DNA of 64,000 nucleotides from the NCBI RefSeq assembly GCF_036826855.1, contig NZ_CP104578.1, positions 6,173,501-6,237,500 of the forward strand. Direction: 5' to 3'. Below the pieces are notes generated by a model, which was not told where the DNA came from, searched no databases, and saw only the letters and a list, made by a program, of their open reading frames with translations. A program made the position numbers and the translations under genes. Position 1 is the stretch's first letter. Every line of letters starts with the position of its first letter. The stretch is from Streptomyces sp. SJL17-4. GTDB taxonomy: Bacteria > Actinomycetota > Actinomycetes > Streptomycetales > Streptomycetaceae. Below, piece by piece: positions 1-64,000 of the stretch.

Positions 1-2
1 GC

Positions 3-1472
3 CAGTGGTGGACCTCGTACCAGCCCGTCAGCTACAAGATCGCCGGACGTCTGGGCGACCGCACCGCCTTCAAGAGCATGATCGACACCTGCCACGCGGC
101 CGGCGTCAAGGTCGTCGCCGACTCCGTCATCAACCACATGGCGAACGGCTCCGGTACGGGAACGGGCGGGACCCCGTTCTCCAAGTACGACTACCCGGGC
201 CTCTACTCCGGCTCCGACATGGACGACTGCCGCTCCTCGATCACCAACTACCAGGACCGCGGCAACGTCCAGAACTGCGAACTGGTCCAGCTCCCCGACC
301 TCGACACGGGCGAGGACTACGTCCGCGGGAAGATAGCGGGCTACCTGAACGACCTGCTCTCGCTCGGCGTCGACGGCTTCCGCATCGACGCCGCCAAGCA
401 CATGCCGGCCGCCGACCTCGCGAACATCAAGTCGCGGCTCACCAACCCCGGCGTGTACTGGAAGCTGGAGGCCATCCACGGCGCCGGCGAGGCCGTCTCC
501 CCGAGCGAGTACCTCGGCAGCGGGGACGTCCAGGAGTTCCGCTACGCCCGGGACCTCAAGCGGGTCCTGCAGAGCGAGAAGCTCGCCTACCTCAAGAACT
601 TCGGCGAGGCCTGGGGCTACATGCCCTCCGGCCAGTCCGGCGTCTTCGTCGACAACCACGACACCGAGCGCGGCGGCGACACCCTCTCCTACAAGGACGG
701 CGCGAACTACACCCTCGCCTCCGTCTTCGCCCTCGCCTGGCCCTACGGCGCCCCGGACGTCCACTCCGGCTACGAGTGGACCGACAAGGACGCCGGACCG
801 CCCAACGGCGGCCAGGTCAACGCCTGTTACACGGACGGCTGGAAGTGCCAGCACGCCTGGCGCGAGATCTCCTCCATGGTCGGCTTCCGCAACACCGCCC
901 GCGGCCAGGCCGTCACCGGCTGGTGGGACAACGGCAACAACGCGATCGCGTTCGGCCGCGGCAGCAAGGCCTACGTGGCCATCAACCACGAGACCTCGGC
1001 GCTCAGCCGCACCTTCCAGACCTCGCTGCCCGCCGGCACCTACTGCGACGTCCAGTCGAACACGCCCGTGACGGTGAACGGATCCGGCCAGTTCACGGCC
1101 ACCCTCGGCGCCAACACCGCCCTGGCCCTGCACGTGAACGCCACCAGCTGCGGAGGCGGCACCACCACCCCGCCCGCCACCTCGGGCGCGTCCTTCAACG
1201 CCACCGCCACCACCGTGTCCGGCCAGAACATCTACGTCACCGGGAACCGCGCCGAACTCGGCAACTGGTCCCCGGCCGCCGCCCTCAAGCTCGACCCGGC
1301 CACGTACCCCGTCTGGAAGCTGACCGTCGGCCTGCCCGCCGGAACGGCCTTCGAGTACAAGTACATCCGCAAGGACGCCGCCGGAAACGTCACCTGGGAG
1401 TCCGGCGCCAACCGCACCGCGACCGTCCCCGCCTCCGGTCAGATCACGCTGAACGACACCTTCCGCAGCTGA
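3..1472 (+). CDS. Secreted alpha-amylase with C-terminal CBM20 (5' end outside window)
   Basis: This enzyme hydrolyses internal alpha-1,4 bonds of starch outside the cell. The window opens inside the gene; codons run in phase from base 3, so the signal peptide and start of the barrel are missing. The GH13 motifs are visible in order: VVADSVINH (region I), GFRIDAAKH with the nucleophile Asp codon at 387-389, a Glu in LEAIHG (about 468-470) as likely acid/base, and FVDNHDTER (region IV, about 645-672). The last 95 or so residues, after a Gly/Thr/Pro linker near 1150-1185, form a CBM20 starch-binding domain (ITLNDTF ending). A strong hairpin follows. The pullulanase gene starts 80 bases downstream, so the two form a starch-utilisation locus. 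Family assignment is secure. Confidence 0.95.
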
Positions 1473-1486
1473 CTCTCCGCACCCGC

Positions 1487-1513
1487 AGGGCCGCCCCCAG
1501 CCGGGGCGGCCCT
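1487..1513 (+). terminator. Hairpin between amylase and pullulanase genes
   Basis: There is a perfect 11-bp stem (1487-1497 with 1503-1513) and a 5-base loop, starting 14 bases after the amylase stop. There is no T-run, as is usual in Streptomyces. It would end or process the amylase transcript before pullulanase. Confidence 0.75.
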
Positions 1514-1552
1514 CCCACCCGTACCCCCGTCCCTCCTCCAGGGAGCACCCCC

Positions 1553-6839
<5,287 letters not shown>

Positions 6840-6853
<14 letters not shown>

Positions 6854-7358
6854 TCGCCCGCTCCATGAGCGTGACCCCGTAACGCGTGCCGTCGGCGGCG
6901 AGCTTCCCCGGCTCCTCGCCGACGACCCGGTAGCCCGCGGCTTCGTAGTACGTACGGAGCCGCGGGTTGCTCGACACGCAGTCGAGGCGGGCGACCGCCC
7001 GCCCGCCGGCCGCGATCCGTCCCTCCGCGTGGGCGAGCAGCGCCCGTCCGGTCCCGGCGGGCGCCGCTCCCCGGTCCGTCATCAGCCGGTGGACATAGCC
7101 GGCGACCGGCGGCTGCGGCCCCCAGGCCTGCTCGTCCTCCCACCACAGCTCGTACGCGCCGACCGTGCGGCCCGCGTGGCGGGCAAGCCACACCTCACCG
7201 GCGGCGATGCGTCCCCGGAAGTGCTCCGCGCTCTTCCCGCCCGGCTTCCACTGGTCGATCCCGTTCCGCGCCATCCAGCGGGCTGCCCCGTCGAACAGCC
7301 CCACCAGAAGGTCCAGGTCGCCGTCGTCCGCCTGCCGGAAGGTCACTTGTGTCGTCAT
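6840..7358 (-). CDS. GNAT-family N-acetyltransferase
   Basis: Predicted acetyl-CoA-dependent N-acetyltransferase of 172 residues; the substrate cannot be deduced. The fold is indicated by the N-terminal FRQADDGDL, the central [20 protein letters not shown] (a degenerate acetyl-CoA loop in place of the usual RxxGxG/A) and the C-terminal [13 protein letters not shown]. The ATG at 7358 is preferred because a TAnnnT -10 box (7366-7371 on the minus strand) ends 7 bases before it, which suggests a leaderless message; an in-frame ATG at 7388 has no ribosome site. The 3' end overlaps the pullulanase 3' end by 14 bases on the opposite strand. Confidence 0.85.
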
Positions 7359-7365
7359 GGCGATC

Positions 7366-7371
7366 ACCGTA
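7366..7371 (-). promoter_or_regulatory. Likely leaderless -10 box of the GNAT gene
   Basis: The minus strand reads TACGGT, then 7 bases, then ATG. The match is to TAnnnT only; no convincing -35 is seen. Confidence 0.45.
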
Positions 7372-7412
7372 AGGCTGTGGCCAGACATCCGTAGAACCGG
7401 GGAGTGACCCTC

Positions 7413-7745
7413 ATGCCGCAGATCACCGTCGACTACACCGCACCCCTCGAACGCCGCGCCTTCGCAGCCGCCCTGCACCCGTTCGTCGTGAAGACGGTCG
7501 ACACGACGCTCGACGCCTGCAAGACCCGCTTCCGGGAGGTCGAGGAATTCCTCGTCGGCGACGGAACGCCCCGGGACGTCATCGTGCACGTAGAGATCGC
7601 CCTGCTGCCCGGCCGTTCGGACGAACTCAAGGCCCAGCTGGCGGAAGGCGTGCTCGACCTGCTGCCCCACTACCTCTGGACCACGGACGGCGTACGCCTC
7701 TCCGTCGAGGTCCGCGACCTCGAACCGTCCTACCGCAAGCGCTGA
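7413..7745 (+). CDS. 5-carboxymethyl-2-hydroxymuconate isomerase-like protein (CHMI, tautomerase fold)
   Basis: 110 residues starting MPQITVDY. A catalytic Pro-1 after Met removal and a beta-alpha-beta layout are typical of the CHMI branch of the tautomerase superfamily, which isomerises 2-hydroxymuconates in homoprotocatechuate breakdown. The ATG at 7413 is chosen over a GTG at 7404 because GGGGAG (about 7398-7403) sits at proper distance from 7413 and because the ATG start gives the expected Pro-1. No other homoprotocatechuate genes are nearby, so the physiological substrate is uncertain. The 3' end overlaps the TetR gene by 16 bases tail to tail. Confidence 0.8.
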   Translation: MPQITVDYTAPLERRAFAAALHPFVVKTVDTTLDACKTRFREVEEFLVGDGTPRDVIVHVEIALLPGRSDELKAQLAEGVLDLLPHYLWTTDGVRLSVEVRDLEPSYRKR

Positions 7746-8464
7746 TCGGGTACGGAGGCCAGGTCGCCCGACACCGTCGGAACGAGCGCGACGAGCCGGG
7801 CCACCAGCTCCCCGAAGGGGCCGTCGGCCGGCTCGTCCGCGAGGATGCCGACCAGGATCTCCGCCATGTCCGCGTCGTACGCGGCACTCACCGCCGCGAG
7901 CGCCGCGAAGTCGTGCACCAGCTGCAACTCCAGCTCCGCGCGCGGTACCCGGCGCCCGTCCAGCCAGATCAGCGCCGTCGACTCGGCGAGCGACACCCAG
8001 GACCGGACGACCAACTCCAGCCGGGCCGAGGGGTTCTCGACCCCGAGATGGGCGAGGATCTGCACGTACGCGGCGTGCCGCACCTCGTCGATCATCGCGT
8101 TCGTCGTCGAGGAACCCACCGCGGGCCCGCCCCGCATCAACGCCGCGAATCCCGGCCCGTGGTCGTCGACGAAGTCGAAGAACCGGCCCATCACCCGCAA
8201 CAGCCGCGCCCCCAGCGGCCCCTGCGGCGGCTCCACGAACCTGGCCGCCAACTCGTCGGCCGCGCGCCGGAGGGCCGCCTCGTAGAGGCTCTGCTTGCCG
8301 GGGAAGTAGTGGTAGACCAGCGGCCGCGAGATCCCCGCGGCCGCGGCGATCTCGTCGATGGAGACCTCGTCGGGAGAGCGGTGGCTGAAGAGTTCGAGGG
8401 CAACCCCGATCAACTGCTGCTTGCGCTCCTCGACGCCCATTCTGCGGCGCACCCCGGTCGTCAT
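7730..8464 (-). CDS. TetR-family transcriptional regulator
   Basis: 244 residues. The N-terminal helix-turn-helix is clear (VSIDEIAAAAGISRPLVYHYFPGKQSLYEAAL, about residues 34-66) and is followed by a typical all-helical ligand domain. The ATG at 8464 lies 6 bases from a minus-strand TAGGCT, which points to a leaderless transcript. It is divergent from a small acidic membrane protein gene with only 37 bases between the two starts, so that gene is the most likely target besides itself. The ligand is unknown. Confidence 0.88.
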   Translation of the reverse strand: MTTGVRRRMGVEERKQQLIGVALELFSHRSPDEVSIDEIAAAAGISRPLVYHYFPGKQSLYEAALRRAADELAARFVEPPQGPLGARLLRVMGRFFDFVDDHGPGFAALMRGGPAVGSSTTNAMIDEVRHAAYVQILAHLGVENPSARLELVVRSWVSLAESTALIWLDGRRVPRAELELQLVHDFAALAAVSAAYDADMAEILVGILADEPADGPFGELVARLVALVPTVSGDLASVPDQRLR

Positions 8465-8470
8465 ACGAAC

Positions 8471-8493
8471 AGCCTAACGTCGTCCGATACGCT
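8471..8493. promoter_or_regulatory. Divergent leaderless promoters (TetR / acidic membrane protein)
   Basis: Two TAnnnT boxes face apart in a 37-bp gap: TAGGCT on the minus strand (8471-8476) 6 bases from the TetR ATG, and TACGCT on the plus strand (8488-8493) 8 bases from the ATG at 8502. Polymerases on both could not bind together, so the two genes probably exclude each other or are repressed together. Confidence 0.5.
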
Positions 8494-8501
8494 CCTGCCC
8501 C

Positions 8502-9017
8502 ATGAGCGCTTCCGACCAGGACACCCAGGCCGTCAAGGCCACCGAGGCCCCGGAGGCCCCCGAGGCCGAAGAGGCCGCCGAGCTCGACGAGACGGACGAG
8601 GGCGACGAACTCGACGGGACGGACGAGGCCGACAGCGAGCCCGCCGACGACGATGAGCCCGCCGACGGCGACGAGCCCGCCGACGGCGACGAGCCCGCCG
8701 ACGGCGACGAGCCCGCGGACGACGCCGAGGTCGTCGACGACGAGGACCCCGCCGCCGGGAACGGCCTCACGCCCAAGCAGGCGCGGCGACTGCGCGTCGC
8801 CGCCGCCTCCGTGCTGCTCGTCGCGATGGCCGTCGTCCTGGTGATCCGCCTCGCGAGCCGGACGTCCGTCCTGGTCGTCGGTGTGTACGGACTCGCGATG
8901 ATCCTCTGCGGGATCGTGATCGAGCTGTCCCGCAACGGCCGTACGCGGCTGGGCACCTGGCTCCTGGTGGGAGGCCTCCTCGCCGCGCTGGCCCTCGACT
9001 GGCTGGTCCTGCCGTAG
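8502..9017 (+). CDS. Small membrane protein with acidic repeat N-terminus
   Basis: 171 residues with no recognised family. The first 85 residues are almost wholly Asp/Glu/Ala/Pro and contain four copies of the hexapeptide (D/D)EPADG encoded by an 18-bp tandem repeat. The C-terminal half holds three probable membrane helices (about 100-115, 122-138, 152-168) separated by short basic loops (KQARRLR, SRNGRTR). The acidic tail is probably cytoplasmic, since the basic stretch next to the first helix follows the positive-inside rule. Function unknown. Confidence 0.75.
   Translation: MSASDQDTQAVKATEAPEAPEAEEAAELDETDEGDELDGTDEADSEPADDDEPADGDEPADGDEPADGDEPADDAEVVDDEDPAAGNGLTPKQARRLRVAAASVLLVAMAVVLVIRLASRTSVLVVGVYGLAMILCGIVIELSRNGRTRLGTWLLVGGLLAALALDWLVLP
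8652..8723 (+). repeat. Four 18-bp tandem repeats coding acidic hexapeptides
   Basis: Units begin at 8652, 8670, 8688 and 8706. The two middle units are identical, the first differs by one base, and the last has two changes. The repeat is in frame, so copy-number change would lengthen the acidic tail without breaking the gene. Confidence 0.9.
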
Positions 9018-9024
9018 GGCCCGT

Positions 9025-10092
9025 CTACAGATCGAGTACGAGCCGCTCTCCCGCACAGCGCGAGACGCAGATCAGCATCGAGTCGTCCCGCTCGGCGTCG
9101 GTGAGCAGCTCGTCCCGGTGGTCGATCTCGCCCTCCAGGACCCGCTGACGGCAGGTTCCGCAGAAGCCCTGCCGGCAGGAGTACATGAGGCCCGGGACCT
9201 CCTCGTGGACCGCCGCGAGGACCGACTGGTCCGCCGCCACCCGCACCGTACGCCCGGAGCGGCGGAGCTCGACCTCGAAGGCCGTGCCTCCGGTCGTCGC
9301 GGCGGCCGAGAAGCGTTCGAGCCGCGGGGCCCGGCCCTCCGGCACAGCCGCCGTCACGGCGTCCATCAGCCCGTCGGGACCACAGCAGTAGACGGGCGTC
9401 TCGGCCGACACGTCGGCGAGGAACCCCAGGTCGGGAAGGCCGGACTCGTCCTCGGCGACGACGGTCACCCGGTTCCCGGCCCGGCCCAGTGCCTCGATGT
9501 CCGCCAGATACGGCATGGTGGCGCGGCTGCGTCCGCAGTACACGAGCCGCCAGTCCGCCCCGGCCGCCTCGGCGGCGCGCAGCATCGGCAGGACCGGGGT
9601 GATGCCGATGCCGCCGGCGACGAAGACGTACGCGGGGGAGTCGACGAGCGGGAAGCGGTTGCGCGGTCCCCGGATCTCGATCTCGACGCCCTCGTGGAGC
9701 TGCTCGTGGACCTCGCGCGAGCCGCCCCGGCCGCCCTGTCCGGTCTCGATCAGCCGGGTCGCCACGGTGTACGTGGTGGGGTCGGTCGGGTCGCCGCAGA
9801 GCGAGTACTGCCGGACGAGCCCGGAGGGCAGGACGAGGTCGATGTGCGCGCCGGGCTGCCAGCCGGGCAACCCCCGTGCTGCCAGGCGCAGTTCGACGAC
9901 CCCGTCGGCCGGTGTGGCGCGCGAGGTGACGACGGCCTTCCGGGGGACGGTGCTGCCCCGGCCGTATCCGGACACGGGCTCGTCGAGGGCGGGCATCGGC
10001 CACAGCGGGGCGGTGGTCATGCGGCTGCGGACGGCGCGGCGGACGAGCAGCGCGGCCCCGGCGACGAGGGCGACGGTGGTGAACCGGGGCAT
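9025..10092 (-). CDS. Membrane-anchored ferredoxin reductase-type flavoprotein with C-terminal [2Fe-2S] domain
   Basis: 355 residues of the phthalate dioxygenase reductase type. An N-terminal hydrophobic helix (about 5-20) may anchor it. An FAD domain follows (RQYSLCG near 113), then an NAD(P)-binding domain (GGIGITP near 165, YCCGPDGLMD) and a plant-type ferredoxin domain with C306, C311 and C314 (CRQGFCGTC) and C342. It moves electrons from NAD(P)H through flavin and iron-sulfur cluster to an oxygenase. Its start codon overlaps the stop of the upstream diiron-like gene by one base (TGATG), so the two are translationally coupled and the partner is very likely that protein. Confidence 0.9.
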   Translation of the reverse strand: MPRFTTVALVAGAALLVRRAVRSRMTTAPLWPMPALDEPVSGYGRGSTVPRKAVVTSRATPADGVVELRLAARGLPGWQPGAHIDLVLPSGLVRQYSLCGDPTDPTTYTVATRLIETGQGGRGGSREVHEQLHEGVEIEIRGPRNRFPLVDSPAYVFVAGGIGITPVLPMLRAAEAAGADWRLVYCGRSRATMPYLADIEALGRAGNRVTVVAEDESGLPDLGFLADVSAETPVYCCGPDGLMDAVTAAVPEGRAPRLERFSAAATTGGTAFEVELRRSGRTVRVAADQSVLAAVHEEVPGLMYSCRQGFCGTCRQRVLEGEIDHRDELLTDAERDDSMLICVSRCAGERLVLDL

Positions 10093-10976
10093 CAGTGGCC
10101 TCCGTTGGCGCCGGGCGAGGTCGCCAGGTAGGCCATCGCCTGTGCGGTGTCACCCTCCTGGGAGGGGTGGTAGGCGCGGCTGAGGTAGCGGGGTATCGAG
10201 CGCAGCATGTCCGGGGTGGAGGGCAGCACGCCCTGTCGGCCCTTGCGGACGAACTGGCCGAAGGAGGCCTTGCCGTCGAGCAGGGTGGGGTCGTTCTCCA
10301 TGAAGAAGCGGACGCCCCGCTGCCAGAGGAAGACGAGCGCGGAGAACGCGAGCGCCCAGGTGCGGGCGCGGCGCCGGTATCCGCCGTCGAGGTGCATGAA
10401 CAGTTCGAAGGCGACCGAGCGGTGCTCGACCTCCTCGGCGCCGTGCCAGCGCAGCAGGTCGAGCATGGTGGGGTCGGCGCCGACCCGGTCGAGCTCGTCG
10501 GCGTTGAGCACCCAGTTGCCGAGGAAGGCGGTGTAGTGCTCGATCGCGGCGATCATCGCGACCCGCTCCATCAGCCACCAGCGGCGCGGCCGGCCCGGCG
10601 GCAGGGTCCGGTCCCCGAGGAGCTTCTCGAAGAACCAGTCGACCTGCGCGGTGTACGGGGTCGGGTCGAGGCCCTGCTCGCGGAGGTGGGGCAGGACGTC
10701 GTCGTGGGCCTGGGAGTGGATGGCCTCCTGGCCGATGAAGCCGATGACGTCCGCGCGCAGCCGGTCGTCGGTGATGTACGGCAGCGCCTGCTTGTAGACG
10801 TGCACGAACCAGCGTTCGCCGGCCGGGAGCAGCAGGTGCAGCACGTTGATGGTGTGCGTGGTGAAGGGATCGCCGGGTACCCAGTGGAGCGGAGTCTCCT
10901 CCCAGTCGAAGCGGACCTTTCGGGCCTTGAGCTCGACGTGCTCCGACGCCACCGGTGCAGGCTGCGTATTAGACAT
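10092..10976 (-). CDS. PF10118-type 'metal-dependent hydrolase' with a ferritin-like diiron ligand pattern
   Basis: 294 residues. Proteins of this family are usually labelled metal-dependent hydrolases. The sequence shows E54, E84-x-x-H87, E146 and E182-x-x-H185, spaced like the ligands of carboxylate-bridged diiron enzymes (two E...ExxH halves). The coupled downstream gene encodes a [2Fe-2S] flavoprotein reductase, which supports an oxygenase or desaturase role. The ATG at 10976 lies 6 bases after a minus-strand TACATT box, so the transcript is probably leaderless. Family placement is fairly sure; the oxygenase reading is my inference from ligand spacing and operon context. Confidence 0.8.
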   Translation of the reverse strand: MSNTQPAPVASEHVELKARKVRFDWEETPLHWVPGDPFTTHTINVLHLLLPAGERWFVHVYKQALPYITDDRLRADVIGFIGQEAIHSQAHDDVLPHLREQGLDPTPYTAQVDWFFEKLLGDRTLPPGRPRRWWLMERVAMIAAIEHYTAFLGNWVLNADELDRVGADPTMLDLLRWHGAEEVEHRSVAFELFMHLDGGYRRRARTWALAFSALVFLWQRGVRFFMENDPTLLDGKASFGQFVRKGRQGVLPSTPDMLRSIPRYLSRAYHPSQEGDTAQAMAYLATSPGANGGH

Positions 10977-10982
10977 GGCGTC

Positions 10983-11002
10983 AATGTACTGAGGGGTACT
11001 GC
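10983..11002 (-). promoter_or_regulatory. Leaderless promoter of the diiron/reductase operon with CAGTAC direct repeats
   Basis: The minus strand shows TACATT (10983-10988) 6 bases before the ATG. The hexamer CAGTAC occurs twice, overlapping and just upstream of this box, 11 bases apart, a possible regulator site. Confidence 0.4.
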
Positions 11003-11116
11003 GGTGGCAACAGGGGCGTGCACGGTCTTTTCGGCCGGTGGGGGAGGGGACGCCCAGGCCGCCCCGCCTCTCTCCCCTGCCTCTCCCTCGCCTCCCACTC
11101 GCCTCCCACTCGCCAC

Positions 11117-13213
11117 TCACCTCAGGGCGCCCGTCCGGGTCCCGTCCCGCAAGGTGCCGTCGAGGTCGGCGCGGGCCCCGGCCGCGGCCTTCACGGCCAG
11201 CAGGGGGCCGTCGGACCGCCCCTTCACCCCGCCGGAGGTCTCCAGGGCGGTGAAGTCCGGACTCCCGGCGGCCAGCACGTACCAGCCACCTCCGGGAGCC
11301 TGCCAGAGCACCCCGGCCAGGACCCGGGGATCGCGCACGCCGCAGGCGGGCGACCCCTCGGAACGGGCCGCGAGCGCGGCGGGCACGGTCGGAGACGGAA
11401 CCAGGAACTGGGCGAGGACCCGGCTGCCGGCGCCACGCCAGGTCTCCGCGCGGGTGCACAGCCAGGTGCCGGTCCCGGCGCCCTCGGGCAGGGGCTGTCG
11501 GGCGAACCGCCAGGCGTTCACGGACCGGACGCCGTGCGCCCGTACCGCCGCCAGCTGGCAGGCGGTCCGCGCCCAGGCCTCGCGCGCCTCGGGGCTCGTG
11601 GCGTCGGCCGGTGCGGCGGGCGGCCCCCAGAGGAGCCGGGCGGGCGCGAGCTCGCCGAGATCGGCGAGCAGCCGGAGCCCGGAACCGTCCCGCACCTGAA
11701 GGGTGTTCCAGCGGGTGCAGCCCCTCGCGAGCGCGGGACTGGTCATCGGCTCGGTCACCCCACCGGCGTCACGCCCCAGCGGCCTCGCGTCCGCGCCGGG
11801 CGCGAGAAGATCCCGTACGGCGGTCTCCCGCACCCAAGGGGCCGTCAGATAACGGACGTTGCCGGCGGCGCGGGACAGGACCAGCGCGGCCGAGCCGACG
11901 GCGTCGGCCCCGTCGGTCCGCGCGAAGTCGAGCGCGGTCCCGGCCGTACCCCCGACCGGCTCCGCGTACCGCACGGCCCGCAGCCCGTCGTGGAGGAGCA
12001 CCACCCGGGCCCCGTCGACCACCCCGGCGAAGAGCAACTGGGGCGGGCCCATGGGCGGGCCGACCGGTGTCCCCGGCGTGGCGGAGGACCGCACGGTCGC
12101 GCCGGGCCGCGCCCACACGGCGAGCGCCCGCCGCAGCAGCGCGCGGTCCCCGGTGAGCGCCCCCCGCGCGGGCCACACGGAGAAGTCCTGCCGGGTGGAA
12201 CCGGGCCAGACCTCCGGGGCGACGCGCTTGAGGGCCCCGGGGTCGAGAGCGGCCTCGGCGGCGGGGTTACGGGCGTACGAGGGCGCAGCAGCACCGTTTC
12301 TGCCCCAGCCGTCCCCGGGCAGCCCGAGCAGCGCCCCGCACACGAGCAACGCGGCGACGGCGACGACCCCGGCCCGCGCGTGCTGCCGCCGCCGTAACAG
12401 ATCGGTGGGCCGCGCCTGCAGCGCACAGGGATCGAACTCGTCGGACTCGAGCAGGGCGCCGCCACTGCGGCCCGTTCGGCCCGCACGGCCGGATGCGCCG
12501 GGCCCCGTCCGGTCGCCCGCGGCTCCGGCCCCGCCCGGTCCGCCCTGTTCGCCGACCCTGACCGCGGGGCCGGCCCCGCCCCCGGCCCGCGCGGCGGCCG
12601 GGTCGGTCCCGTACCCCTCAGGTCCACCCGTCGGCCCGATCTCCAGTTCGTCCAGCGCGTCCGCCTCCGCCAGCGCCGACGCCGGGTCCGCCACCCCCGC
12701 TGCCGCGAGCACCCGCAGGACCTCCGCGTCGCCCTGGCGTTCCAGGCCCCGCAGGACGCAGGCCGCGCGGCCCGGGCCGGACAGCCGGGACAGCCGCTGG
12801 TCCAGGGCGAGTTCGTCCGCGCCCCCCACCCGGGGGAACAACCGCAGCCCCCACACGTGCGGCAGCAACGGCGGGAACTGCGCCCGGCGCGGCAGCGCGA
12901 GGCGCCGCAACGGCAGCCCCGCGACGAGTGCCTGCCGCAGCACCTCACCCCGTACGTACGCGTAACCGGGGTCGACCGCGTCCTCGGCGAGCCGGGGCTC
13001 CGGCACGGCCGGGCCCACGACCCGGCGGCGCGGCAGCGAACGCTGGACGAGCGCGTGCGCGGTCAGCACCCGGCGGTTGCGGCCGAGCGACGGCGGCAGC
13101 ACGAGGTAGGCGATGCGGACGAGACGCGGATAGTGCTCGACGAGCGCGGCCTCGGCCTGCTCGACGTCGACGGGGCCCACGGGCGAGGAGGGAACGAGAT
13201 CCTTGGTGCTCAC
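11117..13213 (-). CDS. Large hypothetical protein: sigma-factor-like N-terminus, one membrane helix, extracellular C-terminus
   Basis: 698 residues with no family I can name. Residues about 18-60 (AALVEHYPRLVRIAYLVLPPSL) resemble region 2 of ECF sigma factors. The next 200 residues are helical and Ala/Leu/Arg rich, followed by a Gly/Ala-rich low-complexity stretch. One membrane segment (about 280-300, GVVAVAALLVCGALLGL) then leads to a roughly 390-residue C-terminal domain with several Cys (C-R-W, ACQL, WLC, ACGV), which is probably outside the membrane. The GTG at 13213 is the most upstream start that fits; no clear ribosome site is seen. It could be a membrane-tethered degenerate sigma or sensor. 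Confidence 0.7.
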   Translation of the reverse strand: MSTKDLVPSSPVGPVDVEQAEAALVEHYPRLVRIAYLVLPPSLGRNRRVLTAHALVQRSLPRRRVVGPAVPEPRLAEDAVDPGYAYVRGEVLRQALVAGLPLRRLALPRRAQFPPLLPHVWGLRLFPRVGGADELALDQRLSRLSGPGRAACVLRGLERQGDAEVLRVLAAAGVADPASALAEADALDELEIGPTGGPEGYGTDPAAARAGGGAGPAVRVGEQGGPGGAGAAGDRTGPGASGRAGRTGRSGGALLESDEFDPCALQARPTDLLRRRQHARAGVVAVAALLVCGALLGLPGDGWGRNGAAAPSYARNPAAEAALDPGALKRVAPEVWPGSTRQDFSVWPARGALTGDRALLRRALAVWARPGATVRSSATPGTPVGPPMGPPQLLFAGVVDGARVVLLHDGLRAVRYAEPVGGTAGTALDFARTDGADAVGSAALVLSRAAGNVRYLTAPWVRETAVRDLLAPGADARPLGRDAGGVTEPMTSPALARGCTRWNTLQVRDGSGLRLLADLGELAPARLLWGPPAAPADATSPEAREAWARTACQLAAVRAHGVRSVNAWRFARQPLPEGAGTGTWLCTRAETWRGAGSRVLAQFLVPSPTVPAALAARSEGSPACGVRDPRVLAGVLWQAPGGGWYVLAAGSPDFTALETSGGVKGRSDGPLLAVKAAAGARADLDGTLRDGTRTGALR

Positions 13214-13390
13214 GTTCAGCAGAACGAGCGATTCTTCCGATGGTCACCCCGGCGGCCCGGCGGCCCGGGCGACCCGCCACCCCGGCGACCCGGCGACCCG
13301 CCACCCCGGCGGCCCCGGCATCCTGGCACCCCCGCCCCCCGGCCGCCCGCTGGTCAGAAGGAGCCCCGCGACGCGGACGCCCCACCCGCC

Positions 13391-14191
13391 TCACCCCGCG
13401 CGAACCGTCAGCCGCTCACGGATCCGCTCCGTCACCTCGTCCGCGACCCCGAGCCCCTCCCGTACGTACCGCTCCATCGACCCGTGCCGGACCGCCACTT
13501 CGTCGAGCGCCGCGTCCAGGTACTGCGGCAGCACCCCGATCAGATCGAGCGCCAGGTCCGGGTCGCCGCCCTGGGCCGTGAACCCCTCGATCATCGGCGC
13601 GAACGCCTGCCGTACGGCCGTGTTGACCGACAGATACTCCTCCCGCACGGTCTCCTCGTCCGCGCCGAGCAGCAACAGGACGACCGTCGCCGCCCACCCC
13701 GTCCGGTCCTTGCCCGCCGAACAGTGGAAGAGCAGCGGACCGGCGTCCCGAGCGCCCAGCTCGGTGAGGAGGGTGCGGTAGGCGAGCCGGGCGGACTCGC
13801 CGGAGACGAAGGCCCGGTACGTCCGGGCGAAGGCCGCCCGGACCTGGCCCCCGCCGAGGAGCTCCTCGGCGAGCGCCGGGTCGGTGAGCAGCGCCTTCAG
13901 GCGGGCGGCGGGCGGCAGCCCACTGGTGGCCAGATGGTCGGCGAGCACGTCCGCGACGAGGCCGTGGGCACCCGTGGGGAGCCGGTCGGGCCGGTCGGCG
14001 CGCTCGGTCTCCGTACGGAAGTCGACGACCGTACGGATGCCCAGCGCGGCCACGGTGGGCTCGGCCGGGTCGAGCCGGTCGAGCTGGGCGGAACGCAGGA
14101 CGAGGCCGGGACGGACGGAACGCCCGGCGGCGAGCGGCAGACCGCCCAGGTCACGGAGGTTGGCGACGGAGGTGGCGGGGATGGCGGGCAT
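13391..14191 (-). CDS. Tyrosine/serine protein phosphatase (Y_phosphatase3 type)
   Basis: 266 residues. The P-loop HCSAGKDRTG (156-165; catalytic C157, Arg163) defines a cysteine phosphatase of the dual-specificity class found in actinobacteria. NLRDLGG near the N-terminus and VVDFRTETE (about 55-63) are family hallmarks; the latter may carry the general acid. No signal peptide is seen, so it should be cytoplasmic. ATG 14191 is set by GGAGGA nine bases upstream. It is likely monocistronic: 129 bases separate it from the epimerase gene upstream. Confidence 0.88.
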   Translation of the reverse strand: MPAIPATSVANLRDLGGLPLAAGRSVRPGLVLRSAQLDRLDPAEPTVAALGIRTVVDFRTETERADRPDRLPTGAHGLVADVLADHLATSGLPPAARLKALLTDPALAEELLGGGQVRAAFARTYRAFVSGESARLAYRTLLTELGARDAGPLLFHCSAGKDRTGWAATVVLLLLGADEETVREEYLSVNTAVRQAFAPMIEGFTAQGGDPDLALDLIGVLPQYLDAALDEVAVRHGSMERYVREGLGVADEVTERIRERLTVRAG

Positions 14192-14320
14192 GACGTCGAC
14201 TCCTCCGGTACGTACACGTTCGTGTCGACCGTAGTGGATCGCCTCGATATAGGCAGTTTCAGCCACTCTTCGCGACGGCGCCCCGGCCACCCCGACCCAC
14301 CCCGACCCACCTCCCCCGTC

Positions 14321-15322
14321 TCACCCCTCCGCGAGCGCCGCCAACACCTCCGCCTCCCGCTCGGGCGAGAGCCCGACCTGCGGCCGGTCCGGGCGCTGGG
14401 GCGCCGCGCCCCCGATCGATTCCAGCCACGCCCACGTGTCCGCGACCGTCTCCGCCGCCGACCGGCAGCGCAGCCCCGTCGCGAGGGCGCGGGAGACGTC
14501 GGCGGCGTGCATCGCGTCGTACATCTCGCCCGGCGGCAGCCACACCGGCAGCTCCGACCACGGCGCGACCCCGGCCTTGACCAGCGCCTCCGAGTCGGTC
14601 CAGCGGAGTTCGGCGGCGGAGCCGGTGACCTGGACGCACGCGTCGAGCAGGTCGCCCATGGTCACGTGCCCGGGCGGCGAGACGAGGTTGTACGGCCCCG
14701 AGAGCCCCGCGGCCACCGCGTCGAGCGTCCACTCGGCCAGGTCGCGGACGTCGATGTACTGGACCGACAGCGCGGCGGGCCCGGGGGCGAGGACCGGGCC
14801 GCCGCGCGCGATCCGGCCCAGCCACCAGGGAAGCCGGCCCACGTTCTCGTACGGGCCGAGGATGAGGCCCGCCCGGACGAGCAGCGTCCGGTCCGCACCG
14901 AACGCGGCGGTGGCGGCGAGCTCGCCGCCCCGCTTGGCCTCGGCGTACGGCACGTCCCCGTCGTCGGCCGAACCCTCCACCAGCGGGCCGTCCTCGGCGA
15001 GCCCGGCCGCCGCCGGCCACGCGTACACCGAACGGCTCGACACATACGCGTACCGCCCGACCCGGTCGGCGAGCAGCCGCGCCACGTCCCGCACCGCGGA
15101 CGGTGCGGCCGACCAGGTGTCCACGACGGCGTCCCAGGAACCCGTCGCGAGGGCGGCGAGACCCTCCGGGCCGGTCGTGCGGTCACCGATCAGCGAGGTG
15201 ACCCCGGCGGGCGCGGGGTGCCGGCCGCGATGGAAGACGGTCACCTCCCAGCCCCGGTCGAGCGCCGCCTCGACGACCGCGCGGCCGACGAATTCCGTAC
15301 CTCCGAGCATCAGCAGTTTCAT
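14321..15322 (-). CDS. NAD-dependent epimerase/dehydratase family protein (extended SDR)
   Basis: 333 residues. The N-terminal GGTEFVG is an extended-SDR nucleotide loop (GxxxxxG form). YVSSRSVYAW (about 94-103) and a Tyr-x-x-x-Lys (YAEAK, about 124-128) fit the catalytic Ser/Tyr/Lys set. The C-terminal half shows the variable substrate domain of isoflavone-reductase/epimerase-like proteins. It probably reduces or epimerises a small nucleotide sugar or similar metabolite, but context gives no substrate. ATG 15322 was chosen because homologous proteins start at the nucleotide loop (MKLLMLGG); an in-frame ATG 24 bases upstream adds only eight residues. Confidence 0.85.
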   Translation of the reverse strand: MKLLMLGGTEFVGRAVVEAALDRGWEVTVFHRGRHPAPAGVTSLIGDRTTGPEGLAALATGSWDAVVDTWSAAPSAVRDVARLLADRVGRYAYVSSRSVYAWPAAAGLAEDGPLVEGSADDGDVPYAEAKRGGELAATAAFGADRTLLVRAGLILGPYENVGRLPWWLGRIARGGPVLAPGPAALSVQYIDVRDLAEWTLDAVAAGLSGPYNLVSPPGHVTMGDLLDACVQVTGSAAELRWTDSEALVKAGVAPWSELPVWLPPGEMYDAMHAADVSRALATGLRCRSAAETVADTWAWLESIGGAAPQRPDRPQVGLSPEREAEVLAALAEG

Positions 15323-15386
15323 GATCCGAGAGTGCCCGCTGCGCACCGCACGGGACCAGGGCTTTCGCTCCGAGGGGATTCCGCCA

Positions 15387-15465
15387 CGGGAGGAACGTCA
15401 TCGGTTCGGGAGGAAGGTCATCGGGCTCGGGAGGAAGGTCATCGGTTCGGGAGGGGGTCTCGTGG
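15387..15465. repeat. 20-21-bp tandem repeats in a promoter region
   Basis: Units of the form CGGGAGGAAGGTCATCGG(T/C)T begin at 15387, 15407 and 15428, with a decayed fourth unit from 15448. They lie between the divergent epimerase start and the Met/His-rich membrane protein start. The 20-21-bp period is two helical turns, so protein bound to successive units would lie on one face of DNA. Confidence 0.85.
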
Positions 15466-15496
15466 CCGAAATGCGGGGGTGACACCATGACGGGCG

Positions 15497-16201
15497 ATGA
15501 CGAATGCCCGGTCGCCCCTGCGCGCCTTGCGAGCCGCCCTGTTCGCGGTGGTGTGCGTGACCTTGGCTGCCGTGGGGCATTCGTTCATGTCCGCGCACCA
15601 GCTTCCGGCGCTCGCGCTGCTCGGCGCCTTCGCCGTGACGGCCGCCGCCGCATGGGCCGCCGCGGGCCGGCGCCGGGGCGCCCCGACGATCGCGGGCGCG
15701 CTGTTCGTCCTCCAGGGCGCACTCCACCTGCTCTTCTCGATGGCCGGTGCGCACGCCGGGGACACGGGGCACCCGACGGCGGCGGCCCCGAGCCGCATGA
15801 CTGGCACCCACGCGATGCACGGGACGACGGCCGCCGACGGCGCGGTCGGCATGACCGGCACGCACCACATGAGCAGCGCCCCCGGCACGGCGATGTCCAT
15901 GGACATGAGCAGCGGCATGCTCGCCGCCCACCTCCTCGCCGCGCTCCTCTGCGGCCTCTGGCTGGCCCACGGCGAGGCCGCGTTCCTCACCCTCGCCCGA
16001 GCCGCCCTCGCGTACGCCTTCACCCCCCTGCGACTGATCCTCGCGCGCGTGCGGGTCCCCGACGTCCCGCGCCGGACCATCCGCAGGGCGCGCCGCGCCG
16101 CCCACCGGCCGCACACCGTCGTCCTCGCGCACACGCTCTCCCGGCGCGGCCCGCCCCGGCTGTCCGTATCCCGCGCCAAGGCCCTCGGAGCACACGTCTG
16201 A
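15497..16201 (+). CDS. Met/His-rich membrane protein, possible copper-related
   Basis: 234 residues, unknown family. Four probable membrane helices are seen (about 11-30, 34-53, 60-78, 138-156). Between helices three and four is a loop of about 50 residues dense in Met and His (MTGTHAMHG, MTGTHHM, MSMDMSSGM), the composition of copper-binding loops in CopD/PcoC-like proteins. The C-terminal tail is Arg-rich and so probably cytoplasmic. The next gene is a PepSY protein with its own His-rich loop, 46 bases downstream. A metal-handling pair is plausible but unproved. ATG 15497 is chosen because it directly precedes the basic N-terminus and first helix. Confidence 0.75.
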   Translation: MTNARSPLRALRAALFAVVCVTLAAVGHSFMSAHQLPALALLGAFAVTAAAAWAAAGRRRGAPTIAGALFVLQGALHLLFSMAGAHAGDTGHPTAAAPSRMTGTHAMHGTTAADGAVGMTGTHHMSSAPGTAMSMDMSSGMLAAHLLAALLCGLWLAHGEAAFLTLARAALAYAFTPLRLILARVRVPDVPRRTIRRARRAAHRPHTVVLAHTLSRRGPPRLSVSRAKALGAHV

Positions 16202-16247
16202 CCCGGGGGTCCCTTCCCCCTGTCTGCACCGAACTCCTAGGACAGCC

Positions 16248-17708
16248 ATGACCATCGACGATCCCGCACGCCCGGAAACTCCCGAGGCGCCACCGTCGGA
16301 CACCGCCCCGGCCACGCCCACCACCCCGGCCACGCCCACCACCCCGCAGAAGCAGAAGGCGGGCACCTGGAGCGCCCTCCGCCCCCTCGTCCTCCGCCTC
16401 CACTTCTACGCGGGCGTACTCGTCGCCCCGTTCCTCCTCGTGGCCGCCGCGAGCGGTCTGCTCTACGCGCTCTCCTTCCAGGCCGAGAAGGTCGTGTACG
16501 CGCACGAGCTGGAGGTCCCCGTCGGCGAGACGACCCTCCCGCTCTCCCAGCAGGTGAACATCGCCCGCAAGGTCAACCCGAACGGCACCGTCACCGCCGT
16601 CTGGCCCGGCGCCGAACCCGGCGCGACCACCCGCGTCCTGATGGCCGACCCGGACGTCCCCGAGGACACCTCGCTGGCCGTCTTCGTGGACCCGTACACC
16701 GGGGACGTACGCGGACAGCTGCCCAGCTTCGGCAGCTCCGGCGCCCTCCCGCTGCGCACCTGGATCGACGGCCTCCACGCCGATCTGCACCTGGGCGAGA
16801 TCGGCCGCAACTACAGCGAGCTGGCCGCCAGCTGGCTGTGGGTGATCGCCCTCGGCGGTCTGCTGCTCTGGCTCGGCCGCCGCAGGAAGAACCGCCGCGC
16901 ACTGTTCGTCCCCGAGGGGGGCGCGAAGTCCCGCCGCCGCACGCTCTCCTGGCACGGCTCGGTCGGCCTGTGGGCGGTGACCGGACTCGTCCTGCTGTCG
17001 GCGACGGGACTGACCTGGTCGCGGTACGCGGGCGAGAACATCGGCGCCGTCCAGGACGGTCTCGGCGGCGCGACGCCCACGCTCACGGCGACCGTCGGCG
17101 GCGCGGCCGACGGCTCCTCGGAACACGAGGGCCACGGCGGCGGCCACACCGGCGGCACCACCGCCCAGGGCCCGGACATCGGCCTCGACAAGGTGCTGGA
17201 GTCGGCCCGCGCGGCCGGCATCGACAGCCCGAGGATCTCGGTGGTCCTGCCGAGCGAGGGCAAGGGCTACGTGGTCAAGGAGACGGACACGCAGTTCCCG
17301 CTCCAGCTGGACTCGGTGGCGGTGAACCCGGCGGACGGCGCGGTCATCGACCAGCTCCGCTTCGCCGACTACCCGCTCCTCGCGAAGCTCACCCGGATAG
17401 GCATCGACGCGCACACGGGTGTGTTCCTGGGCCTGTTCAACCAGCTGGCCCTCGCCGCCCTGGCGCTCGCCCTGATCCTGCTGATCCTCTGGGGCTACCG
17501 CATGTGGTGGCTGCGCCGCCCGGGTCGCCCGGTGGCCCGCGGGGCCTGGCGGAAGGTCCCGGTGACGATGCTGCTCCCGCTCCTCGCGGTGACGGCCGTC
17601 GTGGCGTGGTTCGTGCCGCTGCTCGGCATCAGCCTGGTGCTGTTCCTGACCGTGGACCTCGCCCTGGGACTGGTGTCCAGGGCGAGGAGGAAGACGACGG
17701 CAGGCTGA
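16248..17708 (+). CDS. PepSY-associated TM domain protein (PiuB-like)
   Basis: 486 residues. After a Pro/Thr-rich N-terminus come the features of PepSY_TM proteins: a first helix at about 46-68 (LRLHFYAGVLVAPFLLV), a large extracytoplasmic loop, helices near 186-205, 229-247 and 385-410, and two more at the end. PepSY-like segments occur near 105-160 and 300-370 (VAVNPADGAV). A histidine-rich loop SEHEGHGGGH lies near 286-295. Such proteins are often linked to iron-siderophore or copper handling. It follows the Met/His-rich membrane gene in the same direction and ends in a shared bidirectional hairpin with the orphan regulator. Confidence 0.85.
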   Translation: MTIDDPARPETPEAPPSDTAPATPTTPATPTTPQKQKAGTWSALRPLVLRLHFYAGVLVAPFLLVAAASGLLYALSFQAEKVVYAHELEVPVGETTLPLSQQVNIARKVNPNGTVTAVWPGAEPGATTRVLMADPDVPEDTSLAVFVDPYTGDVRGQLPSFGSSGALPLRTWIDGLHADLHLGEIGRNYSELAASWLWVIALGGLLLWLGRRRKNRRALFVPEGGAKSRRRTLSWHGSVGLWAVTGLVLLSATGLTWSRYAGENIGAVQDGLGGATPTLTATVGGAADGSSEHEGHGGGHTGGTTAQGPDIGLDKVLESARAAGIDSPRISVVLPSEGKGYVVKETDTQFPLQLDSVAVNPADGAVIDQLRFADYPLLAKLTRIGIDAHTGVFLGLFNQLALAALALALILLILWGYRMWWLRRPGRPVARGAWRKVPVTMLLPLLAVTAVVAWFVPLLGISLVLFLTVDLALGLVSRARRKTTAG

Positions 17709-17725
17709 CCGGACTACCCGGTCAG
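17705..17725. terminator. Bidirectional hairpin shared by PepSY and winged-helix genes
   Basis: An 8-bp perfect stem (17705-17712 with 17718-17725) and 5-base loop overlap both stop codons of the convergent genes. Confidence 0.65.
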
Positions 17726-18282
17726 GGCGTGTACTTGTAGCCGACCCGCCGCACGGTCTGGATCGTGTGGCGGTGCTCGGCGCCCAGCTTCCGCCGCAGC
17801 CGGGCCACGTGCACGTCGACCGTACGCCCGTCGCCGACGTGGCCGTACCCCCACACGGTGGTGACCAACTGGTCGCGGGTGTGGACCCGGTGGGGGTGCG
17901 CCACCAGATGGGCGAGCAACTCGAACTCGAGATACGTCAGGTCGAGCGCCTGCCCGTCCACGACGGCGACCCGCCGGACGCCGTCGATGGCCACGGGCCC
18001 CTGGTCCTCCACCACGGCGGCGACGGGCGCGGGCGCGGGAGCGGGTGCGGCGACGGGCAGCCGCGGCTGCTGATCGGCCGGTACGAGCACGAGGTACCCG
18101 ACCATCGGCGGCCGGCCCGGAAGCGTCGGCAGGGTGTGCGGGGGAGCGGGCAGCAGCGTGGCGCCGGGCGGCAGGAAGTCCGCGACCTGCGCGAAGTCGA
18201 CGACCTCGTGGGGATCGACGGCACGCAGTCGATGACGGCCGGGACGAACGGCGGCGGGGGTGCTGTGAGCGGTCTGGGCCAT
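17722..18282 (-). CDS. Orphan OmpR-type winged-helix regulator without receiver domain
   Basis: 186 residues. The C-terminal 95 residues form a complete Trans_reg_C winged helix (LTYLEFELLAHLV, TRDQLVTTVWG, RTVDVHVARLRRKLG, TVRRVGYKY). No phosphoacceptor receiver precedes it; instead there is a Pro/Ala-rich N-terminus of about 90 residues with no recognised fold. Such orphan regulators must sense by other means. ATG 18282 is the only start that fits the Ala/His N-terminus. It lies 105 bases downstream of a 40-codon ORF with a Cys-Cys pair, which may control it. Convergent with the PepSY gene. Confidence 0.85.
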   Translation of the reverse strand: MAQTAHSTPAAVRPGRHRLRAVDPHEVVDFAQVADFLPPGATLLPAPPHTLPTLPGRPPMVGYLVLVPADQQPRLPVAAPAPAPAPVAAVVEDQGPVAIDGVRRVAVVDGQALDLTYLEFELLAHLVAHPHRVHTRDQLVTTVWGYGHVGDGRTVDVHVARLRRKLGAEHRHTIQTVRRVGYKYTP

Positions 18283-18363
18283 GGGAAGTCAGCTCTTTCG
18301 CGCGGAGGAACGGACGGACAGGAGTCGTACGTCGAACGTCGTGCGCGTCGGCCGAAGGCCGTG

Positions 18364-18381
18364 GATCGGACCGTACCGATC
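18364..18381 (-). promoter_or_regulatory. Hairpin just after the small Cys-Cys ORF
   Basis: A 6-bp perfect stem (18364-18369 with 18376-18381) and 6-base loop begin 7 bases after the small ORF stop, on the way to the orphan regulator. A second short stem lies at about 18345-18358. This could be an attenuator or only local symmetry. Confidence 0.3.
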
Positions 18382-18387
18382 GGGGCT

Positions 18388-18510
18388 TTAGAGGGCCGAC
18401 GCGTTCCTCGCGCGGCAACACACCCGGTCGAAGTCGTGATGCTGCCGGGAAGGCCAGAACGGCTCGAGGTCGTGACGACCCGTCGCGCTGTCGTTCTGAG
18501 TGATGGCCAT
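18388..18510 (-). CDS. 40-residue ORF, possible Cys-type leader peptide
   Basis: The frame ATG(18510) to TAA(18388) encodes MAITQNDSATG... and ends near HDFDRVCCRARN, with two adjacent Cys codons. Short actinobacterial leader peptides upstream of sulfur and redox genes often carry an H-D-(L/F)-x-R-V core followed by Cys, and this one resembles them. AGGG lies only 3 bases before the ATG, which is a weak ribosome site. The orphan winged-helix gene follows after 105 bases with a hairpin between. Real translation is uncertain. Confidence 0.4.
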   Translation of the reverse strand: MAITQNDSATGRHDLEPFWPSRQHHDFDRVCCRARNASAL

Positions 18511-18603
18511 ATCCCTATTCAACCAGAAGGGAATGCCCCCGACGACCCCTTCACCGGCCAAACCCCGTCTCGTCCTTCCCACATGCCGGGAGGGGCGGCC
18601 TGT

Positions 18604-18672
18604 CCGGGCATGCGGAAGGGGCGCCGCCCACCGATCACGCCGGGCATGCCGAAGGGGCGTCCACCGATCACG
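18604..18672. repeat. Tandem duplication overlapping the glnII terminator
   Basis: Two copies of CCGGGCATGCSGAAGGGGCG plus CCACCGATCACG lie end to end (18604-18639 and 18640-18672), differing by a 3-base insertion and one substitution. A decayed third copy starts near 18583. The second copy supplies the left arm of the terminator hairpin. Confidence 0.75.
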
Positions 18673-18686
18673 GTGGACGCCCCTTC
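18651..18686 (-). terminator. glnII terminator
   Basis: A perfect 16-bp stem (18651-18666 with 18671-18686) and 4-base loop begins 15 bases after the glnII stop codon. Confidence 0.88.
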
Positions 18687-18701
18687 CGAAGAGGTGCGGG
18701 A

Positions 18702-19733
18702 TCAGACCTGGCCGGCCTTCGCGAGGGCCTCGCAGCAGGTGTCCACCAGGAGGCGGGTCACCGTGTACGGGTCCACGTTCGCGTTCGGGCGGCGGTCCTC
18801 GATGTAGCCCTTCTGGTCCTGCTCGACCTGCCACGGGATGCGGACCGAGGCGCCGCGGTCCGAGACACCGTAGGAGTACTGGTCCCACGGGGCGGTCTCG
18901 TGCAGGCCCGTCAGACGGTCGTCGATGCCGGCGCCGTAGTTCTTGACGTGGTCGAGCGGCTTCGAGCCCTCGCCGAGGGACTCGGCGGCGGTGATGATCG
19001 CGTCGTAGCCCTCGCGCATCGCCTTCGTCGAGAAGTTGGTGTGCGCGCCCGCGCCGTTCCAGTCGCCCTTCACCGGCTTCGGGTCCAGCGTCGCGGAGAC
19101 GTTGAAGTCCTCGGCCGTGCGGTACAGCAGCCAGCGGGCGATCCACAGCTGGTCCGAGACCTCCAGCGGCGCCAGCGGGCCGACCTGGAACTCCCACTGG
19201 CCCGGCATGACCTCGGCGTTGATGCCGGAGATGCCGAGACCGGCCTTGAGGCAGTTCTCCAGGTGCGCCTCGACGATCGGGCGGCCGAAGATCTCGTCCG
19301 CGCCGACACCGCAGTAGTAGCCACCCTGAGCGGCCGGGAAGCCGTTGACCGGGAAGCCGAGCGGGCGGGTGCCCTCGAAGAAGGTGTACTCCTGCTCGAT
19401 GCCGAAGATCGGCTCCTGCGCGGCGTACTTCGCGGCGACCTCGGCCAGCGCGGCACGCGTGTTGGACTCGTGCGGCGTCATGTCCGTGTTGAGGACCTCG
19501 CACAGCACCAGGACGTCCTCGCCACCGCGGATCGGGTCCGGGCAGACGAAGACCGGCTTGAGGACACGGTCCGAGGCGTGGCCCTTGGCCTGGTTCGTGC
19601 TGGAACCGTCGAAGCCCCAGATCGGCAGCTCGCCGAGCGTGGCGCCCCCGCCCACGATGATCTTCGTCTTCGAACGAAGCTTCGCGGTCGGCTCGGTGCC
19701 GTCGATCCAGATGTACTCAGCCTTGAAGGTCAC
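18702..19733 (-). CDS. glnII: Glutamine synthetase type II
   Basis: Makes glutamine from glutamate, ammonia and ATP in the cytoplasm; the eukaryote-like octa/decameric second enzyme of Streptomyces. The GTG at 19733 gives 343 residues starting TFKAEYIWIDG, the length I know for Streptomyces GlnII; AAAGGATGAGG lies upstream. An in-frame ATG 9 bases earlier would overlap that site. Family motifs visible are WGFDGSSTNQA, EQEYTFFEG, MPGQWEFQVGP and DWNGAGAHTNFSTK. It lacks the C-terminal adenylylation Tyr loop of type I enzymes, so control is transcriptional; a full GlnR box lies upstream. Confidence 0.97.
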   Translation of the reverse strand: MTFKAEYIWIDGTEPTAKLRSKTKIIVGGGATLGELPIWGFDGSSTNQAKGHASDRVLKPVFVCPDPIRGGEDVLVLCEVLNTDMTPHESNTRAALAEVAAKYAAQEPIFGIEQEYTFFEGTRPLGFPVNGFPAAQGGYYCGVGADEIFGRPIVEAHLENCLKAGLGISGINAEVMPGQWEFQVGPLAPLEVSDQLWIARWLLYRTAEDFNVSATLDPKPVKGDWNGAGAHTNFSTKAMREGYDAIITAAESLGEGSKPLDHVKNYGAGIDDRLTGLHETAPWDQYSYGVSDRGASVRIPWQVEQDQKGYIEDRRPNANVDPYTVTRLLVDTCCEALAKAGQV

Positions 19734-19833
19734 GGGCCTCATCCTTTGGGCGTGCTGCTGCGGGTGTCGCGGCGGCTCGCGGCGCTGCGAGAAGCTGCGG
19801 TGTCTGTGTCCGGTCGCAGCTTCGCAACACGGG

Positions 19834-19871
19834 ATTTCCCGTCGGTTGCCCGAATGTGAACCCCGTGTTAC
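19834..19871 (-). promoter_or_regulatory. GlnR operator of glnII (four half-sites)
   Basis: On the minus strand the half-sites read GTAAC, TTCAC, GCAAC and GAAAT with exactly 6 bases between each, the a-b-a-b layout of actinobacterial GlnR boxes (gTnAc-n6-GaAAc repeated). The second is the weakest match. It ends just before the stop of the upstream vWA-partner gene. GlnR control of glnII is established in Streptomyces. Confidence 0.88.
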
Positions 19872-21065
19872 TCAGCTTTCCCGATCTTCGCGGAGCCGCT
19901 GTGCGACGACGTGGGCGTTCAGGAGCGGACCGAGACCCGCGCTCCGGACACGCCGTACGACCTCCGTGTACGAGGTCCCGAGGGCCTCCGCGGTCCGCCC
20001 CAGGTGCCAGTCGCAGTCGGCGAGCCGCCGCAGCAGGTACCCCTTCCGGATCTGGTTCTCCGAGAGCCGGAAGGTCTTCAGATAGGCCGTCCGGCCCTTG
20101 CGGTCGGTGATCAGCTCCCCGATGTGCTGTTCCGCCCCGCCCCGCTCGAACGGCGGCAGGAACCGGTGCAGATCGAACGGCCCCGTCCGCTGCACCCGCT
20201 CGAAGGCGTACGAGGTCTCCAGCAGATCCCGGGCCATCAGCCCGTCGTGCGCCACCGCCCAGGCCCGCTCCTGCTCCCGCGCCGCCGCCCGCAGGTCCGC
20301 GAGGGTACGGATGCCACCGGCCCCGTCCCGGATCCGCGCCGTGAACTCGGGCACCGGACCGCCGTAGTACGCGTACTGGTGGACCAGCTCCCCGTACAGG
20401 TCCTCGACGAGCGTCGGATGCAGAAGCCGGTAGTCGTCCGGGTGCGGCACCACGAAGGCCGCGGCGAGCGCGTCGGCCACGTACAGGAGCAGCCCGCACT
20501 GGCCCGGGTGGACCTCGAAGATCCGCAGCGCCTCCGTGAGCCCGGGTACGCTCCACCCCGCGTACGCCGCCTCGGCACGCGGCGAGAGGCCGTGCCGGAC
20601 CGCCTCGCGGGACCACTCGTCCCAGACGATCGAGGGCCCGCCGAAGTGCAGCGCGAGATAGCCCTCCAGGGCGAGGTGCAGCGGCAGGAAACGGAGCCGC
20701 GCCTCCGCTCGCCCGTCCTTGTCCCGTCGCCGCTTGGCCATCCGGTGGATCCGGCGCACGGGCACGCAGTCCGGCGGCTCGTCGTCGCCCCTGCCGCCGA
20801 GCCGGGTGCCGAACGCGGCGGACTCCCTGCCCGCCCCCGGCACCGGGGCGGAACCGCTCCCCGTCCAGTCGGCGACGAAGCCGTGCGGGACGTACGAGGT
20901 GTACGTCGTCCGGTCCGGCAGGTCCACCGCGCCGAAACCGCCGTACACCTCCCGGTGCAGCCGCAGCCCGGGGACCGGCTCGGCCCGGACGAGCGGCACC
21001 AGCCGCACCCCGCCCCACACCTGCGAGGGCCGGACGTCCAGCCCCGTCAGATCGATCCGGGTCAT
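19872..21065 (-). CDS. Partner of vWA protein: ARPP-like N-terminus and C-terminal helix-turn-helix (function unknown)
   Basis: 397 residues. The N-terminus (VRPSQVWGGVRLVPLVR, LRLHREVYGGFGAVDLP) resembles the small ARPP-type domain as I remember it from Streptomyces annotations. The middle is a mostly helical region (LRFLPLHLALEGYLALHFGG). Residues about 335-390 look like a Fis-type helix-turn-helix: a GRTAYLKTFRLSENQIRKGYL segment, then RTAEALGTSYTEVVRRVRSAG. The start ATG overlaps the stop of the vWA gene by 4 bases (ATGA), so the pair is translationally coupled and probably works as a unit. The stop touches the glnII GlnR box. No function can be named. Confidence 0.75.
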   Translation of the reverse strand: MTRIDLTGLDVRPSQVWGGVRLVPLVRAEPVPGLRLHREVYGGFGAVDLPDRTTYTSYVPHGFVADWTGSGSAPVPGAGRESAAFGTRLGGRGDDEPPDCVPVRRIHRMAKRRRDKDGRAEARLRFLPLHLALEGYLALHFGGPSIVWDEWSREAVRHGLSPRAEAAYAGWSVPGLTEALRIFEVHPGQCGLLLYVADALAAAFVVPHPDDYRLLHPTLVEDLYGELVHQYAYYGGPVPEFTARIRDGAGGIRTLADLRAAAREQERAWAVAHDGLMARDLLETSYAFERVQRTGPFDLHRFLPPFERGGAEQHIGELITDRKGRTAYLKTFRLSENQIRKGYLLRRLADCDWHLGRTAEALGTSYTEVVRRVRSAGLGPLLNAHVVAQRLREDRES

Positions 21066-22477
21066 CGCCCGCCCACCTCCCCCTCGCCCGCCGACGCCAG
21101 GAACAGCTCCACCCGCCGGTCCAGATAGGCCCGCAGCTCCGCGAACCCCGTCCGCCCCTCGGCGAACTGCGCGATCTCCACAAGCGCCGCCAGATCCTCC
21201 GCGTCGCGGATGCCGGCGGCCGGCACGCTCGGGGCCAGCCGGCGTACGTCGAAACCCTGCGCGTCGTATACGGGGTTCAGGTGCACCACACTCGTCAGGC
21301 GCTCCGGATCCAGCCGCGACCGCCACACCCGCAGCACCTCGCCCGCGAGCCCCGGCGGGGCGTTGTCCCAGCCGTCCGAGACGATCACGAGCCGGTCCGG
21401 GCCGGTCTCCAGACCGTCCAGGATCCGCAGGCCCAGCGGGGTCGGCCCGTACGGCCGGACGAGCAGCGGGTCGTGGCCGCCCGAGGTCCAGAGCGGGGTG
21501 TACGCACCCGGCGCCGCGAGGGCCTCCAGGAGGAAGTGGCAGCCGAGCGCGACGGCCAGCGGGCGGCGCCGCTTCACCGCCGAACCCGAGGACGAGAAGC
21601 TGTCGTCGAGCACGGCCGTGACCCGCCCCCAGCTCCCCGCGTACGGCCCCGCCGCGCGCCGGGCCGCCGCCCGCAGCGCTCCCGTCAGCTCGGCCCGCCG
21701 CTCCACGCGCGCGCCGAACGGCAGCGAGAGGACGTACAGGGCGAGCCGGGTCAGCGGCATCACGGACAGGTCGGCGGCCCGCTCGGTCCTGAGCTGTTCG
21801 AGCCGGGTCATCCGGGGCGCGATCCGCTCCAGGAACACCGCGCGCGGGACGCCGTGCTTGGCGGCGAACCCCTCGGCGACGGTGAACGGCAGCTCGTACA
21901 GGGCGCCCTGCTCGTACCGGGCGCGGCGGAAGGCGTCGAGCGTCGCGTTCTCGTACCGGACGCGACGGCCCGGCGCGAAGAGGAAGTCCCCGGTCTCGGG
22001 GTCGGGCAGCCGCCCGTGGACGTGCCGGAGGGTGGCCTTCAGGCCGCTCCGGTACTTCACCGCGTCCAGGGCGGGATCGGGGCGCGCCGCGAGCCACGCG
22101 CGCACGATCGCGCGCGTACGCCGGTTGTTGACCCCGGCGGCGCGCAGCGTACGGAACAGCCGGTAGACCCGCTGCGGCGGCAGCAGCGCGAGCCGCGCCG
22201 CGATCAGCCGCCCCTCGGCCCGCTTCTCCTCCGGCCCGCCGGCCTCGTCCGCGGTGCGCAGGAGCTGCTCGACGACGAGGGCGGCGTTGTGGTGGTTGAT
22301 GTCGAGCGCGAGGGCCGCGGCGTACACGGGCCGGTAGTTGACCCGCACGTACTCGTGGACGAAGCGGAGCGAGAACCGCTGCTCGGCTGCGGAGGAACGG
22401 AACTCGCGCTGGCCGGTGGCGGTCACGGCGGCGTTGACGAAGAGGAGCACGTCCTCGGCGGCGACGAGCTCGGACAA
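21062..22477 (-). CDS. TROVE-like helical domain plus von Willebrand A domain protein
   Basis: 471 residues. The first 270 or so are helical repeats rich in Arg (SLRFVHEYVRVNYRPVYAAALALDINHHN; LLPPQRVYRLFRTLRAAGVNNRRTRAIVRAW), followed by a vWA domain with a MIDAS motif DDSFS (D291, S293, S295) and a later SDGWDN (D368). Helical array plus vWA is the architecture of Ro60/TROVE RNA-binding proteins, although I cannot confirm a TROVE match by eye. The start is TTG at 22477: GAAGGAG lies 7 bases upstream and no ATG or GTG fits better. It is coupled to the downstream ARPP-like/HTH gene by a 4-base overlap. Confidence 0.78.
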   Translation of the reverse strand: MSELVAAEDVLLFVNAAVTATGQREFRSSAAEQRFSLRFVHEYVRVNYRPVYAAALALDINHHNAALVVEQLLRTADEAGGPEEKRAEGRLIAARLALLPPQRVYRLFRTLRAAGVNNRRTRAIVRAWLAARPDPALDAVKYRSGLKATLRHVHGRLPDPETGDFLFAPGRRVRYENATLDAFRRARYEQGALYELPFTVAEGFAAKHGVPRAVFLERIAPRMTRLEQLRTERAADLSVMPLTRLALYVLSLPFGARVERRAELTGALRAAARRAAGPYAGSWGRVTAVLDDSFSSSGSAVKRRRPLAVALGCHFLLEALAAPGAYTPLWTSGGHDPLLVRPYGPTPLGLRILDGLETGPDRLVIVSDGWDNAPPGLAGEVLRVWRSRLDPERLTSVVHLNPVYDAQGFDVRRLAPSVPAAGIRDAEDLAALVEIAQFAEGRTGFAELRAYLDRRVELFLASAGEGEVGGR

Positions 22478-22678
22478 GGCTCTCTCCTTCTCGAACCGCG
22501 TGGGTGCCGGCCGGGGAATGAGGGCACGAACAGCGAAGACGTTGCTTCAGAGGCAGGTTCCGGAAGTCGCACCGAAGTCCCGCGGCCGGCCCGGAAACGC
22601 TAACACCGGGCGGGGGGAGGGACGCGAGCGGATTACGGGCGGGGAACCGGTGTCGGAGCCACCCGGCAGACTGGGGGC

Positions 22679-23665
22679 ATGGCGAAGCAGCTGGGCGCGA
22701 AGCCCCGTATCGGACTCCTCGGCACCGGCCCCTGGGCCGGCCACACGCACGCGCCCGCGTTGGCGGGGCATCCGGGGATCGAGTTCAGCGGGGTGTGGGG
22801 CAGACGCCCGGAGGCGGCGGCCGCACTGGCCGACGCGTCGGGCACGCGCGCGTACGAGGACGTGGACGCCCTCTTCGCGGCCAGCGACGCCGTCGCGCTC
22901 GCGCTCCCGCCGGACGTCCAGGCGCCGCTGGCGGTCCGGGCGGCGGAAGCCGGCTGCCATGTCCTCCTGGACAAGCCGGTCGCGACGACGGTCGCCGGGG
23001 CGCGGGAGGTGGCCGAGGCGGTGGAGGCCGCCGGAGTGGCCTCGGTGGTCTTCTGCACGCTCCGCTTCGCGGAGCCGACGGCCCGCTGGATCGAGGAACA
23101 GACGGCGGCCGGCGGCTGGTTCCTGGGCGAGGCGCACTGGCTGGGCTCGCTCTACGGGACCGGTTCGAGCAGCGCGTACGCGGCCTCCCCCTGGCGCCGG
23201 GAGAAGGGCGGCCTGTGGGACGTGGGCCCGCACGTCCTGTCGGTCTACCTCCCGGTCCTCGGCGACGTATCGGAGATCACCGCGGCGCGGGGCCCGGCGG
23301 ACACCCACCACCTGGTGCTCCGGCACACCTCGGGCGCGAGCAGCACCGCCACCCTCACCCTCAGCGCGCCGCCGGAGGCGGCGGAGGCGGCGCTCACCCT
23401 GTACGGCACCGGGGGCCGGGCCGAACTGCCGCGCTGGGACGGGGCGGTGGGAGCGTTCGGCGCGGCCGTGGACGCCCTGATCGGCTCGGCCCGCACGGGC
23501 GAACCCGACGCCTGCGACGCCCGCTTCGGCCTCCGCCTCACGGAGATCCTGACGGAGGCGGAGCGGCTGACGGTGGCGGAGAGCCCGGCGGAGGCGGAGA
23601 GCCCGGCGGCGGCACCGGCCGAGGGCGCGGCGAGCGGGGCCGCCGGGGCCGGGGCGAGGCCGTGA
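22679..23665 (+). CDS. Gfo/Idh/MocA-family oxidoreductase
   Basis: 328 residues. The N-terminal Rossmann loop is GLLGTGPWAGHTHAPAL (GxGxxG variant, residues about 12-18), with LLDKPVA (about 100-106, the conserved E/D-K-P) and a C-terminal alpha/beta domain containing REKGGLWDVGPH, which carries the likely catalytic His. Such enzymes oxidise or reduce sugars, inositols or amino-sugar derivatives with NAD(P). The last 25 residues are an Ala/Glu/Pro tail with a small repeat (AESPAEAESPAAA). The gene stands alone, so the substrate is unknown. Confidence 0.88.
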   Translation: MAKQLGAKPRIGLLGTGPWAGHTHAPALAGHPGIEFSGVWGRRPEAAAALADASGTRAYEDVDALFAASDAVALALPPDVQAPLAVRAAEAGCHVLLDKPVATTVAGAREVAEAVEAAGVASVVFCTLRFAEPTARWIEEQTAAGGWFLGEAHWLGSLYGTGSSSAYAASPWRREKGGLWDVGPHVLSVYLPVLGDVSEITAARGPADTHHLVLRHTSGASSTATLTLSAPPEAAEAALTLYGTGGRAELPRWDGAVGAFGAAVDALIGSARTGEPDACDARFGLRLTEILTEAERLTVAESPAEAESPAAAPAEGAASGAAGAGARP

Positions 23666-23723
23666 ACGCCCCGGACGGCGCGGGTCCGTGCCAAGACGGC
23701 CGGTCCGTCCCGCGCGGTCCCGG

Positions 23724-25172
23724 TCATGACGCGGCGGCCGCGCCCCGCCCGGCGGGGCGATCGGTGAGGGCGGCGCACAGGGCGTCGAGCGCCGCCCCGT
23801 ACAGCCGCTCCGGCGGCGTGGCGTAACCGACGACCAGGCCGTCCGGGTGGGCTGGGCCGCGGGCGTCGGCGTGGCGGTAGGAGGCCAGGCCCTCCACCGT
23901 GACGCCGTGCCGGGCCGCCGCGGCGAGGGCGGAGCGCTCCGTGCCCGGCGGCAGCTCCACCACGGCGTGCAGCCCGGCGGCGATGCCCGTCACCCGTACC
24001 CCCGGCACGCGTTCGGCGAGCACGGCCGTCAGCCGGTCGCGCCGCCCGCGGTGCCGCTGGCGCATCCGCCGGACGTGCTGGTCGTACGCGCCGGAGGCGA
24101 GGAGGTCCGCGAGGGTGAGCTGGTCCGTCGCGGAGGCGTACGGCTCGCGTTGGCCCTTCGCCGCGACGACGGGGTCCACGAGCGCGGACGGCAGGCACAT
24201 CCAGCCGATCCGCAGGGTGGGGGAGAGGCTCTTGCTGACGGAGCCGACGAGGACGGTCCGTTCGGGGTCGAGGCCCTGGACGGCGCCCACGGGCCGCCGG
24301 TCGTAGCGGAACTCCCCGTCGTAGTCGTCCTCGATCACCAGACCGCCGGAGTCCCGCGCCCACTCCAGGACCCCGGCCCGGCGCTCGGGGTGCAGTGGCC
24401 CGCCGGTGGGGAACTGGTGGGCGGGGGTCAGCACCACCGCGCGCGCGTGGCGCGGGATCTCGGCGACCCGCGCCCCGTCCTCGTCGACGGCGACCGGCAC
24501 CGTGCCGACCCCGGCCTCGGCGAGGAGCCCGCGGTGGAACGGCAGCCCGTACGCCTCGACCGCCCACGGGGCCGCGGGGCCGAGCACGCGCGCGAGGAGC
24601 CGTAGCGCGTGCGCGGCGCCCGAGCAGACCACGATCCGGTCCGGGGTGGTGCGGACGCCCCGTACGCGCGCGAGGTACTCGGCGAGCGCGAGGCGCAGTT
24701 CGATCCGGCCGTGCGGGTCGCCGATCCCGAAGGCCTCGTGCGGCGCGGCCGTCAGGGCCCGCCGGGCCGCCGCCAGCCAGGCGGCGCGGGGGAAGGAGCC
24801 GGGGTCCGGCTTGCCCTGGACGAGGTCGTACGGGAGCGGGGGCGGCGCGGTCGGGTGTACGGGCCGGGGGGCGGGCGCGGCGACCCGGTCGGCGACGCGG
24901 GTCCCGGAGCCCTGGCGGGAGGTGAGCCAGCCCTCGGCGACGAGTTCGGCGTACGCGTCGGCGACGGTGTTCCGGGCGATGCCGAGGTCGGCGGCGAGCG
25001 ACCGGTAGGGCGGCAGCCGGGTGCCGGGGGCGAGCCGTCCGTCGCGGACGGCCGCGCGCAGGGCCTCGATGAGCACGGCCCGCCGCCCGCCCACGGCGCT
25101 CAGCTCCAGGTGCAGATCGACCCCGGGCCCGTGGGTGTCCTGTGCGGTCGGCATCTCGGGTGACCCGGCCAC
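23724..25172 (-). CDS. MocR/PdxR-type GntR regulator with aminotransferase domain
   Basis: 482 residues. An N-terminal GntR winged helix (LPPYRSLAADLGIARNTVADAYAELVAEGWL) is joined to a type-I aminotransferase-like domain with the PLP lysine in SVSKSLSPTLRIGW and an upstream DDYDGEFRYDRRP. MocR proteins sense PLP or amines and often control vitamin B6 or amine genes. GTG 25172 is chosen: GGGAGGA lies just upstream, and it starts 14 bases after the ArsC-like stop. An ATG at 25154 is the alternative. The divergent Gfo/Idh/MocA gene is not adjacent to its promoter, so the target is unclear. Confidence 0.88.
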   Translation of the reverse strand: MAGSPEMPTAQDTHGPGVDLHLELSAVGGRRAVLIEALRAAVRDGRLAPGTRLPPYRSLAADLGIARNTVADAYAELVAEGWLTSRQGSGTRVADRVAAPAPRPVHPTAPPPLPYDLVQGKPDPGSFPRAAWLAAARRALTAAPHEAFGIGDPHGRIELRLALAEYLARVRGVRTTPDRIVVCSGAAHALRLLARVLGPAAPWAVEAYGLPFHRGLLAEAGVGTVPVAVDEDGARVAEIPRHARAVVLTPAHQFPTGGPLHPERRAGVLEWARDSGGLVIEDDYDGEFRYDRRPVGAVQGLDPERTVLVGSVSKSLSPTLRIGWMCLPSALVDPVVAAKGQREPYASATDQLTLADLLASGAYDQHVRRMRQRHRGRRDRLTAVLAERVPGVRVTGIAAGLHAVVELPPGTERSALAAAARHGVTVEGLASYRHADARGPAHPDGLVVGYATPPERLYGAALDALCAALTDRPAGRGAAAAS

Positions 25173-25186
25173 CGCGTCCTCCCGGC

Positions 25187-25546
25187 TCAACGGGAGAGCG
25201 CGTCCCGTACGGCCTCCTCGGACCGGCCGACGACGGCCGTGCCGTCCTCGGCGGTGATGATCGGCCGCTGGATGAGCTTGGGATGCCCGGAGAGCGCCTC
25301 GATCCACCGGTCGCGGTTCTCGGCGTCCCGGGGCCAGTCCTTCAGCCCGAGCTCCTTGGCGACCGCCTCCTGCGTCCGCGTGATGTCCCACGGTTCGAGC
25401 CCGAGCCGGTCGAGCACCTGCCGGATCTCGTCCGGCGAGGGCACGTCCTCCAGGTAGCGGCGCACGGTGTAGTCGGCGCCCTCGGCGTCGAGAAGGGTGA
25501 GGGCGCTGCGGCACTTGGAACAGGCGGGATTGATCCAGATCTCCAT
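25187..25546 (-). CDS. ArsC/Spx-family thioredoxin-fold protein (arsenate reductase-like)
   Basis: 119 residues beginning MEIWINPACSKC, the catalytic NP-x-C of glutaredoxin-coupled ArsC; an extra Cys gives C-x-x-C. The RRYLEDVPS, KLIQRPIIT and VGRSEE segments are typical of the ArsC (YffB-like) subfamily. Arsenate reduction would need the three Arg of classic ArsC, which cannot be verified by eye, and there are no ars genes nearby; a general thiol oxidoreductase is equally possible. ATG 25546 directly precedes the first strand. It probably forms an operon with the MocR regulator 14 bases downstream. Confidence 0.85.
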   Translation of the reverse strand: MEIWINPACSKCRSALTLLDAEGADYTVRRYLEDVPSPDEIRQVLDRLGLEPWDITRTQEAVAKELGLKDWPRDAENRDRWIEALSGHPKLIQRPIITAEDGTAVVGRSEEAVRDALSR

Positions 25547-25614
25547 GCCCCCACGGTACCCCCCAGAGCCCGCTCCACCACCCCCCAAACCCCCTCTGGC
25601 CAGGGGCGATTGTC

Positions 25615-25632
25615 AGTGGGGGCCACTAAAAT
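25615..25632 (+). promoter_or_regulatory. Inverted repeat next to a TAAAAT -10 box
   Basis: AGTGG-ggg-CCACT (25615-25627) runs into TAAAAT (25627-25632), a strong -10 for this genome, 62 bases before the ATG at 25695. The palindrome covers the spacer, as a repressor site would. Confidence 0.5.
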
Positions 25633-25694
25633 AGGGGGTGAAGGTGAGGGTCCCGGGGAGGGCCCGCACCCCGCCGTTCGCCAGGAGGTAGCCC

Positions 25695-25970
25695 ATGGCT
25701 CTCGCCGTGATCCGGACACCGTCCCTCGAACCCTGGAAGCCGCTCCGGAAGAAGCCGCTCCCCGCGGGCCGCCCCCGCGAGTGGTACGTGACGCACAACC
25801 GCCGTCTGAAGGCCATGCGCCTCGCGATCGCCCTCCTCGACGCCGGCGTCTACGTCCCGTCGAAGGCCACGAACGCGACGATACGCAGCACGGCCGAGCA
25901 CATCGGCATCCACCCGCCCTCGGACACCACCTGCCGCATGGTCCGCGCCATGATCCGCTACGGCCGCTGA
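25695..25970 (+). CDS. Small basic protein of unknown function
   Basis: 91 residues, conserved-looking but unnamed. AGGAGGT sits 7 bases before the ATG, one of the best ribosome sites in the window, so strong expression is likely. The N-terminus is basic and Pro-rich (WKPLRKKPLPAGRPREWYV). It is followed by a compact helical part (RRLKAMRLAIALLDAGVYV; NATIRSTAEHIGIHPPSDTTCRMVRAMIRYGR) that could be a helix-turn-helix. The stop codon lies inside the first copy of a 17-bp tandem repeat. Confidence 0.7.
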   Translation: MALAVIRTPSLEPWKPLRKKPLPAGRPREWYVTHNRRLKAMRLAIALLDAGVYVPSKATNATIRSTAEHIGIHPPSDTTCRMVRAMIRYGR

Positions 25971-26016
25971 TACCCGAGGGGCGCTGATACCCGAGGGGCG
26001 CTGATACCCGAGCGGC
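25966..26016. repeat. Three 17-bp tandem repeats across a stop codon
   Basis: GCTGATACCCGAGGGGC occurs at 25966, 25983 and (one change) 26000. The first copy contains the TGA of the small basic gene. The array runs directly into the terminator hairpin. Confidence 0.9.
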
Positions 26017-26045
26017 GCTGCCCGGCCGGGGGGCCGGGCAGCGCC
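26014..26045. terminator. Bidirectional terminator, small basic gene / P450
   Basis: A perfect 14-bp GC-rich stem (26014-26027 with 26032-26045) with a 4-base loop lies between the convergent genes, 19 bases from the P450 stop. Confidence 0.85.
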
Positions 26046-26063
26046 TTCGTCGGATCCTGCCCG

Positions 26064-27254
26064 CTACCAGGCCGTCGGCAGCCGCTCGGGGAGCCGCTTC
26101 ATGAAGTTGGTGCGCCACACCAGCTGTTCGACCGGCACCGCGAGCCGCAGCCCCGGCAGCCGTTCGAGCACCGTCTCCAGGGCGATCTCGGCGTGCCGCT
26201 TGCCGAGCGCGGTGGCCGGGCAGTAGTGCCGGCCGCCTCCGAAGGAGAGGTGGTCGGAGGCGTTCTCCCGCTCGGGCCGGAAGACCAGCGGATCGGGGAA
26301 GTGGTCCGCGTCGTGGTTGGCCGCCTCCACGAGGACGAGCACCAGCTCTCCCGCCCGTACGAGCACATCACCGAGGTGGACGTCCTCAAGGGCGAGGCGC
26401 GGCAGCCCGTCGCCGATGGACAGGTTGACCCGCAGCAGCTCGTCCATCGCCCCGACGACCCCGCCGCCCGAGGCGAGGGACTCCCGGACGTCGGGGCGGG
26501 TCAGCACCGACACCAGTGCCATCGTCAGGAAGCCGGCGGTGGAGATGACCCCGGCTCCGAAGAGCGTCACGCCGACCGTCGCGAGCATCTCGTCGGTGAG
26601 ATGCGCGTACTCGGGCTCGTCCCGCAGCGCCGCGAGCTCGGCCATGAGCCCGCCCGTCGCCGGGTCGTCGAGCCGCTCGACCATGTAGGCGATGTCCCGG
26701 TCCCAGTGGAGCCGCGCGGCCTCGATCTCGCGCGGCGCGTTCATGAACGCCACGTCCAGGCTCCGCAGCAGCCGCGGGCCGTCCTCCTCCGGTATGCCGA
26801 GCATCCGGCAGTGCAGCCCGGACGAGTAGGGGTCGGCGAACCCGCTCCGCAGGTCCCCGGGCGCCGCGCCGTCGACCAGCGCGTCCACGAGGGCCCCGGC
26901 CCGCGCCCGCAGCCACTCCTCCAGGCCGGGCGCCTTCGGGTTGATCGCCTTCATGACGGCCTTGCGCAGTCCCGCCCCGGTGATGTTGCCCATGTTGTTC
27001 ACCACGTGCGGCGGGATCGTCAGCGCGTACTGGCGCGGGGCGCCCGGCGCCGAGGTGTCCTTGAGGCTGAACCGCGGGTCCTCCAGGACCTGCCGGCACA
27101 GTGCGTACGAGGAGACCAGCCAGGCCTCGTCCCCGGCGATCGTCCGTACCCGCCGTACGGGCTCGGCGCGGAGCGCCTCGACCTCCGCGGGCAGCCGGGT
27201 CCCGTCCCAGTCGAAGGGGAACGCGGGCAGTTCGTTCGTCATGACCACGGTCAT
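26064..27254 (-). CDS. CYP121-like cytochrome P450 (mycocyclosin synthase type)
   Basis: Predicted to couple the aromatic rings of a cyclodipeptide. It is 396 residues, the same length as M. tuberculosis CYP121 as I remember it, with heme loop FGGGRHYC (Cys345) at the same number and matching stretches VVNNMGN, LRKAVMKAI, WDRDI, FFGAGVIST-like LFGAGVISTAG, GDGLPRL and VWRT. The I-helix has the CYP121-type Ala-Gly-Val-Ile-Ser in place of AGxDT. At the two C-terminal active-site positions Gln385 and Arg386 of CYP121, this protein has Met385 and Lys386. ATG 27254 follows AAGGAG by 8 bases and overlaps the stop of the cyclodipeptide synthase by 4 bases, so the two are co-translated. Electron donors are not encoded here. 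Confidence 0.92.
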   Translation of the reverse strand: MTVVMTNELPAFPFDWDGTRLPAEVEALRAEPVRRVRTIAGDEAWLVSSYALCRQVLEDPRFSLKDTSAPGAPRQYALTIPPHVVNNMGNITGAGLRKAVMKAINPKAPGLEEWLRARAGALVDALVDGAAPGDLRSGFADPYSSGLHCRMLGIPEEDGPRLLRSLDVAFMNAPREIEAARLHWDRDIAYMVERLDDPATGGLMAELAALRDEPEYAHLTDEMLATVGVTLFGAGVISTAGFLTMALVSVLTRPDVRESLASGGGVVGAMDELLRVNLSIGDGLPRLALEDVHLGDVLVRAGELVLVLVEAANHDADHFPDPLVFRPERENASDHLSFGGGRHYCPATALGKRHAEIALETVLERLPGLRLAVPVEQLVWRTNFMKRLPERLPTAW

Positions 27255-27979
27255 CGCGAATCTCCTTCGACAGGCGTGAGGATGCCGTGCCCCTGGTTGC
27301 GGGACGCACGCAGCCCGGTACCCCGGGCGTAGAGCAGATCGGCCAGGGGCAGGGCCTGGTGGTAGCAGTTGAGCGAGGACGGCACCCCGAGGATCGCGGG
27401 GGTGTCCAGGAACAGCGGCACCTCGGCGCTGATGTACGCCCGGCACACCTCCTTCTGGAGCGTGCTCGCCTCCTGCCCCGGCGTCAGCTTCCCGGCCAGG
27501 AAGATCCCGGTGAGCGCGTCGCAGGTCTCCCGCACCACGGGATCCCCGTCGACGGCCGCCACGACCTGGCGGTGCAGCTCCTGGTACGCGGGCAGGGCCT
27601 GGAACTCCGACATGCCCCGGGCCCTGACCCGTACCCCCGTGGGATCGGCCTCCGCCACGGCGGCCGCGACCTTGGCCCGTACCCCCCGCAGGTTCTTGAC
27701 GGCCTTCCGCCGCGCCTCGTCGGCCCCGTACCCCAGCGACTCGTACATGTCGGCGACATGCAGATCGGTGTAGACGAGATCGACCTGATCGAAGTGGTCC
27801 AAACCCCAGCGCGTCAGCTCGCGCAGCCGCTGGGCGGTGAAATAACTGTTTCCTGGGGAGACGCCGATGACCACGTGCGCGCCCTCGTCGGCGATGACGC
27901 GGCAGTGATCGGTGTACGGCTGGAGTCGGAGCGTCTCTGCAGGGGCGAAAGCCGCCTGAGTCACGTCGGCAGTCCTCAT
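27251..27979 (-). CDS. tRNA-dependent cyclodipeptide synthase (cyclo-Tyr-Tyr synthase-like)
   Basis: Uses two aminoacyl-tRNAs to make a diketopiperazine in the cytoplasm. 242 residues. The catalytic Ser is S41 in VVIGVSPGNSYF; N44, Y182 and E186 (AYISAEVPLF) align with AlbC N40, Y178 and E182 by spacing. The C-terminus (AILGVPSSLNCYHQ, YARGTGLRASRNQGHG) closely matches my recollection of M. tuberculosis Rv2275, which makes cyclo(Tyr-Tyr). ATG 27979 gives the family's usual length; a GTG 60 bases upstream would add 20 Ser/Pro-rich residues and has no ribosome site. It is followed by the overlapping P450 gene, the same order as Rv2275-Rv2276. Confidence 0.92.
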   Translation of the reverse strand: MRTADVTQAAFAPAETLRLQPYTDHCRVIADEGAHVVIGVSPGNSYFTAQRLRELTRWGLDHFDQVDLVYTDLHVADMYESLGYGADEARRKAVKNLRGVRAKVAAAVAEADPTGVRVRARGMSEFQALPAYQELHRQVVAAVDGDPVVRETCDALTGIFLAGKLTPGQEASTLQKEVCRAYISAEVPLFLDTPAILGVPSSLNCYHQALPLADLLYARGTGLRASRNQGHGILTPVEGDSR

Positions 27980-28135
27980 CGCGCCAGCTAGTCCCAGCGG
28001 AGCCCTGTGCTCCGGGTGTGGCGGCGGCGACGACGACACGCTATCGATCAGTCGCGGAGCGTGAACCCCCTACTCGTAGGTACGTACGAGAGTTCGTCAC
28101 CTGTTCGCCTTCTTGTGATCTTGGCCGGAAACGGC

Positions 28136-28171
28136 GAGGCCCGCCGCCCCCGGAAGGGGACGACGGGCCTC
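28136..28171 (-). terminator. glnA terminator
   Basis: An 8-bp outer stem (28136-28143 with 28164-28171) closes an inner C-run/G-run stem around GGAA. It lies 30 bases after the glnA stop. Confidence 0.75.
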
Positions 28172-28200
28172 GGAAGAACCTCGCTCGCGCGCGGTACGGC

Positions 28201-29625
28201 CTAGAGGTCGAAGTAGAGCTCGAACTCGTGCGGGTGCGGGCGCAGCTGGATCGGCGCGATCTCGTTCGTGCGCTTGTAGTCGATCCAGGTCTCGATCAGG
28301 TCGGAGGTGAAGACACCGCCGGCCTGGAGGTACTCGTTGTCCTCCTCCAGGGCGGTGAGGACGGCCTCGAGGTTGGTCGGGACCTGCGGGACGTTGGCGT
28401 GCTCCTCGGGAGCCAGCTCGTACAGGTCCTTGTCGATCGGCTCCATCGGCTCGATCTTGTTCTTGATGCCGTCGAGGCCCGCGAGCAGCAGCGCCGAGAA
28501 GGCGAGGTACGGGTTCGAGGACGGGTCCGGCGCGCGGAACTCGACGCGCTTGGCCTTCGGGTTCGAGCCCGTGATCGGGATGCGCATGGCGGCGGAGCGG
28601 TTGCGCTGCGAGTACACCATGTTGACCGGCGCCTCGAAGCCCGGGACCAGGCGGTGGTACGAGTTCACCGTCGGGTTGGTGAAGGCGAGCAGCGACGGGG
28701 CGTGCTTGAGGATGCCGCCGATGTAGTAGCGGGCGGTGTCCGAGAGGCCCGCGTAGCCCGTCTCGTCGTAGAACAGCGGGTCGCCGTTCGCCCACAGCGA
28801 CTGGTGGACGTGCATGCCCGAGCCGTTGTCGCCGAAGATCGGCTTCGGCATGAAGGTCGCGGTCTTGCCGTTGCGCCAGGCGACGTTCTTCACGATGTAC
28901 TTGAAGAGCATCAGGTCGTCGGCCGCGGCGAGCAGCGTGTTGAACTTGTAGTTGATCTCGGCCTGGCCGGCGGTGCCGACCTCGTGGTGCTGGCGCTCGA
29001 CCTGCAGGCCGACGTTCTCCAGCTCCAGGGAGATCTCCGAGCGCAGGTCGGCGAAGTGGTCGACCGGCGGGGCCGGGAAGTAGCCGCCCTTGTAGCGGAC
29101 CTTGTAGCCGCGGTTGTTCTCCTCCGCACCGGTGTTCCAGGCGCCGGCCTCGGAGTCGATGTGGTAGAAGCCCTGGTTCGCGGAGGTCTCGAAGCGCACC
29201 GAGTCGAACACGTAGAACTCGGCCTCGGGGCCGAAGTACGCGGTGTCGGCGATGCCGGTGGACGCGAGGTACGCCTCGGCCTTCTTCGCGATGTTCCGCG
29301 GGTCACGGCTGTACTGCTCGCCCGTGATCGGGTCGTGGATGAAGAAGTTGATGTTCAGCGTCTTGTCGCGGCGGAAGGGGTCCACGCGGGCCGTCGACAG
29401 GTCGGCGCGGAGCGCCATGTCGGACTCGTGGATCGCCTGGAAGCCGCGGATCGACGAACCGTCGAAGGCGAGCTCCTCCGACGGGTCGAACGCCGTCGCC
29501 GGGATCGTGAAGTGCTGCATCACGCCCGGGAGGTCGCAGAAGCGGACGTCGACCATCTTGACGTCGTTGTCCTGGATGAACTTCTTGACCTCGTCGGCGT
29601 TCTGGAACCCGTGCGTCTCGGACAT
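28201..29625 (-). CDS. glnA: Glutamine synthetase type I
   Basis: The main dodecameric ammonia-assimilating enzyme. 474 residues with [32 protein letters not shown] (ATP/Glu site), NRSAAMRIP and the adenylylation loop DLYELAPEE with Tyr402, the presumed GlnE target. ATG 29625 is set by AGGAGGAG upstream and adds a short SETHG extension to the usual FQNADEV start; other annotations may start later. A consensus GlnR box lies about 100 bases upstream. In S. coelicolor an antisense RNA to glnA has been reported; I cannot place its promoter here. Confidence 0.97.
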
Positions 29626-29709
29626 CCCACTCCTCCTACTCCCGGCCCGGGGAGGGGCGGGGTTTGCAGCTGGTTCGTGCGGCCAGTGCGGTGGCACACG
29701 CTGGACCCG

Positions 29710-29763
29710 ACCATAGGCAGACGGGATTTCTCAAGCATGACCCAATTGTTTCGTCGAAGTTAA
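29710..29763 (-). promoter_or_regulatory. glnA promoter with GlnR operator
   Basis: The minus strand holds half-sites TTAAC, GAAAC, GTCAT and GAAAT at exact 6-base intervals (29726-29763), close to the GlnR a-b-a-b consensus. Downstream is TATGGT (29710-29715), a good TAnnnT -10. The operator thus covers the -35 region, fitting activation. The glnA leader would be about 75-80 bases. Confidence 0.9.
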
Positions 29764-29835
29764 CCGGGGTGGGTGTCCCCCCGCCTGTCGACACCCTTCG
29801 CCGACCCGGGCCGAAGTGATCAAAAACGGGCGCAG

Positions 29836-29841
29836 TACCGT
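29836..29841 (+). promoter_or_regulatory. Leaderless -10 box of the RDD gene
   Basis: TACCGT ends 7 bases before the GTG at 29848; no ribosome site is present, which supports a leaderless message. Confidence 0.55.
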
Positions 29842-29847
29842 GGTCGG

Positions 29848-30315
29848 GTGGACAACAGGCAAGCACTCGGATCTTGGCTCTCCGGCCCCCGCGCGGCGGC
29901 CGAGGACGCAGGCGTCGACTTCGGCTACCGCGGTCAGCAGCTGGGGCTGCCCGAGGAGGGCCCCGGTTCGGTCGCCCGCCCCGGGCGGCGTCTCGGCGCC
30001 CTCGCCGTCGACTGGGCCCTCTGCACGCTGATCGCATACGGCCTGATCACCGACGGCTACAACCAGGCCACCGGCAACTGGGCCCTCGTCATCCTGCTCG
30101 TCCTGAGCGTGCTGACCGTCGGCACCATCGGCTCGACCCCCGGCAAGCGCCTCTTCGGCCTCGGGGTCGTCTCCGTGAACGGCGGCCGCCTCGGCCTCCC
30201 GCGCGTGGCGCTCCGCTCCCTCCTCGTCTGCCTGGCGCTCCCGGCCCTCATCTGGGACCGCGACGGCCGCGGCCTCCACGACCGCCTCTCCGGCGCCGTA
30301 CAGGTCCGCATCTGA
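29848..30315 (+). CDS. RDD-family membrane protein
   Basis: 155 residues. The RDD hallmarks are present: a first helix starting with Arg (RPGRRLGALAVDWALCTLIAYG, about 52-72), a second helix (about 88-106), the GSTPGKRLFGL loop, and the C-terminal WDRDGRGLHDRLSG. Two to three membrane helices. RDD proteins have been linked to ion transport in other bacteria, but here the role is unknown. The GTG at 29848 (VDNRQALGSWL) is chosen on the leaderless -10 box. It lies divergent from glnA in the place where Streptomyces usually has this gene. Confidence 0.88.
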   Translation: MDNRQALGSWLSGPRAAAEDAGVDFGYRGQQLGLPEEGPGSVARPGRRLGALAVDWALCTLIAYGLITDGYNQATGNWALVILLVLSVLTVGTIGSTPGKRLFGLGVVSVNGGRLGLPRVALRSLLVCLALPALIWDRDGRGLHDRLSGAVQVRI

Positions 30316-30327
30316 CCCGGGAAACAC

Positions 30328-30372
30328 ATGAGGAAGGCCCCGGACCGTGACACGGTCCGGGGCCTTCCTCAT
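30328..30372. terminator. Very strong bidirectional terminator
   Basis: A perfect 21-bp stem (30328-30348 with 30352-30372) with a 3-base loop lies between the convergent RDD and DUF4191 genes, 13 bases after the RDD stop. Confidence 0.92.
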
Positions 30373-30418
30373 GAAGCGGTCGAAGCAGTTCTGGAAACGA
30401 TGTTTCCGGTCGGGCGCG

Positions 30419-31123
30419 TCAGCGCATCTTTCCGCCCCGCGGCATCCGCATGCCCTTCGGCATCGGACCCTTCGGCAGCGGCATGTTGCTCATCAGGTCG
30501 CCCATCGCCCGCAGCCGGTCGTTGGCCGCCGTCACCTGCGGGCCGGAGAGCACCCGAGGCAGCTTGAGCATGGTCGTGCGGACCTTCTTGAGCGGCACCT
30601 GGCCCTCGCCGTCGCCGACGATGATGTCGGTTACCGGCACGTCCACCACGACGCGGTTCATGCGCTTCTTCTCGGCCGCGAGCAGGGTCTTCACCCGGTT
30701 CGGGTTGCCCTCGGCCACCAGCACGATGCCGGCCCGGCCGACCGCCCGGTGCACGACGTCCTGGCTGCGGTTCATCGCGACCGCGGGGGTCGTCGTCCAG
30801 CCGCGCCCGACGTTCTGCAGCACCGCCGCGGCTGCGCCCGGCTGGCCCTCCATCTGCCCGAAGGCCGCGCGCTCGGCGCGCCGCCCGAACACGATGGCCG
30901 CCGCCAGGAGCGCCAGGACGAAGCCCAGGATGCCCAGGTAGACCGGGTGACCGATCAGGAAGCCGATCGCGAGGAGGACACCGAGTACGACGATGCCCAC
31001 GCCTGCGACGACAAGTCCGACCTTCGGGTCAGCCTTTCGGGTCATCTTGTACGTGAGGGCGATCTGCTTGAGCCGCCCCTGGTTCGCAGCGTCAGCGCTG
31101 CCCGTGTTTGCCTTCCTCGCCAT
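30419..31123 (-). CDS. DUF4191-family membrane protein
   Basis: 234 residues. Two adjacent membrane helices (about 38-58 and 63-82) follow a basic N-terminus (KMTRKADPK). The cytoplasmic C-terminal domain contains VGRAGIVLVAEG and NRVVVDVPVTDIIVGDGEGQVPL, followed by a Met/Pro/Gly-rich tail (MPLPKGPMPKGMRMPRGGKMR). DUF4191 proteins are found next to lipA in actinobacteria; a role in lipoate metabolism or the envelope has not been shown to my knowledge. ATG 31123 is the first start of the frame. Confidence 0.85.
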   Translation of the reverse strand: MARKANTGSADAANQGRLKQIALTYKMTRKADPKVGLVVAGVGIVVLGVLLAIGFLIGHPVYLGILGFVLALLAAAIVFGRRAERAAFGQMEGQPGAAAAVLQNVGRGWTTTPAVAMNRSQDVVHRAVGRAGIVLVAEGNPNRVKTLLAAEKKRMNRVVVDVPVTDIIVGDGEGQVPLKKVRTTMLKLPRVLSGPQVTAANDRLRAMGDLMSNMPLPKGPMPKGMRMPRGGKMR

Positions 31124-31133
31124 GTCCTGAAGT

Positions 31134-31349
31134 TTACGTGGCCCGGGAAGTCCGGCCCGACGCGACCTCCATCACGTGCTGGGCCTCGACCCGGTCCTTG
31201 GCGCGGCGGCGGTCCTCCAGGACGGAGTTCCAGGCGTTGCGCCGGGCGGTGCGCTGCCCGGCGCCGAGGAGCAGTGCCTCCACGGCCTTCAGGGCGTCGG
31301 TGACGGACGGGATCGCGGTGACGCGGACGTGCGTCGATGCGGCCGGCAT
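31134..31349 (-). CDS. Small conserved protein between DUF4191 and lipA
   Basis: 71 residues, helical, Arg/Ala rich (SVTDALKAVEALLLGAGQRTARRNAWNSVLEDRRRAKDRVEAQHVMEVA). GGAGG lies 8 bases before ATG 31349. Its stop is 10 bases before the DUF4191 start, so they are probably co-transcribed. A protein of this size occupies the same place in other Streptomyces. No function known. Confidence 0.75.
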   Translation of the reverse strand: MPAASTHVRVTAIPSVTDALKAVEALLLGAGQRTARRNAWNSVLEDRRRAKDRVEAQHVMEVASGRTSRAT

Positions 31350-31722
31350 GTCGGGGTCCTCCCTCGATTGCGGATGAGACGAGGCGGGGGGTGTGAGCGA
31401 GTCGTGGCGGTGAGTGAAACCAGGCTCACAGACTGGTGTTACCAGGGCGTGACCCGGTGGTCAAACACTGATGAAACGTTGATGCGGCCATGTGGCGGGC
31501 CCGGGAAGCGCGGACGCGGCCCGTACATCCCCGCTGAGCTGCGGGGCCGTACGGGCCGCGTCGAATCCGGCCATTACTGACCAGTAACCGCTTGTGCTCC
31601 GATTCACACAGCCTGCGTGGCGTTGTCGACAGCACCACGCTTCTCTGTGCTGTCGGTCGAGCTCCGCCTTGCCACCCGCTCCGGCCGCGTGCCCGCCCTC
31701 GTTCCTCGGGCGGACCCGCAAC
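31350..31722. other. 373-base gap downstream of lipA: hairpins and a palindrome
   Basis: No gene is seen. It holds a 9-bp stem (31627-31635 with 31647-31655), a likely lipA terminator on the minus strand; a perfect 6+2+6 palindrome TTACTGACCAGTAA at 31574-31587; and the large hairpin at 31513-31562. The promoter of the 71-residue gene should lie at about 31370-31480 but no clear box was found. Confidence 0.6.
31513..31562. terminator. Long structured hairpin downstream of lipA
   Basis: A 14-bp perfect outer stem (31513-31526 with 31549-31562), a 2x2 internal loop, then a 6-bp inner stem and 6-base loop. It could be a second lipA terminator or part of a structured leader for the 71-residue gene. 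Confidence 0.55.
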
Positions 31723-32676
31723 CTACGCTCCGGCTCGGCTGCGCTTCTCCATCGCCTGCTGGAAGAGACGCCCGGCGCGGTACGAGGAACGGACCAGCGG
31801 GCCCGACATCACACCGGAGAAGCCGATCTCGTCGGCCTCCTCCTTCAGCTCCACGAACTCCTGCGGCTTCACCCAGCGCTCCACGGGGTGGTGGCGGACG
31901 GAGGGGCGCAGGTACTGCGTGATCGTGATCAGCTCACAGCCCGCGTCGTGCAGCTGCTGGAGCGCCTCGCTGATCTCCTCACGGGTCTCGCCCATGCCGA
32001 GGATCAGGTTCGACTTCGTGACCAGACCGTAGTCACGGGCCTGCGTGATGACGTCGAGCGAACGCTCGTAACGGAAGCCCGGACGGATCCGCTTGAAGAT
32101 CCGCGGCACCGTCTCCACGTTGTGCGCGAAGACCTCGGGGCGCGAGGCGAAGACCTCCGCCAGGAGCTCCGGCACGGCGTTGAAGTCGGGCGCGAGCAGC
32201 TCGACCTTGGTGCGGCCCTCGGCGCGCTCCGCCGTCTGCTGGTGGATCTGGCGCACGGTCTCGGCGTACAGCCAGGCGCCGCCGTCCTCCAGGTCGTCGC
32301 GCGCGACGCCGGTGATCGTGGCGTAGTTCAGGTCCATCGTGACGACCGACTCGCCCACGCGGCGCGGCTCGTCCCGGTCAAGGGCTTCGGGCTTGCCCGT
32401 GTCGATCTGGCAGAAGTCACAGCGTCGGGTGCACTGGTCACCGCCGATGAGGAAGGTCGCCTCGCGGTCCTCCCAGCACTCGAAGATGTTGGGACAGCCC
32501 GCCTCCTGGCAGACCGTGTGCAGCCCCTCGCTCTTCACGAGGCTCTGCATCTTCGTGTACTCGGGCCCCATCTTCGCCCGGGTCTTGATCCACTCGGGCT
32601 TGCGCTCGATGGGGGTCTGGGCGTTCCGGACCTCCAGGCGCAGCATCTTGCGTCCGTCGGGTGCGACTGCGGACAC
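31723..32676 (-). CDS. lipA: Lipoyl synthase
   Basis: Radical-SAM enzyme that inserts two sulfurs into octanoyl groups on lipoyl domains. 317 residues. The auxiliary cluster ligands are C56, C61 and C67 ([12 protein letters not shown]); the SAM cluster is C82, C86 and C89 (CTRRCDFC). The C-terminal RSSYRAG supplies the conserved Ser ligand region. GTG 32676 follows AGGAG at a 6-base spacing and gives the length I know for Streptomyces LipA. It follows lipB in the same direction after 114 bases. Its substrates include the two-lipoyl E2 encoded at 47286-49061. Confidence 0.97.
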
Positions 32677-32790
32677 ATCGGCTCCTGTAGCTTCGATTCT
32701 TCGGCGCACACCAGGGTACGCCGTTGCTTCCCATGCCTTACTACGTCTGGCCAACCTCTGGCCAGCGCCCCGCATTCCTGCGGGCACTCC

Positions 32791-33606
32791 TCAGACCGAG
32801 GACGTCTCCACCGGACGCTCGATCTCGCGCGGCTTCAGCTCCGCCTGCTCCAGGACCGCCCGCAGGTGCTTCTCCACCACCGGCAGCACCTCCTCGATCG
32901 TGACGTCGCGGCCCAGTTCGTTGGCGAGCGAGGTGACGCCCGCGTCGCGGATGCCGCACGGGATGATCCGGTCGAACCAGGCGTTGTCCGGGTTCACGTT
33001 CAGGGCGAAGCCGTGCATGGTGACGCCCTTGGCGACCCGGATGCCGATCGCGGCGAGCTTGCGGTCCTCGCGGCGCTGGCCGGCGTTGGACGGGGCGTAC
33101 TCGGGGCCGTTCATCCGCGGGTCGAACTCCTCGTCGTTCAGACGGGGGTCGAAGTCGAGGGAGAGCCCGCCGAGGGCCGGCCGCTGCTCCACCGGATCAC
33201 CGAGCACCCAGACCCCGCTGCGGCCCTCGACCCGGCTGGTCTCCACGCCGAACTCGGCGGCGGTGAGGATCAGCGCCTCCTCCAGGCGGCGGACGTGCGC
33301 GACGACGTCCACGGGCCGGGGCAGCTTCATGATCGGGTAGCCGACGAGCTGGCCGGGGCCGTGCCAGGTGATCTTGCCGCCGCGGTCGACGTCCACCACG
33401 GGCGTCCCGTCGAGCGGGCGCTCGCTCTCCGCCGTACGCCGGCCGGCCGTGTAGACCGGCGGGTGTTCGAGGAGCAGACAGGTGTCGTCGATCTCGTCGG
33501 TGAACCGCGCGGCGTGCACCTCGCGCTGCTTGTCCCAGGCCACCTGGTAGTCGACGGCTTCCACGCCGAAACCAAGGCGGACGAATCGCAGCTCACTCAC
33601 GGCCAT
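32791..33606 (-). CDS. lipB: Lipoyl(octanoyl) transferase
   Basis: Moves octanoate from acyl carrier protein to E2 and GcvH lipoyl domains. 271 residues with [17 protein letters not shown] (about 75-91), K183 and C217 (PCGIRDAG) as catalytic residues. Between about 137 and 180 there is an insert ([13 protein letters not shown] ... SNAGQRRED) that short E. coli-type LipB lacks. ATG 33606 directly follows AGGAGG; a GTG two codons later is the alternative. Upstream of lipA. Confidence 0.96.
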
Positions 33607-33912
33607 GCCTCCTCCTGGGTGCCGGGCTCCGGAATCCGGGGATCATCCCGGGCCGGTGCGGCACCATGCGTCATTCGCGCCCATGCCACTGTACGGCGGT
33701 GCCGGGGACACCCCTCCGGCAGGTGGACGGGGCCACCGTGCGGCGGGTGGACGAGGGCACCTACGTCAGCGATGCCGTCAATCCTCACACGATCGGATGA
33801 ATGTGGGGCGAAGGTGGCGGTACGGGCCGTGAGGACCGCTAAATTCGCGCCGTTCCATGAGGGTCCGACGGGGCTGCCGTCCGGACCCGGAAGGCAGGAG
33901 ACCGCACAGCTG
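33607..33912. other. 306-base divergent gap lipB / TPR regulator
   Basis: No coding signal. One TAAATT (33840-33845) could be a -10 for the TPR regulator, 68 bases from its ATG. No -35 or operator is recognised. Confidence 0.4.
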
Positions 33913-35493
33913 ATGACGGAACGACCACCGCAGCGCATCCCGAACCGCCAGCTCGCCGCGCTCATCGCCGAAGCCGGGTTCTCCCATGCGGGCCTGGCGA
34001 GACGGGTGGACCAGCTCGGCCTGGAACACGGTCTCGATCTGCGGTACGACAAGACCTCGGTGACCCGCTGGCTCCGCGGCCAGCAGCCACGCGGCACCAC
34101 GCCCGCGCTGATCGCCGAGGTCTTCACCCGTCGCCTCGGCCGCCGGCTCTCCGCCCAGGACCTCGGCCTCGACGCCTGCGCGCCGGTCTACGCGGGCCTG
34201 GAGTTCGCGGCGACCCCCGAGGAGGCGGTCGACATCGTCAGCGGGCTCTGGCGGAAGGACTCCGGCAGCCACGCCGAACTCCGCAAGATCGCCTTCACTC
34301 CGGCGGGTCTGGTCGTGCCCAGCCGCGACTGGCTGATCGGCCATGCGGACGACCGGGTGGCCCGGGGGGACGCGCCGGGCCCTCGGGCCGCGTCGGCGGC
34401 CGCCCCGGCCGCGGCCAAGGTCACGGCCGAGGCCCGCCTGGCGCACGAGCCGCGCCCGGCGCACGACTCGCGCCCGGCGCATGAGCCGCGCCCGGCCCAT
34501 GACCCCCGACTCGCGACGCACGATCCCCGGGTGCCGCCCCAGGGCCGCTTCTCCGTGCCCAGGCAGCGCGGTACGGACAGGGGGCCCGGCCAGCGGGTCT
34601 CCAGCGGGGACATCGCGGCCCTGCGCTCCGTCGGCGAGCTGTTCCGTACGCTCGACCACGCCTACGGCGGCGGGCACGCCCGGCAGGCCCTCGTCCGCTA
34701 CCTGGAGCACGAGGCCGAGCCGATGCTGCGCGGCACGTACGGGGAGTCCGTGGGCCGCCGCCTCTTCGCCGCGGCCGCCGACCTCACCCGGCTGGCCGGC
34801 TGGACGTCGTACGACATCGCCGCGCACGGCCTCGCCCAGCGCTACTTCGTCCAGGCGCTGCGGCTCGCCCAGGCCGCCGGGGACCGGGCGTACGGCTCGT
34901 ACGTGCTCCTCACCATGAGCTGCCAGGCCGTCTACCTCGGCCACGGCCGTGAGGCGGTGCAGCTCGCCCGGGTCGCCCAGCAGGGCGTCGGGCCGACCGC
35001 GCCACCGGTCGTTCAGGCGATGCTGCACGCGGTCGAGGCGCGGGGGCACGCGGTGCTCGGCGAGGCGCGGGTGTGCAGCGCCTCGCTGGTACGGGCCGAG
35101 CGGGCCCTGGAGGCGGCGCGGCCCGGCGACGAGGTGCCGTACTGGGCCCGGATGTTCGACGAGGCCCAACTCGCCGACGAGCTCGGGCACTGCCACCGCG
35201 ACCTCCAGCAGTACCGGCCGGCGGCCCAGCACGCCGAACGCGCCCTCCAGCTCCGCGCCCCCGGCTTCGCCCGCAGCCGCCTCTTCTGCCGGGTGGTCCT
35301 GGCGACGTCGCGCCTGGCCCTGGGGGAACTGGACCAGGCGTGCGCGCTGGGAGCGGAGGCGGCGCAACAGGCGTCGGAGATGAGGTCGGCGCGGGCGACG
35401 GAGTACGTACGCGACTTCGAACGCCGGCTGGAGCCGTACCGGGACGCGGCGGCGGCCCGCACCTACCGCGACCGAGTAGCCGCCCTCGGCTGA
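33913..35493 (+). CDS. Helix-turn-helix/TPR regulator (NsdA-like)
   Basis: 526 residues. The N-terminal 75 residues look like an XRE-type helix-turn-helix (LARRVDQLGLEHG, KTSVTRWLRGQQPRG). After a variable linker with Ala-His-Glu/Asp-Pro-Arg repeats (about 178-205) come tetratricopeptide-like helices to the C-terminus (VGELFRTLDHAYGGGHARQALVRYL; LARVAQQGVG; ELGHCHRDLQQYRPAAQHAERALQL). This is the layout of Streptomyces NsdA-type regulators of development and antibiotic production; membership is from memory. ATG 33913 lies 12 bases after AGGAG, a long but usable spacing. Convergent with an FAD oxidoreductase across a repeat field. Confidence 0.8.
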   Translation: MTERPPQRIPNRQLAALIAEAGFSHAGLARRVDQLGLEHGLDLRYDKTSVTRWLRGQQPRGTTPALIAEVFTRRLGRRLSAQDLGLDACAPVYAGLEFAATPEEAVDIVSGLWRKDSGSHAELRKIAFTPAGLVVPSRDWLIGHADDRVARGDAPGPRAASAAAPAAAKVTAEARLAHEPRPAHDSRPAHEPRPAHDPRLATHDPRVPPQGRFSVPRQRGTDRGPGQRVSSGDIAALRSVGELFRTLDHAYGGGHARQALVRYLEHEAEPMLRGTYGESVGRRLFAAAADLTRLAGWTSYDIAAHGLAQRYFVQALRLAQAAGDRAYGSYVLLTMSCQAVYLGHGREAVQLARVAQQGVGPTAPPVVQAMLHAVEARGHAVLGEARVCSASLVRAERALEAARPGDEVPYWARMFDEAQLADELGHCHRDLQQYRPAAQHAERALQLRAPGFARSRLFCRVVLATSRLALGELDQACALGAEAAQQASEMRSARATEYVRDFERRLEPYRDAAAARTYRDRVAALG

Positions 35494-35576
35494 CCCCACG
35501 GCCCCGCCCGGCCGGGCTGCACCCGCCCGGCCCGGTGCGGGCTGCACCCGCCCCGCCCCGTGCGCGCTGTGCCCGC

Positions 35577-35778
35577 CCCACCGCCCGTGTGGGCGGGCCC
35601 AGGCCGCCACCCACCCGCCGTGTGGGCCGCGCCGCCTCGCCACCGGGGCCGCGCCCGTACCCACCCGCCGTGTGGGCCGCGCCGGCGGCCCCCGCCACCC
35701 GCCGTGTGGGCTGCGCCCGCGCCCTCGCCACCCGCCGTGTGGGCCGCGCCCGCGCCCGTACCCACCCGCCGTGTGGGC
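35577..35778. repeat. Array of CCACCCGCCGTGTGGGC repeats
   Basis: Five exact 17-bp copies start at 35611, 35661, 35695, 35728 and 35762, with a degenerate one at about 35577. Start-to-start distances are 50, 34, 33 and 34. Each copy folds as CCCAC/GTGGG with a 7-base loop. The spacers are themselves similar GC-rich sequence. Confidence 0.92.
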
Positions 35779-35975
35779 ATTCGTCCCGCAGGGCGGGACG
35801 GGTGGGAACACGGGACGGCGCCCTCTGGCGGCGCCTCCGCCCCTTGTGCCTGGACCCGCACCACCAGCGCAGCGCGCACCCGGTGCGGGTTCAGGCGCGG
35901 GAGCCTAGGCCCGGCAGGGGGCGTCGTCCGTTGTGCCCACCCGTTCCGCCCCAGCGGAACGAATGCCCACAACGT
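35771..35975. repeat. Facing pair of REP-like elements
   Basis: An element GTGTGGGCATTCGTCCCGC, hairpin, GACGGGTGGG (35771-35807, plus) recurs inverted at about 35934-35975. Each has a perfect 8-bp stem (35782-35789/35793-35800 and 35942-35949/35954-35961). The stem bases differ in both arms, so pairing is kept. Confidence 0.85.
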
Positions 35976-36087
35976 GGTGCGCGGGCCGCAGCCCGCGACG
36001 GGCGGGTGCGGGCCGGCTCGCAGTGGGGCGTGGGCGGCAGTCCACCACGGGCCGCACCCGCGACGGGGGTCGTGGAACCGTGGCGGG

Positions 36088-37500
36088 TTACGCCGCGCCC
36101 GGCTCCTCCGTCGACAGCCCGTCCACCCGCCCCACCCCCAGGTCCGTCAACAGGGCCGAGGCCGCTCGGGCGCCCGAGGCCAGCGCGCCCTGGACCGTGC
36201 TCGTCGCGCGGTGGTCGCCGCAGACGTACAGGCCCGCAAGCAGGCGGACCGAGCGGCGCGCGTCGTGCGGTGGCGGCATCGAGGGGACCGCGTCCGGCGT
36301 GTGACGCAGGGCCAGCAGCTCCCACTCGTCCGTCGACGTGCCGTACAGCGTCGCGAGGTGCTTGCGGACCCGCCGTTCCGTGTCGTCCGGCGGCGTCCCG
36401 AGCACCGTCGAGGTGATCAGCGTCCGGCCCTCCGGCGCCCGGCCCGGGTCCACCGCGCTCATCACCGCCGTGTGGGCCACCGGCCCGCCGGGGTCGGCCT
36501 CCAGGAGCAGCGTCGGGTCCGCCGTCGGCGCCCCCGGCGCCCCCGGCGCCACCGGCGCCGTGTGGTGCAGCACCGTCACCGAGTGGAAGGCCGGCCTCCG
36601 CAGCCCCGGCAGCAGCTCGGCCGCCGTCCGCGCCCCCGTCGCGAGGACGACCGAGCGGCACCGGAACACCCCGTGCTCCGCCGTCGTCACCCGCGAGACC
36701 GACGCCTCCGTGACCCGGACCCCCGTCCGGACCGTGCCCGGCGGCAGCGCCGCCGCGAGCCGTTCCGGGAGCGCCGCCGCCCCGCCCTCGGGCACCGCGA
36801 GCCTGCCCCGGGCGAAGGCGCGCAGCGCCAGGTCCGCGCGGCGGCTCGACATGCCGAGGTCCGGGTCGCCGAGGAGCGCCGCGAGCAGCGGCCGCAGCAC
36901 GCCCTGGACGGTCCTGGCGGGCAGCCTCGCGGTCAGCGCCTCGCGGGCGGTGCGCTCGGGGCGGGCCAGGATCCGCTGCGCCGGGGTCGCCGCGAGCCGG
37001 ACGAGGGACGCGCCGAGCCGCGCCTGGTCGAGCGAGGCGGCCGGATGCCGGGGGGCGCTCGCGAGGGCGCGCGCCACGCTGAACGCTCCCCCCACGCTCC
37101 GGTGTCCCGGAGTCCGCGGCCCGCCGGCCGTCCGGCGCGGGTGCGGGGCGCCCCATCGCGCGTACCGGCCGTCGCTGTGCACGAGCACCCCCGGGGCGAA
37201 CGGCCGCAGCACCAGTCCGTCGAGCCCCGGAACGGCCCGGAGTTCCTCGTACGACAGGGTGAGCAGCGGTCCGACCCGGTCGAGCAGGAAGCCGTCGACG
37301 GCCTCGGTCGCCATCCGGCCCCCGACGCGGGGTTCCGTCTCCAGGACGGCCACGGAGAGCCCGGCGTCGGTCAGCCGGCGGGCCGCGGCGAGTCCCGCGA
37401 CCCCGGCTCCGACGATGACGACGTCGACGCTTCGCGTGCCGTCGACGTCCGTACGCTGTGCAGTCCTTGCGCTGTCGGCGCTGTCTGCGCTGTTGAGCAC
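36088..37500 (-). CDS. NAD(P)/FAD-dependent oxidoreductase (amine oxidase / protoporphyrinogen oxidase-like)
   Basis: 470 residues. The dinucleotide loop VVIVGAGVAGLAAARRL (about 27-43) and the GG-motif RVGGRM (about 58-63) mark the GR2 flavoprotein family. A second FAD contact is VLATGA (about 290) and the C-terminal LYVCGDHRATSTVQGALASG (about 425-445) is the usual closing motif. It probably oxidises an amine, polyene or tetrapyrrole; context gives no substrate. GTG 37500 follows GGGGAGG; the first 20 residues carry a Ser-Ala-Asp repeat. Confidence 0.85.
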   Translation of the reverse strand: MLNSADSADSARTAQRTDVDGTRSVDVVIVGAGVAGLAAARRLTDAGLSVAVLETEPRVGGRMATEAVDGFLLDRVGPLLTLSYEELRAVPGLDGLVLRPFAPGVLVHSDGRYARWGAPHPRRTAGGPRTPGHRSVGGAFSVARALASAPRHPAASLDQARLGASLVRLAATPAQRILARPERTAREALTARLPARTVQGVLRPLLAALLGDPDLGMSSRRADLALRAFARGRLAVPEGGAAALPERLAAALPPGTVRTGVRVTEASVSRVTTAEHGVFRCRSVVLATGARTAAELLPGLRRPAFHSVTVLHHTAPVAPGAPGAPTADPTLLLEADPGGPVAHTAVMSAVDPGRAPEGRTLITSTVLGTPPDDTERRVRKHLATLYGTSTDEWELLALRHTPDAVPSMPPPHDARRSVRLLAGLYVCGDHRATSTVQGALASGARAASALLTDLGVGRVDGLSTEEPGAA

Positions 37501-37687
37501 GTGCCCCTCCCCAGGTCGGCGCGGCCGGTGGGAGGCCTATGCCCCCAACGAGCCTCCGGAATGCCCGAGTTCGCCGTTCTCGTCGAGCCTAGGCAGCGCT
37601 CCCGCGGGTGCCAGCAGCGCGCACCGGGGTGCGTGCGGCACGGGGGAGCACGGAGGGGGAGTGAGGGAGGGGGAGCGGGCGCGGAGG

Positions 37688-38608
37688 TCAGCGCGCGGCC
37701 GCCCTGATCGAGTCGTCGATCGTCGGGAACGCGAAGTCGAATCCGGTCTCCAACAGCCGTCCCGGCAGCACCCGCTGACTCCCCAGCACGTCCTGCGCGA
37801 AGTCCCCGAGGACCACCCGCAGCGCGGGCGCGGGCACCATGAAGAGGGTCGGCCGGCGCAGCACCCGGCCCATCGCCGCCGTCACCTCGCGGTTGGTGAC
37901 CGGTTCGGGGGCGGTCAGGTTCACCGGGCCCGAGAGCGCCGGGGTGTCGATCAGATGGCGCAGGGCGGCCACCTCGTCGTGGAGGGAGATGAACGACCAG
38001 TACTGGCGGCCGTCGCCCATCCGCCCGCCGAGCCCGGCCCGGAACACCGGGAAGAGCCGTCCCCACGCCCCGCCCTCGCGCCCCACCACCAGGCCCGTAC
38101 GGGCGTAGGTGACCCGGATGCCGGCCTCCTCGGCGGGGGCCGCGGCGGCCTCCCACTCCACGCAGACCTCGGGCAGGAAGCCCGTACCCGCCGGGGCACT
38201 CTCGTCGACCGCGCGGCTGCCGGTGTCGCCGTACCAGCCGAGCGCCGTGCCGCACACCAGGCTCTCCGGCGGCTCCGCGAGGGAGGCGAGGGCCTGGGAG
38301 ATCGCCGTCGTGCCGAGGACGCGGCTGTCGCGGATCTCCTGCTTGTACGCCTCGTTCCAGCGGCGTTCGCCGACCCCGGCGCCCGCCAGGTGCACGACGG
38401 AGTCCACGCCGACGAGCCCGGCGGCGTCCACGTACAGCCGCTTCGGGTCCCACTCGACCTCGTCGGCGGTCAGAGCGGGGCGGCGGACGAGCCGGAGGAC
38501 GTCATGGCCGTCGGCGCGCAGGGAGCGGACGAGGGCGGAGCCGATGAGCCCGGAGGCGCCGGTGACGGCGACACGCTTGCGAGTGGCGGAACGCTGCATG
38601 GGTGCCAT
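37688..38608 (-). CDS. TIGR01777-family epimerase-like protein
   Basis: 306 residues. The loop VTGASGLIGSALV (about 14-26) is an SDR Rossmann motif; LAGAGVGERRW, LGWYGDTG and the C-terminal DUF1731 segment (VLGDFAQDVLGSQRVLPGRLLETGF) place it in the TIGR01777/YfcH (SulA-like) family, whose role is unknown. ATG 38608 is supported by GAGAGGG just upstream; an ATG 9 bases later is possible. It is divergent from a GNAT gene with 38 bases between starts. Confidence 0.88.
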   Translation of the reverse strand: MAPMQRSATRKRVAVTGASGLIGSALVRSLRADGHDVLRLVRRPALTADEVEWDPKRLYVDAAGLVGVDSVVHLAGAGVGERRWNEAYKQEIRDSRVLGTTAISQALASLAEPPESLVCGTALGWYGDTGSRAVDESAPAGTGFLPEVCVEWEAAAAPAEEAGIRVTYARTGLVVGREGGAWGRLFPVFRAGLGGRMGDGRQYWSFISLHDEVAALRHLIDTPALSGPVNLTAPEPVTNREVTAAMGRVLRRPTLFMVPAPALRVVLGDFAQDVLGSQRVLPGRLLETGFDFAFPTIDDSIRAAAR

Positions 38609-38646
38609 CCTGCCCTCTCGCGCGGACGCGTGGCACAGTGGTGGCC

Positions 38647-39150
38647 ATGATCGTGCCGCAGACGCTGATACGTACCGCCGAACGAGAGGACGACGCCGCC
38701 CTCGCGGAGCTCGACCGGGTCACCTGGTCGCCCCTGCACGCGGTGCTGCCCGCCCCGGTCCCGCCGTACGAGCCCTTCTTCGACGAGCGCCACCTGCCCG
38801 GGGACTACCTCGTCGCCGTGCGCGAGGGCGTGATCGTCGGCTACATCCGGGCGGTGCCGCCGACCCGGCTCGCCGCCACCGCCCACGTCCGGCAGATCCA
38901 GGGCCTCGCGGTCGCCGAGTCCGCGCGGGGGCACGGCGTGGCGCGGGCACTGCTGCGGGCCGCGATGGACAAGGCGCGGGCGGACGGCGCCGTCCGGATG
39001 ACGCTGCGGGTGCTCGGCCACAACGCCCCGGCCCGCGCGCTCTACGCCTCCGAGGGCTTCGCGGTGGAGGGCGTGCTGCCGGGGGAGATGTTCCTGGCCG
39101 GGGAGTACGTGGACGACGTCCTCATGGGCCGGTCGCTGACCCTCGGCTGA
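38647..39150 (+). CDS. GNAT-family N-acetyltransferase
   Basis: 167 residues. The acetyl-CoA loop VAESARGHGVARALL (Q/RxxGxG/A; about 95-109) and C-terminal NAPARALYASEGF are clear. Substrate unknown. ATG 38647 is preferred; GTG 38641 is in frame two codons upstream. A CACAGT box ends shortly before, so the message may be leaderless. The last 29 bases overlap the convergent TetR gene. Confidence 0.85.
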   Translation: MIVPQTLIRTAEREDDAALAELDRVTWSPLHAVLPAPVPPYEPFFDERHLPGDYLVAVREGVIVGYIRAVPPTRLAATAHVRQIQGLAVAESARGHGVARALLRAAMDKARADGAVRMTLRVLGHNAPARALYASEGFAVEGVLPGEMFLAGEYVDDVLMGRSLTLG

Positions 39151-39967
39151 CCTCCGGGTTCAGCAGCCGCATCCCGCCCATCAGTTCGCGCAGGCACCGG
39201 ACCGCGAGCTCCGCCGGAGCGCCCTCGCCCCGTGCCGGCGCGTCCGTCTCCGCCCAGCTCTCCAGCGCGATCCTGATCGCGTCCGTGGCAGCCGCCGCCG
39301 CGAGCCGTACCTCCAGCGGGTCCGCGCCCGCCCCCGCGAGCCCGGCGACGACCTCGCGCAGCCGCTCCTCCGACTCCTGGTTGACCCGGTACCAGACGGC
39401 CCGCAGCGCCGGGTCCTCGGCGGCCGCGCGCAGCAGTCCGCGCGTCCAGCGCAGCCCTTCCTCGGCCGCCGCGTCCATGGGCGTCAGCGAGGCGGCGATC
39501 GAGCGTTCCAGGGCCTCGGGCAGCCCCGCGCCCGGTTCCGCGGTGGCATCTGCGGCGCCCCCGGCCGTCACGGCGCCCCCGGCCCTCACGGCGCCCCCGG
39601 CTGTCACGGCGCCCCCGGCCCTCACGGCGCCCCCGGCTGTCACGGCGTCCGCGGCCCTCACGGCGCCCCCGGCCGTCGCGGAGCTCGCCGCCGTCGCCGT
39701 CGCCGTCGCCGCGAGGAGTTCGCGCCAGCGGTCGCCGCCGCCCGCGAGGAGCGGGGCCACGGCGTCCTGCTTGGAGCGGAAGTACCGGTAGAAGGTGCGC
39801 AGCGCGACCCCGGCCCGCAGGGCGATGTCCTCGGCCGTGGTGCCGTCGGGGCCGTGCTCGGTGAAGAGCTCGGCGGCGGCGCGCGCGATGTCCAGCTGGG
39901 TGGCGGCCTTGCGGCGCTCCGTCAGCGTCCGGGTGGGGGGCGTGGCGCCCTCGGGCTTGGTGCTCAC
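39122..39967 (-). CDS. TetR-family regulator with a tandem-repeat linker
   Basis: 281 residues. The HTH is TTAEDIALRAGVALRTFYRYFRSKQDAV (about 43-70). Between the DNA-binding and ligand domains is a 42-residue insert of seven six-residue repeats (AVTAGG / AVRAGG), unusual in TetR proteins. GTG 39967 lies 7 bases after a minus-strand TACGCT box embedded in a perfect palindrome, so it is probably leaderless and autoregulated. The divergent SDR gene 150 bases away is the likely target. Confidence 0.88.
   Translation of the reverse strand: MSTKPEGATPPTRTLTERRKAATQLDIARAAAELFTEHGPDGTTAEDIALRAGVALRTFYRYFRSKQDAVAPLLAGGGDRWRELLAATATATAASSATAGGAVRAADAVTAGGAVRAGGAVTAGGAVRAGGAVTAGGAADATAEPGAGLPEALERSIAASLTPMDAAAEEGLRWTRGLLRAAAEDPALRAVWYRVNQESEERLREVVAGLAGAGADPLEVRLAAAAATDAIRIALESWAETDAPARGEGAPAELAVRCLRELMGGMRLLNPEVSRGSATGP
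39554..39679 (-). repeat. Seven 18-bp tandem repeats inside the TetR gene
   Basis: Units GGCGCCCCCGGCYSTCAC begin at 39554 and every 18 bases to 39662. They alternate between two variants (CTGTCAC, CCCTCAC), and the sixth and seventh have extra changes. All are in frame. Confidence 0.95.
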
Positions 39968-39982
39968 CGTACGAAGCGTACG
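39968..39982 (-). promoter_or_regulatory. Palindromic operator over the TetR -10 box
   Basis: CGTACG-AAG-CGTACG is a perfect 6+3+6 inverted repeat directly next to the GTG start. The -10 (TACGCT, 39975-39980 minus) lies inside it, so bound repressor would shut off the gene's own promoter. Confidence 0.6.
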
Positions 39983-40016
39983 CCCGCGACCGCCCTCGGT
40001 GCATTTCGTGCAGCTA

Positions 40017-40031
40017 TGGCAAAACGTGCCA
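40017..40031. promoter_or_regulatory. Inverted repeat upstream of the SDR gene
   Basis: TGGCA-aaacg-TGCCA (5+5+5) lies between the divergent TetR and SDR genes, about 90 bases before the SDR start. Its sequence differs from the TetR-proximal palindrome. Confidence 0.45.
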
Positions 40032-40119
40032 CTTGGGCGTACGGTGGCGACATTCCCCGGGAACCGCAGACGTCCCGGAAGCAGGATTCCCGGAAGCTCG
40101 ACATCGAGAGGTTGCCGCC

Positions 40120-40914
40120 ATGAACCAGCTGACCCGTTACGAAGGACGCCGTGCCCTCATCACCGGCGGCGGCTCCGGCATCGGCCAGGCCACCGTCCTG
40201 CGCGTGCTCGCCGAGGGCGGCCGGGTCGTCGCCGCCGACATCAGCGAGGAAGGCCTCAAGGACACCGTCGCCAAGGCCGGCGACGCCGCAGACCGCCTGA
40301 CCACCGTCGTCCTGAACGTCGCCGACGAGGCCTCCGTGCGCGCCGGCGTCGCCGCCGCCGTCGAGGCGCTCGGCGGCCTGGACGTCCTGGTCAACGCCGC
40401 CGGCATCCTGCGTTCCTCGCACACCCACGAGACGAGCCTCGACTCCTTCGAGCAGGTGATACGGATCAACCTCACGGGCACGTTCCTGATGATCCGCGAG
40501 GCGGTCCCCGCGCTTCTGGAGGGCAACGGCTCCGCCGTCGTGAACTTCTCCTCCACCTCCGCGATGTTCGCGCACCCCTACATGGCGGCCTACGCGGCCA
40601 GCAAGGGCGGCATCCAGTCCATGACCCACGCGCTCGCCGCCGAGTACGCCAAGCAGGGCATCCGCTTCACCGCCGTCCAGCCCGGCTCCATCTCCTCCGG
40701 AATGACCGACGGCACCGGCGCCAGCCGCCAGAGCGTCGGCCCCGGCCTCCCCGAGGACGCCGACTGGTCCCTCTTCGCGAAGCTCGCCCCCGCCCTCGGG
40801 CAGGGTTTCGCGGGCCCCGAGACCGTCGCGGGCGTCGTCGCGATGCTGGCGTCCGAGGACGGGAAGTTCATCACCGGCACCGAGGTCCGCATCGACGGCG
40901 GCACGCACTTCTGA
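40120..40914 (+). CDS. Short-chain dehydrogenase/reductase (classical SDR)
   Basis: 264 residues. TGGGSGIG (cofactor loop, about 15-22), NAAG (about 93-96), a catalytic Ser in NFSSTSAM and YAASK (Tyr/Lys, about 157-161) are all present. Asp at the end of strand two (AADIS) suggests NAD rather than NADP. A ketone/alcohol oxidoreductase, substrate unknown. ATG 40120 follows GAGAGG. Probably controlled by the divergent TetR. Confidence 0.92.
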   Translation: MNQLTRYEGRRALITGGGSGIGQATVLRVLAEGGRVVAADISEEGLKDTVAKAGDAADRLTTVVLNVADEASVRAGVAAAVEALGGLDVLVNAAGILRSSHTHETSLDSFEQVIRINLTGTFLMIREAVPALLEGNGSAVVNFSSTSAMFAHPYMAAYAASKGGIQSMTHALAAEYAKQGIRFTAVQPGSISSGMTDGTGASRQSVGPGLPEDADWSLFAKLAPALGQGFAGPETVAGVVAMLASEDGKFITGTEVRIDGGTHF

Positions 40915-40943
40915 CGAGCGCGCCCTTCCCCCGGGATCGCGCG

Positions 40944-41465
40944 CTACGTCGTCCCGAAGCGCTCCCAGAGCCGGGGGAAGCGGGCCGCGAGGACCTTGTC
41001 GTCCTCCAGGTCGAACGGGGCTCCCAGCGGCTCCCCGCCCGGCATCGGAATGCCCAGGTCCGGGGTCTCGGCGCCGGTCAGCTGCTCGTACGCCTCGTCC
41101 GCCGCGAAACCGATCTCCTCGCCGTCCCCGTCGATCTCCAGGTCGAAGTCGCCGAGCAGTTCCGCGAGCGCGTCGGGATCGTGCACCGCGCCCTCGTACA
41201 CCTCACGGCCCTGGCCGATGAGCCAGCAGCGGAACGAGTCGAAGGTCTCGTCGCCGGCCCCGTCGAAGAGCACCGCCGCCGCGCCCCACAGATCCCAGAG
41301 GTACGCGCGGTTGTAGCGGGCCTCGAAATGGCGTGCGTAGTCGAGCACGGAGTCGGGGTCCAGCCGGGTCAGCCGTTCCACGAGCAGGTCGGCCTGTTCC
41401 TCGGGGTCGCCCTCGGCGTCCTCGCGGCTGGCATCGATGATCTCCCAGAACTCCGTCTCGTCCAT
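40944..41465 (-). CDS. DUF4240-domain protein
   Basis: 173 residues starting MDETEFWEIID. The DUF4240 signature (FWEIIDASR..., YNRAYLWDLWGAAAVLFDGAGDETFDSFRCWLIGQGREVYEGAVHDPDALAEL) is clear. Acidic, soluble, of unknown function; proteins of this family recur in Streptomyces and may be immunity- or regulation-related. No toxin is adjacent. Confidence 0.85.
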   Translation of the reverse strand: MDETEFWEIIDASREDAEGDPEEQADLLVERLTRLDPDSVLDYARHFEARYNRAYLWDLWGAAAVLFDGAGDETFDSFRCWLIGQGREVYEGAVHDPDALAELLGDFDLEIDGDGEEIGFAADEAYEQLTGAETPDLGIPMPGGEPLGAPFDLEDDKVLAARFPRLWERFGTT

Positions 41466-41564
41466 CACGGGACCAGCATCGTGGTTCGGGGGGTGCGACG
41501 CACCCGGAAAACCCGAAATGAATCCAGACAGAAGATGTCGTACTTTCCTGCGAGTCTGATGCGC

Positions 41565-42503
41565 ATGACGACGGAGAAGAACGGGACGAACCAGACGAAC
41601 AGCCTGCGCGGACGGATCTGCCTGGTCGCCGGGGCGACCCGGGGCGCCGGACGGGGCATCGCCGTCCAGCTCGGCGCGGCCGGAGCGACGGTGTACGTCA
41701 CCGGGCGGACCACCCGCGAGAAGCTCAGCGAGGTCGGCCGGTCCACCGAGACCATCGAGGAGACCGCCGAACTGGTGACGGCCGCCGGAGGCGAGGGCAT
41801 CGCCGTCCCCACCGACCACCTGGAGGTCGAGCAGGTGAAGGCACTGGTCGACCGGATCGACCGGGAGCACGGGCGGCTCGACGTCCTCGTGAACGACGTG
41901 TGGGGCGGCGAGCACCTCCTCGCCTTCGGCAAGAAGACCTGGGAGAACGACCTCACCGGCGGCCTGCGGATGCTGGAGCTCGGGGTACGGACGCACGCCA
42001 TCACCTCCCACACCGCGATCCCGCTGCTCATCCGGAACAGGGGCGGCCTCGTCGTCGAGATCACCGACGGCACGTCCGAGTACAACGGCACCCGCTTCCG
42101 CGAGAACCTCTTCTACGACCTCGCCAAGAACGCCCCGATCCGGATGGCCTTCGGCCTCGGCAAGGAACTGGAGGAGTACGGCGGCACGGCGGTCTCCGTC
42201 ACCCCCGGCTGGCTCAGGTCCGAGCAGATGCTCGCCGGGTTCGGCGTCACCGAGGAGAACTGGCGCGACGCCGTCGCGAAGATCCCGGACTTCGCGATCG
42301 CCGAGTCACCGGTGTACGTGGGGCGGGCGGTCGCCGCTCTCGCCGCCGACCCCGACCGGCACCGCTGGAACGGGCAGTCGCTGTCGAGCGGACAGCTGGC
42401 GGGGGAGTACGGCTTCACGGACGCGGACGGCTCGCGGCCGGACGCCTGGGGCTTCATCCTCGCCGGCGAGACGGGAAAGCCGGACGTGACCGACTACCGG
42501 TAG
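41565..42503 (+). CDS. SDR-family oxidoreductase (atypical)
   Basis: 312 residues. The cofactor loop AGATRGAGRGIA and VTGRTTRE (Arg after strand two favours NADP) are SDR-like; the usual NAG is replaced by NDVWGG, and the Tyr-x-x-x-Lys motif appears as FYDLAK (about 180-185). After that the chain is longer than classical SDRs, with GVTEENWRDAVAKIPDF and SGQLAGEYGFTD. ATG 41565 is chosen; two upstream in-frame ATGs exist (41534 region, 41559) without ribosome sites. Ends 10 bases inside the convergent WYL regulator. Confidence 0.85.
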   Translation: MTTEKNGTNQTNSLRGRICLVAGATRGAGRGIAVQLGAAGATVYVTGRTTREKLSEVGRSTETIEETAELVTAAGGEGIAVPTDHLEVEQVKALVDRIDREHGRLDVLVNDVWGGEHLLAFGKKTWENDLTGGLRMLELGVRTHAITSHTAIPLLIRNRGGLVVEITDGTSEYNGTRFRENLFYDLAKNAPIRMAFGLGKELEEYGGTAVSVTPGWLRSEQMLAGFGVTEENWRDAVAKIPDFAIAESPVYVGRAVAALAADPDRHRWNGQSLSSGQLAGEYGFTDADGSRPDAWGFILAGETGKPDVTDYR

Positions 42504-43456
42504 AGCCCGGCGAGCGCGCGGGCCGCCTCCTCGAAGCGGGCCCGCAGGGAGGCCGGGGCCAGCACCTCGGCCTCCGCGCCGAGCGCGAGCAGCTGGGAGA
42601 AGGCGACCTCCTCGCTCTCCACCGGGAGCGTCGCCGTCACCCGGCCGTCCGGGTCCCGCGTCCCCGCCGCGAGCGCCTCCTCGGCGGCCGCGCGGTCCGT
42701 CACGTACGGCAGTCTCCGGGCCCCCGCCTCCGAGAGCCGTACGACGACCTCGGCGCGCAGGATCGACCGGGCGAACTCCGCCGCGCGCGCGGCCCAGAAC
42801 TCCGGCAGGGCGAACTCCTCGTCCCGTACGAAGCGCTCCGCGGAGAGTGCGACGGCCGCGAAGCGGTCCACCCGGTAGGTGCGGAACGCCGTACCGGACC
42901 GCGCGCACAGGTACCAGACGCCCGCCTTCAGGACGAGGCCGTACGGGGCGAGCTCGCGGTCCACCTCACGGTCACCGCGCCGGTAGCGGGCCGAGACCAT
43001 CCGGTCGTCCCAGACCGCCCGCGCGATCGGCGGCAGCATCTCCGGGGTCTCCGGCTCCTGGTACCAGCCCGGCGCGTCGAGCAGAAAGCGCTGCGCCACC
43101 GAGTCCGGGGCGTCCCGCAGCGAGGGCAGCAGCGCCGCGGAGACCTTCAGCCGGGCCGCCGACGCCGCGTCCTCCAGACCCATGTCCCGCAGCGCGCCGG
43201 GCAGTCCGGACAGGAACAGCGCCTCGGCCTCGCCGCGCGCCAGGCCCGTGAGCCGCGTGCGGTAGCCGCCGACGAGCCGGTACCCACCGGCCCTGCCCCG
43301 GTCCGCATACACCGGAACCCCCGCCTCCGAGAGGGCGAGGGCATCGCGGGTGATGGTGCGCTCCGACACCTCGAGCTCGGCGGCGAGTTCGGCCGCCGTC
43401 ATCGAAGGACGGGACTGGAGCAGGAGGACCATCTTGATCAGCCGGGCGGCGCGCAT
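42494..43456 (-). CDS. YafY-type HTH/WYL-domain transcriptional regulator
   Basis: 320 residues. The N-terminal winged helix (MTAAELAAELEVSERTITRDALALSEAGVPVYADRGRAGGYRL) is followed by a WYL domain (RYRRGDREVDRELAPYGLVLKAGVWYLCARSG, about 160-200) and a WCX-like C-terminus. WYL domains bind ligands or nucleic acid and often control DNA-damage or defence genes. The neighbour SDR, tail to tail, is not an obvious target. Its promoter faces the aceE 3' end. Confidence 0.9.
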   Translation of the reverse strand: MRAARLIKMVLLLQSRPSMTAAELAAELEVSERTITRDALALSEAGVPVYADRGRAGGYRLVGGYRTRLTGLARGEAEALFLSGLPGALRDMGLEDAASAARLKVSAALLPSLRDAPDSVAQRFLLDAPGWYQEPETPEMLPPIARAVWDDRMVSARYRRGDREVDRELAPYGLVLKAGVWYLCARSGTAFRTYRVDRFAAVALSAERFVRDEEFALPEFWAARAAEFARSILRAEVVVRLSEAGARRLPYVTDRAAAEEALAAGTRDPDGRVTATLPVESEEVAFSQLLALGAEAEVLAPASLRARFEEAARALAGLYR

Positions 43457-43497
43457 GAACCCATCATGCGCGCCCGCACCGACAACCGGGCAAGGGC

Positions 43498-46203
43498 CTA
43501 CAGGCCGTAGCGCTCGCGCGCCTCCTTCACGGCCGAGGCGGGGACCTCGCCGCGGCGGGCGAGCTGCGCGAGGGCCGCGACGACGATCGACTGGGCGTCG
43601 ACACCGAAGTGGCGGCGGGCCGCGTCACGGGTGTCCGAGAGGCCGAAGCCATCGGCGCCCAGCGAGGACCAGTCCTGCTCGACCCACTGCGCGATCTGGT
43701 CCGGGACCTGACGCATGTAGTCGGAGACCGCGAGGACCGGGGACTCGATGCCTTCCAGCGCCTTGCGGATGTACGGCACCTGCTCCTCGCCGCGCAGCAG
43801 CGCCGCGTCCGCCTCCAGGGCGTCGCGCCGCAGCTCCGTCCAGGAGGTCGCGGACCACACGTCGGCGCCCACGCCCCACTCGGCGGCGAGCAGCTTCTGC
43901 GCCTCCAGGGCCCAGTGGATGGCCGTACCGGAGGAGAGGAGCTGGATGCGCGAGGCGTTCGCGGGGAGGTCGAGGCCCGCGGACTCCGCCGTGTTGAAGC
44001 GGTAGAGGCCCTTGACGATGCCCTCGTCGATGCCGGCCGGCTTGGCGGGCTGCGGCATCGGCTCGTTGTAGACGGTGAGGTAGTAGAAGACGTTCTGGTC
44101 CTCGCCCTCGGCGGCCTCGCCGTACATCCGGCGCAGACCCTCCTTGACGATGGCCGCGACCTCGTAGGCGAACGCCGGGTCGTACGTCAGCGCCGCCGGG
44201 TTGGTGGCCGCGATCACCGGCGAGTGGCCGTCGGCGTGCTGCAGACCCTCACCCGTCAGGGTCGTACGGCCCGCGGTGGCACCGACGAGGAAGCCGCGGC
44301 CGAGCTGGTCGCCGAGCTGCCACATCTGGTCGGCGGTCCGCTGCCAGCCGAACATCGAGTAGAAGATGTAGAACGGGATCATCGCCTCGCCGTGCGTGGA
44401 GTACGCGGTGGAAGCGGCGATGAAGTCGGCCATCGAACCGGCCTCGGTGATCCCCTCGTTGAGGATCTGGCCGTTGACGGCCTCCTTGTAGTACATCAGC
44501 TGGTCGCGGTCGACCGGCTCGTACGTCTGGCCCTTCGGCGAGTAGATGCCGAGCGACGGGAACAGCGACTCCATACCGAAGGTACGGGCCTCGTCCGGGA
44601 CGATCGGGACCCAGCGCTTGCCGGTCTCCTTGTCACGGATGAGGTCCTTGACCAGGCGGACGAAGGCCATCGTGGTCGCCATCGACTGCGCGCCGGAGCC
44701 CTTGTCGAAGGCGGTGAAGGCCTTCTCGGCCGGGGCCGGCAGCGGGGCGATCGCGTGGGTACGACGGGCCGGGGCCGGACCGCCGAGCGCCGCGCGGCGC
44801 TCCTGGAGGTAGCGGACCTCGGGGGAGTCGGCGCCGGGGTGGCCGTACGGCACCTGGCCGTCGGCGAACTGCGCGTCCGAGATGGGCAGTTCAAGAAGGT
44901 CACGCATGTTCTTGAACTCGTCGTTCGTGAGCTTCTTCATCTGGTGGTTCGCGTTCTTCGACGCGAAGCCCTCACCGAGGGTGAAGCCCTTGACGGTCTG
45001 CGCGAGGATGACCGTCGGCGCGCCCTTGAACTCGACGGCGGCCTTGTACGCGGCGTACACCTTGCGCGGCTCGTGGCCACCGCGCGAGAGGTGGAAGCAC
45101 TCCAGGATCTTGTCGTCGCTCAGCAGCTGCGCCATCGCGACGAGCGCCGGGTCCTTGCCGAAGAAGTCCTGGCGGATGTAGGCGGCGTCGCGGGTCTGGT
45201 ACGTCTGGACCTGCGCGTCCGGCACCTCACGGAGGCGGCGGACGAGGGCGCCGGTGGTGTCGAGCGCGAACAGCTCGTCCCAGGCGTTGCCCCACAGCGA
45301 CTTCACGACGTTCCAGCCGGCGCCGCGGAACTGGGCCTCCAGCTCCTGCACGATCTTGAAGTTGGCGCGGACCGGGCCGTCGAGGCGCTGCAGGTTGCAG
45401 TTGATGACGAAGGTCAGGTTGTCCAGACCCTCGCGGGCGGCCAGGGCGAGGGCAGCGGTCGACTCGGGCTCGTCCATCTCGCCGTCACCGAGGAACGCCC
45501 ACACGTGCGAGGCGGAGACGTCCTTGATGGCGCGGTTGGTCAGGTAGCGGTTGAAGCGCGCCTGGTAGATCGCGGAGAGCGGGCCCAGACCCATGGAGAC
45601 GGTCGGGAACTCCCACAGCCAGGGCAGGCGGCGCGGGTGCGGGTAGGAGGGCAGACCGTTGCCGCCGGACTCCTGCCGGAAGTTGTCGAGGTGGGCCTCG
45701 TTCAGGCGCCCGTCCAGGAACGCGCGGGCGTAGATGCCCGGGGCGGCGTGACCCTGGATGTAGAGCTGGTCGCCGGAACCGTCGGCTTCCTTGCCCTTGA
45801 AGAAGTGGTTGAAGCCGGTCTCGTACAGCCAGGCGGCCGACGCGAACGTGGCGATGTGACCGCCGACGCCGTACTTCGAGCCGCGGGTGACCATCGCGGC
45901 CGCGTTCCAGCGGTTCCAGGCGGTGATCCGGCGCTCCATGGCCTCGTCGCCGTCGAAGGCGGCGCCCGTCGGCTCGGCGGAGGTCGGGATGGTGTTGACG
46001 TAGTCCGTCTCCAGCAGCTTGGGCAGGGCCAGGCCCGCGCCCTCGGCGTGCTGGAGCGTACGGCGCATCAGGTAGGCGGCCCGGTGGGGGCCGGCGGCCT
46101 TGGTGACGGCGTCCAGGGAGGCCGCCCACTCGGCGGTCTCCTCGGTGTCACGGTCCGGGAGCTGGTCGAGCTCGCTCGGAATCTTGCCTACGGGATCGGT
46201 CAT
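43498..46203 (-). CDS. aceE: Pyruvate dehydrogenase E1 component, homodimeric
   Basis: Thiamine-diphosphate enzyme that decarboxylates pyruvate and acetylates E2 lipoyl groups. 901 residues, the normal length. Visible are GDGEMDEPES (ThDP motif, near 235), HLSRGGHEPRKVYAAY, the C-terminal-half VPIVPDEARTFGMESLFP and YNEPMPQPAKP. ATG 46203 follows GGAAGGCG. It stands alone with its own promoter and a palindrome over the -35 region; E2 and E3 lie upstream on the same strand with a GntR regulator between. The E1p-E2-E3 clustering suggests one complex. Confidence 0.97.
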   Translation of the reverse strand: MTDPVGKIPSELDQLPDRDTEETAEWAASLDAVTKAAGPHRAAYLMRRTLQHAEGAGLALPKLLETDYVNTIPTSAEPTGAAFDGDEAMERRITAWNRWNAAAMVTRGSKYGVGGHIATFASAAWLYETGFNHFFKGKEADGSGDQLYIQGHAAPGIYARAFLDGRLNEAHLDNFRQESGGNGLPSYPHPRRLPWLWEFPTVSMGLGPLSAIYQARFNRYLTNRAIKDVSASHVWAFLGDGEMDEPESTAALALAAREGLDNLTFVINCNLQRLDGPVRANFKIVQELEAQFRGAGWNVVKSLWGNAWDELFALDTTGALVRRLREVPDAQVQTYQTRDAAYIRQDFFGKDPALVAMAQLLSDDKILECFHLSRGGHEPRKVYAAYKAAVEFKGAPTVILAQTVKGFTLGEGFASKNANHQMKKLTNDEFKNMRDLLELPISDAQFADGQVPYGHPGADSPEVRYLQERRAALGGPAPARRTHAIAPLPAPAEKAFTAFDKGSGAQSMATTMAFVRLVKDLIRDKETGKRWVPIVPDEARTFGMESLFPSLGIYSPKGQTYEPVDRDQLMYYKEAVNGQILNEGITEAGSMADFIAASTAYSTHGEAMIPFYIFYSMFGWQRTADQMWQLGDQLGRGFLVGATAGRTTLTGEGLQHADGHSPVIAATNPAALTYDPAFAYEVAAIVKEGLRRMYGEAAEGEDQNVFYYLTVYNEPMPQPAKPAGIDEGIVKGLYRFNTAESAGLDLPANASRIQLLSSGTAIHWALEAQKLLAAEWGVGADVWSATSWTELRRDALEADAALLRGEEQVPYIRKALEGIESPVLAVSDYMRQVPDQIAQWVEQDWSSLGADGFGLSDTRDAARRHFGVDAQSIVVAALAQLARRGEVPASAVKEARERYGL

Positions 46204-46291
46204 GATCGCCGCCTTCCGGACAGGTGGGGGTGGAGATGGGGTGCCTTGTCTGGCAGGACAGGGCGAAGGGCCGGGTAGCGGCCCGCCGAAG

Positions 46292-46321
46292 ACTGTAAAC
46301 CGGCGATCGATGATCGATCAA
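46292..46321 (-). promoter_or_regulatory. aceE promoter with a 15-bp perfect palindrome
   Basis: On the minus strand TTGATC (46316-46321) and TACAGT (46292-46297) are 18 bases apart. GATCGATGATCGATC (46305-46319) is a perfect 7+1+7 palindrome covering the -35 end and the spacer, the position of a repressor site. Confidence 0.65.
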
Positions 46322-46466
46322 AGGGTTGAAGGGGAAAACCTCTTCAGATCGAGAAAGTCGGCACAGGGTGCCGCGAAACGGGGCACCCGGTGCCTTGTTT
46401 TCGCAGGTGAGGGCGGGGAGGAGCCGCTTTCTGAGGGGGTGCGCGCACGAATGAGCGGGCATGAAG

Positions 46467-46496
46467 GAGCGGGCCCGCCGGAGGGTGGGCCCGCTC
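46467..46496 (-). terminator. Terminator of the GntR gene
   Basis: A 13-pair stem (one G-U) 46467-46479 with 46484-46496 and GGAG loop lies 34 bases after the GntR stop. Confidence 0.8.
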
Positions 46497-46530
46497 ACTG
46501 TCCGTGAACTGTCCGTGCCGAAAGAGGGGG

Positions 46531-47154
46531 TCAGGCGCGCGGCGCGCAGCCCAGAACGTGTGCCTTCACCAGCGCGCCGATGTTCGGATCGCCCCGCCGG
46601 AAGGCCTCCACCAGCTCCTGGTGCTCCTCCGCGTACGACTTCTGGACCGTGCCCAGCCAGCGGATCGACAGGGCCGTGAAGACCTCGATGCCGAGCGTCT
46701 CCCAGGTGTGCAGCAGGACGGCGTTCCCCGCCGCCTTCACCAGCTCCCGGTGGAAGGCCACCGTGTGCCGCACCTGGGCCGTGCCGTCGGAGGTCGCGTC
46801 CGCCTCGTACAGGGCCGCCACGTGCGGCTCCAGGGCCGAGCAGTCCGCCGCGAGCCGCCCGGCCGCCAGCTCGGCCGCGATCTGCTCCAGACCGGCGCGT
46901 ACGGGATAGCTCTCCTCCAGGTCGGCGGCGGTCAGATTGCGCACCCGGACGCCCTTGTTCGGCGCCGACTCGATCAGCCGCAGCGACTCCAGCTCGCGCA
47001 GCGCCTCGCGCACGGGCGTCTGGCTGACCTCGAGCTCGGTCGCGATCCGGCGCTCCACGATCCGCTCGCCCGGCTTCCAGCGGCCGCTGACGATCCCCTC
47101 CACGATGTGCTCGCGGATCTGCTCGCGCAGCGAGTGGACGACGGGGACGGTCAT
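46531..47154 (-). CDS. GntR-family regulator, FadR/FCD subfamily
   Basis: 207 residues. The winged helix (ATELEVSQTPVREALRELESLRLIE, about 38-62) is followed by an all-helical FCD domain whose metal ligands are typical: HTVAFHRELV and the C-terminal EEHQELVEAFRRGD. Such regulators bind organic acids. It sits between the E2/E3 genes and aceE, so control of pyruvate or dicarboxylate metabolism is likely. ATG 47154 follows GAGGAG. A pseudo-palindrome upstream suggests autoregulation. Confidence 0.9.
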   Translation of the reverse strand: MTVPVVHSLREQIREHIVEGIVSGRWKPGERIVERRIATELEVSQTPVREALRELESLRLIESAPNKGVRVRNLTAADLEESYPVRAGLEQIAAELAAGRLAADCSALEPHVAALYEADATSDGTAQVRHTVAFHRELVKAAGNAVLLHTWETLGIEVFTALSIRWLGTVQKSYAEEHQELVEAFRRGDPNIGALVKAHVLGCAPRA

Positions 47155-47175
47155 GAAGCGGCTCCTCGGGGAGTG

Positions 47176-47191
47176 TTGACTCTAAAGACAA
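47176..47191 (-). promoter_or_regulatory. Probable GntR operator
   Basis: TTGACTCTAAAGACAA matches its own complement at 12 of 16 positions (TTGnCTnTAnAGnCAA), the form of FCD-GntR operators, and lies about 20-37 bases before the GntR start. Confidence 0.55.
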
Positions 47192-47195
47192 TACG

Positions 47196-47237
47196 GCGGC
47201 GCCCCCGTCCGGAAACACTTCCGGACGGGGGCGCCGC
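47196..47237 (-). terminator. Terminator of the E2 gene
   Basis: A perfect 19-bp stem (47196-47214 with 47219-47237) and 4-base loop lie 48 bases after the E2 stop. Confidence 0.92.
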
Positions 47238-47285
47238 AGGTGAGGCTCGTTACGTTGCCTCGGCGTATGCCTTTCGGCGTACGTC

Positions 47286-49061
47286 CTACAGGCCGAGGTC
47301 GTTCTCGAACTCGCCGGCCTCGAGGATCGCCTTGACCGAGGTCAGGTAGCGGGCGGCGTCGGCGCCGTCCACCAGACGGTGGTCGTAGGACAGCGCGACG
47401 TACGTCATGTCGCGGATCGCGATCGTCTCACCCAGGTCCGGGTGGTTGATGACGACCGGACGGCGCACGGTGGCGCCGATGCCCAGGATGGCGACCTGGT
47501 TCGGGGGCACGATGATCGTGTCGAACAGCGCGCCGCGCGAACCGGTGTTGGAGATGGTGAAGGTCGCACCGGCCAGGTCGTCCGGGGTGATCTTGCTGGC
47601 GCGCACGGCGCCGGCCAGCTCCGCGGTCTTCTTCGAGATGCCGGCGATGTTGAGGTCGCCCGCACCCTTGATGACCGGGGTCATCAGACCCTTCTCGGAG
47701 TCCACCGCGATACCGATGTTCTCGGCGTCGAAGTAGGTGATCGTGCCCTCGTCCTCGTTGATCCGGGCGTTGATGACCGGGTGGGCCTTCAGCGCCTGGG
47801 CCGCCGCCTTCACGAAGAACGGCATCGGGGACAGCTTGACGCCCTCACGGGCGGCGAAGGCGTCCTTGGCACGGGCGCGCAGCTTCATCAGCTTGGTGAT
47901 GTCGACCTCGACGACCGAGGTCAGCTGGGCCTGGCCGTGCAGCGCCTTCATCATGTTGTCGCCGATGACCTTGCGCATGCGGGTCATCTTGACGGTCTGA
48001 CCGCGCAGCGGGGAGACCTCGAGCGCCGGAGCCTTGGCGGCGGCCGGAGCAGCGGCGGCGGGGGCAGCGGCGGCGGCCTTCTTGGCCTCGGCGGCCGCGA
48101 GGACGTCCTGCTTGCGGATACGACCGCCGACGCCCGAACCCTTGACGGCCGCCAGGTCGACACCGTTCTCGGTGGCGAGCTTGCGGACCAGCGGGGTCAC
48201 GTACGCGCCGTCCTCGGCGGGGGCGGCCGCGGGGGTCGCCGGAACCGGGGTGACGACCGCCGGGGCGATCGACGGGGCCTGGGCGACCGGGGCCGGAGCC
48301 GCGGCCGGGGCGGCCGGAGCGGGGGCCGGAGCCGGAGCGGCCGGGGCCGGAGCAGCGGCGGCGGGAGCCGGAGCGGCGGCCGGGGCCGGGGCGGCCGGAG
48401 CCGGAGCGGCGGCCGGAGCCGCACCCGCGGCACCGATGACGGCGAGCTTGGCGCCGACCTCGGCGGTCTCGTCCTCGGCGACGACGATCTCCAGGAGAAC
48501 GCCGGAGGCCGGGGCGGGGATCTCGGTGTCGACCTTGTCCGTGGAGACCTCGAGCAGCGGCTCGTCGGCCTCGACGGTCTCGCCGACCGACTTCAGCCAG
48601 CGGGTGACGGTGCCCTCGGTGACGGACTCGCCGAGTGCGGGCAGCACGACGTCGGTGCCGGTGGCGCCGACCCCTGCGGGAGAAGGTGCGGCGGCGGCCG
48701 GAGCCTCGGCCGCGGGGGCCGGAGCGGCCGGGGCCTCGGCGACCGGCGCCGGAGCGGCCGCGGCGGGCTCGGCGGCCGGAGCCGGGGCGGCCTCGGCGGC
48801 CGGAGCCGCAGCGGGGGCGCCCGTGCCGTCGTCGATGATGGCCAGCTCGGCGCCGACCTCGACCGTCTCGTCCTCGGCGACCTTGATGGAGGCCAGGATG
48901 CCCGAGGCGGGGGCGGGGATCTCGGTGTCGACCTTGTCGGTCGAGACCTCGAGCAGCGGCTCGTCGGCCTCGACACGCTCACCCTCGGCCTTGAGCCAGC
49001 GGGTGACGGTGCCCTCGGTGACGCTCTCGCCGAGCGCCGGCAGGGTTACGGAAACCGACAT
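47286..49061 (-). CDS. sucB: Dihydrolipoamide acyltransferase (E2) with two lipoyl domains
   Basis: Core of the 2-oxoacid dehydrogenase complexes. 591 residues: lipoyl domain 1 (K43 in STDKVDTE), lipoyl domain 2 (K176, same motif), a peripheral-subunit-binding domain ([24 protein letters not shown]) and a catalytic domain ending in SYDHRLVDG (His561, Asp565). Long Ala/Pro linkers encoded by GCC-rich repeats join the domains. Usually named sucB in Streptomyces; in actinobacteria this E2 probably serves pyruvate and 2-oxoglutarate dehydrogenases alike, and its place beside aceE supports the former. It is 62 bases downstream of lpd, so likely one operon. ATG 49061 follows AGGAG at 12 bases. Confidence 0.95.
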
Positions 49062-49123
49062 GGTTTCAGTTGCTCCTAACGAATTGCGGGAAGTGGTCGT
49101 CGCGCCCTGTGATGACGTGAGCG

Positions 49124-50512
49124 TCAGTCGTGGGAGTGCAGAGGCTTGCCGGCCAGGGCCAGGTGGGCCTCGCCGAGCGCCTCGTTCTGCGTCGGGTGGG
49201 CGTGGATGAGCTGCGCGACCTCGGCCGGCAGCGCCTCCCAGTTGTAGATCAGCTGCGCTTCGCCGACCTGCTCGCCCATGCGGTCACCGACCATGTGGAC
49301 GCCGACCACGGCACCGTCCTTGACCTGGACGAGCTTGATCTCGCCCGCGGTCTTGAGGATCTTGCTCTTGCCGTTGCCCGCCAGGTTGTACTTCAGGGCG
49401 ACGACCTTGTCCGCGCCGTAGATCTCCTTGGCCTTGGCCTCGGTGATGCCGACGGAGGCGACCTCGGGGTGGCAGTACGTCACCCGGGGCACGCCGTCGT
49501 AGTCGATCGGGACGGCCTTCAGGCCGGCCAGGCGCTCCGCGACGAGGATGCCCTCGGCGAAGCCGACGTGCGCGAGCTGGAGCGTCGGGACGAGGTCGCC
49601 CACGGCCGAGACCGTCGGCACGTTGGTGCGCATGTACTCGTCGACCAGGACGTAGCCGCGGTCCATCGCGACGCCCTGCTCCTCGTAACCGAGACCGGCG
49701 GAGACCGGGCCGCGGCCGATGGCGACCAGCAGCACCTCGGCCTCGAAGGTCTTGCCGTCGGCCAGCGTGACCTTGACGCCGTTGTCGGTGTACTCGGCGG
49801 ACTGGAAGAAGGTGCCGAGGTTGAACTTGATGCCGCGCTTGCGGAACGCGCGCTCAAGAAGCTTCGAGCTGTTCTCGTCCTCGACCGGGACGAGGTGCTT
49901 CATGCCCTCGATCACCGTGACGTCGGTGCCGAAGGACTTCCACGCCGAGGCGAACTCGACGCCGATGACACCGCCGCCGAGGATGATCGCGGACTCCGGG
50001 ACCCGGTCCAGGGTCAGCGCGTGGTCCGAGGTGATGATCCGGTTGCCGTCGATCTCCAGCCCGGGGAGGGACTTCGGCACGGAACCGGTGGCCAGGAGGA
50101 CGTGACGGCCCTCGACGCGACGACCGTCGACGTCGACGGAGGTCGGGGAGGACAGGTGGCCGGTGCCCTCGATGTAGGTCACCTTGCGGGAGGCGACGAG
50201 ACCCTGCAGACCCTTGTACAGGCCCGAGATCACGTCGTCCTTGTACTTGTGCACGGCCTTGATGTCGATGCCCTCGAAAGAGGCCCTGACACCGAACTGC
50301 TCCGCCTCGCGGGTCTGGTCGGCGACCTCGCCGGCGTGGAGCAGGGCCTTCGTCGGGATGCAGCCGTTGTGCAGGCAGGTGCCGCCGAGCTTGTTCTTCT
50401 CGATCAGTGCGACGTCCAGGCCCAGCTGCGCTCCGCGCAGCGCCGCGGCGTAACCGCCGCTACCGCCGCCGAGGATCACTAGGTCGAAAACGGTGCTGGC
50501 GTCGTTCGCCAC
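49124..50512 (-). CDS. lpdA: Dihydrolipoyl dehydrogenase (E3)
   Basis: Reoxidises E2 lipoamide with NAD. 462 residues: FAD loop [14 protein letters not shown], redox pair C46/C51 ([13 protein letters not shown]), NAD loop [12 protein letters not shown] and the C-terminal [10 protein letters not shown] with the catalytic His-Glu. GTG 50512 is chosen because GGAGG lies 8 bases upstream and the length matches Streptomyces Lpd; an ATG 18 bases upstream would overlap that site. First gene of the lpd-E2 operon. Confidence 0.96.
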
Positions 50513-50742
50513 GTCACGTCCTCCATGCATGTGCGCTCGTCGCCGGTCCTCGATGACCAGGCGGCGGCTGGTGTTCGGCCGCTTATTTTCGGCCCTGTGG
50601 TGGGGGCCCTGTCCTGCCGAGAACCCATCTTCGCACTTGTTGACGGATGGCGGGACGCGGGGCCGTGCTCTGAGACGGCCGATCGTCCGTACGGCGGGTG
50701 GACCAGCGCGTACGAACCTACGGATTTCGTCGCGGGCGAACA

Positions 50743-50777
50743 GCGACGGCCCCGGGCACGCAGCCCGGGGCCGTCGC
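50743..50777 (-). terminator. pepA terminator
   Basis: A perfect 14-bp stem (50743-50756 with 50764-50777) and 7-base loop lie 15 bases after the pepA stop. Confidence 0.9.
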
Positions 50778-50791
50778 CGTCACGTGCCCGC

Positions 50792-52300
50792 TCAGAGCTC
50801 GCCGGCCGCCGTGCGCTCGGCCAGCTTCACCAGGGTGCGGACCGAGGAGCCGGTGCCGCCCTTGGGGGTGTAGCCGTACGGGGCGCCCTCGTGGAAGGCC
50901 GGGCCCGCGATGTCCAGGTGGGCCCAGGTGATGCCCTCGCCCACGAACTCCTGGAGGAAGAGACCGGCGACCAGGCCGCCGCCCATCCGCTCACCCATGT
51001 TGGCGATGTCGGCGGTGGGGGAGTCCATGCCCTTGCGCAGGTCCGCGGGGAGCGGCATCGGCCAGGACGCCTCGCCGACCTCCTCCGCGATCTCGTGGAT
51101 CGCGGAGCGGTAGTCGTCGTCGTTGGCCATGATGCCGAAGGTGCGGTTGCCGAGCGCCAGGACCATCGCGCCGGTCAGGGTCGCCACGTCGACGATCGCG
51201 TCCGGGTGCTCCTCGGAGGCCCGGGTCAGCGCGTCGGCGAGGACGAGCCGGCCCTCGGCGTCGGTGTTCAGGACCTCGACGGTCTTGCCGCTGTACATGC
51301 GCAGCACGTCACCCGGGCGGGTGGCGGAGCCGGACGGCATGTTCTCGGCGAGGGCGAGCCAGCCCGTGACGTTGACCTCCAGGCCGAGGCGGGCCGCGGC
51401 GACGACGGACGAGAACACGGCGGCCGCGCCGCTCATGTCGCACTTCATCGTCTCGTTGTGGCCGGCCGGCTTCAGGGAGATGCCGCCCGAGTCGTAGGTG
51501 ATGCCCTTGCCGACCAGGGCGAGGGTCTTCTCCGCCTTCGGGTGGGTGTAGCCGATGCGGACCAGGCGCGGCGGGTTCTGCGAGCCGACGCCGACACCGA
51601 GGATGCCGCCGAAGCCGCCCTTGGCGAGCGCCTTCTCGTCGAGGACCTGGACCTTGAGGCCGTGCTCCTTGCCGGCGGCCTGGGCGGCGGCGGCGAAGGC
51701 GGCCGGGGTCAGGTCGTTCGGCGGCATGTTGATCAGGTCGCGGGCGCGGTTGATCTCCTCGGCGACGGCCAGGGCACGCTCGGCGGCGGCCTTGTGGGCC
51801 TTGTCGCGCGGCTTGGCGCCGAGCAGGGCGACCTCGCCCAGCGGCTTCTTCGCGTCCTTGCCGTTCTCCTGGTACTGCGTGAAGGCGTACGCGCCGAGCA
51901 GGGCGCCCTCCGCGATGGCGGCGGCGTCCTCGGCGGCGTCGATCGGCAGCGCGAACGCGGCCTTCTTCGAGCCGTTCAGGGTGCGGGCGGCGACACCGGC
52001 GGCCCGGCGGAGGGTCTCCGCGCCGTAGGACGCGCCGTCCTCGGGGGCGGAGCCCAGACCGACGGCCAGGACGACGGGGGCCTTGAGGCCGGCCGGGGCG
52101 GGCAGCTTGGTCGCCTCACCCTCGGCACCCGAGGCGCCCAGCGTCTCCAGGACGGCGGCGAGCCGGCCGTCGAAGGCCTTGTCGACGGCCTCGGCGCCCG
52201 GGGCGACGACGAGCGTCTTCCCGGACTTCGCGACGCCGATGACGAGGGCGTCGGCGCGGAGCGTCGCCGCGCCGGCAGTGCTGAGAGTGAGAGCAGTCAC
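50792..52300 (-). CDS. pepA: Leucyl aminopeptidase (M17)
   Basis: Two-metal cytosolic aminopeptidase, 502 residues. The metal and active-site motifs are VGKGITYDSGGISLKP, MKCDMSGAAAV and the M17 signature NTDAEGRLVLADAL (about 335-348). The N-terminal domain is the usual alpha/beta macro-like fold. GTG 52300; the ribosome site is weak (GGAAGCGAGA is distant), and a TACGAT box (52367-52372 minus) could be its -10. Divergent from the exopolysaccharide operon. Confidence 0.96.
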   Translation of the reverse strand: MTALTLSTAGAATLRADALVIGVAKSGKTLVVAPGAEAVDKAFDGRLAAVLETLGASGAEGEATKLPAPAGLKAPVVLAVGLGSAPEDGASYGAETLRRAAGVAARTLNGSKKAAFALPIDAAEDAAAIAEGALLGAYAFTQYQENGKDAKKPLGEVALLGAKPRDKAHKAAAERALAVAEEINRARDLINMPPNDLTPAAFAAAAQAAGKEHGLKVQVLDEKALAKGGFGGILGVGVGSQNPPRLVRIGYTHPKAEKTLALVGKGITYDSGGISLKPAGHNETMKCDMSGAAAVFSSVVAAARLGLEVNVTGWLALAENMPSGSATRPGDVLRMYSGKTVEVLNTDAEGRLVLADALTRASEEHPDAIVDVATLTGAMVLALGNRTFGIMANDDDYRSAIHEIAEEVGEASWPMPLPADLRKGMDSPTADIANMGERMGGGLVAGLFLQEFVGEGITWAHLDIAGPAFHEGAPYGYTPKGGTGSSVRTLVKLAERTAAGEL

Positions 52301-52615
52301 GGTGGTGAAATCTCGCTTCCATTGAGTTCTGTGGCGGTCGAGGGATGGGCCGACCGTGCCCGCCGCATCGTATTTCGGCCCGGAGAGCGCCGAGAACGAG
52401 CCTACGCTCGCTCAACGGGTTCGCTCACGGCGGCGCCGATTCACTCATCCGTGGTGTCTCTTTCATGTTTACCGTTCTGGCTCGGAGTGCTCGTTCACAC
52501 TCGCCTCAGTCACGCAAGGACGACCCACTCGTCTTCGCACCATCTGCATCATCTCCACAGGTTCGCCGCCCCGGCCCCCGGTGCGCGGGGACCTGCCGAG
52601 GGGGGACACCACCTG
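52301..52615. other. 315-base divergent gap pepA / exopolysaccharide operon
   Basis: No gene. Candidate -10 boxes are TACGAT (52367-52372) for pepA on the minus strand and TACCGT (52470-52475) on the plus strand for the polysaccharide operon, which would give it a leader of about 135 bases. No operator is certain. Confidence 0.4.
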
Positions 52616-54724
52616 ATGGACTCCGGCCGAATCCGTACGCCCAGAAGCGCGCCCCGCACCCGTGGCGGCGCCCGCACCGCGCCCCGTACGGCTCCGCGTA
52701 CCGCCCGCGTCGCGGCACTCGCCGCCGCCGCGCTGCTCGCCACCGTCGTCCCGTCCGCGCAGGCCGTAGCGGCCCCCGTGCCCCGGGTCGACCTCACCGT
52801 CCTCGTCGTCGACGACGGCGGCAGCGCGGTCGGTGCGATCACCGCCGAACTGAAGGGCGCCGGCGTCCCGTACCGCAGGATCGACCTGAACGACCCGAAC
52901 CGGCCGGTCCTCGACACCGCCTTCCTCAGCGACACGCTCGACGGCCGCCCCCGCGCCAAGTACCAGGGCGTGGTCCTGCCCCACGAGACCGCGTTCGGCC
53001 CCGACTCGGCCGAGCACACCGCCCTCCAGGCGTACGAGCGGACCTTCGGCGTCCCACAGGTCGACGCCTACACGTGGTCGCACCCCGGCGTCGGCCTCGA
53101 CTACACGAACGAGGGCGGCTGGTCCGGCGTCCTCGACGGCACCACCGCCGGCATCACCGCCGCAGGGAAGGCGGGCCCCTTCCGGTACCTGGCCGGGGCG
53201 CTCACCTTCGAGGACAACGACCCCTCGATCGCCGAGAGCTACGGCTACGCGGGCCGCCCCCGGGCCGGCTTCACCAGCTACGTCGACGTGCCCGTCGACG
53301 GGGGTGGCCGGGCCAGCCTCGTCGGCGAGTACACCGCCGACGGGCGCCGCGAACTGGTCGTCACCTTCGCCTACAACCAGTACCAGCGGCAGTTCCGGGC
53401 CCTCGCCCGCGGCATCGTCGAATGGCTCACCCAGGGCGTCCACCTCGGCCAGAGCCGCAACTACCTCTCCGTGCACGTCGACGACGTCTTCGCCCCCGAC
53501 GCCCGCTGGGACACCGGACTCGACTGCACCCCCGGCGACTTCGACTGCGTCGGCGACGACGGAGAGGGCGCCGACCCGATCCGGATGACGGTCGCCGACG
53601 CCCAGTACGCCGCCGCCTGGCAGAAGTCCTCCGGCTTCACCCTCGACATGGTCTACAACGGCGGCCAGGGCGAGCAGTGGAAGGCCGAACACGGCGGCAC
53701 CGACCCGCTCACCGACCGGCTCGTCGCCGACCGCGCCCAGTACCGGTGGATCAACCACACGTACACCCATCCCTTCCTCGGCTGCGTCCAGGACAACGCC
53801 GTCGTCCCCTGGCAGTGCGCCAAGGACGCCTCGGGCAAGACCCTCTGGGTCAGCCGCGCCGAGCTGTCCGCCCAGATCCGCGACAACCACAACTGGGCCG
53901 TCCGCAAGGGCATCTCCGTCGACCGCTCCGAACTCGTCACCGGAGAGCACTCCGGCCTCAAGACCCTGCCCCAGCAGCCCGTCGACAACCCGAACCTGGC
54001 CGGCGCCCTCGCCGACAACGGCGTCAAGTGGACGGCCAGCGACAACTCCCGCGAACCGCAGCAACGGGCGCTCGGCACCGCCTCCGGCGCCGCGAAGACC
54101 GTGCCCCGCCACCCCATGAACGTGTACTACAACGTGGGCACCGCCGCCGAGATGACCGACGAGTACAACTGGGTCTACACCTCCCGCGCCGACGGCGGCA
54201 GCGGCATCTGCGAGTCCAACCCGGCCTCCACCTGCCTGCCCGCCCCGCTCCCCACGGCCACCGGCTACGCCGACCACATCGTGCCGCAGGAAGCCCGTAT
54301 CGCCCTCTCCCACGTCCTCGGCAACGACCCCCGGCCGCACTACGTGCACCAGTCGAACCTCGCCGAGGAGCGCCTGCTCTACCCCGTCCTCGACCGGGTA
54401 CTCGCCGACTACCGGGGCCTGTTCGCACCCAGCGCGCCCCTGGTGAACCCGGCCCAGCGGGACGTCGGCACCGAACTGACCCGCCGCGCGGCCTGGGACC
54501 AGGCCCTCGCCGCCGGAAAGGTCACCGCCTACCGCATCGGCACCGCCGTCACCGTCAAGGCCCCCGCCGGCGTCACCGTGCCCGTCACCGCCCCCGAGGG
54601 CACCCGCAAGCGCCTCCTCCTCGGCACCGCCGCCTTCGGGGCGCCGTACGCCGGGACCCGCTCCGCCTGGACCGCGCCCGAACCGCTCCAGACCAGCGTC
54701 ACACTCACGCTCCCGACCGCCTGA
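52616..54724 (+). CDS. Agd3-type (CE18) secreted polysaccharide deacetylase
   Basis: Predicted to remove N-acetyl groups from an amino-sugar exopolysaccharide outside the cell. 702 residues with an Arg-rich, unusually long signal peptide (cleavage about 45-55, SAQAVAAP). An N-terminal beta-rich domain (about 55-275) sits where Agd3 has its CBM87. The deacetylase domain carries HVDDVF (H287, D289, D290) and NHTYTHP (H381, H385), the metal-site pattern of NodB-like enzymes in the Agd3 form, then TGEHSGL. ATG 52616 follows GAGGGGGG by about 9 bases. First gene of an operon with a PelF-like transferase. Family name is by motif and recollection of Aspergillus Agd3. Confidence 0.85.
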   Translation: MDSGRIRTPRSAPRTRGGARTAPRTAPRTARVAALAAAALLATVVPSAQAVAAPVPRVDLTVLVVDDGGSAVGAITAELKGAGVPYRRIDLNDPNRPVLDTAFLSDTLDGRPRAKYQGVVLPHETAFGPDSAEHTALQAYERTFGVPQVDAYTWSHPGVGLDYTNEGGWSGVLDGTTAGITAAGKAGPFRYLAGALTFEDNDPSIAESYGYAGRPRAGFTSYVDVPVDGGGRASLVGEYTADGRRELVVTFAYNQYQRQFRALARGIVEWLTQGVHLGQSRNYLSVHVDDVFAPDARWDTGLDCTPGDFDCVGDDGEGADPIRMTVADAQYAAAWQKSSGFTLDMVYNGGQGEQWKAEHGGTDPLTDRLVADRAQYRWINHTYTHPFLGCVQDNAVVPWQCAKDASGKTLWVSRAELSAQIRDNHNWAVRKGISVDRSELVTGEHSGLKTLPQQPVDNPNLAGALADNGVKWTASDNSREPQQRALGTASGAAKTVPRHPMNVYYNVGTAAEMTDEYNWVYTSRADGGSGICESNPASTCLPAPLPTATGYADHIVPQEARIALSHVLGNDPRPHYVHQSNLAEERLLYPVLDRVLADYRGLFAPSAPLVNPAQRDVGTELTRRAAWDQALAAGKVTAYRIGTAVTVKAPAGVTVPVTAPEGTRKRLLLGTAAFGAPYAGTRSAWTAPEPLQTSVTLTLPTA

Positions 54725-54750
54725 CCAGCACGTTCTGGGGGGAACCGCAC

Positions 54751-56310
54751 ATGCCGAGCAGTGGCCGTCATGTCACCATGCTCACCGAAGGCACCTACCC
54801 GCATGTCCACGGCGGCGTCAGCACCTGGTGCGACCAGCTCGTCCGCGGCATGCCCGAGGTCGACTTCGAGATCCTCGCCCTCACCGGCAGCGGCCGCGAA
54901 CCCGTCACCTGGGAGCTGCCGTCCAACGTCACCCGGCACACCGCCTACGCCCTCTGGGGACTCCCGCAGGGTCCGACCGCGCCCGGCCTGTTCGCCGGAG
55001 CGCGCCGGCCCCTGCGGGGGCGTGAGCGCCGCCGCTTCCTCGACACCTACGAGCGCCTGCTGCTCGCCCTCCTCGACCCGGAGGCGGGCTACGACTTCGG
55101 CACCAGCCTGTACGAACTCGCCGAACTGGCCCGGCAGGGACGGCTCACCGCCGCCCTGCGCTCGGAGCCGGCCCTGCGCTCCCTGATGTGGATCTGGACC
55201 ATGCCGCATCTGCCGACGCTCGCGGCCCGGCCCACCGTCCACGACGCCCTCACCGCCACCGACCTGCTCGAACACGCCCTGCGGCCGCTGGCCGCCCGGA
55301 TATCCACCGACGGCGTCGCCCACGCCGTCTCCAGCGGCCTCGCCACCCTCCCGGCGCTCGCCGCACAGCACTTCGAAGGGGTGCCCTTCCTGCTCACCGA
55401 ACACGGCATCTACCTCCGCGAGCGCTATCTCGGCTACCGCACCGAGGCACAACGCTGGCCCGTCAAGGCCCTCATGCTCGGCTTCTACCGTGAGCTCAAC
55501 ACCCTCGGCTACCGCAAGGCCGACCTCATCACCCCCTGCAACCAGTACAACCGGCGCTGGGAGGAGCGCGGCGGCGCCCCCGCCGACCGCATCCGCACCG
55601 TCTACAACGGCGTCGACCCGGCCCTCTTCCCCGAGGCCGGCCCCGAGCCCGAGACCCCCACGCTCAGCTGGTGCGGCCGCGTCGACCCCATCAAGGACCT
55701 CGAAACCCTGATCAGGGCGTACGCCATCTGCCGCGCCGAACTTCCCGCGCTGCGGCTCCGGTTGTTCGGCCCGGTCCCCGCCGGGAACGAGGACTACCTC
55801 ACCCGCCTGGAGAAGCTCGCCGCCGAACTCGGCGTCACCGACGGGATCACCTTCGAGGGCCGGATCTCCGACGTGCCCAGCGCGTACGCGGCCGGCAGCG
55901 TCGTGATGCTCTCCTCCATCAGCGAGGGCTTCCCGTTCTCCCTCATCGAGGCCATGTCCTGCGGCCGCGCCACCGTCTCCACCGACGTCGGAGGGGTACG
56001 GGAGGCCGTCGGCGACACCGGGATCGTCGTCCCGCCCCGCGAACCGGCCGTGATGGCCGCCGCCGTCACCGCCCTCCTCAGCGACGGGGCCCGTCGCGCC
56101 GAACTCGGCCGACGGGCCCGGCAGCGGGTCATCGACCGGTTCACCCTGCACCGCTCGGTGGACGGCTTCCGCCAGATCTACCGCGAACTGGCGGGCGACC
56201 GGGTACGCCCCGAGGCGCGTCCCCAGGTCCGGCCGAAGCCCTGGCCGGCCCGACTCCCGGCCCCGCGCCGCATCACCCCGACCCTGGTAGCGGGAGGCAC
56301 CCCGGCATGA
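54751..56310 (+). CDS. pelF: PelF-type GT4 glycosyltransferase
   Basis: Cytoplasmic transferase expected to polymerise an amino-sugar from a UDP donor. 519 residues. The PelF signature is at the N-terminus (LTEGTYPHVHGGVSTWCDQLV, close to EGTYPYVxGGVSSW), followed by TEHGIYLRER and the GT4 C-domain motifs NGVDPALF, GRVDPIKD and the E-x7-E segment SEGFPFSLIEAMSCGRATVSTDVGG. GGGGGGA lies 8 bases before ATG 54751. It follows the deacetylase by 26 bases and overlaps the next gene by 4 bases (ATGA). The C-terminal 35 residues are Pro/Arg-rich. Confidence 0.92.
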   Translation: MPSSGRHVTMLTEGTYPHVHGGVSTWCDQLVRGMPEVDFEILALTGSGREPVTWELPSNVTRHTAYALWGLPQGPTAPGLFAGARRPLRGRERRRFLDTYERLLLALLDPEAGYDFGTSLYELAELARQGRLTAALRSEPALRSLMWIWTMPHLPTLAARPTVHDALTATDLLEHALRPLAARISTDGVAHAVSSGLATLPALAAQHFEGVPFLLTEHGIYLRERYLGYRTEAQRWPVKALMLGFYRELNTLGYRKADLITPCNQYNRRWEERGGAPADRIRTVYNGVDPALFPEAGPEPETPTLSWCGRVDPIKDLETLIRAYAICRAELPALRLRLFGPVPAGNEDYLTRLEKLAAELGVTDGITFEGRISDVPSAYAAGSVVMLSSISEGFPFSLIEAMSCGRATVSTDVGGVREAVGDTGIVVPPREPAVMAAAVTALLSDGARRAELGRRARQRVIDRFTLHRSVDGFRQIYRELAGDRVRPEARPQVRPKPWPARLPAPRRITPTLVAGGTPA

Positions 56311-58148
56311 GCGGCTCCCTGTGGCTGAAACCCCCGACCACCGAAACCCCACTCCCGGCGATCCCCCGCCCGCGCCGGGAACACACCCCGACCCGCCCGG
56401 GGAACCAGCCCCCCGACACGGCGCCCCCGGCCCCCGTCACAGCGCCCCCGGCCACCGGACCGGCCTCCGGCATCACGGCCGAGGCCACCGGGCCGGGGAC
56501 GGCGGCGGCCGGTGTGCCGACGACGGCGGCCTGGCCGGCGACGGCCACTGCCGCGGTGGCCGCGCCTGGGGTGGTGCCCGCCCCTGGCGTGGTGGCTGCT
56601 CCCGGCGGGGTGGCCGCCTCGGGCGTGGTAGCTGCCTCGGGCGTGGTGGCCGCTCCCGGCACAGCGGCCGCCCCCGGCCCCGCCACCGCCGTCGGCACGC
56701 CGGTCACCCCCGGCCCGGCCGCCGCACACGGCATCCGCCCGTACGCCGCCGGAGGCTCCCCGTACCCCGCCGGAGGCTCCCCGTACCCCGCCGGAGGCTC
56801 CCCGCACCCCGCCGGAGGCGAACTCGCCGGTGATCCGCTCGACGAGCTCGCCGAGCGGCTCGGGGGGTTCGTCGCCGTCGCCGTGCACCCCGACGAGATC
56901 GCCGCCGTCCTCGAGTCCGACGGCATGACCGACGACCACATCCGGCTCACCTACGGCCGCGCCGACTCCTTCGAGCTCGCCGAGGACCTCTACGCGCGCG
57001 TGGAGCGGCGCCACCCCGCCCCGGAGGTGCCGCCCGGCGGCGCCTGGCACACCGGGCTCGCGGGCTGTCTCCTGCGCGGGCTCGTCTTCGCGCTGCCCGG
57101 CCTCGCGTACGTCCTCGCCGCGCCGCTGCTCGCCGTGGAGCAGGGCCGGTTCGGGCTCCCGGGCGGAACGGTTCCGCTGCTCGCGGGCGCCGTCACCGGC
57201 TGGGTCTGGAACCAGGCCCTCGCCCACCGCGCGTACACCTGGCTGGGCCTCGGCGACCGGCCCGCCGCCGTCCGCGCCCTGCTCCTCGGGGCCCCGGCGG
57301 GCGCCCTCGCCGGTACGGTCGTCGCCCTCGCGGCGGCCGCGCCCGGCGAGACACCGGCGGCCCTGTTCGCCGCCGGGCAGGCGGTCTACCTCGCCGCCGC
57401 GACCGTGCCTCTCGTCCTCGGCCGCGAACGGGCCCTGCTCTGCGCCCTGATGCCGCTCGCCGGAGCCGTCCCCGCCTTCCGCTGGGACCTGCCCGACCTG
57501 CTGCGCGCCGGCCTCCTCCTCACCGCGCTCACCGCGAGCGTCACCTTCGCCGGGCTCGTCCTCCGGCCGGGTGCCCGGCCGGGCGCGGCGGGACGCGGCG
57601 GACCCCCGCGCGCGGCCTCCCTCCCGTACGGCCTCTTCGGCCTCGGCAGCGGTCTGCTCGTGCTCCAGGCGGGCATCGGCGACACCCTGGTGAGCGGCGC
57701 GGGGGCCGTCGTGGCGCTGACGCTCTCCATGGGGCCCGCCGAGTGGCTGCTGCACCGCTTCCGGGGCGAGAGCCTCACCCGGCTGCGGACCCTGGGCACC
57801 GCACGCGAGTTCCGCCGCGCGGTCACCGGCACCCTCGTGCTCTGTCTCGGCGGCTACCTCGGCGTCCTCGTCGCGCTCACCGTCGCCGTGACCCTGGCCT
57901 GGCCCGGGGCGCCCTGGCCGACGCTCCCGCGCCTCGTCACGCTGCTCCTGATCGGGACCGTGCTCTGGCTGGGGCTGCTGCTCCAGGCCTTCGGGGCGGT
58001 GCTCAGCGCGGCCGCCGTCTGTCTGCTCGCGGCGGCGGCGCAGACGCTGGAACCCGCGGCGGGCCCGGCGGCGGCCGGGGGAGCGGCGGCCGTGCTCGCC
58101 GTCCTCACCTGCGTCCTGCTGGTACGACCGACCGCCCACCGCGTCTAG
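56307..58148 (+). CDS. Large polytopic membrane protein of the PelF operon, low-complexity N-terminus
   Basis: 613 residues. Residues 1-185 are disordered Pro/Ala/Gly sequence with repeats (GVVAAPG/GVVAASG; AGGSPYP three times). A short helical segment (about 190-240, DPLDELAERLGGFVAVAVHPDEIAAVLESDG) follows, then about 10-11 membrane helices to the end. Its place, overlapping pelF by 4 bases, is that of PelG, the 12-helix partner of PelF in Pseudomonas, but I see no clear PelG motif. The likely role is export of the polymer or membrane docking of PelF. The N-terminal domain has no counterpart known to me. Confidence 0.8.
   Translation: MSGSLWLKPPTTETPLPAIPRPRREHTPTRPGNQPPDTAPPAPVTAPPATGPASGITAEATGPGTAAAGVPTTAAWPATATAAVAAPGVVPAPGVVAAPGGVAASGVVAASGVVAAPGTAAAPGPATAVGTPVTPGPAAAHGIRPYAAGGSPYPAGGSPYPAGGSPHPAGGELAGDPLDELAERLGGFVAVAVHPDEIAAVLESDGMTDDHIRLTYGRADSFELAEDLYARVERRHPAPEVPPGGAWHTGLAGCLLRGLVFALPGLAYVLAAPLLAVEQGRFGLPGGTVPLLAGAVTGWVWNQALAHRAYTWLGLGDRPAAVRALLLGAPAGALAGTVVALAAAAPGETPAALFAAGQAVYLAAATVPLVLGRERALLCALMPLAGAVPAFRWDLPDLLRAGLLLTALTASVTFAGLVLRPGARPGAAGRGGPPRAASLPYGLFGLGSGLLVLQAGIGDTLVSGAGAVVALTLSMGPAEWLLHRFRGESLTRLRTLGTAREFRRAVTGTLVLCLGGYLGVLVALTVAVTLAWPGAPWPTLPRLVTLLLIGTVLWLGLLLQAFGAVLSAAAVCLLAAAAQTLEPAAGPAAAGGAAAVLAVLTCVLLVRPTAHRV
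56748..56819 (+). repeat. Three 21-bp in-frame repeats (AGGSPYP)
   Basis: Units start at 56748, 56769 and 56790 (the last with Tyr to His), plus a 9-base partial. Confidence 0.92.
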
Positions 58149-58160
58149 GGGACCGGGCCC

Positions 58161-58778
58161 GTGAATCGTTTCCTCCTGGTGCCGTTCTACGAGCACCCGG
58201 CCGACCGGCCCGAGGCCTGGTCGGCCCTCGTCGAGGCGGCGCCGTCCCTGTACGGCGTAGTCGTCAACCCGGCGAGCGGCGCGGGCGACGCCCCCGACCC
58301 GGCGTTCGCCGACGCCGCCGACCGGCTACGGGCGGCCGGGGTCCGGCTCCTCGGCTACGTGGACACGGACTACGGGCGCCGCCCGCACGCCGAGGTCGTC
58401 ACCGATCTGCTCCGTCACCGCGACTGGTACGGCACGGACGGCGCCTTCCTCGACCAGGTCTCCACCGCGCCCACCGCCCTCGCCCACTACCGCAGGGTCG
58501 CGGTCGCGGCCCGGGCGGCGGGGGCCGTGACCCTGGTGCTCAACCACGGCGCCCATCCGGACCCGGGGTACGAGGAGTTCGCGGACCTCCTCGTCACCTT
58601 CGAGGGCCCCTGGGACACGTACCGGACGCTGGACCTGCCGGTCGCCCCCCACTACTGCCACCTCGTGTACGCGGCTCCGCCCGGCGTCCGCCCGGTCACC
58701 CCGGTGCACTGTGCCGTCCCCGGCACGGGCGCGCACCCCTGGGGCACCCTCCCGCACCTCCCGGAGCCGGCCCGCTGA
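58161..58778 (+). CDS. Spherulation-specific family 4 / Sph3-like (GH135) glycosidase
   Basis: 205 residues in a TIM-barrel pattern: LLVPFYEHP (strand one), GVVVNPASGAGD, LLGYVDTDYG, TDGAFLDQVS and LLVTFEGPWD. These match the conserved acidic blocks of spherulin-4 proteins, whose Aspergillus member Sph3 cleaves deacetylated galactosaminogalactan. No signal peptide or anchor is visible, unlike fungal Sph3, so it may act inside the cell or leave by another route. GTG 58161 follows AGGGGA; it is 12 bases after the previous stop, so last gene of the operon. Confidence 0.85.
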   Translation: MNRFLLVPFYEHPADRPEAWSALVEAAPSLYGVVVNPASGAGDAPDPAFADAADRLRAAGVRLLGYVDTDYGRRPHAEVVTDLLRHRDWYGTDGAFLDQVSTAPTALAHYRRVAVAARAAGAVTLVLNHGAHPDPGYEEFADLLVTFEGPWDTYRTLDLPVAPHYCHLVYAAPPGVRPVTPVHCAVPGTGAHPWGTLPHLPEPAR

Positions 58779-58799
58779 GCCTGCGGGGGCACGGGACGT

Positions 58800-59564
58800 T
58801 CACCCCAGGGCGAGCGCCACCAGCGCCGTCGTCGCCGCCGTCTCCTCCACCGCTCCGAACACGTCCCCCGTCACCCCGCCGAACCGCCGTACGCACCGGC
58901 GCAGCAGCGCCGCCGCCGCCCCCAGCGCCGCGCCCGCCGCCAGGACGTAGTGGACCGCGTCGTACGGGGAGAACAGCAGGCCCGTCGCCGCGAGGAGGAC
59001 CAGGACGACCGCCGTCGAGAGCGTCGCGGACCGGACCGGGACGGTCGCGGCGACGATCGCGCCGAGGCCCTCGGGGCGGGCCGCGGGGACGCCGTGGCGG
59101 GAGGCGTGGGTGAGGGCGAGGCGGGCGACGGTCGCGGCGAGGACGGCGCCGACCGCGCCGTGCGCCCAGCTCTCCCCGTACAGCTCGAAGAGCGCGGCGA
59201 CCTGGGCGAACAGGACGAGGAGCAGCACGATGACGCCGAACGGGCCGACGTCCGACTGCTTCATGATGCGCAGCGCGTCCTCGGCGGGCTTGGCGCTGCC
59301 GAGCCCGTCGGCGGTGTCGGCGAGGCCGTCGAGGTGGAGGCCGCGGGTGAGGACGGCGGGCACGGCGGTGGAGACGACGGCGGCGAGCAGCGGGCCCGAG
59401 CCGAGCGCGAGGAACGCGCCGCCCAGCCCGGCGGCGAAGAGTCCGACGACCAGACCGGCCAGCGGGGCGCAGAGCATGCCGGTGCGCGCCGTGTCCCGGT
59501 CCCAACGGGTGATGCGGGTGGGGAACACGGTGAGGGTGCCGAAGGCGAAACGCAGGCCGTCCAT
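58800..59564 (-). CDS. cobS: Adenosylcobinamide-GDP ribazoletransferase
   Basis: Membrane enzyme that joins alpha-ribazole to adenosylcobinamide-GDP, the last step of cobalamin assembly. 254 residues starting MDGLRFAFGTLTVFP. The HLDGLADTADGLGS motif (about 75-88) binds metal and is diagnostic. Five or more membrane helices. ATG 59564 lies 6 bases after a minus-strand TACCCT box, suggesting a leaderless message; upstream in-frame ATGs (59606, 59633) cover the opposing promoter. The partner gene cobT is 3.3 kb away. Confidence 0.95.
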   Translation of the reverse strand: MDGLRFAFGTLTVFPTRITRWDRDTARTGMLCAPLAGLVVGLFAAGLGGAFLALGSGPLLAAVVSTAVPAVLTRGLHLDGLADTADGLGSAKPAEDALRIMKQSDVGPFGVIVLLLVLFAQVAALFELYGESWAHGAVGAVLAATVARLALTHASRHGVPAARPEGLGAIVAATVPVRSATLSTAVVLVLLAATGLLFSPYDAVHYVLAAGAALGAAAALLRRCVRRFGGVTGDVFGAVEETAATTALVALALG

Positions 59565-59570
59565 CGGGGC

Positions 59571-59615
59571 AGGGTAATCGCCGCCTCCGGACGGTAGATT
59601 GCGCATATCGCGCAA
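59571..59615. promoter_or_regulatory. Divergent control region cobS / His-rich membrane protein
   Basis: TACCCT (59571-59576 minus) is a likely leaderless -10 of cobS. TTGCGC-atatc-GCGCAA (59599-59615) is a perfect 6+5+6 inverted repeat, 16 bases before the plus-strand ATG. No cobalamin riboswitch elements are seen. Confidence 0.5.
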
Positions 59616-59631
59616 ATCGGAACGGGGTGGC

Positions 59632-60396
59632 ATGGGTCACTGGTTCTCCCGCAACATCGTCGAGCCGGGCAAGCTCCCGATGCTTCTCGCGCTGACCTCG
59701 TTCATCGTGACGTTCCTGGTCACGCGGACCATCGTCCGTCTCATCCGGGCGGGGAAGGGGCCGTTCGGAAACGTCTCCTCCGGCGGTCTCCACATCCATC
59801 ACGTCGTGCCGGGCGTGGTCCTCACGATCATCGGCGGTTTCGGTGCGGTCGGCAGCGACCGGCACGGGATCGGCGGGGCCGTCTTCGCCGTCGTCTTCGG
59901 GATCGGCGCGGGGCTCGTCCTGGACGAGTTCGCGCTGATCCTCCATCTCGACGACGTGTACTGGAGCGACGAGGGCCGCAAGAGCGTCGAGGTGGTCGTC
60001 CTCACCGCCGCCCTGGTCGGGCTCACCCTGAGCGGTTTCTCGCCGCTCGGTGTCGACGACATGACCGCCGACGAACGCCAGGACCGGGCCACCTTCATCC
60101 TCACCCTGGTGGTGAACTTCCTCTTCATCCTCATCACGCTGGTGAAGGGGAAGTTCCGGATGGCGGTGATGGGGACCCTGATCCCGTTCGTGGCGATCGT
60201 CGGCGCCGTCCGGCTCGCCCGCCCCGGCTCCTGGTGGTCCCGCCGGTTCTACGGGCGCCGCCACCGGGCACGGGCCCGCTCCCGGCTCCGTACGTACCGC
60301 CACGACAAGCGCTGGAACAGGATCCGGCGCCGTACTCAGGACTTGATCGGCGGCTTCCAGGAGCGGGTCCCCGGACGGGGTTCCACGCCCTCCTGA
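59632..60396 (+). CDS. Polytopic membrane protein with HIHH motif
   Basis: 254 residues, no family named. Five probable membrane helices lie between about 15 and 205, with a HIHHVVPG motif at about 56-63 and an acidic DEFALILHLDDVYW segment (about 98-112) that could together bind metal. The C-terminal 55 residues are very basic (RRFYGRRHRARARSRLRTYRHDKRWNRIRRR). GGGGTGG precedes ATG 59632. The last 61 bases overlap the convergent rhomboid-like gene, so the two mRNAs could pair. Confidence 0.78.
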   Translation: MGHWFSRNIVEPGKLPMLLALTSFIVTFLVTRTIVRLIRAGKGPFGNVSSGGLHIHHVVPGVVLTIIGGFGAVGSDRHGIGGAVFAVVFGIGAGLVLDEFALILHLDDVYWSDEGRKSVEVVVLTAALVGLTLSGFSPLGVDDMTADERQDRATFILTLVVNFLFILITLVKGKFRMAVMGTLIPFVAIVGAVRLARPGSWWSRRFYGRRHRARARSRLRTYRHDKRWNRIRRRTQDLIGGFQERVPGRGSTPS

Positions 60397-61046
60397 CCGC
60401 GCTCGCGCCAGGCCTGGATCCCCATCAGGACGAGGACGCCGGCGATGGCCGCGAGATGCTCCTTGCCCGCCAGGTTCGGCTTGATGATCACCTCGACGAC
60501 CATCGCCACCACCACGAGCGTGCCCGTCCACCGGGCCCCGTACCGCCAACAGACGTAGACGGCGAGGCCGACCACGGCCGCCGACGGCCCGGTGTCGACG
60601 ACCTGCGCGTCGGTGGCGGGCAGCCCGAGCGGGGTGTCCGGGCCGAGCGCGATGCCCACGCGCGCGTACAACGTCCCGCAGAGGGTGGCCAGATAGGCGA
60701 CGGCGAGTGTCCGCCACCGCCCGAGACAGGTCTCGGCGATCCCGAAGACCAGCAGGACCTGTGCGAGGGCGCCCCACACGGGCAGGTCGAGCGCGGGCAC
60801 GAACAGCGAGAGCGGAGTCCGGAGCAGCGCCAGCCAGAACGGGTCCTCGGCCCGTACGGAGCCGATGTTCTGGACCGGCTGATAGCCCCAGTCCTGGTTC
60901 TGCACCAGCTGGAAGAGGGCGGTGAGACAGACGGCGGCGAGCGTCATGGGGACCGCCCGCCACTTCTTCGTGAGAAGCGCGCTCCGTACGGTGAGGAACA
61001 GCGGGCCCCACTCGCGACGGGCGAACTCCCGGAGGGCGCGGTTCAA
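60336..61046 (-). CDS. Rhomboid-like membrane protein
   Basis: 236 residues with six to seven membrane helices. GPSAAVVG (possible catalytic Ser) and EHLAAIAG (possible catalytic His) are spaced as in rhomboid proteases, though the usual GxSG is GPSA. The TTG at 61046 is taken as start: GGAGAG lies 6 bases upstream and the codon overlaps the TGA of the upstream lysyltransferase gene (TTGA). Co-translation with the MprF-like gene suggests joint work in the membrane. Confidence 0.75.
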   Translation of the reverse strand: MNRALREFARREWGPLFLTVRSALLTKKWRAVPMTLAAVCLTALFQLVQNQDWGYQPVQNIGSVRAEDPFWLALLRTPLSLFVPALDLPVWGALAQVLLVFGIAETCLGRWRTLAVAYLATLCGTLYARVGIALGPDTPLGLPATDAQVVDTGPSAAVVGLAVYVCWRYGARWTGTLVVVAMVVEVIIKPNLAGKEHLAAIAGVLVLMGIQAWRERGQEGVEPRPGTRSWKPPIKS

Positions 61047-62806
61047 CGGCCGCTCTCCAGATGCCTGCGGTGCAGCCACTTCGGGAGCCCCGGAGCCTCC
61101 AGGAACCCCTCCGCGCGACCGGCCGCGAGGCCGATGCGCAGCAGGTCCGCACTCTTCTCGAAGAGCATGAATCGGGGCTCCCAGATCGGTCGGTACTTGG
61201 CGTTGGCGCGGTACAGCGACTCGATCTGCCACCAGCGGGAGAAGAAGCTGAGCAGCGAACGCCACATGCGCAGTACGGGTCCCGCCCCGAGCTTCGAGCC
61301 ACGTTCGAAGACGGACCGGAACATCGCGAAGTTGAGCGAGACCTGAGTGATCCCGATCTCCTTGGCGCGCTGGAGGAGTTCGATGACCATGAACTCCATC
61401 AGGCCGTTCTCGGACTCCCGGTCCCGGCGCATCAGATCGAGCGAAAGCCCCTTCGGCCCCCAGGGGACGAAGGACAGCACCGCCCGCAGCTCACCGTCCC
61501 CGTCCGTGCACTCCAGCATCACGCACTGTCCGTCCCGCGGATCCCCGAGCCGCCCGAGCGCCATCGAGAAGCCGCGCTCGGTCGCTCCGTCCCGCCAGTC
61601 GTCGGCCTTCCGCAGCAGCTCGGCCATCTCCTCGGCCGGGATGTCCTCGTGGCGCCGGATCCTGACCTCGTACCCGGCCCGCTTGACCCGGTTGAAGGCC
61701 TGCCGGACCGTCCGCATGGCCCGCCCGTCCAGGGTGAACTCGTCGGTCTCCACGATGGCCTCGTCGCCCAGCTCCAGGGCGTCCAGGCCGTGCCGGGCGT
61801 AGATGACCCCGGCCTCCTCGCTCGCGCCCATCACCGCCGGGATCCAGCCGTGCTCGCGCGCCTCGGCCAGCCAGGGTTCGATGGCACCCGGCCAGGCCTC
61901 GGGGTCGCCGATCGGGTCGCCGGAGGCCAACGACACCCCGCCGACCACCCGGTAGGTGACGGCGGCCTTCTCGCTCGGCGACCACACGACGCTCTTCTCG
62001 CGGCGCAGCGCGAAATAGCCCAGCGAGTCGCGGTCCCCCTGCTTGTCGAGCAGGGCCCGCAGCCGCTCCTCGTCCTCCTCGGTCAGCGGGTCGGTGGCCC
62101 GGCGGGAACGGAAGGCGGCGAACAGCACCGCGAACAGCAGCAGCGTGGACAGGACGTTGATGGTGACGTCCACCCAGCCGGGGGTGGTGATCCCGGCGAA
62201 CCGCGAGTCGTCGGTGGCCAGGGTGATCAGCCGCATCACGCCGTACCGCCAGCGCTCCAGGAAGGTGGAGTGGGCGGTGGAGGTGTTGGTGACGGTGACC
62301 AGGACGGCAGCGAGCAGCGAGGTGACGAGCAGTCCGCCGACCGCGACGACCGCGGCGAGCCACGGGTTGGAGCGGTCGCCCTTGGCGTAGAACTCCTTGC
62401 GGCCCAGCAGCAGCGCGAGCACGAACGCGGCGGTCAGGACCAGCGAGATCCAGTTCTGGGCGTGCTGCCGGATCTCCGGGAAGAACATCACCAGGGCGAA
62501 GAGCAGCAGGAACAGACCGCCGAGCACCAGGTTGAGGATCCACGCCGCGCGCTTGCGCCGTCGCATGGTGATCGCCAGGAAGAGGGTGAAGACCCCCGAG
62601 GCGAAGCCCGCCGTGAGCATGTACGGGGTGAAGTAGTTGTCCTCGTTGTGGCGGCGCAGGTCCTGCCCGAAGGAGACCCAGACGGCGCTCAGGAAATTGA
62701 TGAACGTGACGACGCGCAGGTACCAGACGGCGAACGCGGCGCTGCGCCGTGAACGGGCGGTCGTGCCCCGGGGTGCTGCTTCGGCAGACAAGCGGACTTC
62801 TCCCAT
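61043..62806 (-). CDS. MprF-like phosphatidylglycerol lysyltransferase (membrane protein, LPG synthase domain)
   Basis: Predicted to transfer an amino acid from tRNA to phosphatidylglycerol or another lipid and flip it, lowering surface charge. 587 residues: six to seven N-terminal helices (about 25-245), a linker, and a C-terminal DUF2156/LPG-synthase domain (ALRREKSVVWSPSEKAAVTYRVVGGVSLASGDPIG; LSFVPWGPKGLSLDLMRRD; GITQVSLNFAMFRSVFE). No lysyl-tRNA synthetase domain as in mycobacterial LysX. ATG 62806 lies 8 bases after TATGAT; a TTG at 62791 after GGGAGAA is an equally good start. Coupled to the rhomboid-like gene. Confidence 0.88.
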   Translation of the reverse strand: MGEVRLSAEAAPRGTTARSRRSAAFAVWYLRVVTFINFLSAVWVSFGQDLRRHNEDNYFTPYMLTAGFASGVFTLFLAITMRRRKRAAWILNLVLGGLFLLLFALVMFFPEIRQHAQNWISLVLTAAFVLALLLGRKEFYAKGDRSNPWLAAVVAVGGLLVTSLLAAVLVTVTNTSTAHSTFLERWRYGVMRLITLATDDSRFAGITTPGWVDVTINVLSTLLLFAVLFAAFRSRRATDPLTEEDEERLRALLDKQGDRDSLGYFALRREKSVVWSPSEKAAVTYRVVGGVSLASGDPIGDPEAWPGAIEPWLAEAREHGWIPAVMGASEEAGVIYARHGLDALELGDEAIVETDEFTLDGRAMRTVRQAFNRVKRAGYEVRIRRHEDIPAEEMAELLRKADDWRDGATERGFSMALGRLGDPRDGQCVMLECTDGDGELRAVLSFVPWGPKGLSLDLMRRDRESENGLMEFMVIELLQRAKEIGITQVSLNFAMFRSVFERGSKLGAGPVLRMWRSLLSFFSRWWQIESLYRANAKYRPIWEPRFMLFEKSADLLRIGLAAGRAEGFLEAPGLPKWLHRRHLESGR

Positions 62807-62814
62807 GAAAAGCG

Positions 62815-62820
62815 ATCATA
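62815..62820 (-). promoter_or_regulatory. -10 box of the MprF-like gene
   Basis: The minus strand reads TATGAT, 8 bases before ATG 62806. A start site about 7 bases downstream would leave little or no leader for the ATG, or a short one with GGGAGAA for the TTG. Confidence 0.55.
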
Positions 62821-62913
62821 TGGGGCAGTCCTTGCCGCACGGAGACGCCGGAGACGGCCACGCGCGCGTCGCGCGTGACCGCCTCGGAGTCGATCGTTCC
62901 CGTCTCCCCGCTC

Positions 62914-63990
62914 TCAGGCCTCCGCAGCGCCCTCGTCGTCCGGAGTGGTCGGATCCGGACGTTCGGGCAGCTCCGCGGCGAACGCCGCCGCGGCCTTGAC
63001 GAGGGGGAGTGCGAGCAATGCCCCGGTTCCCTCACCCACATGGACGCCGTGATCGAGCAGAGGGTTGAGCGCCATCCTGTCCAGGGCCTTCGCCTGCGCC
63101 GGCTCCCCGCTCACCTGACCCGCGAGCCACCAGTCCGGCGCCCGGAACGCCGCCCGCTGCGCCACCAGCGCGCACGCCGCGCCCACCACCCCGTCCAGGA
63201 TCACCGGCATCCGCCGCACCGACGCCTGGAGCAGGAAACCGGTCATCGCCGCCAGATCCGCCCCGCCGACCGCCGCCAGCAGCTCCAGCTGATCGCCCAG
63301 GACCGGCCGGGCCCGCCGCAGCGCGTCCCGGATCGCCGCGCACTTCCGCATCCACGCCAGATCGTCGATCCCGGCGCCACCCCGGCCCGTCACCACGGAG
63401 GCGTCCGTCCCGCAGAGGGCCGCGATCAGCGTGGCGGCCGGCGTCGTCCCGCCGACACTCAGATCCCCGAGGACCACCAGATCGGTGCCCGAGTCCGCCT
63501 CCTCGTCGGCGATCGCGATCCCGAGCCGGACGGCCGCCTCGGTCTCCTCGACCGTCAGCGCGTTCTCGACGTCGATCCGGCCGCTGCCGCGCCGCACCCG
63601 GTGGCGTACCACCTCGGCGGGCAGCAGCTCCGGGTCGCAGTCCAGGCCCGCGTCCACGACCCGGACCGGCACGTCCGTCGACCGGGCGAGCACCGCGATC
63701 GGACTCGCCCCGTCCAGGACCGCGCGCACCAGCTCGTGCGCGGTGCCCGCCGGGCGCCCCGACACATCGAGCGAGGCCACCCCGTGATCGCCCGCGAACA
63801 GCACCACCTTCGGCTGCTCGATCGCCCGCACCTTGACCGAGGCCTGCGCGGCCGACAGCCACTCACCGAGCTCGTCGAGCCGACCCAGCGCACCCGGCGG
63901 CACGGTCAGCCGCTCACGGCGCTCCTCGGCGTCCCGCCGGATCCCCCCGTCGGGGCGCTCGATCAGATCGGAGAAGTCGTCCAGGTTCAC
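62914..63990 (-). CDS. cobT: Nicotinate-nucleotide-dimethylbenzimidazole phosphoribosyltransferase
   Basis: Makes alpha-ribazole phosphate for CobS. 358 residues. Motifs LFAGDHGVASL, LGDLSVGGTTPAATLIAAL, GRGGAGID and the C-terminal HVGEGTGALLALPLVKAA with the catalytic Glu are all present. GTG 63990 (VNLDDFSDLIERPDGG) is taken as start; only ten more bases are visible, so a longer N-terminus outside the window cannot be excluded. It is on the same strand as cobS but parted from it by three membrane-protein genes. Confidence 0.94.
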   Translation of the reverse strand: MNLDDFSDLIERPDGGIRRDAEERRERLTVPPGALGRLDELGEWLSAAQASVKVRAIEQPKVVLFAGDHGVASLDVSGRPAGTAHELVRAVLDGASPIAVLARSTDVPVRVVDAGLDCDPELLPAEVVRHRVRRGSGRIDVENALTVEETEAAVRLGIAIADEEADSGTDLVVLGDLSVGGTTPAATLIAALCGTDASVVTGRGGAGIDDLAWMRKCAAIRDALRRARPVLGDQLELLAAVGGADLAAMTGFLLQASVRRMPVILDGVVGAACALVAQRAAFRAPDWWLAGQVSGEPAQAKALDRMALNPLLDHGVHVGEGTGALLALPLVKAAAAFAAELPERPDPTTPDDEGAAEA

Positions 63991-64000
63991 GGATTTCCGC

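Follow-up and report, generated by a model that had tools for sequence, protein, structure and literature searches.

Gene organization of the locus

The window analyzed here, a stretch of 64,000 nucleotides, belongs to a Streptomyces genome that consists of a single contig (G000) of 8,543,434 bases. Four open reading frames on one strand occupied positions 52616 to 58778 of the window with intergenic gaps of 26, −4 (an ATGA overlap), and 12 bases, and these coordinates matched those of an operon that had been proposed in a sequence-only reading of the same DNA. The features of the operon and its borders are listed in Table 1. A scan of the region between pepA and the operon found no sigma-70-like promoter site, and no terminator was found by scanning. 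PelD and PelE were absent from the four-gene operon between pepA and cobS, as were a Uge3-type UDP-sugar epimerase and a GH114 (Ega3) enzyme.

Table 1. Features of the operon and its flanking genes (positions in the window)
Feature	Position	Strand	Description
pepA (leucyl aminopeptidase)	50792..52300	-	667.5 bits, cut-off 432; upstream border of the fixed site
Intergenic stretch between divergent pepA and operon	52301..52615	.	Presumed promoter region
agd3-like gene	52616..54724	+	702 aa; CE18-related polysaccharide deacetylase; family HMMs, profile vs 6nwz
pelF	54751..56310	+	519 aa; GT4-family glycosyltransferase, DUF3492 + Glycos_transf_1
Membrane protein gene	56307..58148	+	613 aa; P/A/G-rich variable N-terminus, small helical domain, predicted 12-helix MOP fold
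Conserved N-terminal helical domain of the predicted exporter	56829..57026	+	Model residues 1 to about 66
MOP-superfamily (MATE/WzxE/MurJ-like) transmembrane region	57036..58148	+	Model residues 70-439; predicted
sph3-like gene	58161..58778	+	205 aa; GTG start; GH135 (Spherulin4); no signal peptide
cobS	58800..59633	-	PF02654 154.9 bits, cut-off 23.2; convergent; downstream border of the fixed site

The Agd3-like deacetylase

The product of the first gene had been proposed to be an Agd3-like enzyme of family CE18. By Pfam alone this assignment was sub-threshold, with 21.2 bits against Agd3_CE (PF25115, cut-off 27.6) and 11.5 bits against CBM87, and a single-sequence search of the PDB gave nothing better than E = 0.067. 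However, a profile of seven family sequences (A1) matched the solved structure of Agd3 (6nwz) with E = 1.2e-8 among PDB chains; Agd3 was the only match under 0.1, and the remaining ones were no better than 0.14. PF25115 was also present in the precomputed annotation of a number of close homologues. The CE18 catalytic motifs, as defined in the accessible text of PMC7229062, are CM1 (DD), CM2 (HxxxH), CM3 (R), and CM4 (H), and residues matching all four were found in the deacetylase. A scan of named genomes yielded 493 stretches with a deacetylase relative, of which the best 80, all from Streptomyces, were kept; in 80 of these 80 loci, Asp289, Asp290, His381, His385, Arg479, Arg484, His575, and His578 were identical. 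Arg479 and Arg484 are candidates for the CM3 residue, and His575 and His578 for that of CM4. The Agd3-like assignment was supported, although at the sequence level only with the help of the family profile, and the protein is, judged by its sequence, only distantly related to Agd3.

The AlphaFold2 model of the deacetylase was poor (pLDDT 47.7), and its 26 aligned sequences were close relatives. Although Foldseek ranked 6nwz first for this model (E = 3.5e-11, TM-score 0.25), the match gives weak support because the model is poor. The protein had a hydrophobic N-terminal stretch at about residues 33–53, which suggested that it is exported.

PelF and the adjoining membrane protein

The second gene product scored 164.9 bits against the PelF equivalog of NCBIfam (NF038011, cut-off 100), in agreement with its earlier identification as PelF. 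A PelF relative was detected at E ≤ 1e-60 in 171 of 199 Streptomyces genomes, many of the matches being a paralogue with approximately 46% identity. The PelF type of the compact operon was present in 55 of the 199 genomes (at least 73% identity; one partial) and the type of the sibling clusters described below in 44 (60–68% identity; two partial), at least one of the two types occurring in 82 of the 199 sampled genomes. Elsewhere in the genome of the window, a second pair, PelF2 and membrane protein 2, was located at about 3.094–3.099 Mb (L049, G000:C1), and PelF2 scored 82.3 bits against the PelF equivalog, under the cut-off of 100. As in the operon, a DUF3492 transferase of family GT4 adjoined a membrane protein in this pair; the N-terminal domain of membrane protein 2 showed by eye the same motif as that of the predicted operon exporter, and the transmembrane stretches of the two were related (98.3%). 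Unlike the operon, the pair had neither a deacetylase nor a GH135 gene alongside, as judged by Pfam on the neighboring open reading frames.

The third gene product, previously described as a polytopic membrane protein, gave no match in Pfam or in a PDB sequence search with its profile. Its structural model (pLDDT 90.6) had the fold of the MOP superfamily with 12 helices and an extra N-terminal domain. Foldseek gave a best E-value of 1.6e-3 for this model, with TM-scores of 0.37–0.49 in the top 14 rows, so that the VIA second look carries most of the weight of the MOP assignment. PelG is a MOP-superfamily member with 12 helices, according to the accessible text of PMC13254593, and the protein that adjoins PelF here is predicted from its modeled fold to be a MOP-superfamily exporter and the counterpart of PelG. 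PelG itself was absent by sequence: the genome of the window had no PF16933 match at E ≤ 1e-5, none of the 70 members of the membrane-protein family matched PelG, and a profile comparison of this family with four PelG sequences only gave a probability of 0.2%. The family results ruled out that the membrane protein is a detectable sequence homologue of PelG. One Streptomyces genome (G208) contained a PelG match (30.9 bits, cut-off 29). A viral relative of the membrane protein by fold was also ruled out, there being no match with E ≤ 0.001.

In the model, the helices of the extra N-terminal domain comprised residues 3–17, 21–30, 35–42, and 47–57, and Leu28, Glu29, Gly32, Tyr42, and Phe48 were invariant among 70 aligned sequences. 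We regard this domain as a candidate for coupling the exporter to PelF.

The GH135 protein and its probable location

The Sph3-like protein scored 97.4 bits against Spherulin4/GH135 (PF12138, cut-off 30.2) and matched the crystal structure of Sph3 (5c5g) with E = 7.3e-9, which confirmed the family named for it before. The operon had further been credited with GAG-type hydrolases in the plural; since Agd3 is a deacetylase, the Sph3-like protein is the sole hydrolase of the fungal-type pair. Asp98 was kept in 64 of 64 loci and Glu148 in 63, the exception being L120, where the membrane protein gene and sph3 were each split among several reading frames, either by damage or by an error in sequencing. 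The two residues aligned with an Asp and a Glu of 5c5g that are 56 residues apart. In the accessible parts of the literature, the D166A variant of Aspergillus clavatus Sph3 is reported to be inactive (PMC8546845), and Glu222 of Sph3 is named in PMC12054363, where the other residue is printed as Asp196; from the spacing, the aligned pair would be Asp166 and Glu222.

The distance from the end of the membrane protein gene to the codon of GH135 residue 1 was at most 44 bases in 59 of the 64 loci, too short a distance to encode a signal peptide if the gene does not start inside the preceding one. Such an internal start was excluded as well for 10 of these 64 loci, whose open frame, counted from the upstream stop, was at most 210 codons. 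For the gene in the window, whose product begins with VNRFLLVPFYEHP, no earlier in-frame start exists. Because GH135 was leaderless in these 59 loci, the enzyme is probably cytoplasmic, unlike fungal Sph3, which in the accessible text of PMC12054363 is membrane-bound and proposed to lie outside by Gtb3, preventing clogging. The same text describes Sph3 (GH135) as specific for fully acetylated polymer, and Ega3, a GH114 relative, is specific for deacetylated regions (PMC7229062). Since deacetylation would occur outside, a cytoplasmic GH135 enzyme would meet fully acetylated polymer, and we propose that it may act as an internal fail-safe or length-setter. The two specificities fit a location of GH135 inside and of the one GH114 protein that was seen (in L046, below) outside.

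Conservation of the operon at a fixed site

The best 80 of the 493 loci are those nearest to the deacetylase of the window, so close relatives are favored in the following counts. Among the 68 with at least 4.3 kb of downstream sequence, 62 had agd3, pelF, the membrane protein gene, and sph3 in this order on one strand, which indicated that the arrangement is not due to chance; three of the other six were without an sph3 match, two had agd3 alone, and one had agd3 and sph3. The remaining 12 of the 80 had less than 4.3 kb downstream, and two of these still showed all four genes. Among named species, close homologues occurred in S. venezuelae and S. exfoliatus, and S. exfoliatus (L057) had the operon as such. 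A survey of this gene order had been suggested together with the original proposal, and its result ruled out a scattered neighborhood within Streptomyces.

The surroundings were also constant. pepA lay upstream in the opposite orientation in 80 of the best 80 loci, and cobS lay downstream in 66; 13 ended too soon to tell, and L120 was without cobS. In a survey of the site in 25 genomes (that of the window and 24 further Streptomyces genomes), agd3 was at the pepA site in 12, including G001, another 12 had cobS on the same side of pepA but no agd3, and in G008 the site ran to the contig border. The spacing between pepA and cobS in the 12 genomes without agd3 was about 360 bases or less in 10 and 1.1–1.3 kb in two (G019 and G011). 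This constant address, combined with patchy presence, suggested that the operon has long resided at this site and has been acquired or lost there. A mobile island between pepA and cobS was ruled out by the fixed address.

When the whole class was searched with a profile, 26 of 394 genomes, belonging to 6 of 137 genera, had the deacetylase. Gene order was looser outside Streptomyces, as L191 and L192 show among five loci from other families (L190–L194). L190 had agd3, pelF, a polytopic open reading frame assigned by position (no tblastn match), and sph3. In L191, pelF, the membrane protein gene, and two sph3 genes shared one strand and agd3 was on the other; L192 had pelF, the membrane protein gene, genes for a LegB-like protein, a nucleotidyltransferase, and an epimerase, then sph3 and, last, agd3. 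L193 contained agd3, pelF, the membrane protein gene, and genes for a nucleotidyltransferase and an epimerase, and the short contig of L194 had matches to the membrane protein, sph3, and agd3 only.

Sibling clusters and erosion of the compact operon

The same core was found away from the pepA–cobS site in seven loci (L040–L045 and L048). In the three of these that were resolved (L040, L042, and L048), genes for a LegB-like 4,6-dehydratase, a sugar-1-phosphate nucleotidyltransferase, and a further epimerase were located between the membrane protein gene and sph3. The dehydratases of the sibling clusters scored 449.8 and 451.5 bits against TIGR04180, just under its cut-off of 475. A distant locus, L046, had agd3, pelF, the membrane protein gene, and genes for a nucleotidyltransferase, an epimerase, and a GH114 protein, the last starting, by eye, with a lipoprotein-like leader. 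Sugar-nucleotide genes or GH114 were observed only in sibling or distant loci and not in the compact operon.

The compact operon was incomplete in seven genomes: agd3 stood alone in L036 (genome G016), L098, and L126, agd3 and sph3 remained in L097, and L088, L099, and L110 had no sph3 match. All seven contained a sibling-type pelF (62–65% identity). Where the four-gene order was intact, such a pelF was present in 14 of 50 genomes, which cover 50 of the 64 four-gene loci. With kinship ignored, Fisher's test gave p = 4.4e-4, or 1.2e-3 when G016, which came from another sample, was left out. L120, counted as intact, was without a sibling and is a possible exception to the pattern; when it was recounted as eroded, a sibling accompanied 7 of 8 eroded and 14 of 49 intact operons (p = 2.7e-3, kinship again ignored). 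In G016, the sibling agd3 was shrunk to an open reading frame of 155 aa without the catalytic domain, and the compact site kept only agd3. The erosion pattern and the case of G016 suggest, but do not prove, that parts of the compact and sibling clusters are interchangeable and that the two would therefore make a similar polymer.

Proposed function of the operon

The families, the gene order, and the predicted MOP fold supported the earlier view of a Pel/GAG-type exopolysaccharide system, as did the conserved catalytic residues and the sibling or distant clusters in which sugar-nucleotide genes or a GH114 gene join the same core. The analysis showed the families and order of the genes, the residues of the active sites, a predicted fold, and conservation. 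The best explanation, which we consider likely to be right as a whole, is a compact Pel/GAG-type exopolysaccharide synthase operon without PelD and PelE. We infer the substrate, transport, coupling domain, GH135 location and role, and adhesive function as follows. PelF would polymerize a UDP-N-acetylhexosamine in the cytoplasm, in all likelihood UDP-GalNAc made by the products of genes outside the operon, and the membrane protein, standing in for PelG, would carry the chain across the membrane, tied to PelF by its extra N-terminal domain. Outside, the Agd3-like enzyme, secreted or membrane-tethered, would strip some of the acetyl groups, giving the polymer a positive charge and adhesiveness. 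Without a leader, the GH135 enzyme would stay inside and cut fully acetylated chains that are mis-exported, too long, or stuck. In the absence of PelD and PelE from the operon, any control by c-di-GMP must act otherwise. The polymer would contain galactosamine and may serve in hyphal adhesion, as had been suggested, and the four genes would form a minimal system, as they had been described, only on condition that other loci provide the sugar nucleotides.

The sugar need not be plain GalNAc, since the sibling clusters carry a LegB-like 4,6-dehydratase. The product could be a deacetylated polymer of another or modified HexNAc (for example, GlcNAc-based or a 4-keto/6-deoxy sugar), with a shifted specificity of the Agd3-like and GH135 enzymes; the nucleotidyltransferase and epimerase of the sibling clusters and the distant relationship of the deacetylase to Agd3 are in line with this. 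However, characterized Sph3 and Agd3 act on an alpha-1,4-GalNAc polymer (accessible text of PMC12054363 and PMC7229062), both catalytic sets are conserved, and the compact operon has no sugar-modifying gene, so that we find this alternative doubtful. A fixed address and a wide spread in the genus would also suit a structural trait, such as a galactosamine glycan associated with the wall or spore instead of a free adhesive matrix, but none of the four genes matched a wall-ligation or spore family in Pfam or NCBIfam, and the 12 of 25 genomes that had no agd3 at the site argue against a basic wall component; we judge such a glycan improbable. Uptake or degradation of a foreign GAG- or Pel-like polymer, to which a deacetylase and an endo-hydrolase related to GAG-type enzymes might point, is very improbable, because PelF and the MOP-fold protein are parts for synthesis and export, a leaderless hydrolase is ill-suited to digestion outside, and there is no importer among the four genes.

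Beyond the synthase operon that we favor, a more tentative reading is that it represents a separate branch of synthase-dependent machines for cationic exopolysaccharides, in which PelF works with a non-PelG MOP exporter through the N-terminal coupling domain, without PelD and PelE, and with GH135 inside and GH114 outside. The putative coupling domain would then also occur in the second PelF–exporter pair of the same genomes, and hydrolase location would follow acetylation state, GH135 being specific for the acetylated and GH114 for the deacetylated form.

If the synthase interpretation is true, four genes at one locus, together with species that naturally lack them, offer a genetic handle on sticking and pelleting in filamentous bacteria, the exporter of agd3 operons is named, and the role of a GH135 enzyme inside a cell becomes testable.

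Comparison with known systems

An operon of this kind is already in print. Bamford (2020; PMC7229062) described agd3 operons of bacteria that also encode a multi-spanning membrane protein and a glycosyltransferase of the cytoplasm, and the spherulin-4 genes reported there in the agd3 operons of some Actinobacteria correspond to the GH135 gene found here. Co-occurrence of GH114 with bacterial agd3 was called highly consistent in that paper, whereas the compact Streptomyces form has GH135 only. A galactosamine-containing polysaccharide from Streptomyces is cited in its accessible text, where it is not tied to genes. Section 13 of its main text contains no assignment of the membrane protein, GH135 location, fixed address, or sibling cluster. 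Likewise, the main texts searched in the open literature had no MOP-fold assignment for the membrane protein of agd3 operons and no treatment of a leaderless GH135. The identity of the exporter and the probable site of action of the leaderless GH135 look new, and the constant address and the relation to sibling clusters are further additions to the published picture.

Gram-positive Pel operons are described in PMC7112168 and PMC7112194, and the comparison here follows their accessible text. The operon of Bacillus cereus, pelDEA(DA)FG (PMC7112168, PMC13254593), shares with that of Streptomyces PelF, a MOP-superfamily exporter (predicted in Streptomyces), and an extracellular three-domain deacetylase. 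It has the c-di-GMP receptor PelD as well as PelE, whereas the Streptomyces operon has neither, and the predicted Streptomyces exporter bears no sequence relation to PelG and has the extra N-terminal domain. The deacetylase appears to be Agd3-like in Streptomyces, as opposed to PelADA (CE26) in B. cereus, and the hydrolase of the Streptomyces operon belongs to GH135.

The galactosaminogalactan (GAG) cluster of Aspergillus fumigatus consists of uge3, sph3, gtb3, ega3, and agd3, according to the accessible text of PMC4817252 and PMC7229062. An Agd3-type deacetylase, an Sph3-type GH135 enzyme, and a glycosyltransferase with membrane export are common to this cluster and the Streptomyces operon, which has no counterparts of Uge3 and Ega3. 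Whereas Gtb3 is a single integral membrane transferase, PelF and the predicted exporter are encoded by separate genes in Streptomyces. If the synthase interpretation is true, it is also relevant to the bacterial origin that has been proposed for the fungal GAG cluster. On the more tentative reading of a separate synthase branch, the operon may resemble the bacterial ancestor of that cluster, whose transferase and exporter would have become one protein.

Related transferase–exporter pairs and altered gene copies

The genome carrying the compact operon encodes a second DUF3492 GT4 transferase (PelF2), which scored 82.3 bits, under the PelF cut-off of 100 bits (NCBIfam NF038011). The membrane protein adjoining PelF2 had, judged by eye, the same N-terminal domain motif as the window exporter, and an Epimerase-family gene also adjoined PelF2. 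In both of the other genomes checked (L205 and L206), PelF2 orthologues (62–65%) directly adjoined orthologues of this membrane protein. Homologues of the window exporter varied in length from 420 to 673 aa.

In the further genus genome G016, the sibling-cluster agd3 has lost its catalytic domain, whereas agd3 stands alone at the compact site, and this constitutes a natural reciprocal loss. The frame breaks in the membrane protein and sph3 of the compact-operon locus L120 represent either pseudogenes or sequencing errors.

The LysX-like gene in the window matched the first 572 of the 1102 positions of LysX with 663.2 bits (cut-off, 742), and its predicted product is lysyl-phosphatidylglycerol synthase-like, with the tRNA-ligase half absent.

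Coordinates of the features described
Feature	Location	Position	Strand	Remarks
LysX-like gene	window	61043–62806	minus	587 aa; LPG_synthase_C domain
PelF2 pair	L049 (G000:C1:3088000-3107999)	about 6472–11075	minus	DUF3492 GT4, membrane protein, Epimerase-family gene
Sibling-cluster agd3 remnant	G016, L048	9753–10220	minus	catalytic domain gone
Compact-site agd3	G016, L036	8482–10518		sole operon gene kept
Membrane protein and sph3	L120	about 13774–15815		S. tuirus record; matches split over several frames
Exporter N-terminus	window	56307–56826		proline/alanine/glycine-rich; short repeats of PYPAGGS type (by eye)

Comparison with one-protein systems

One protein-database entry (P0274) joins a PelF-like transferase, represented by its C-terminal half, to the exporter family in one protein. 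This fusion, a single case, resembles a one-protein transferase-exporter.
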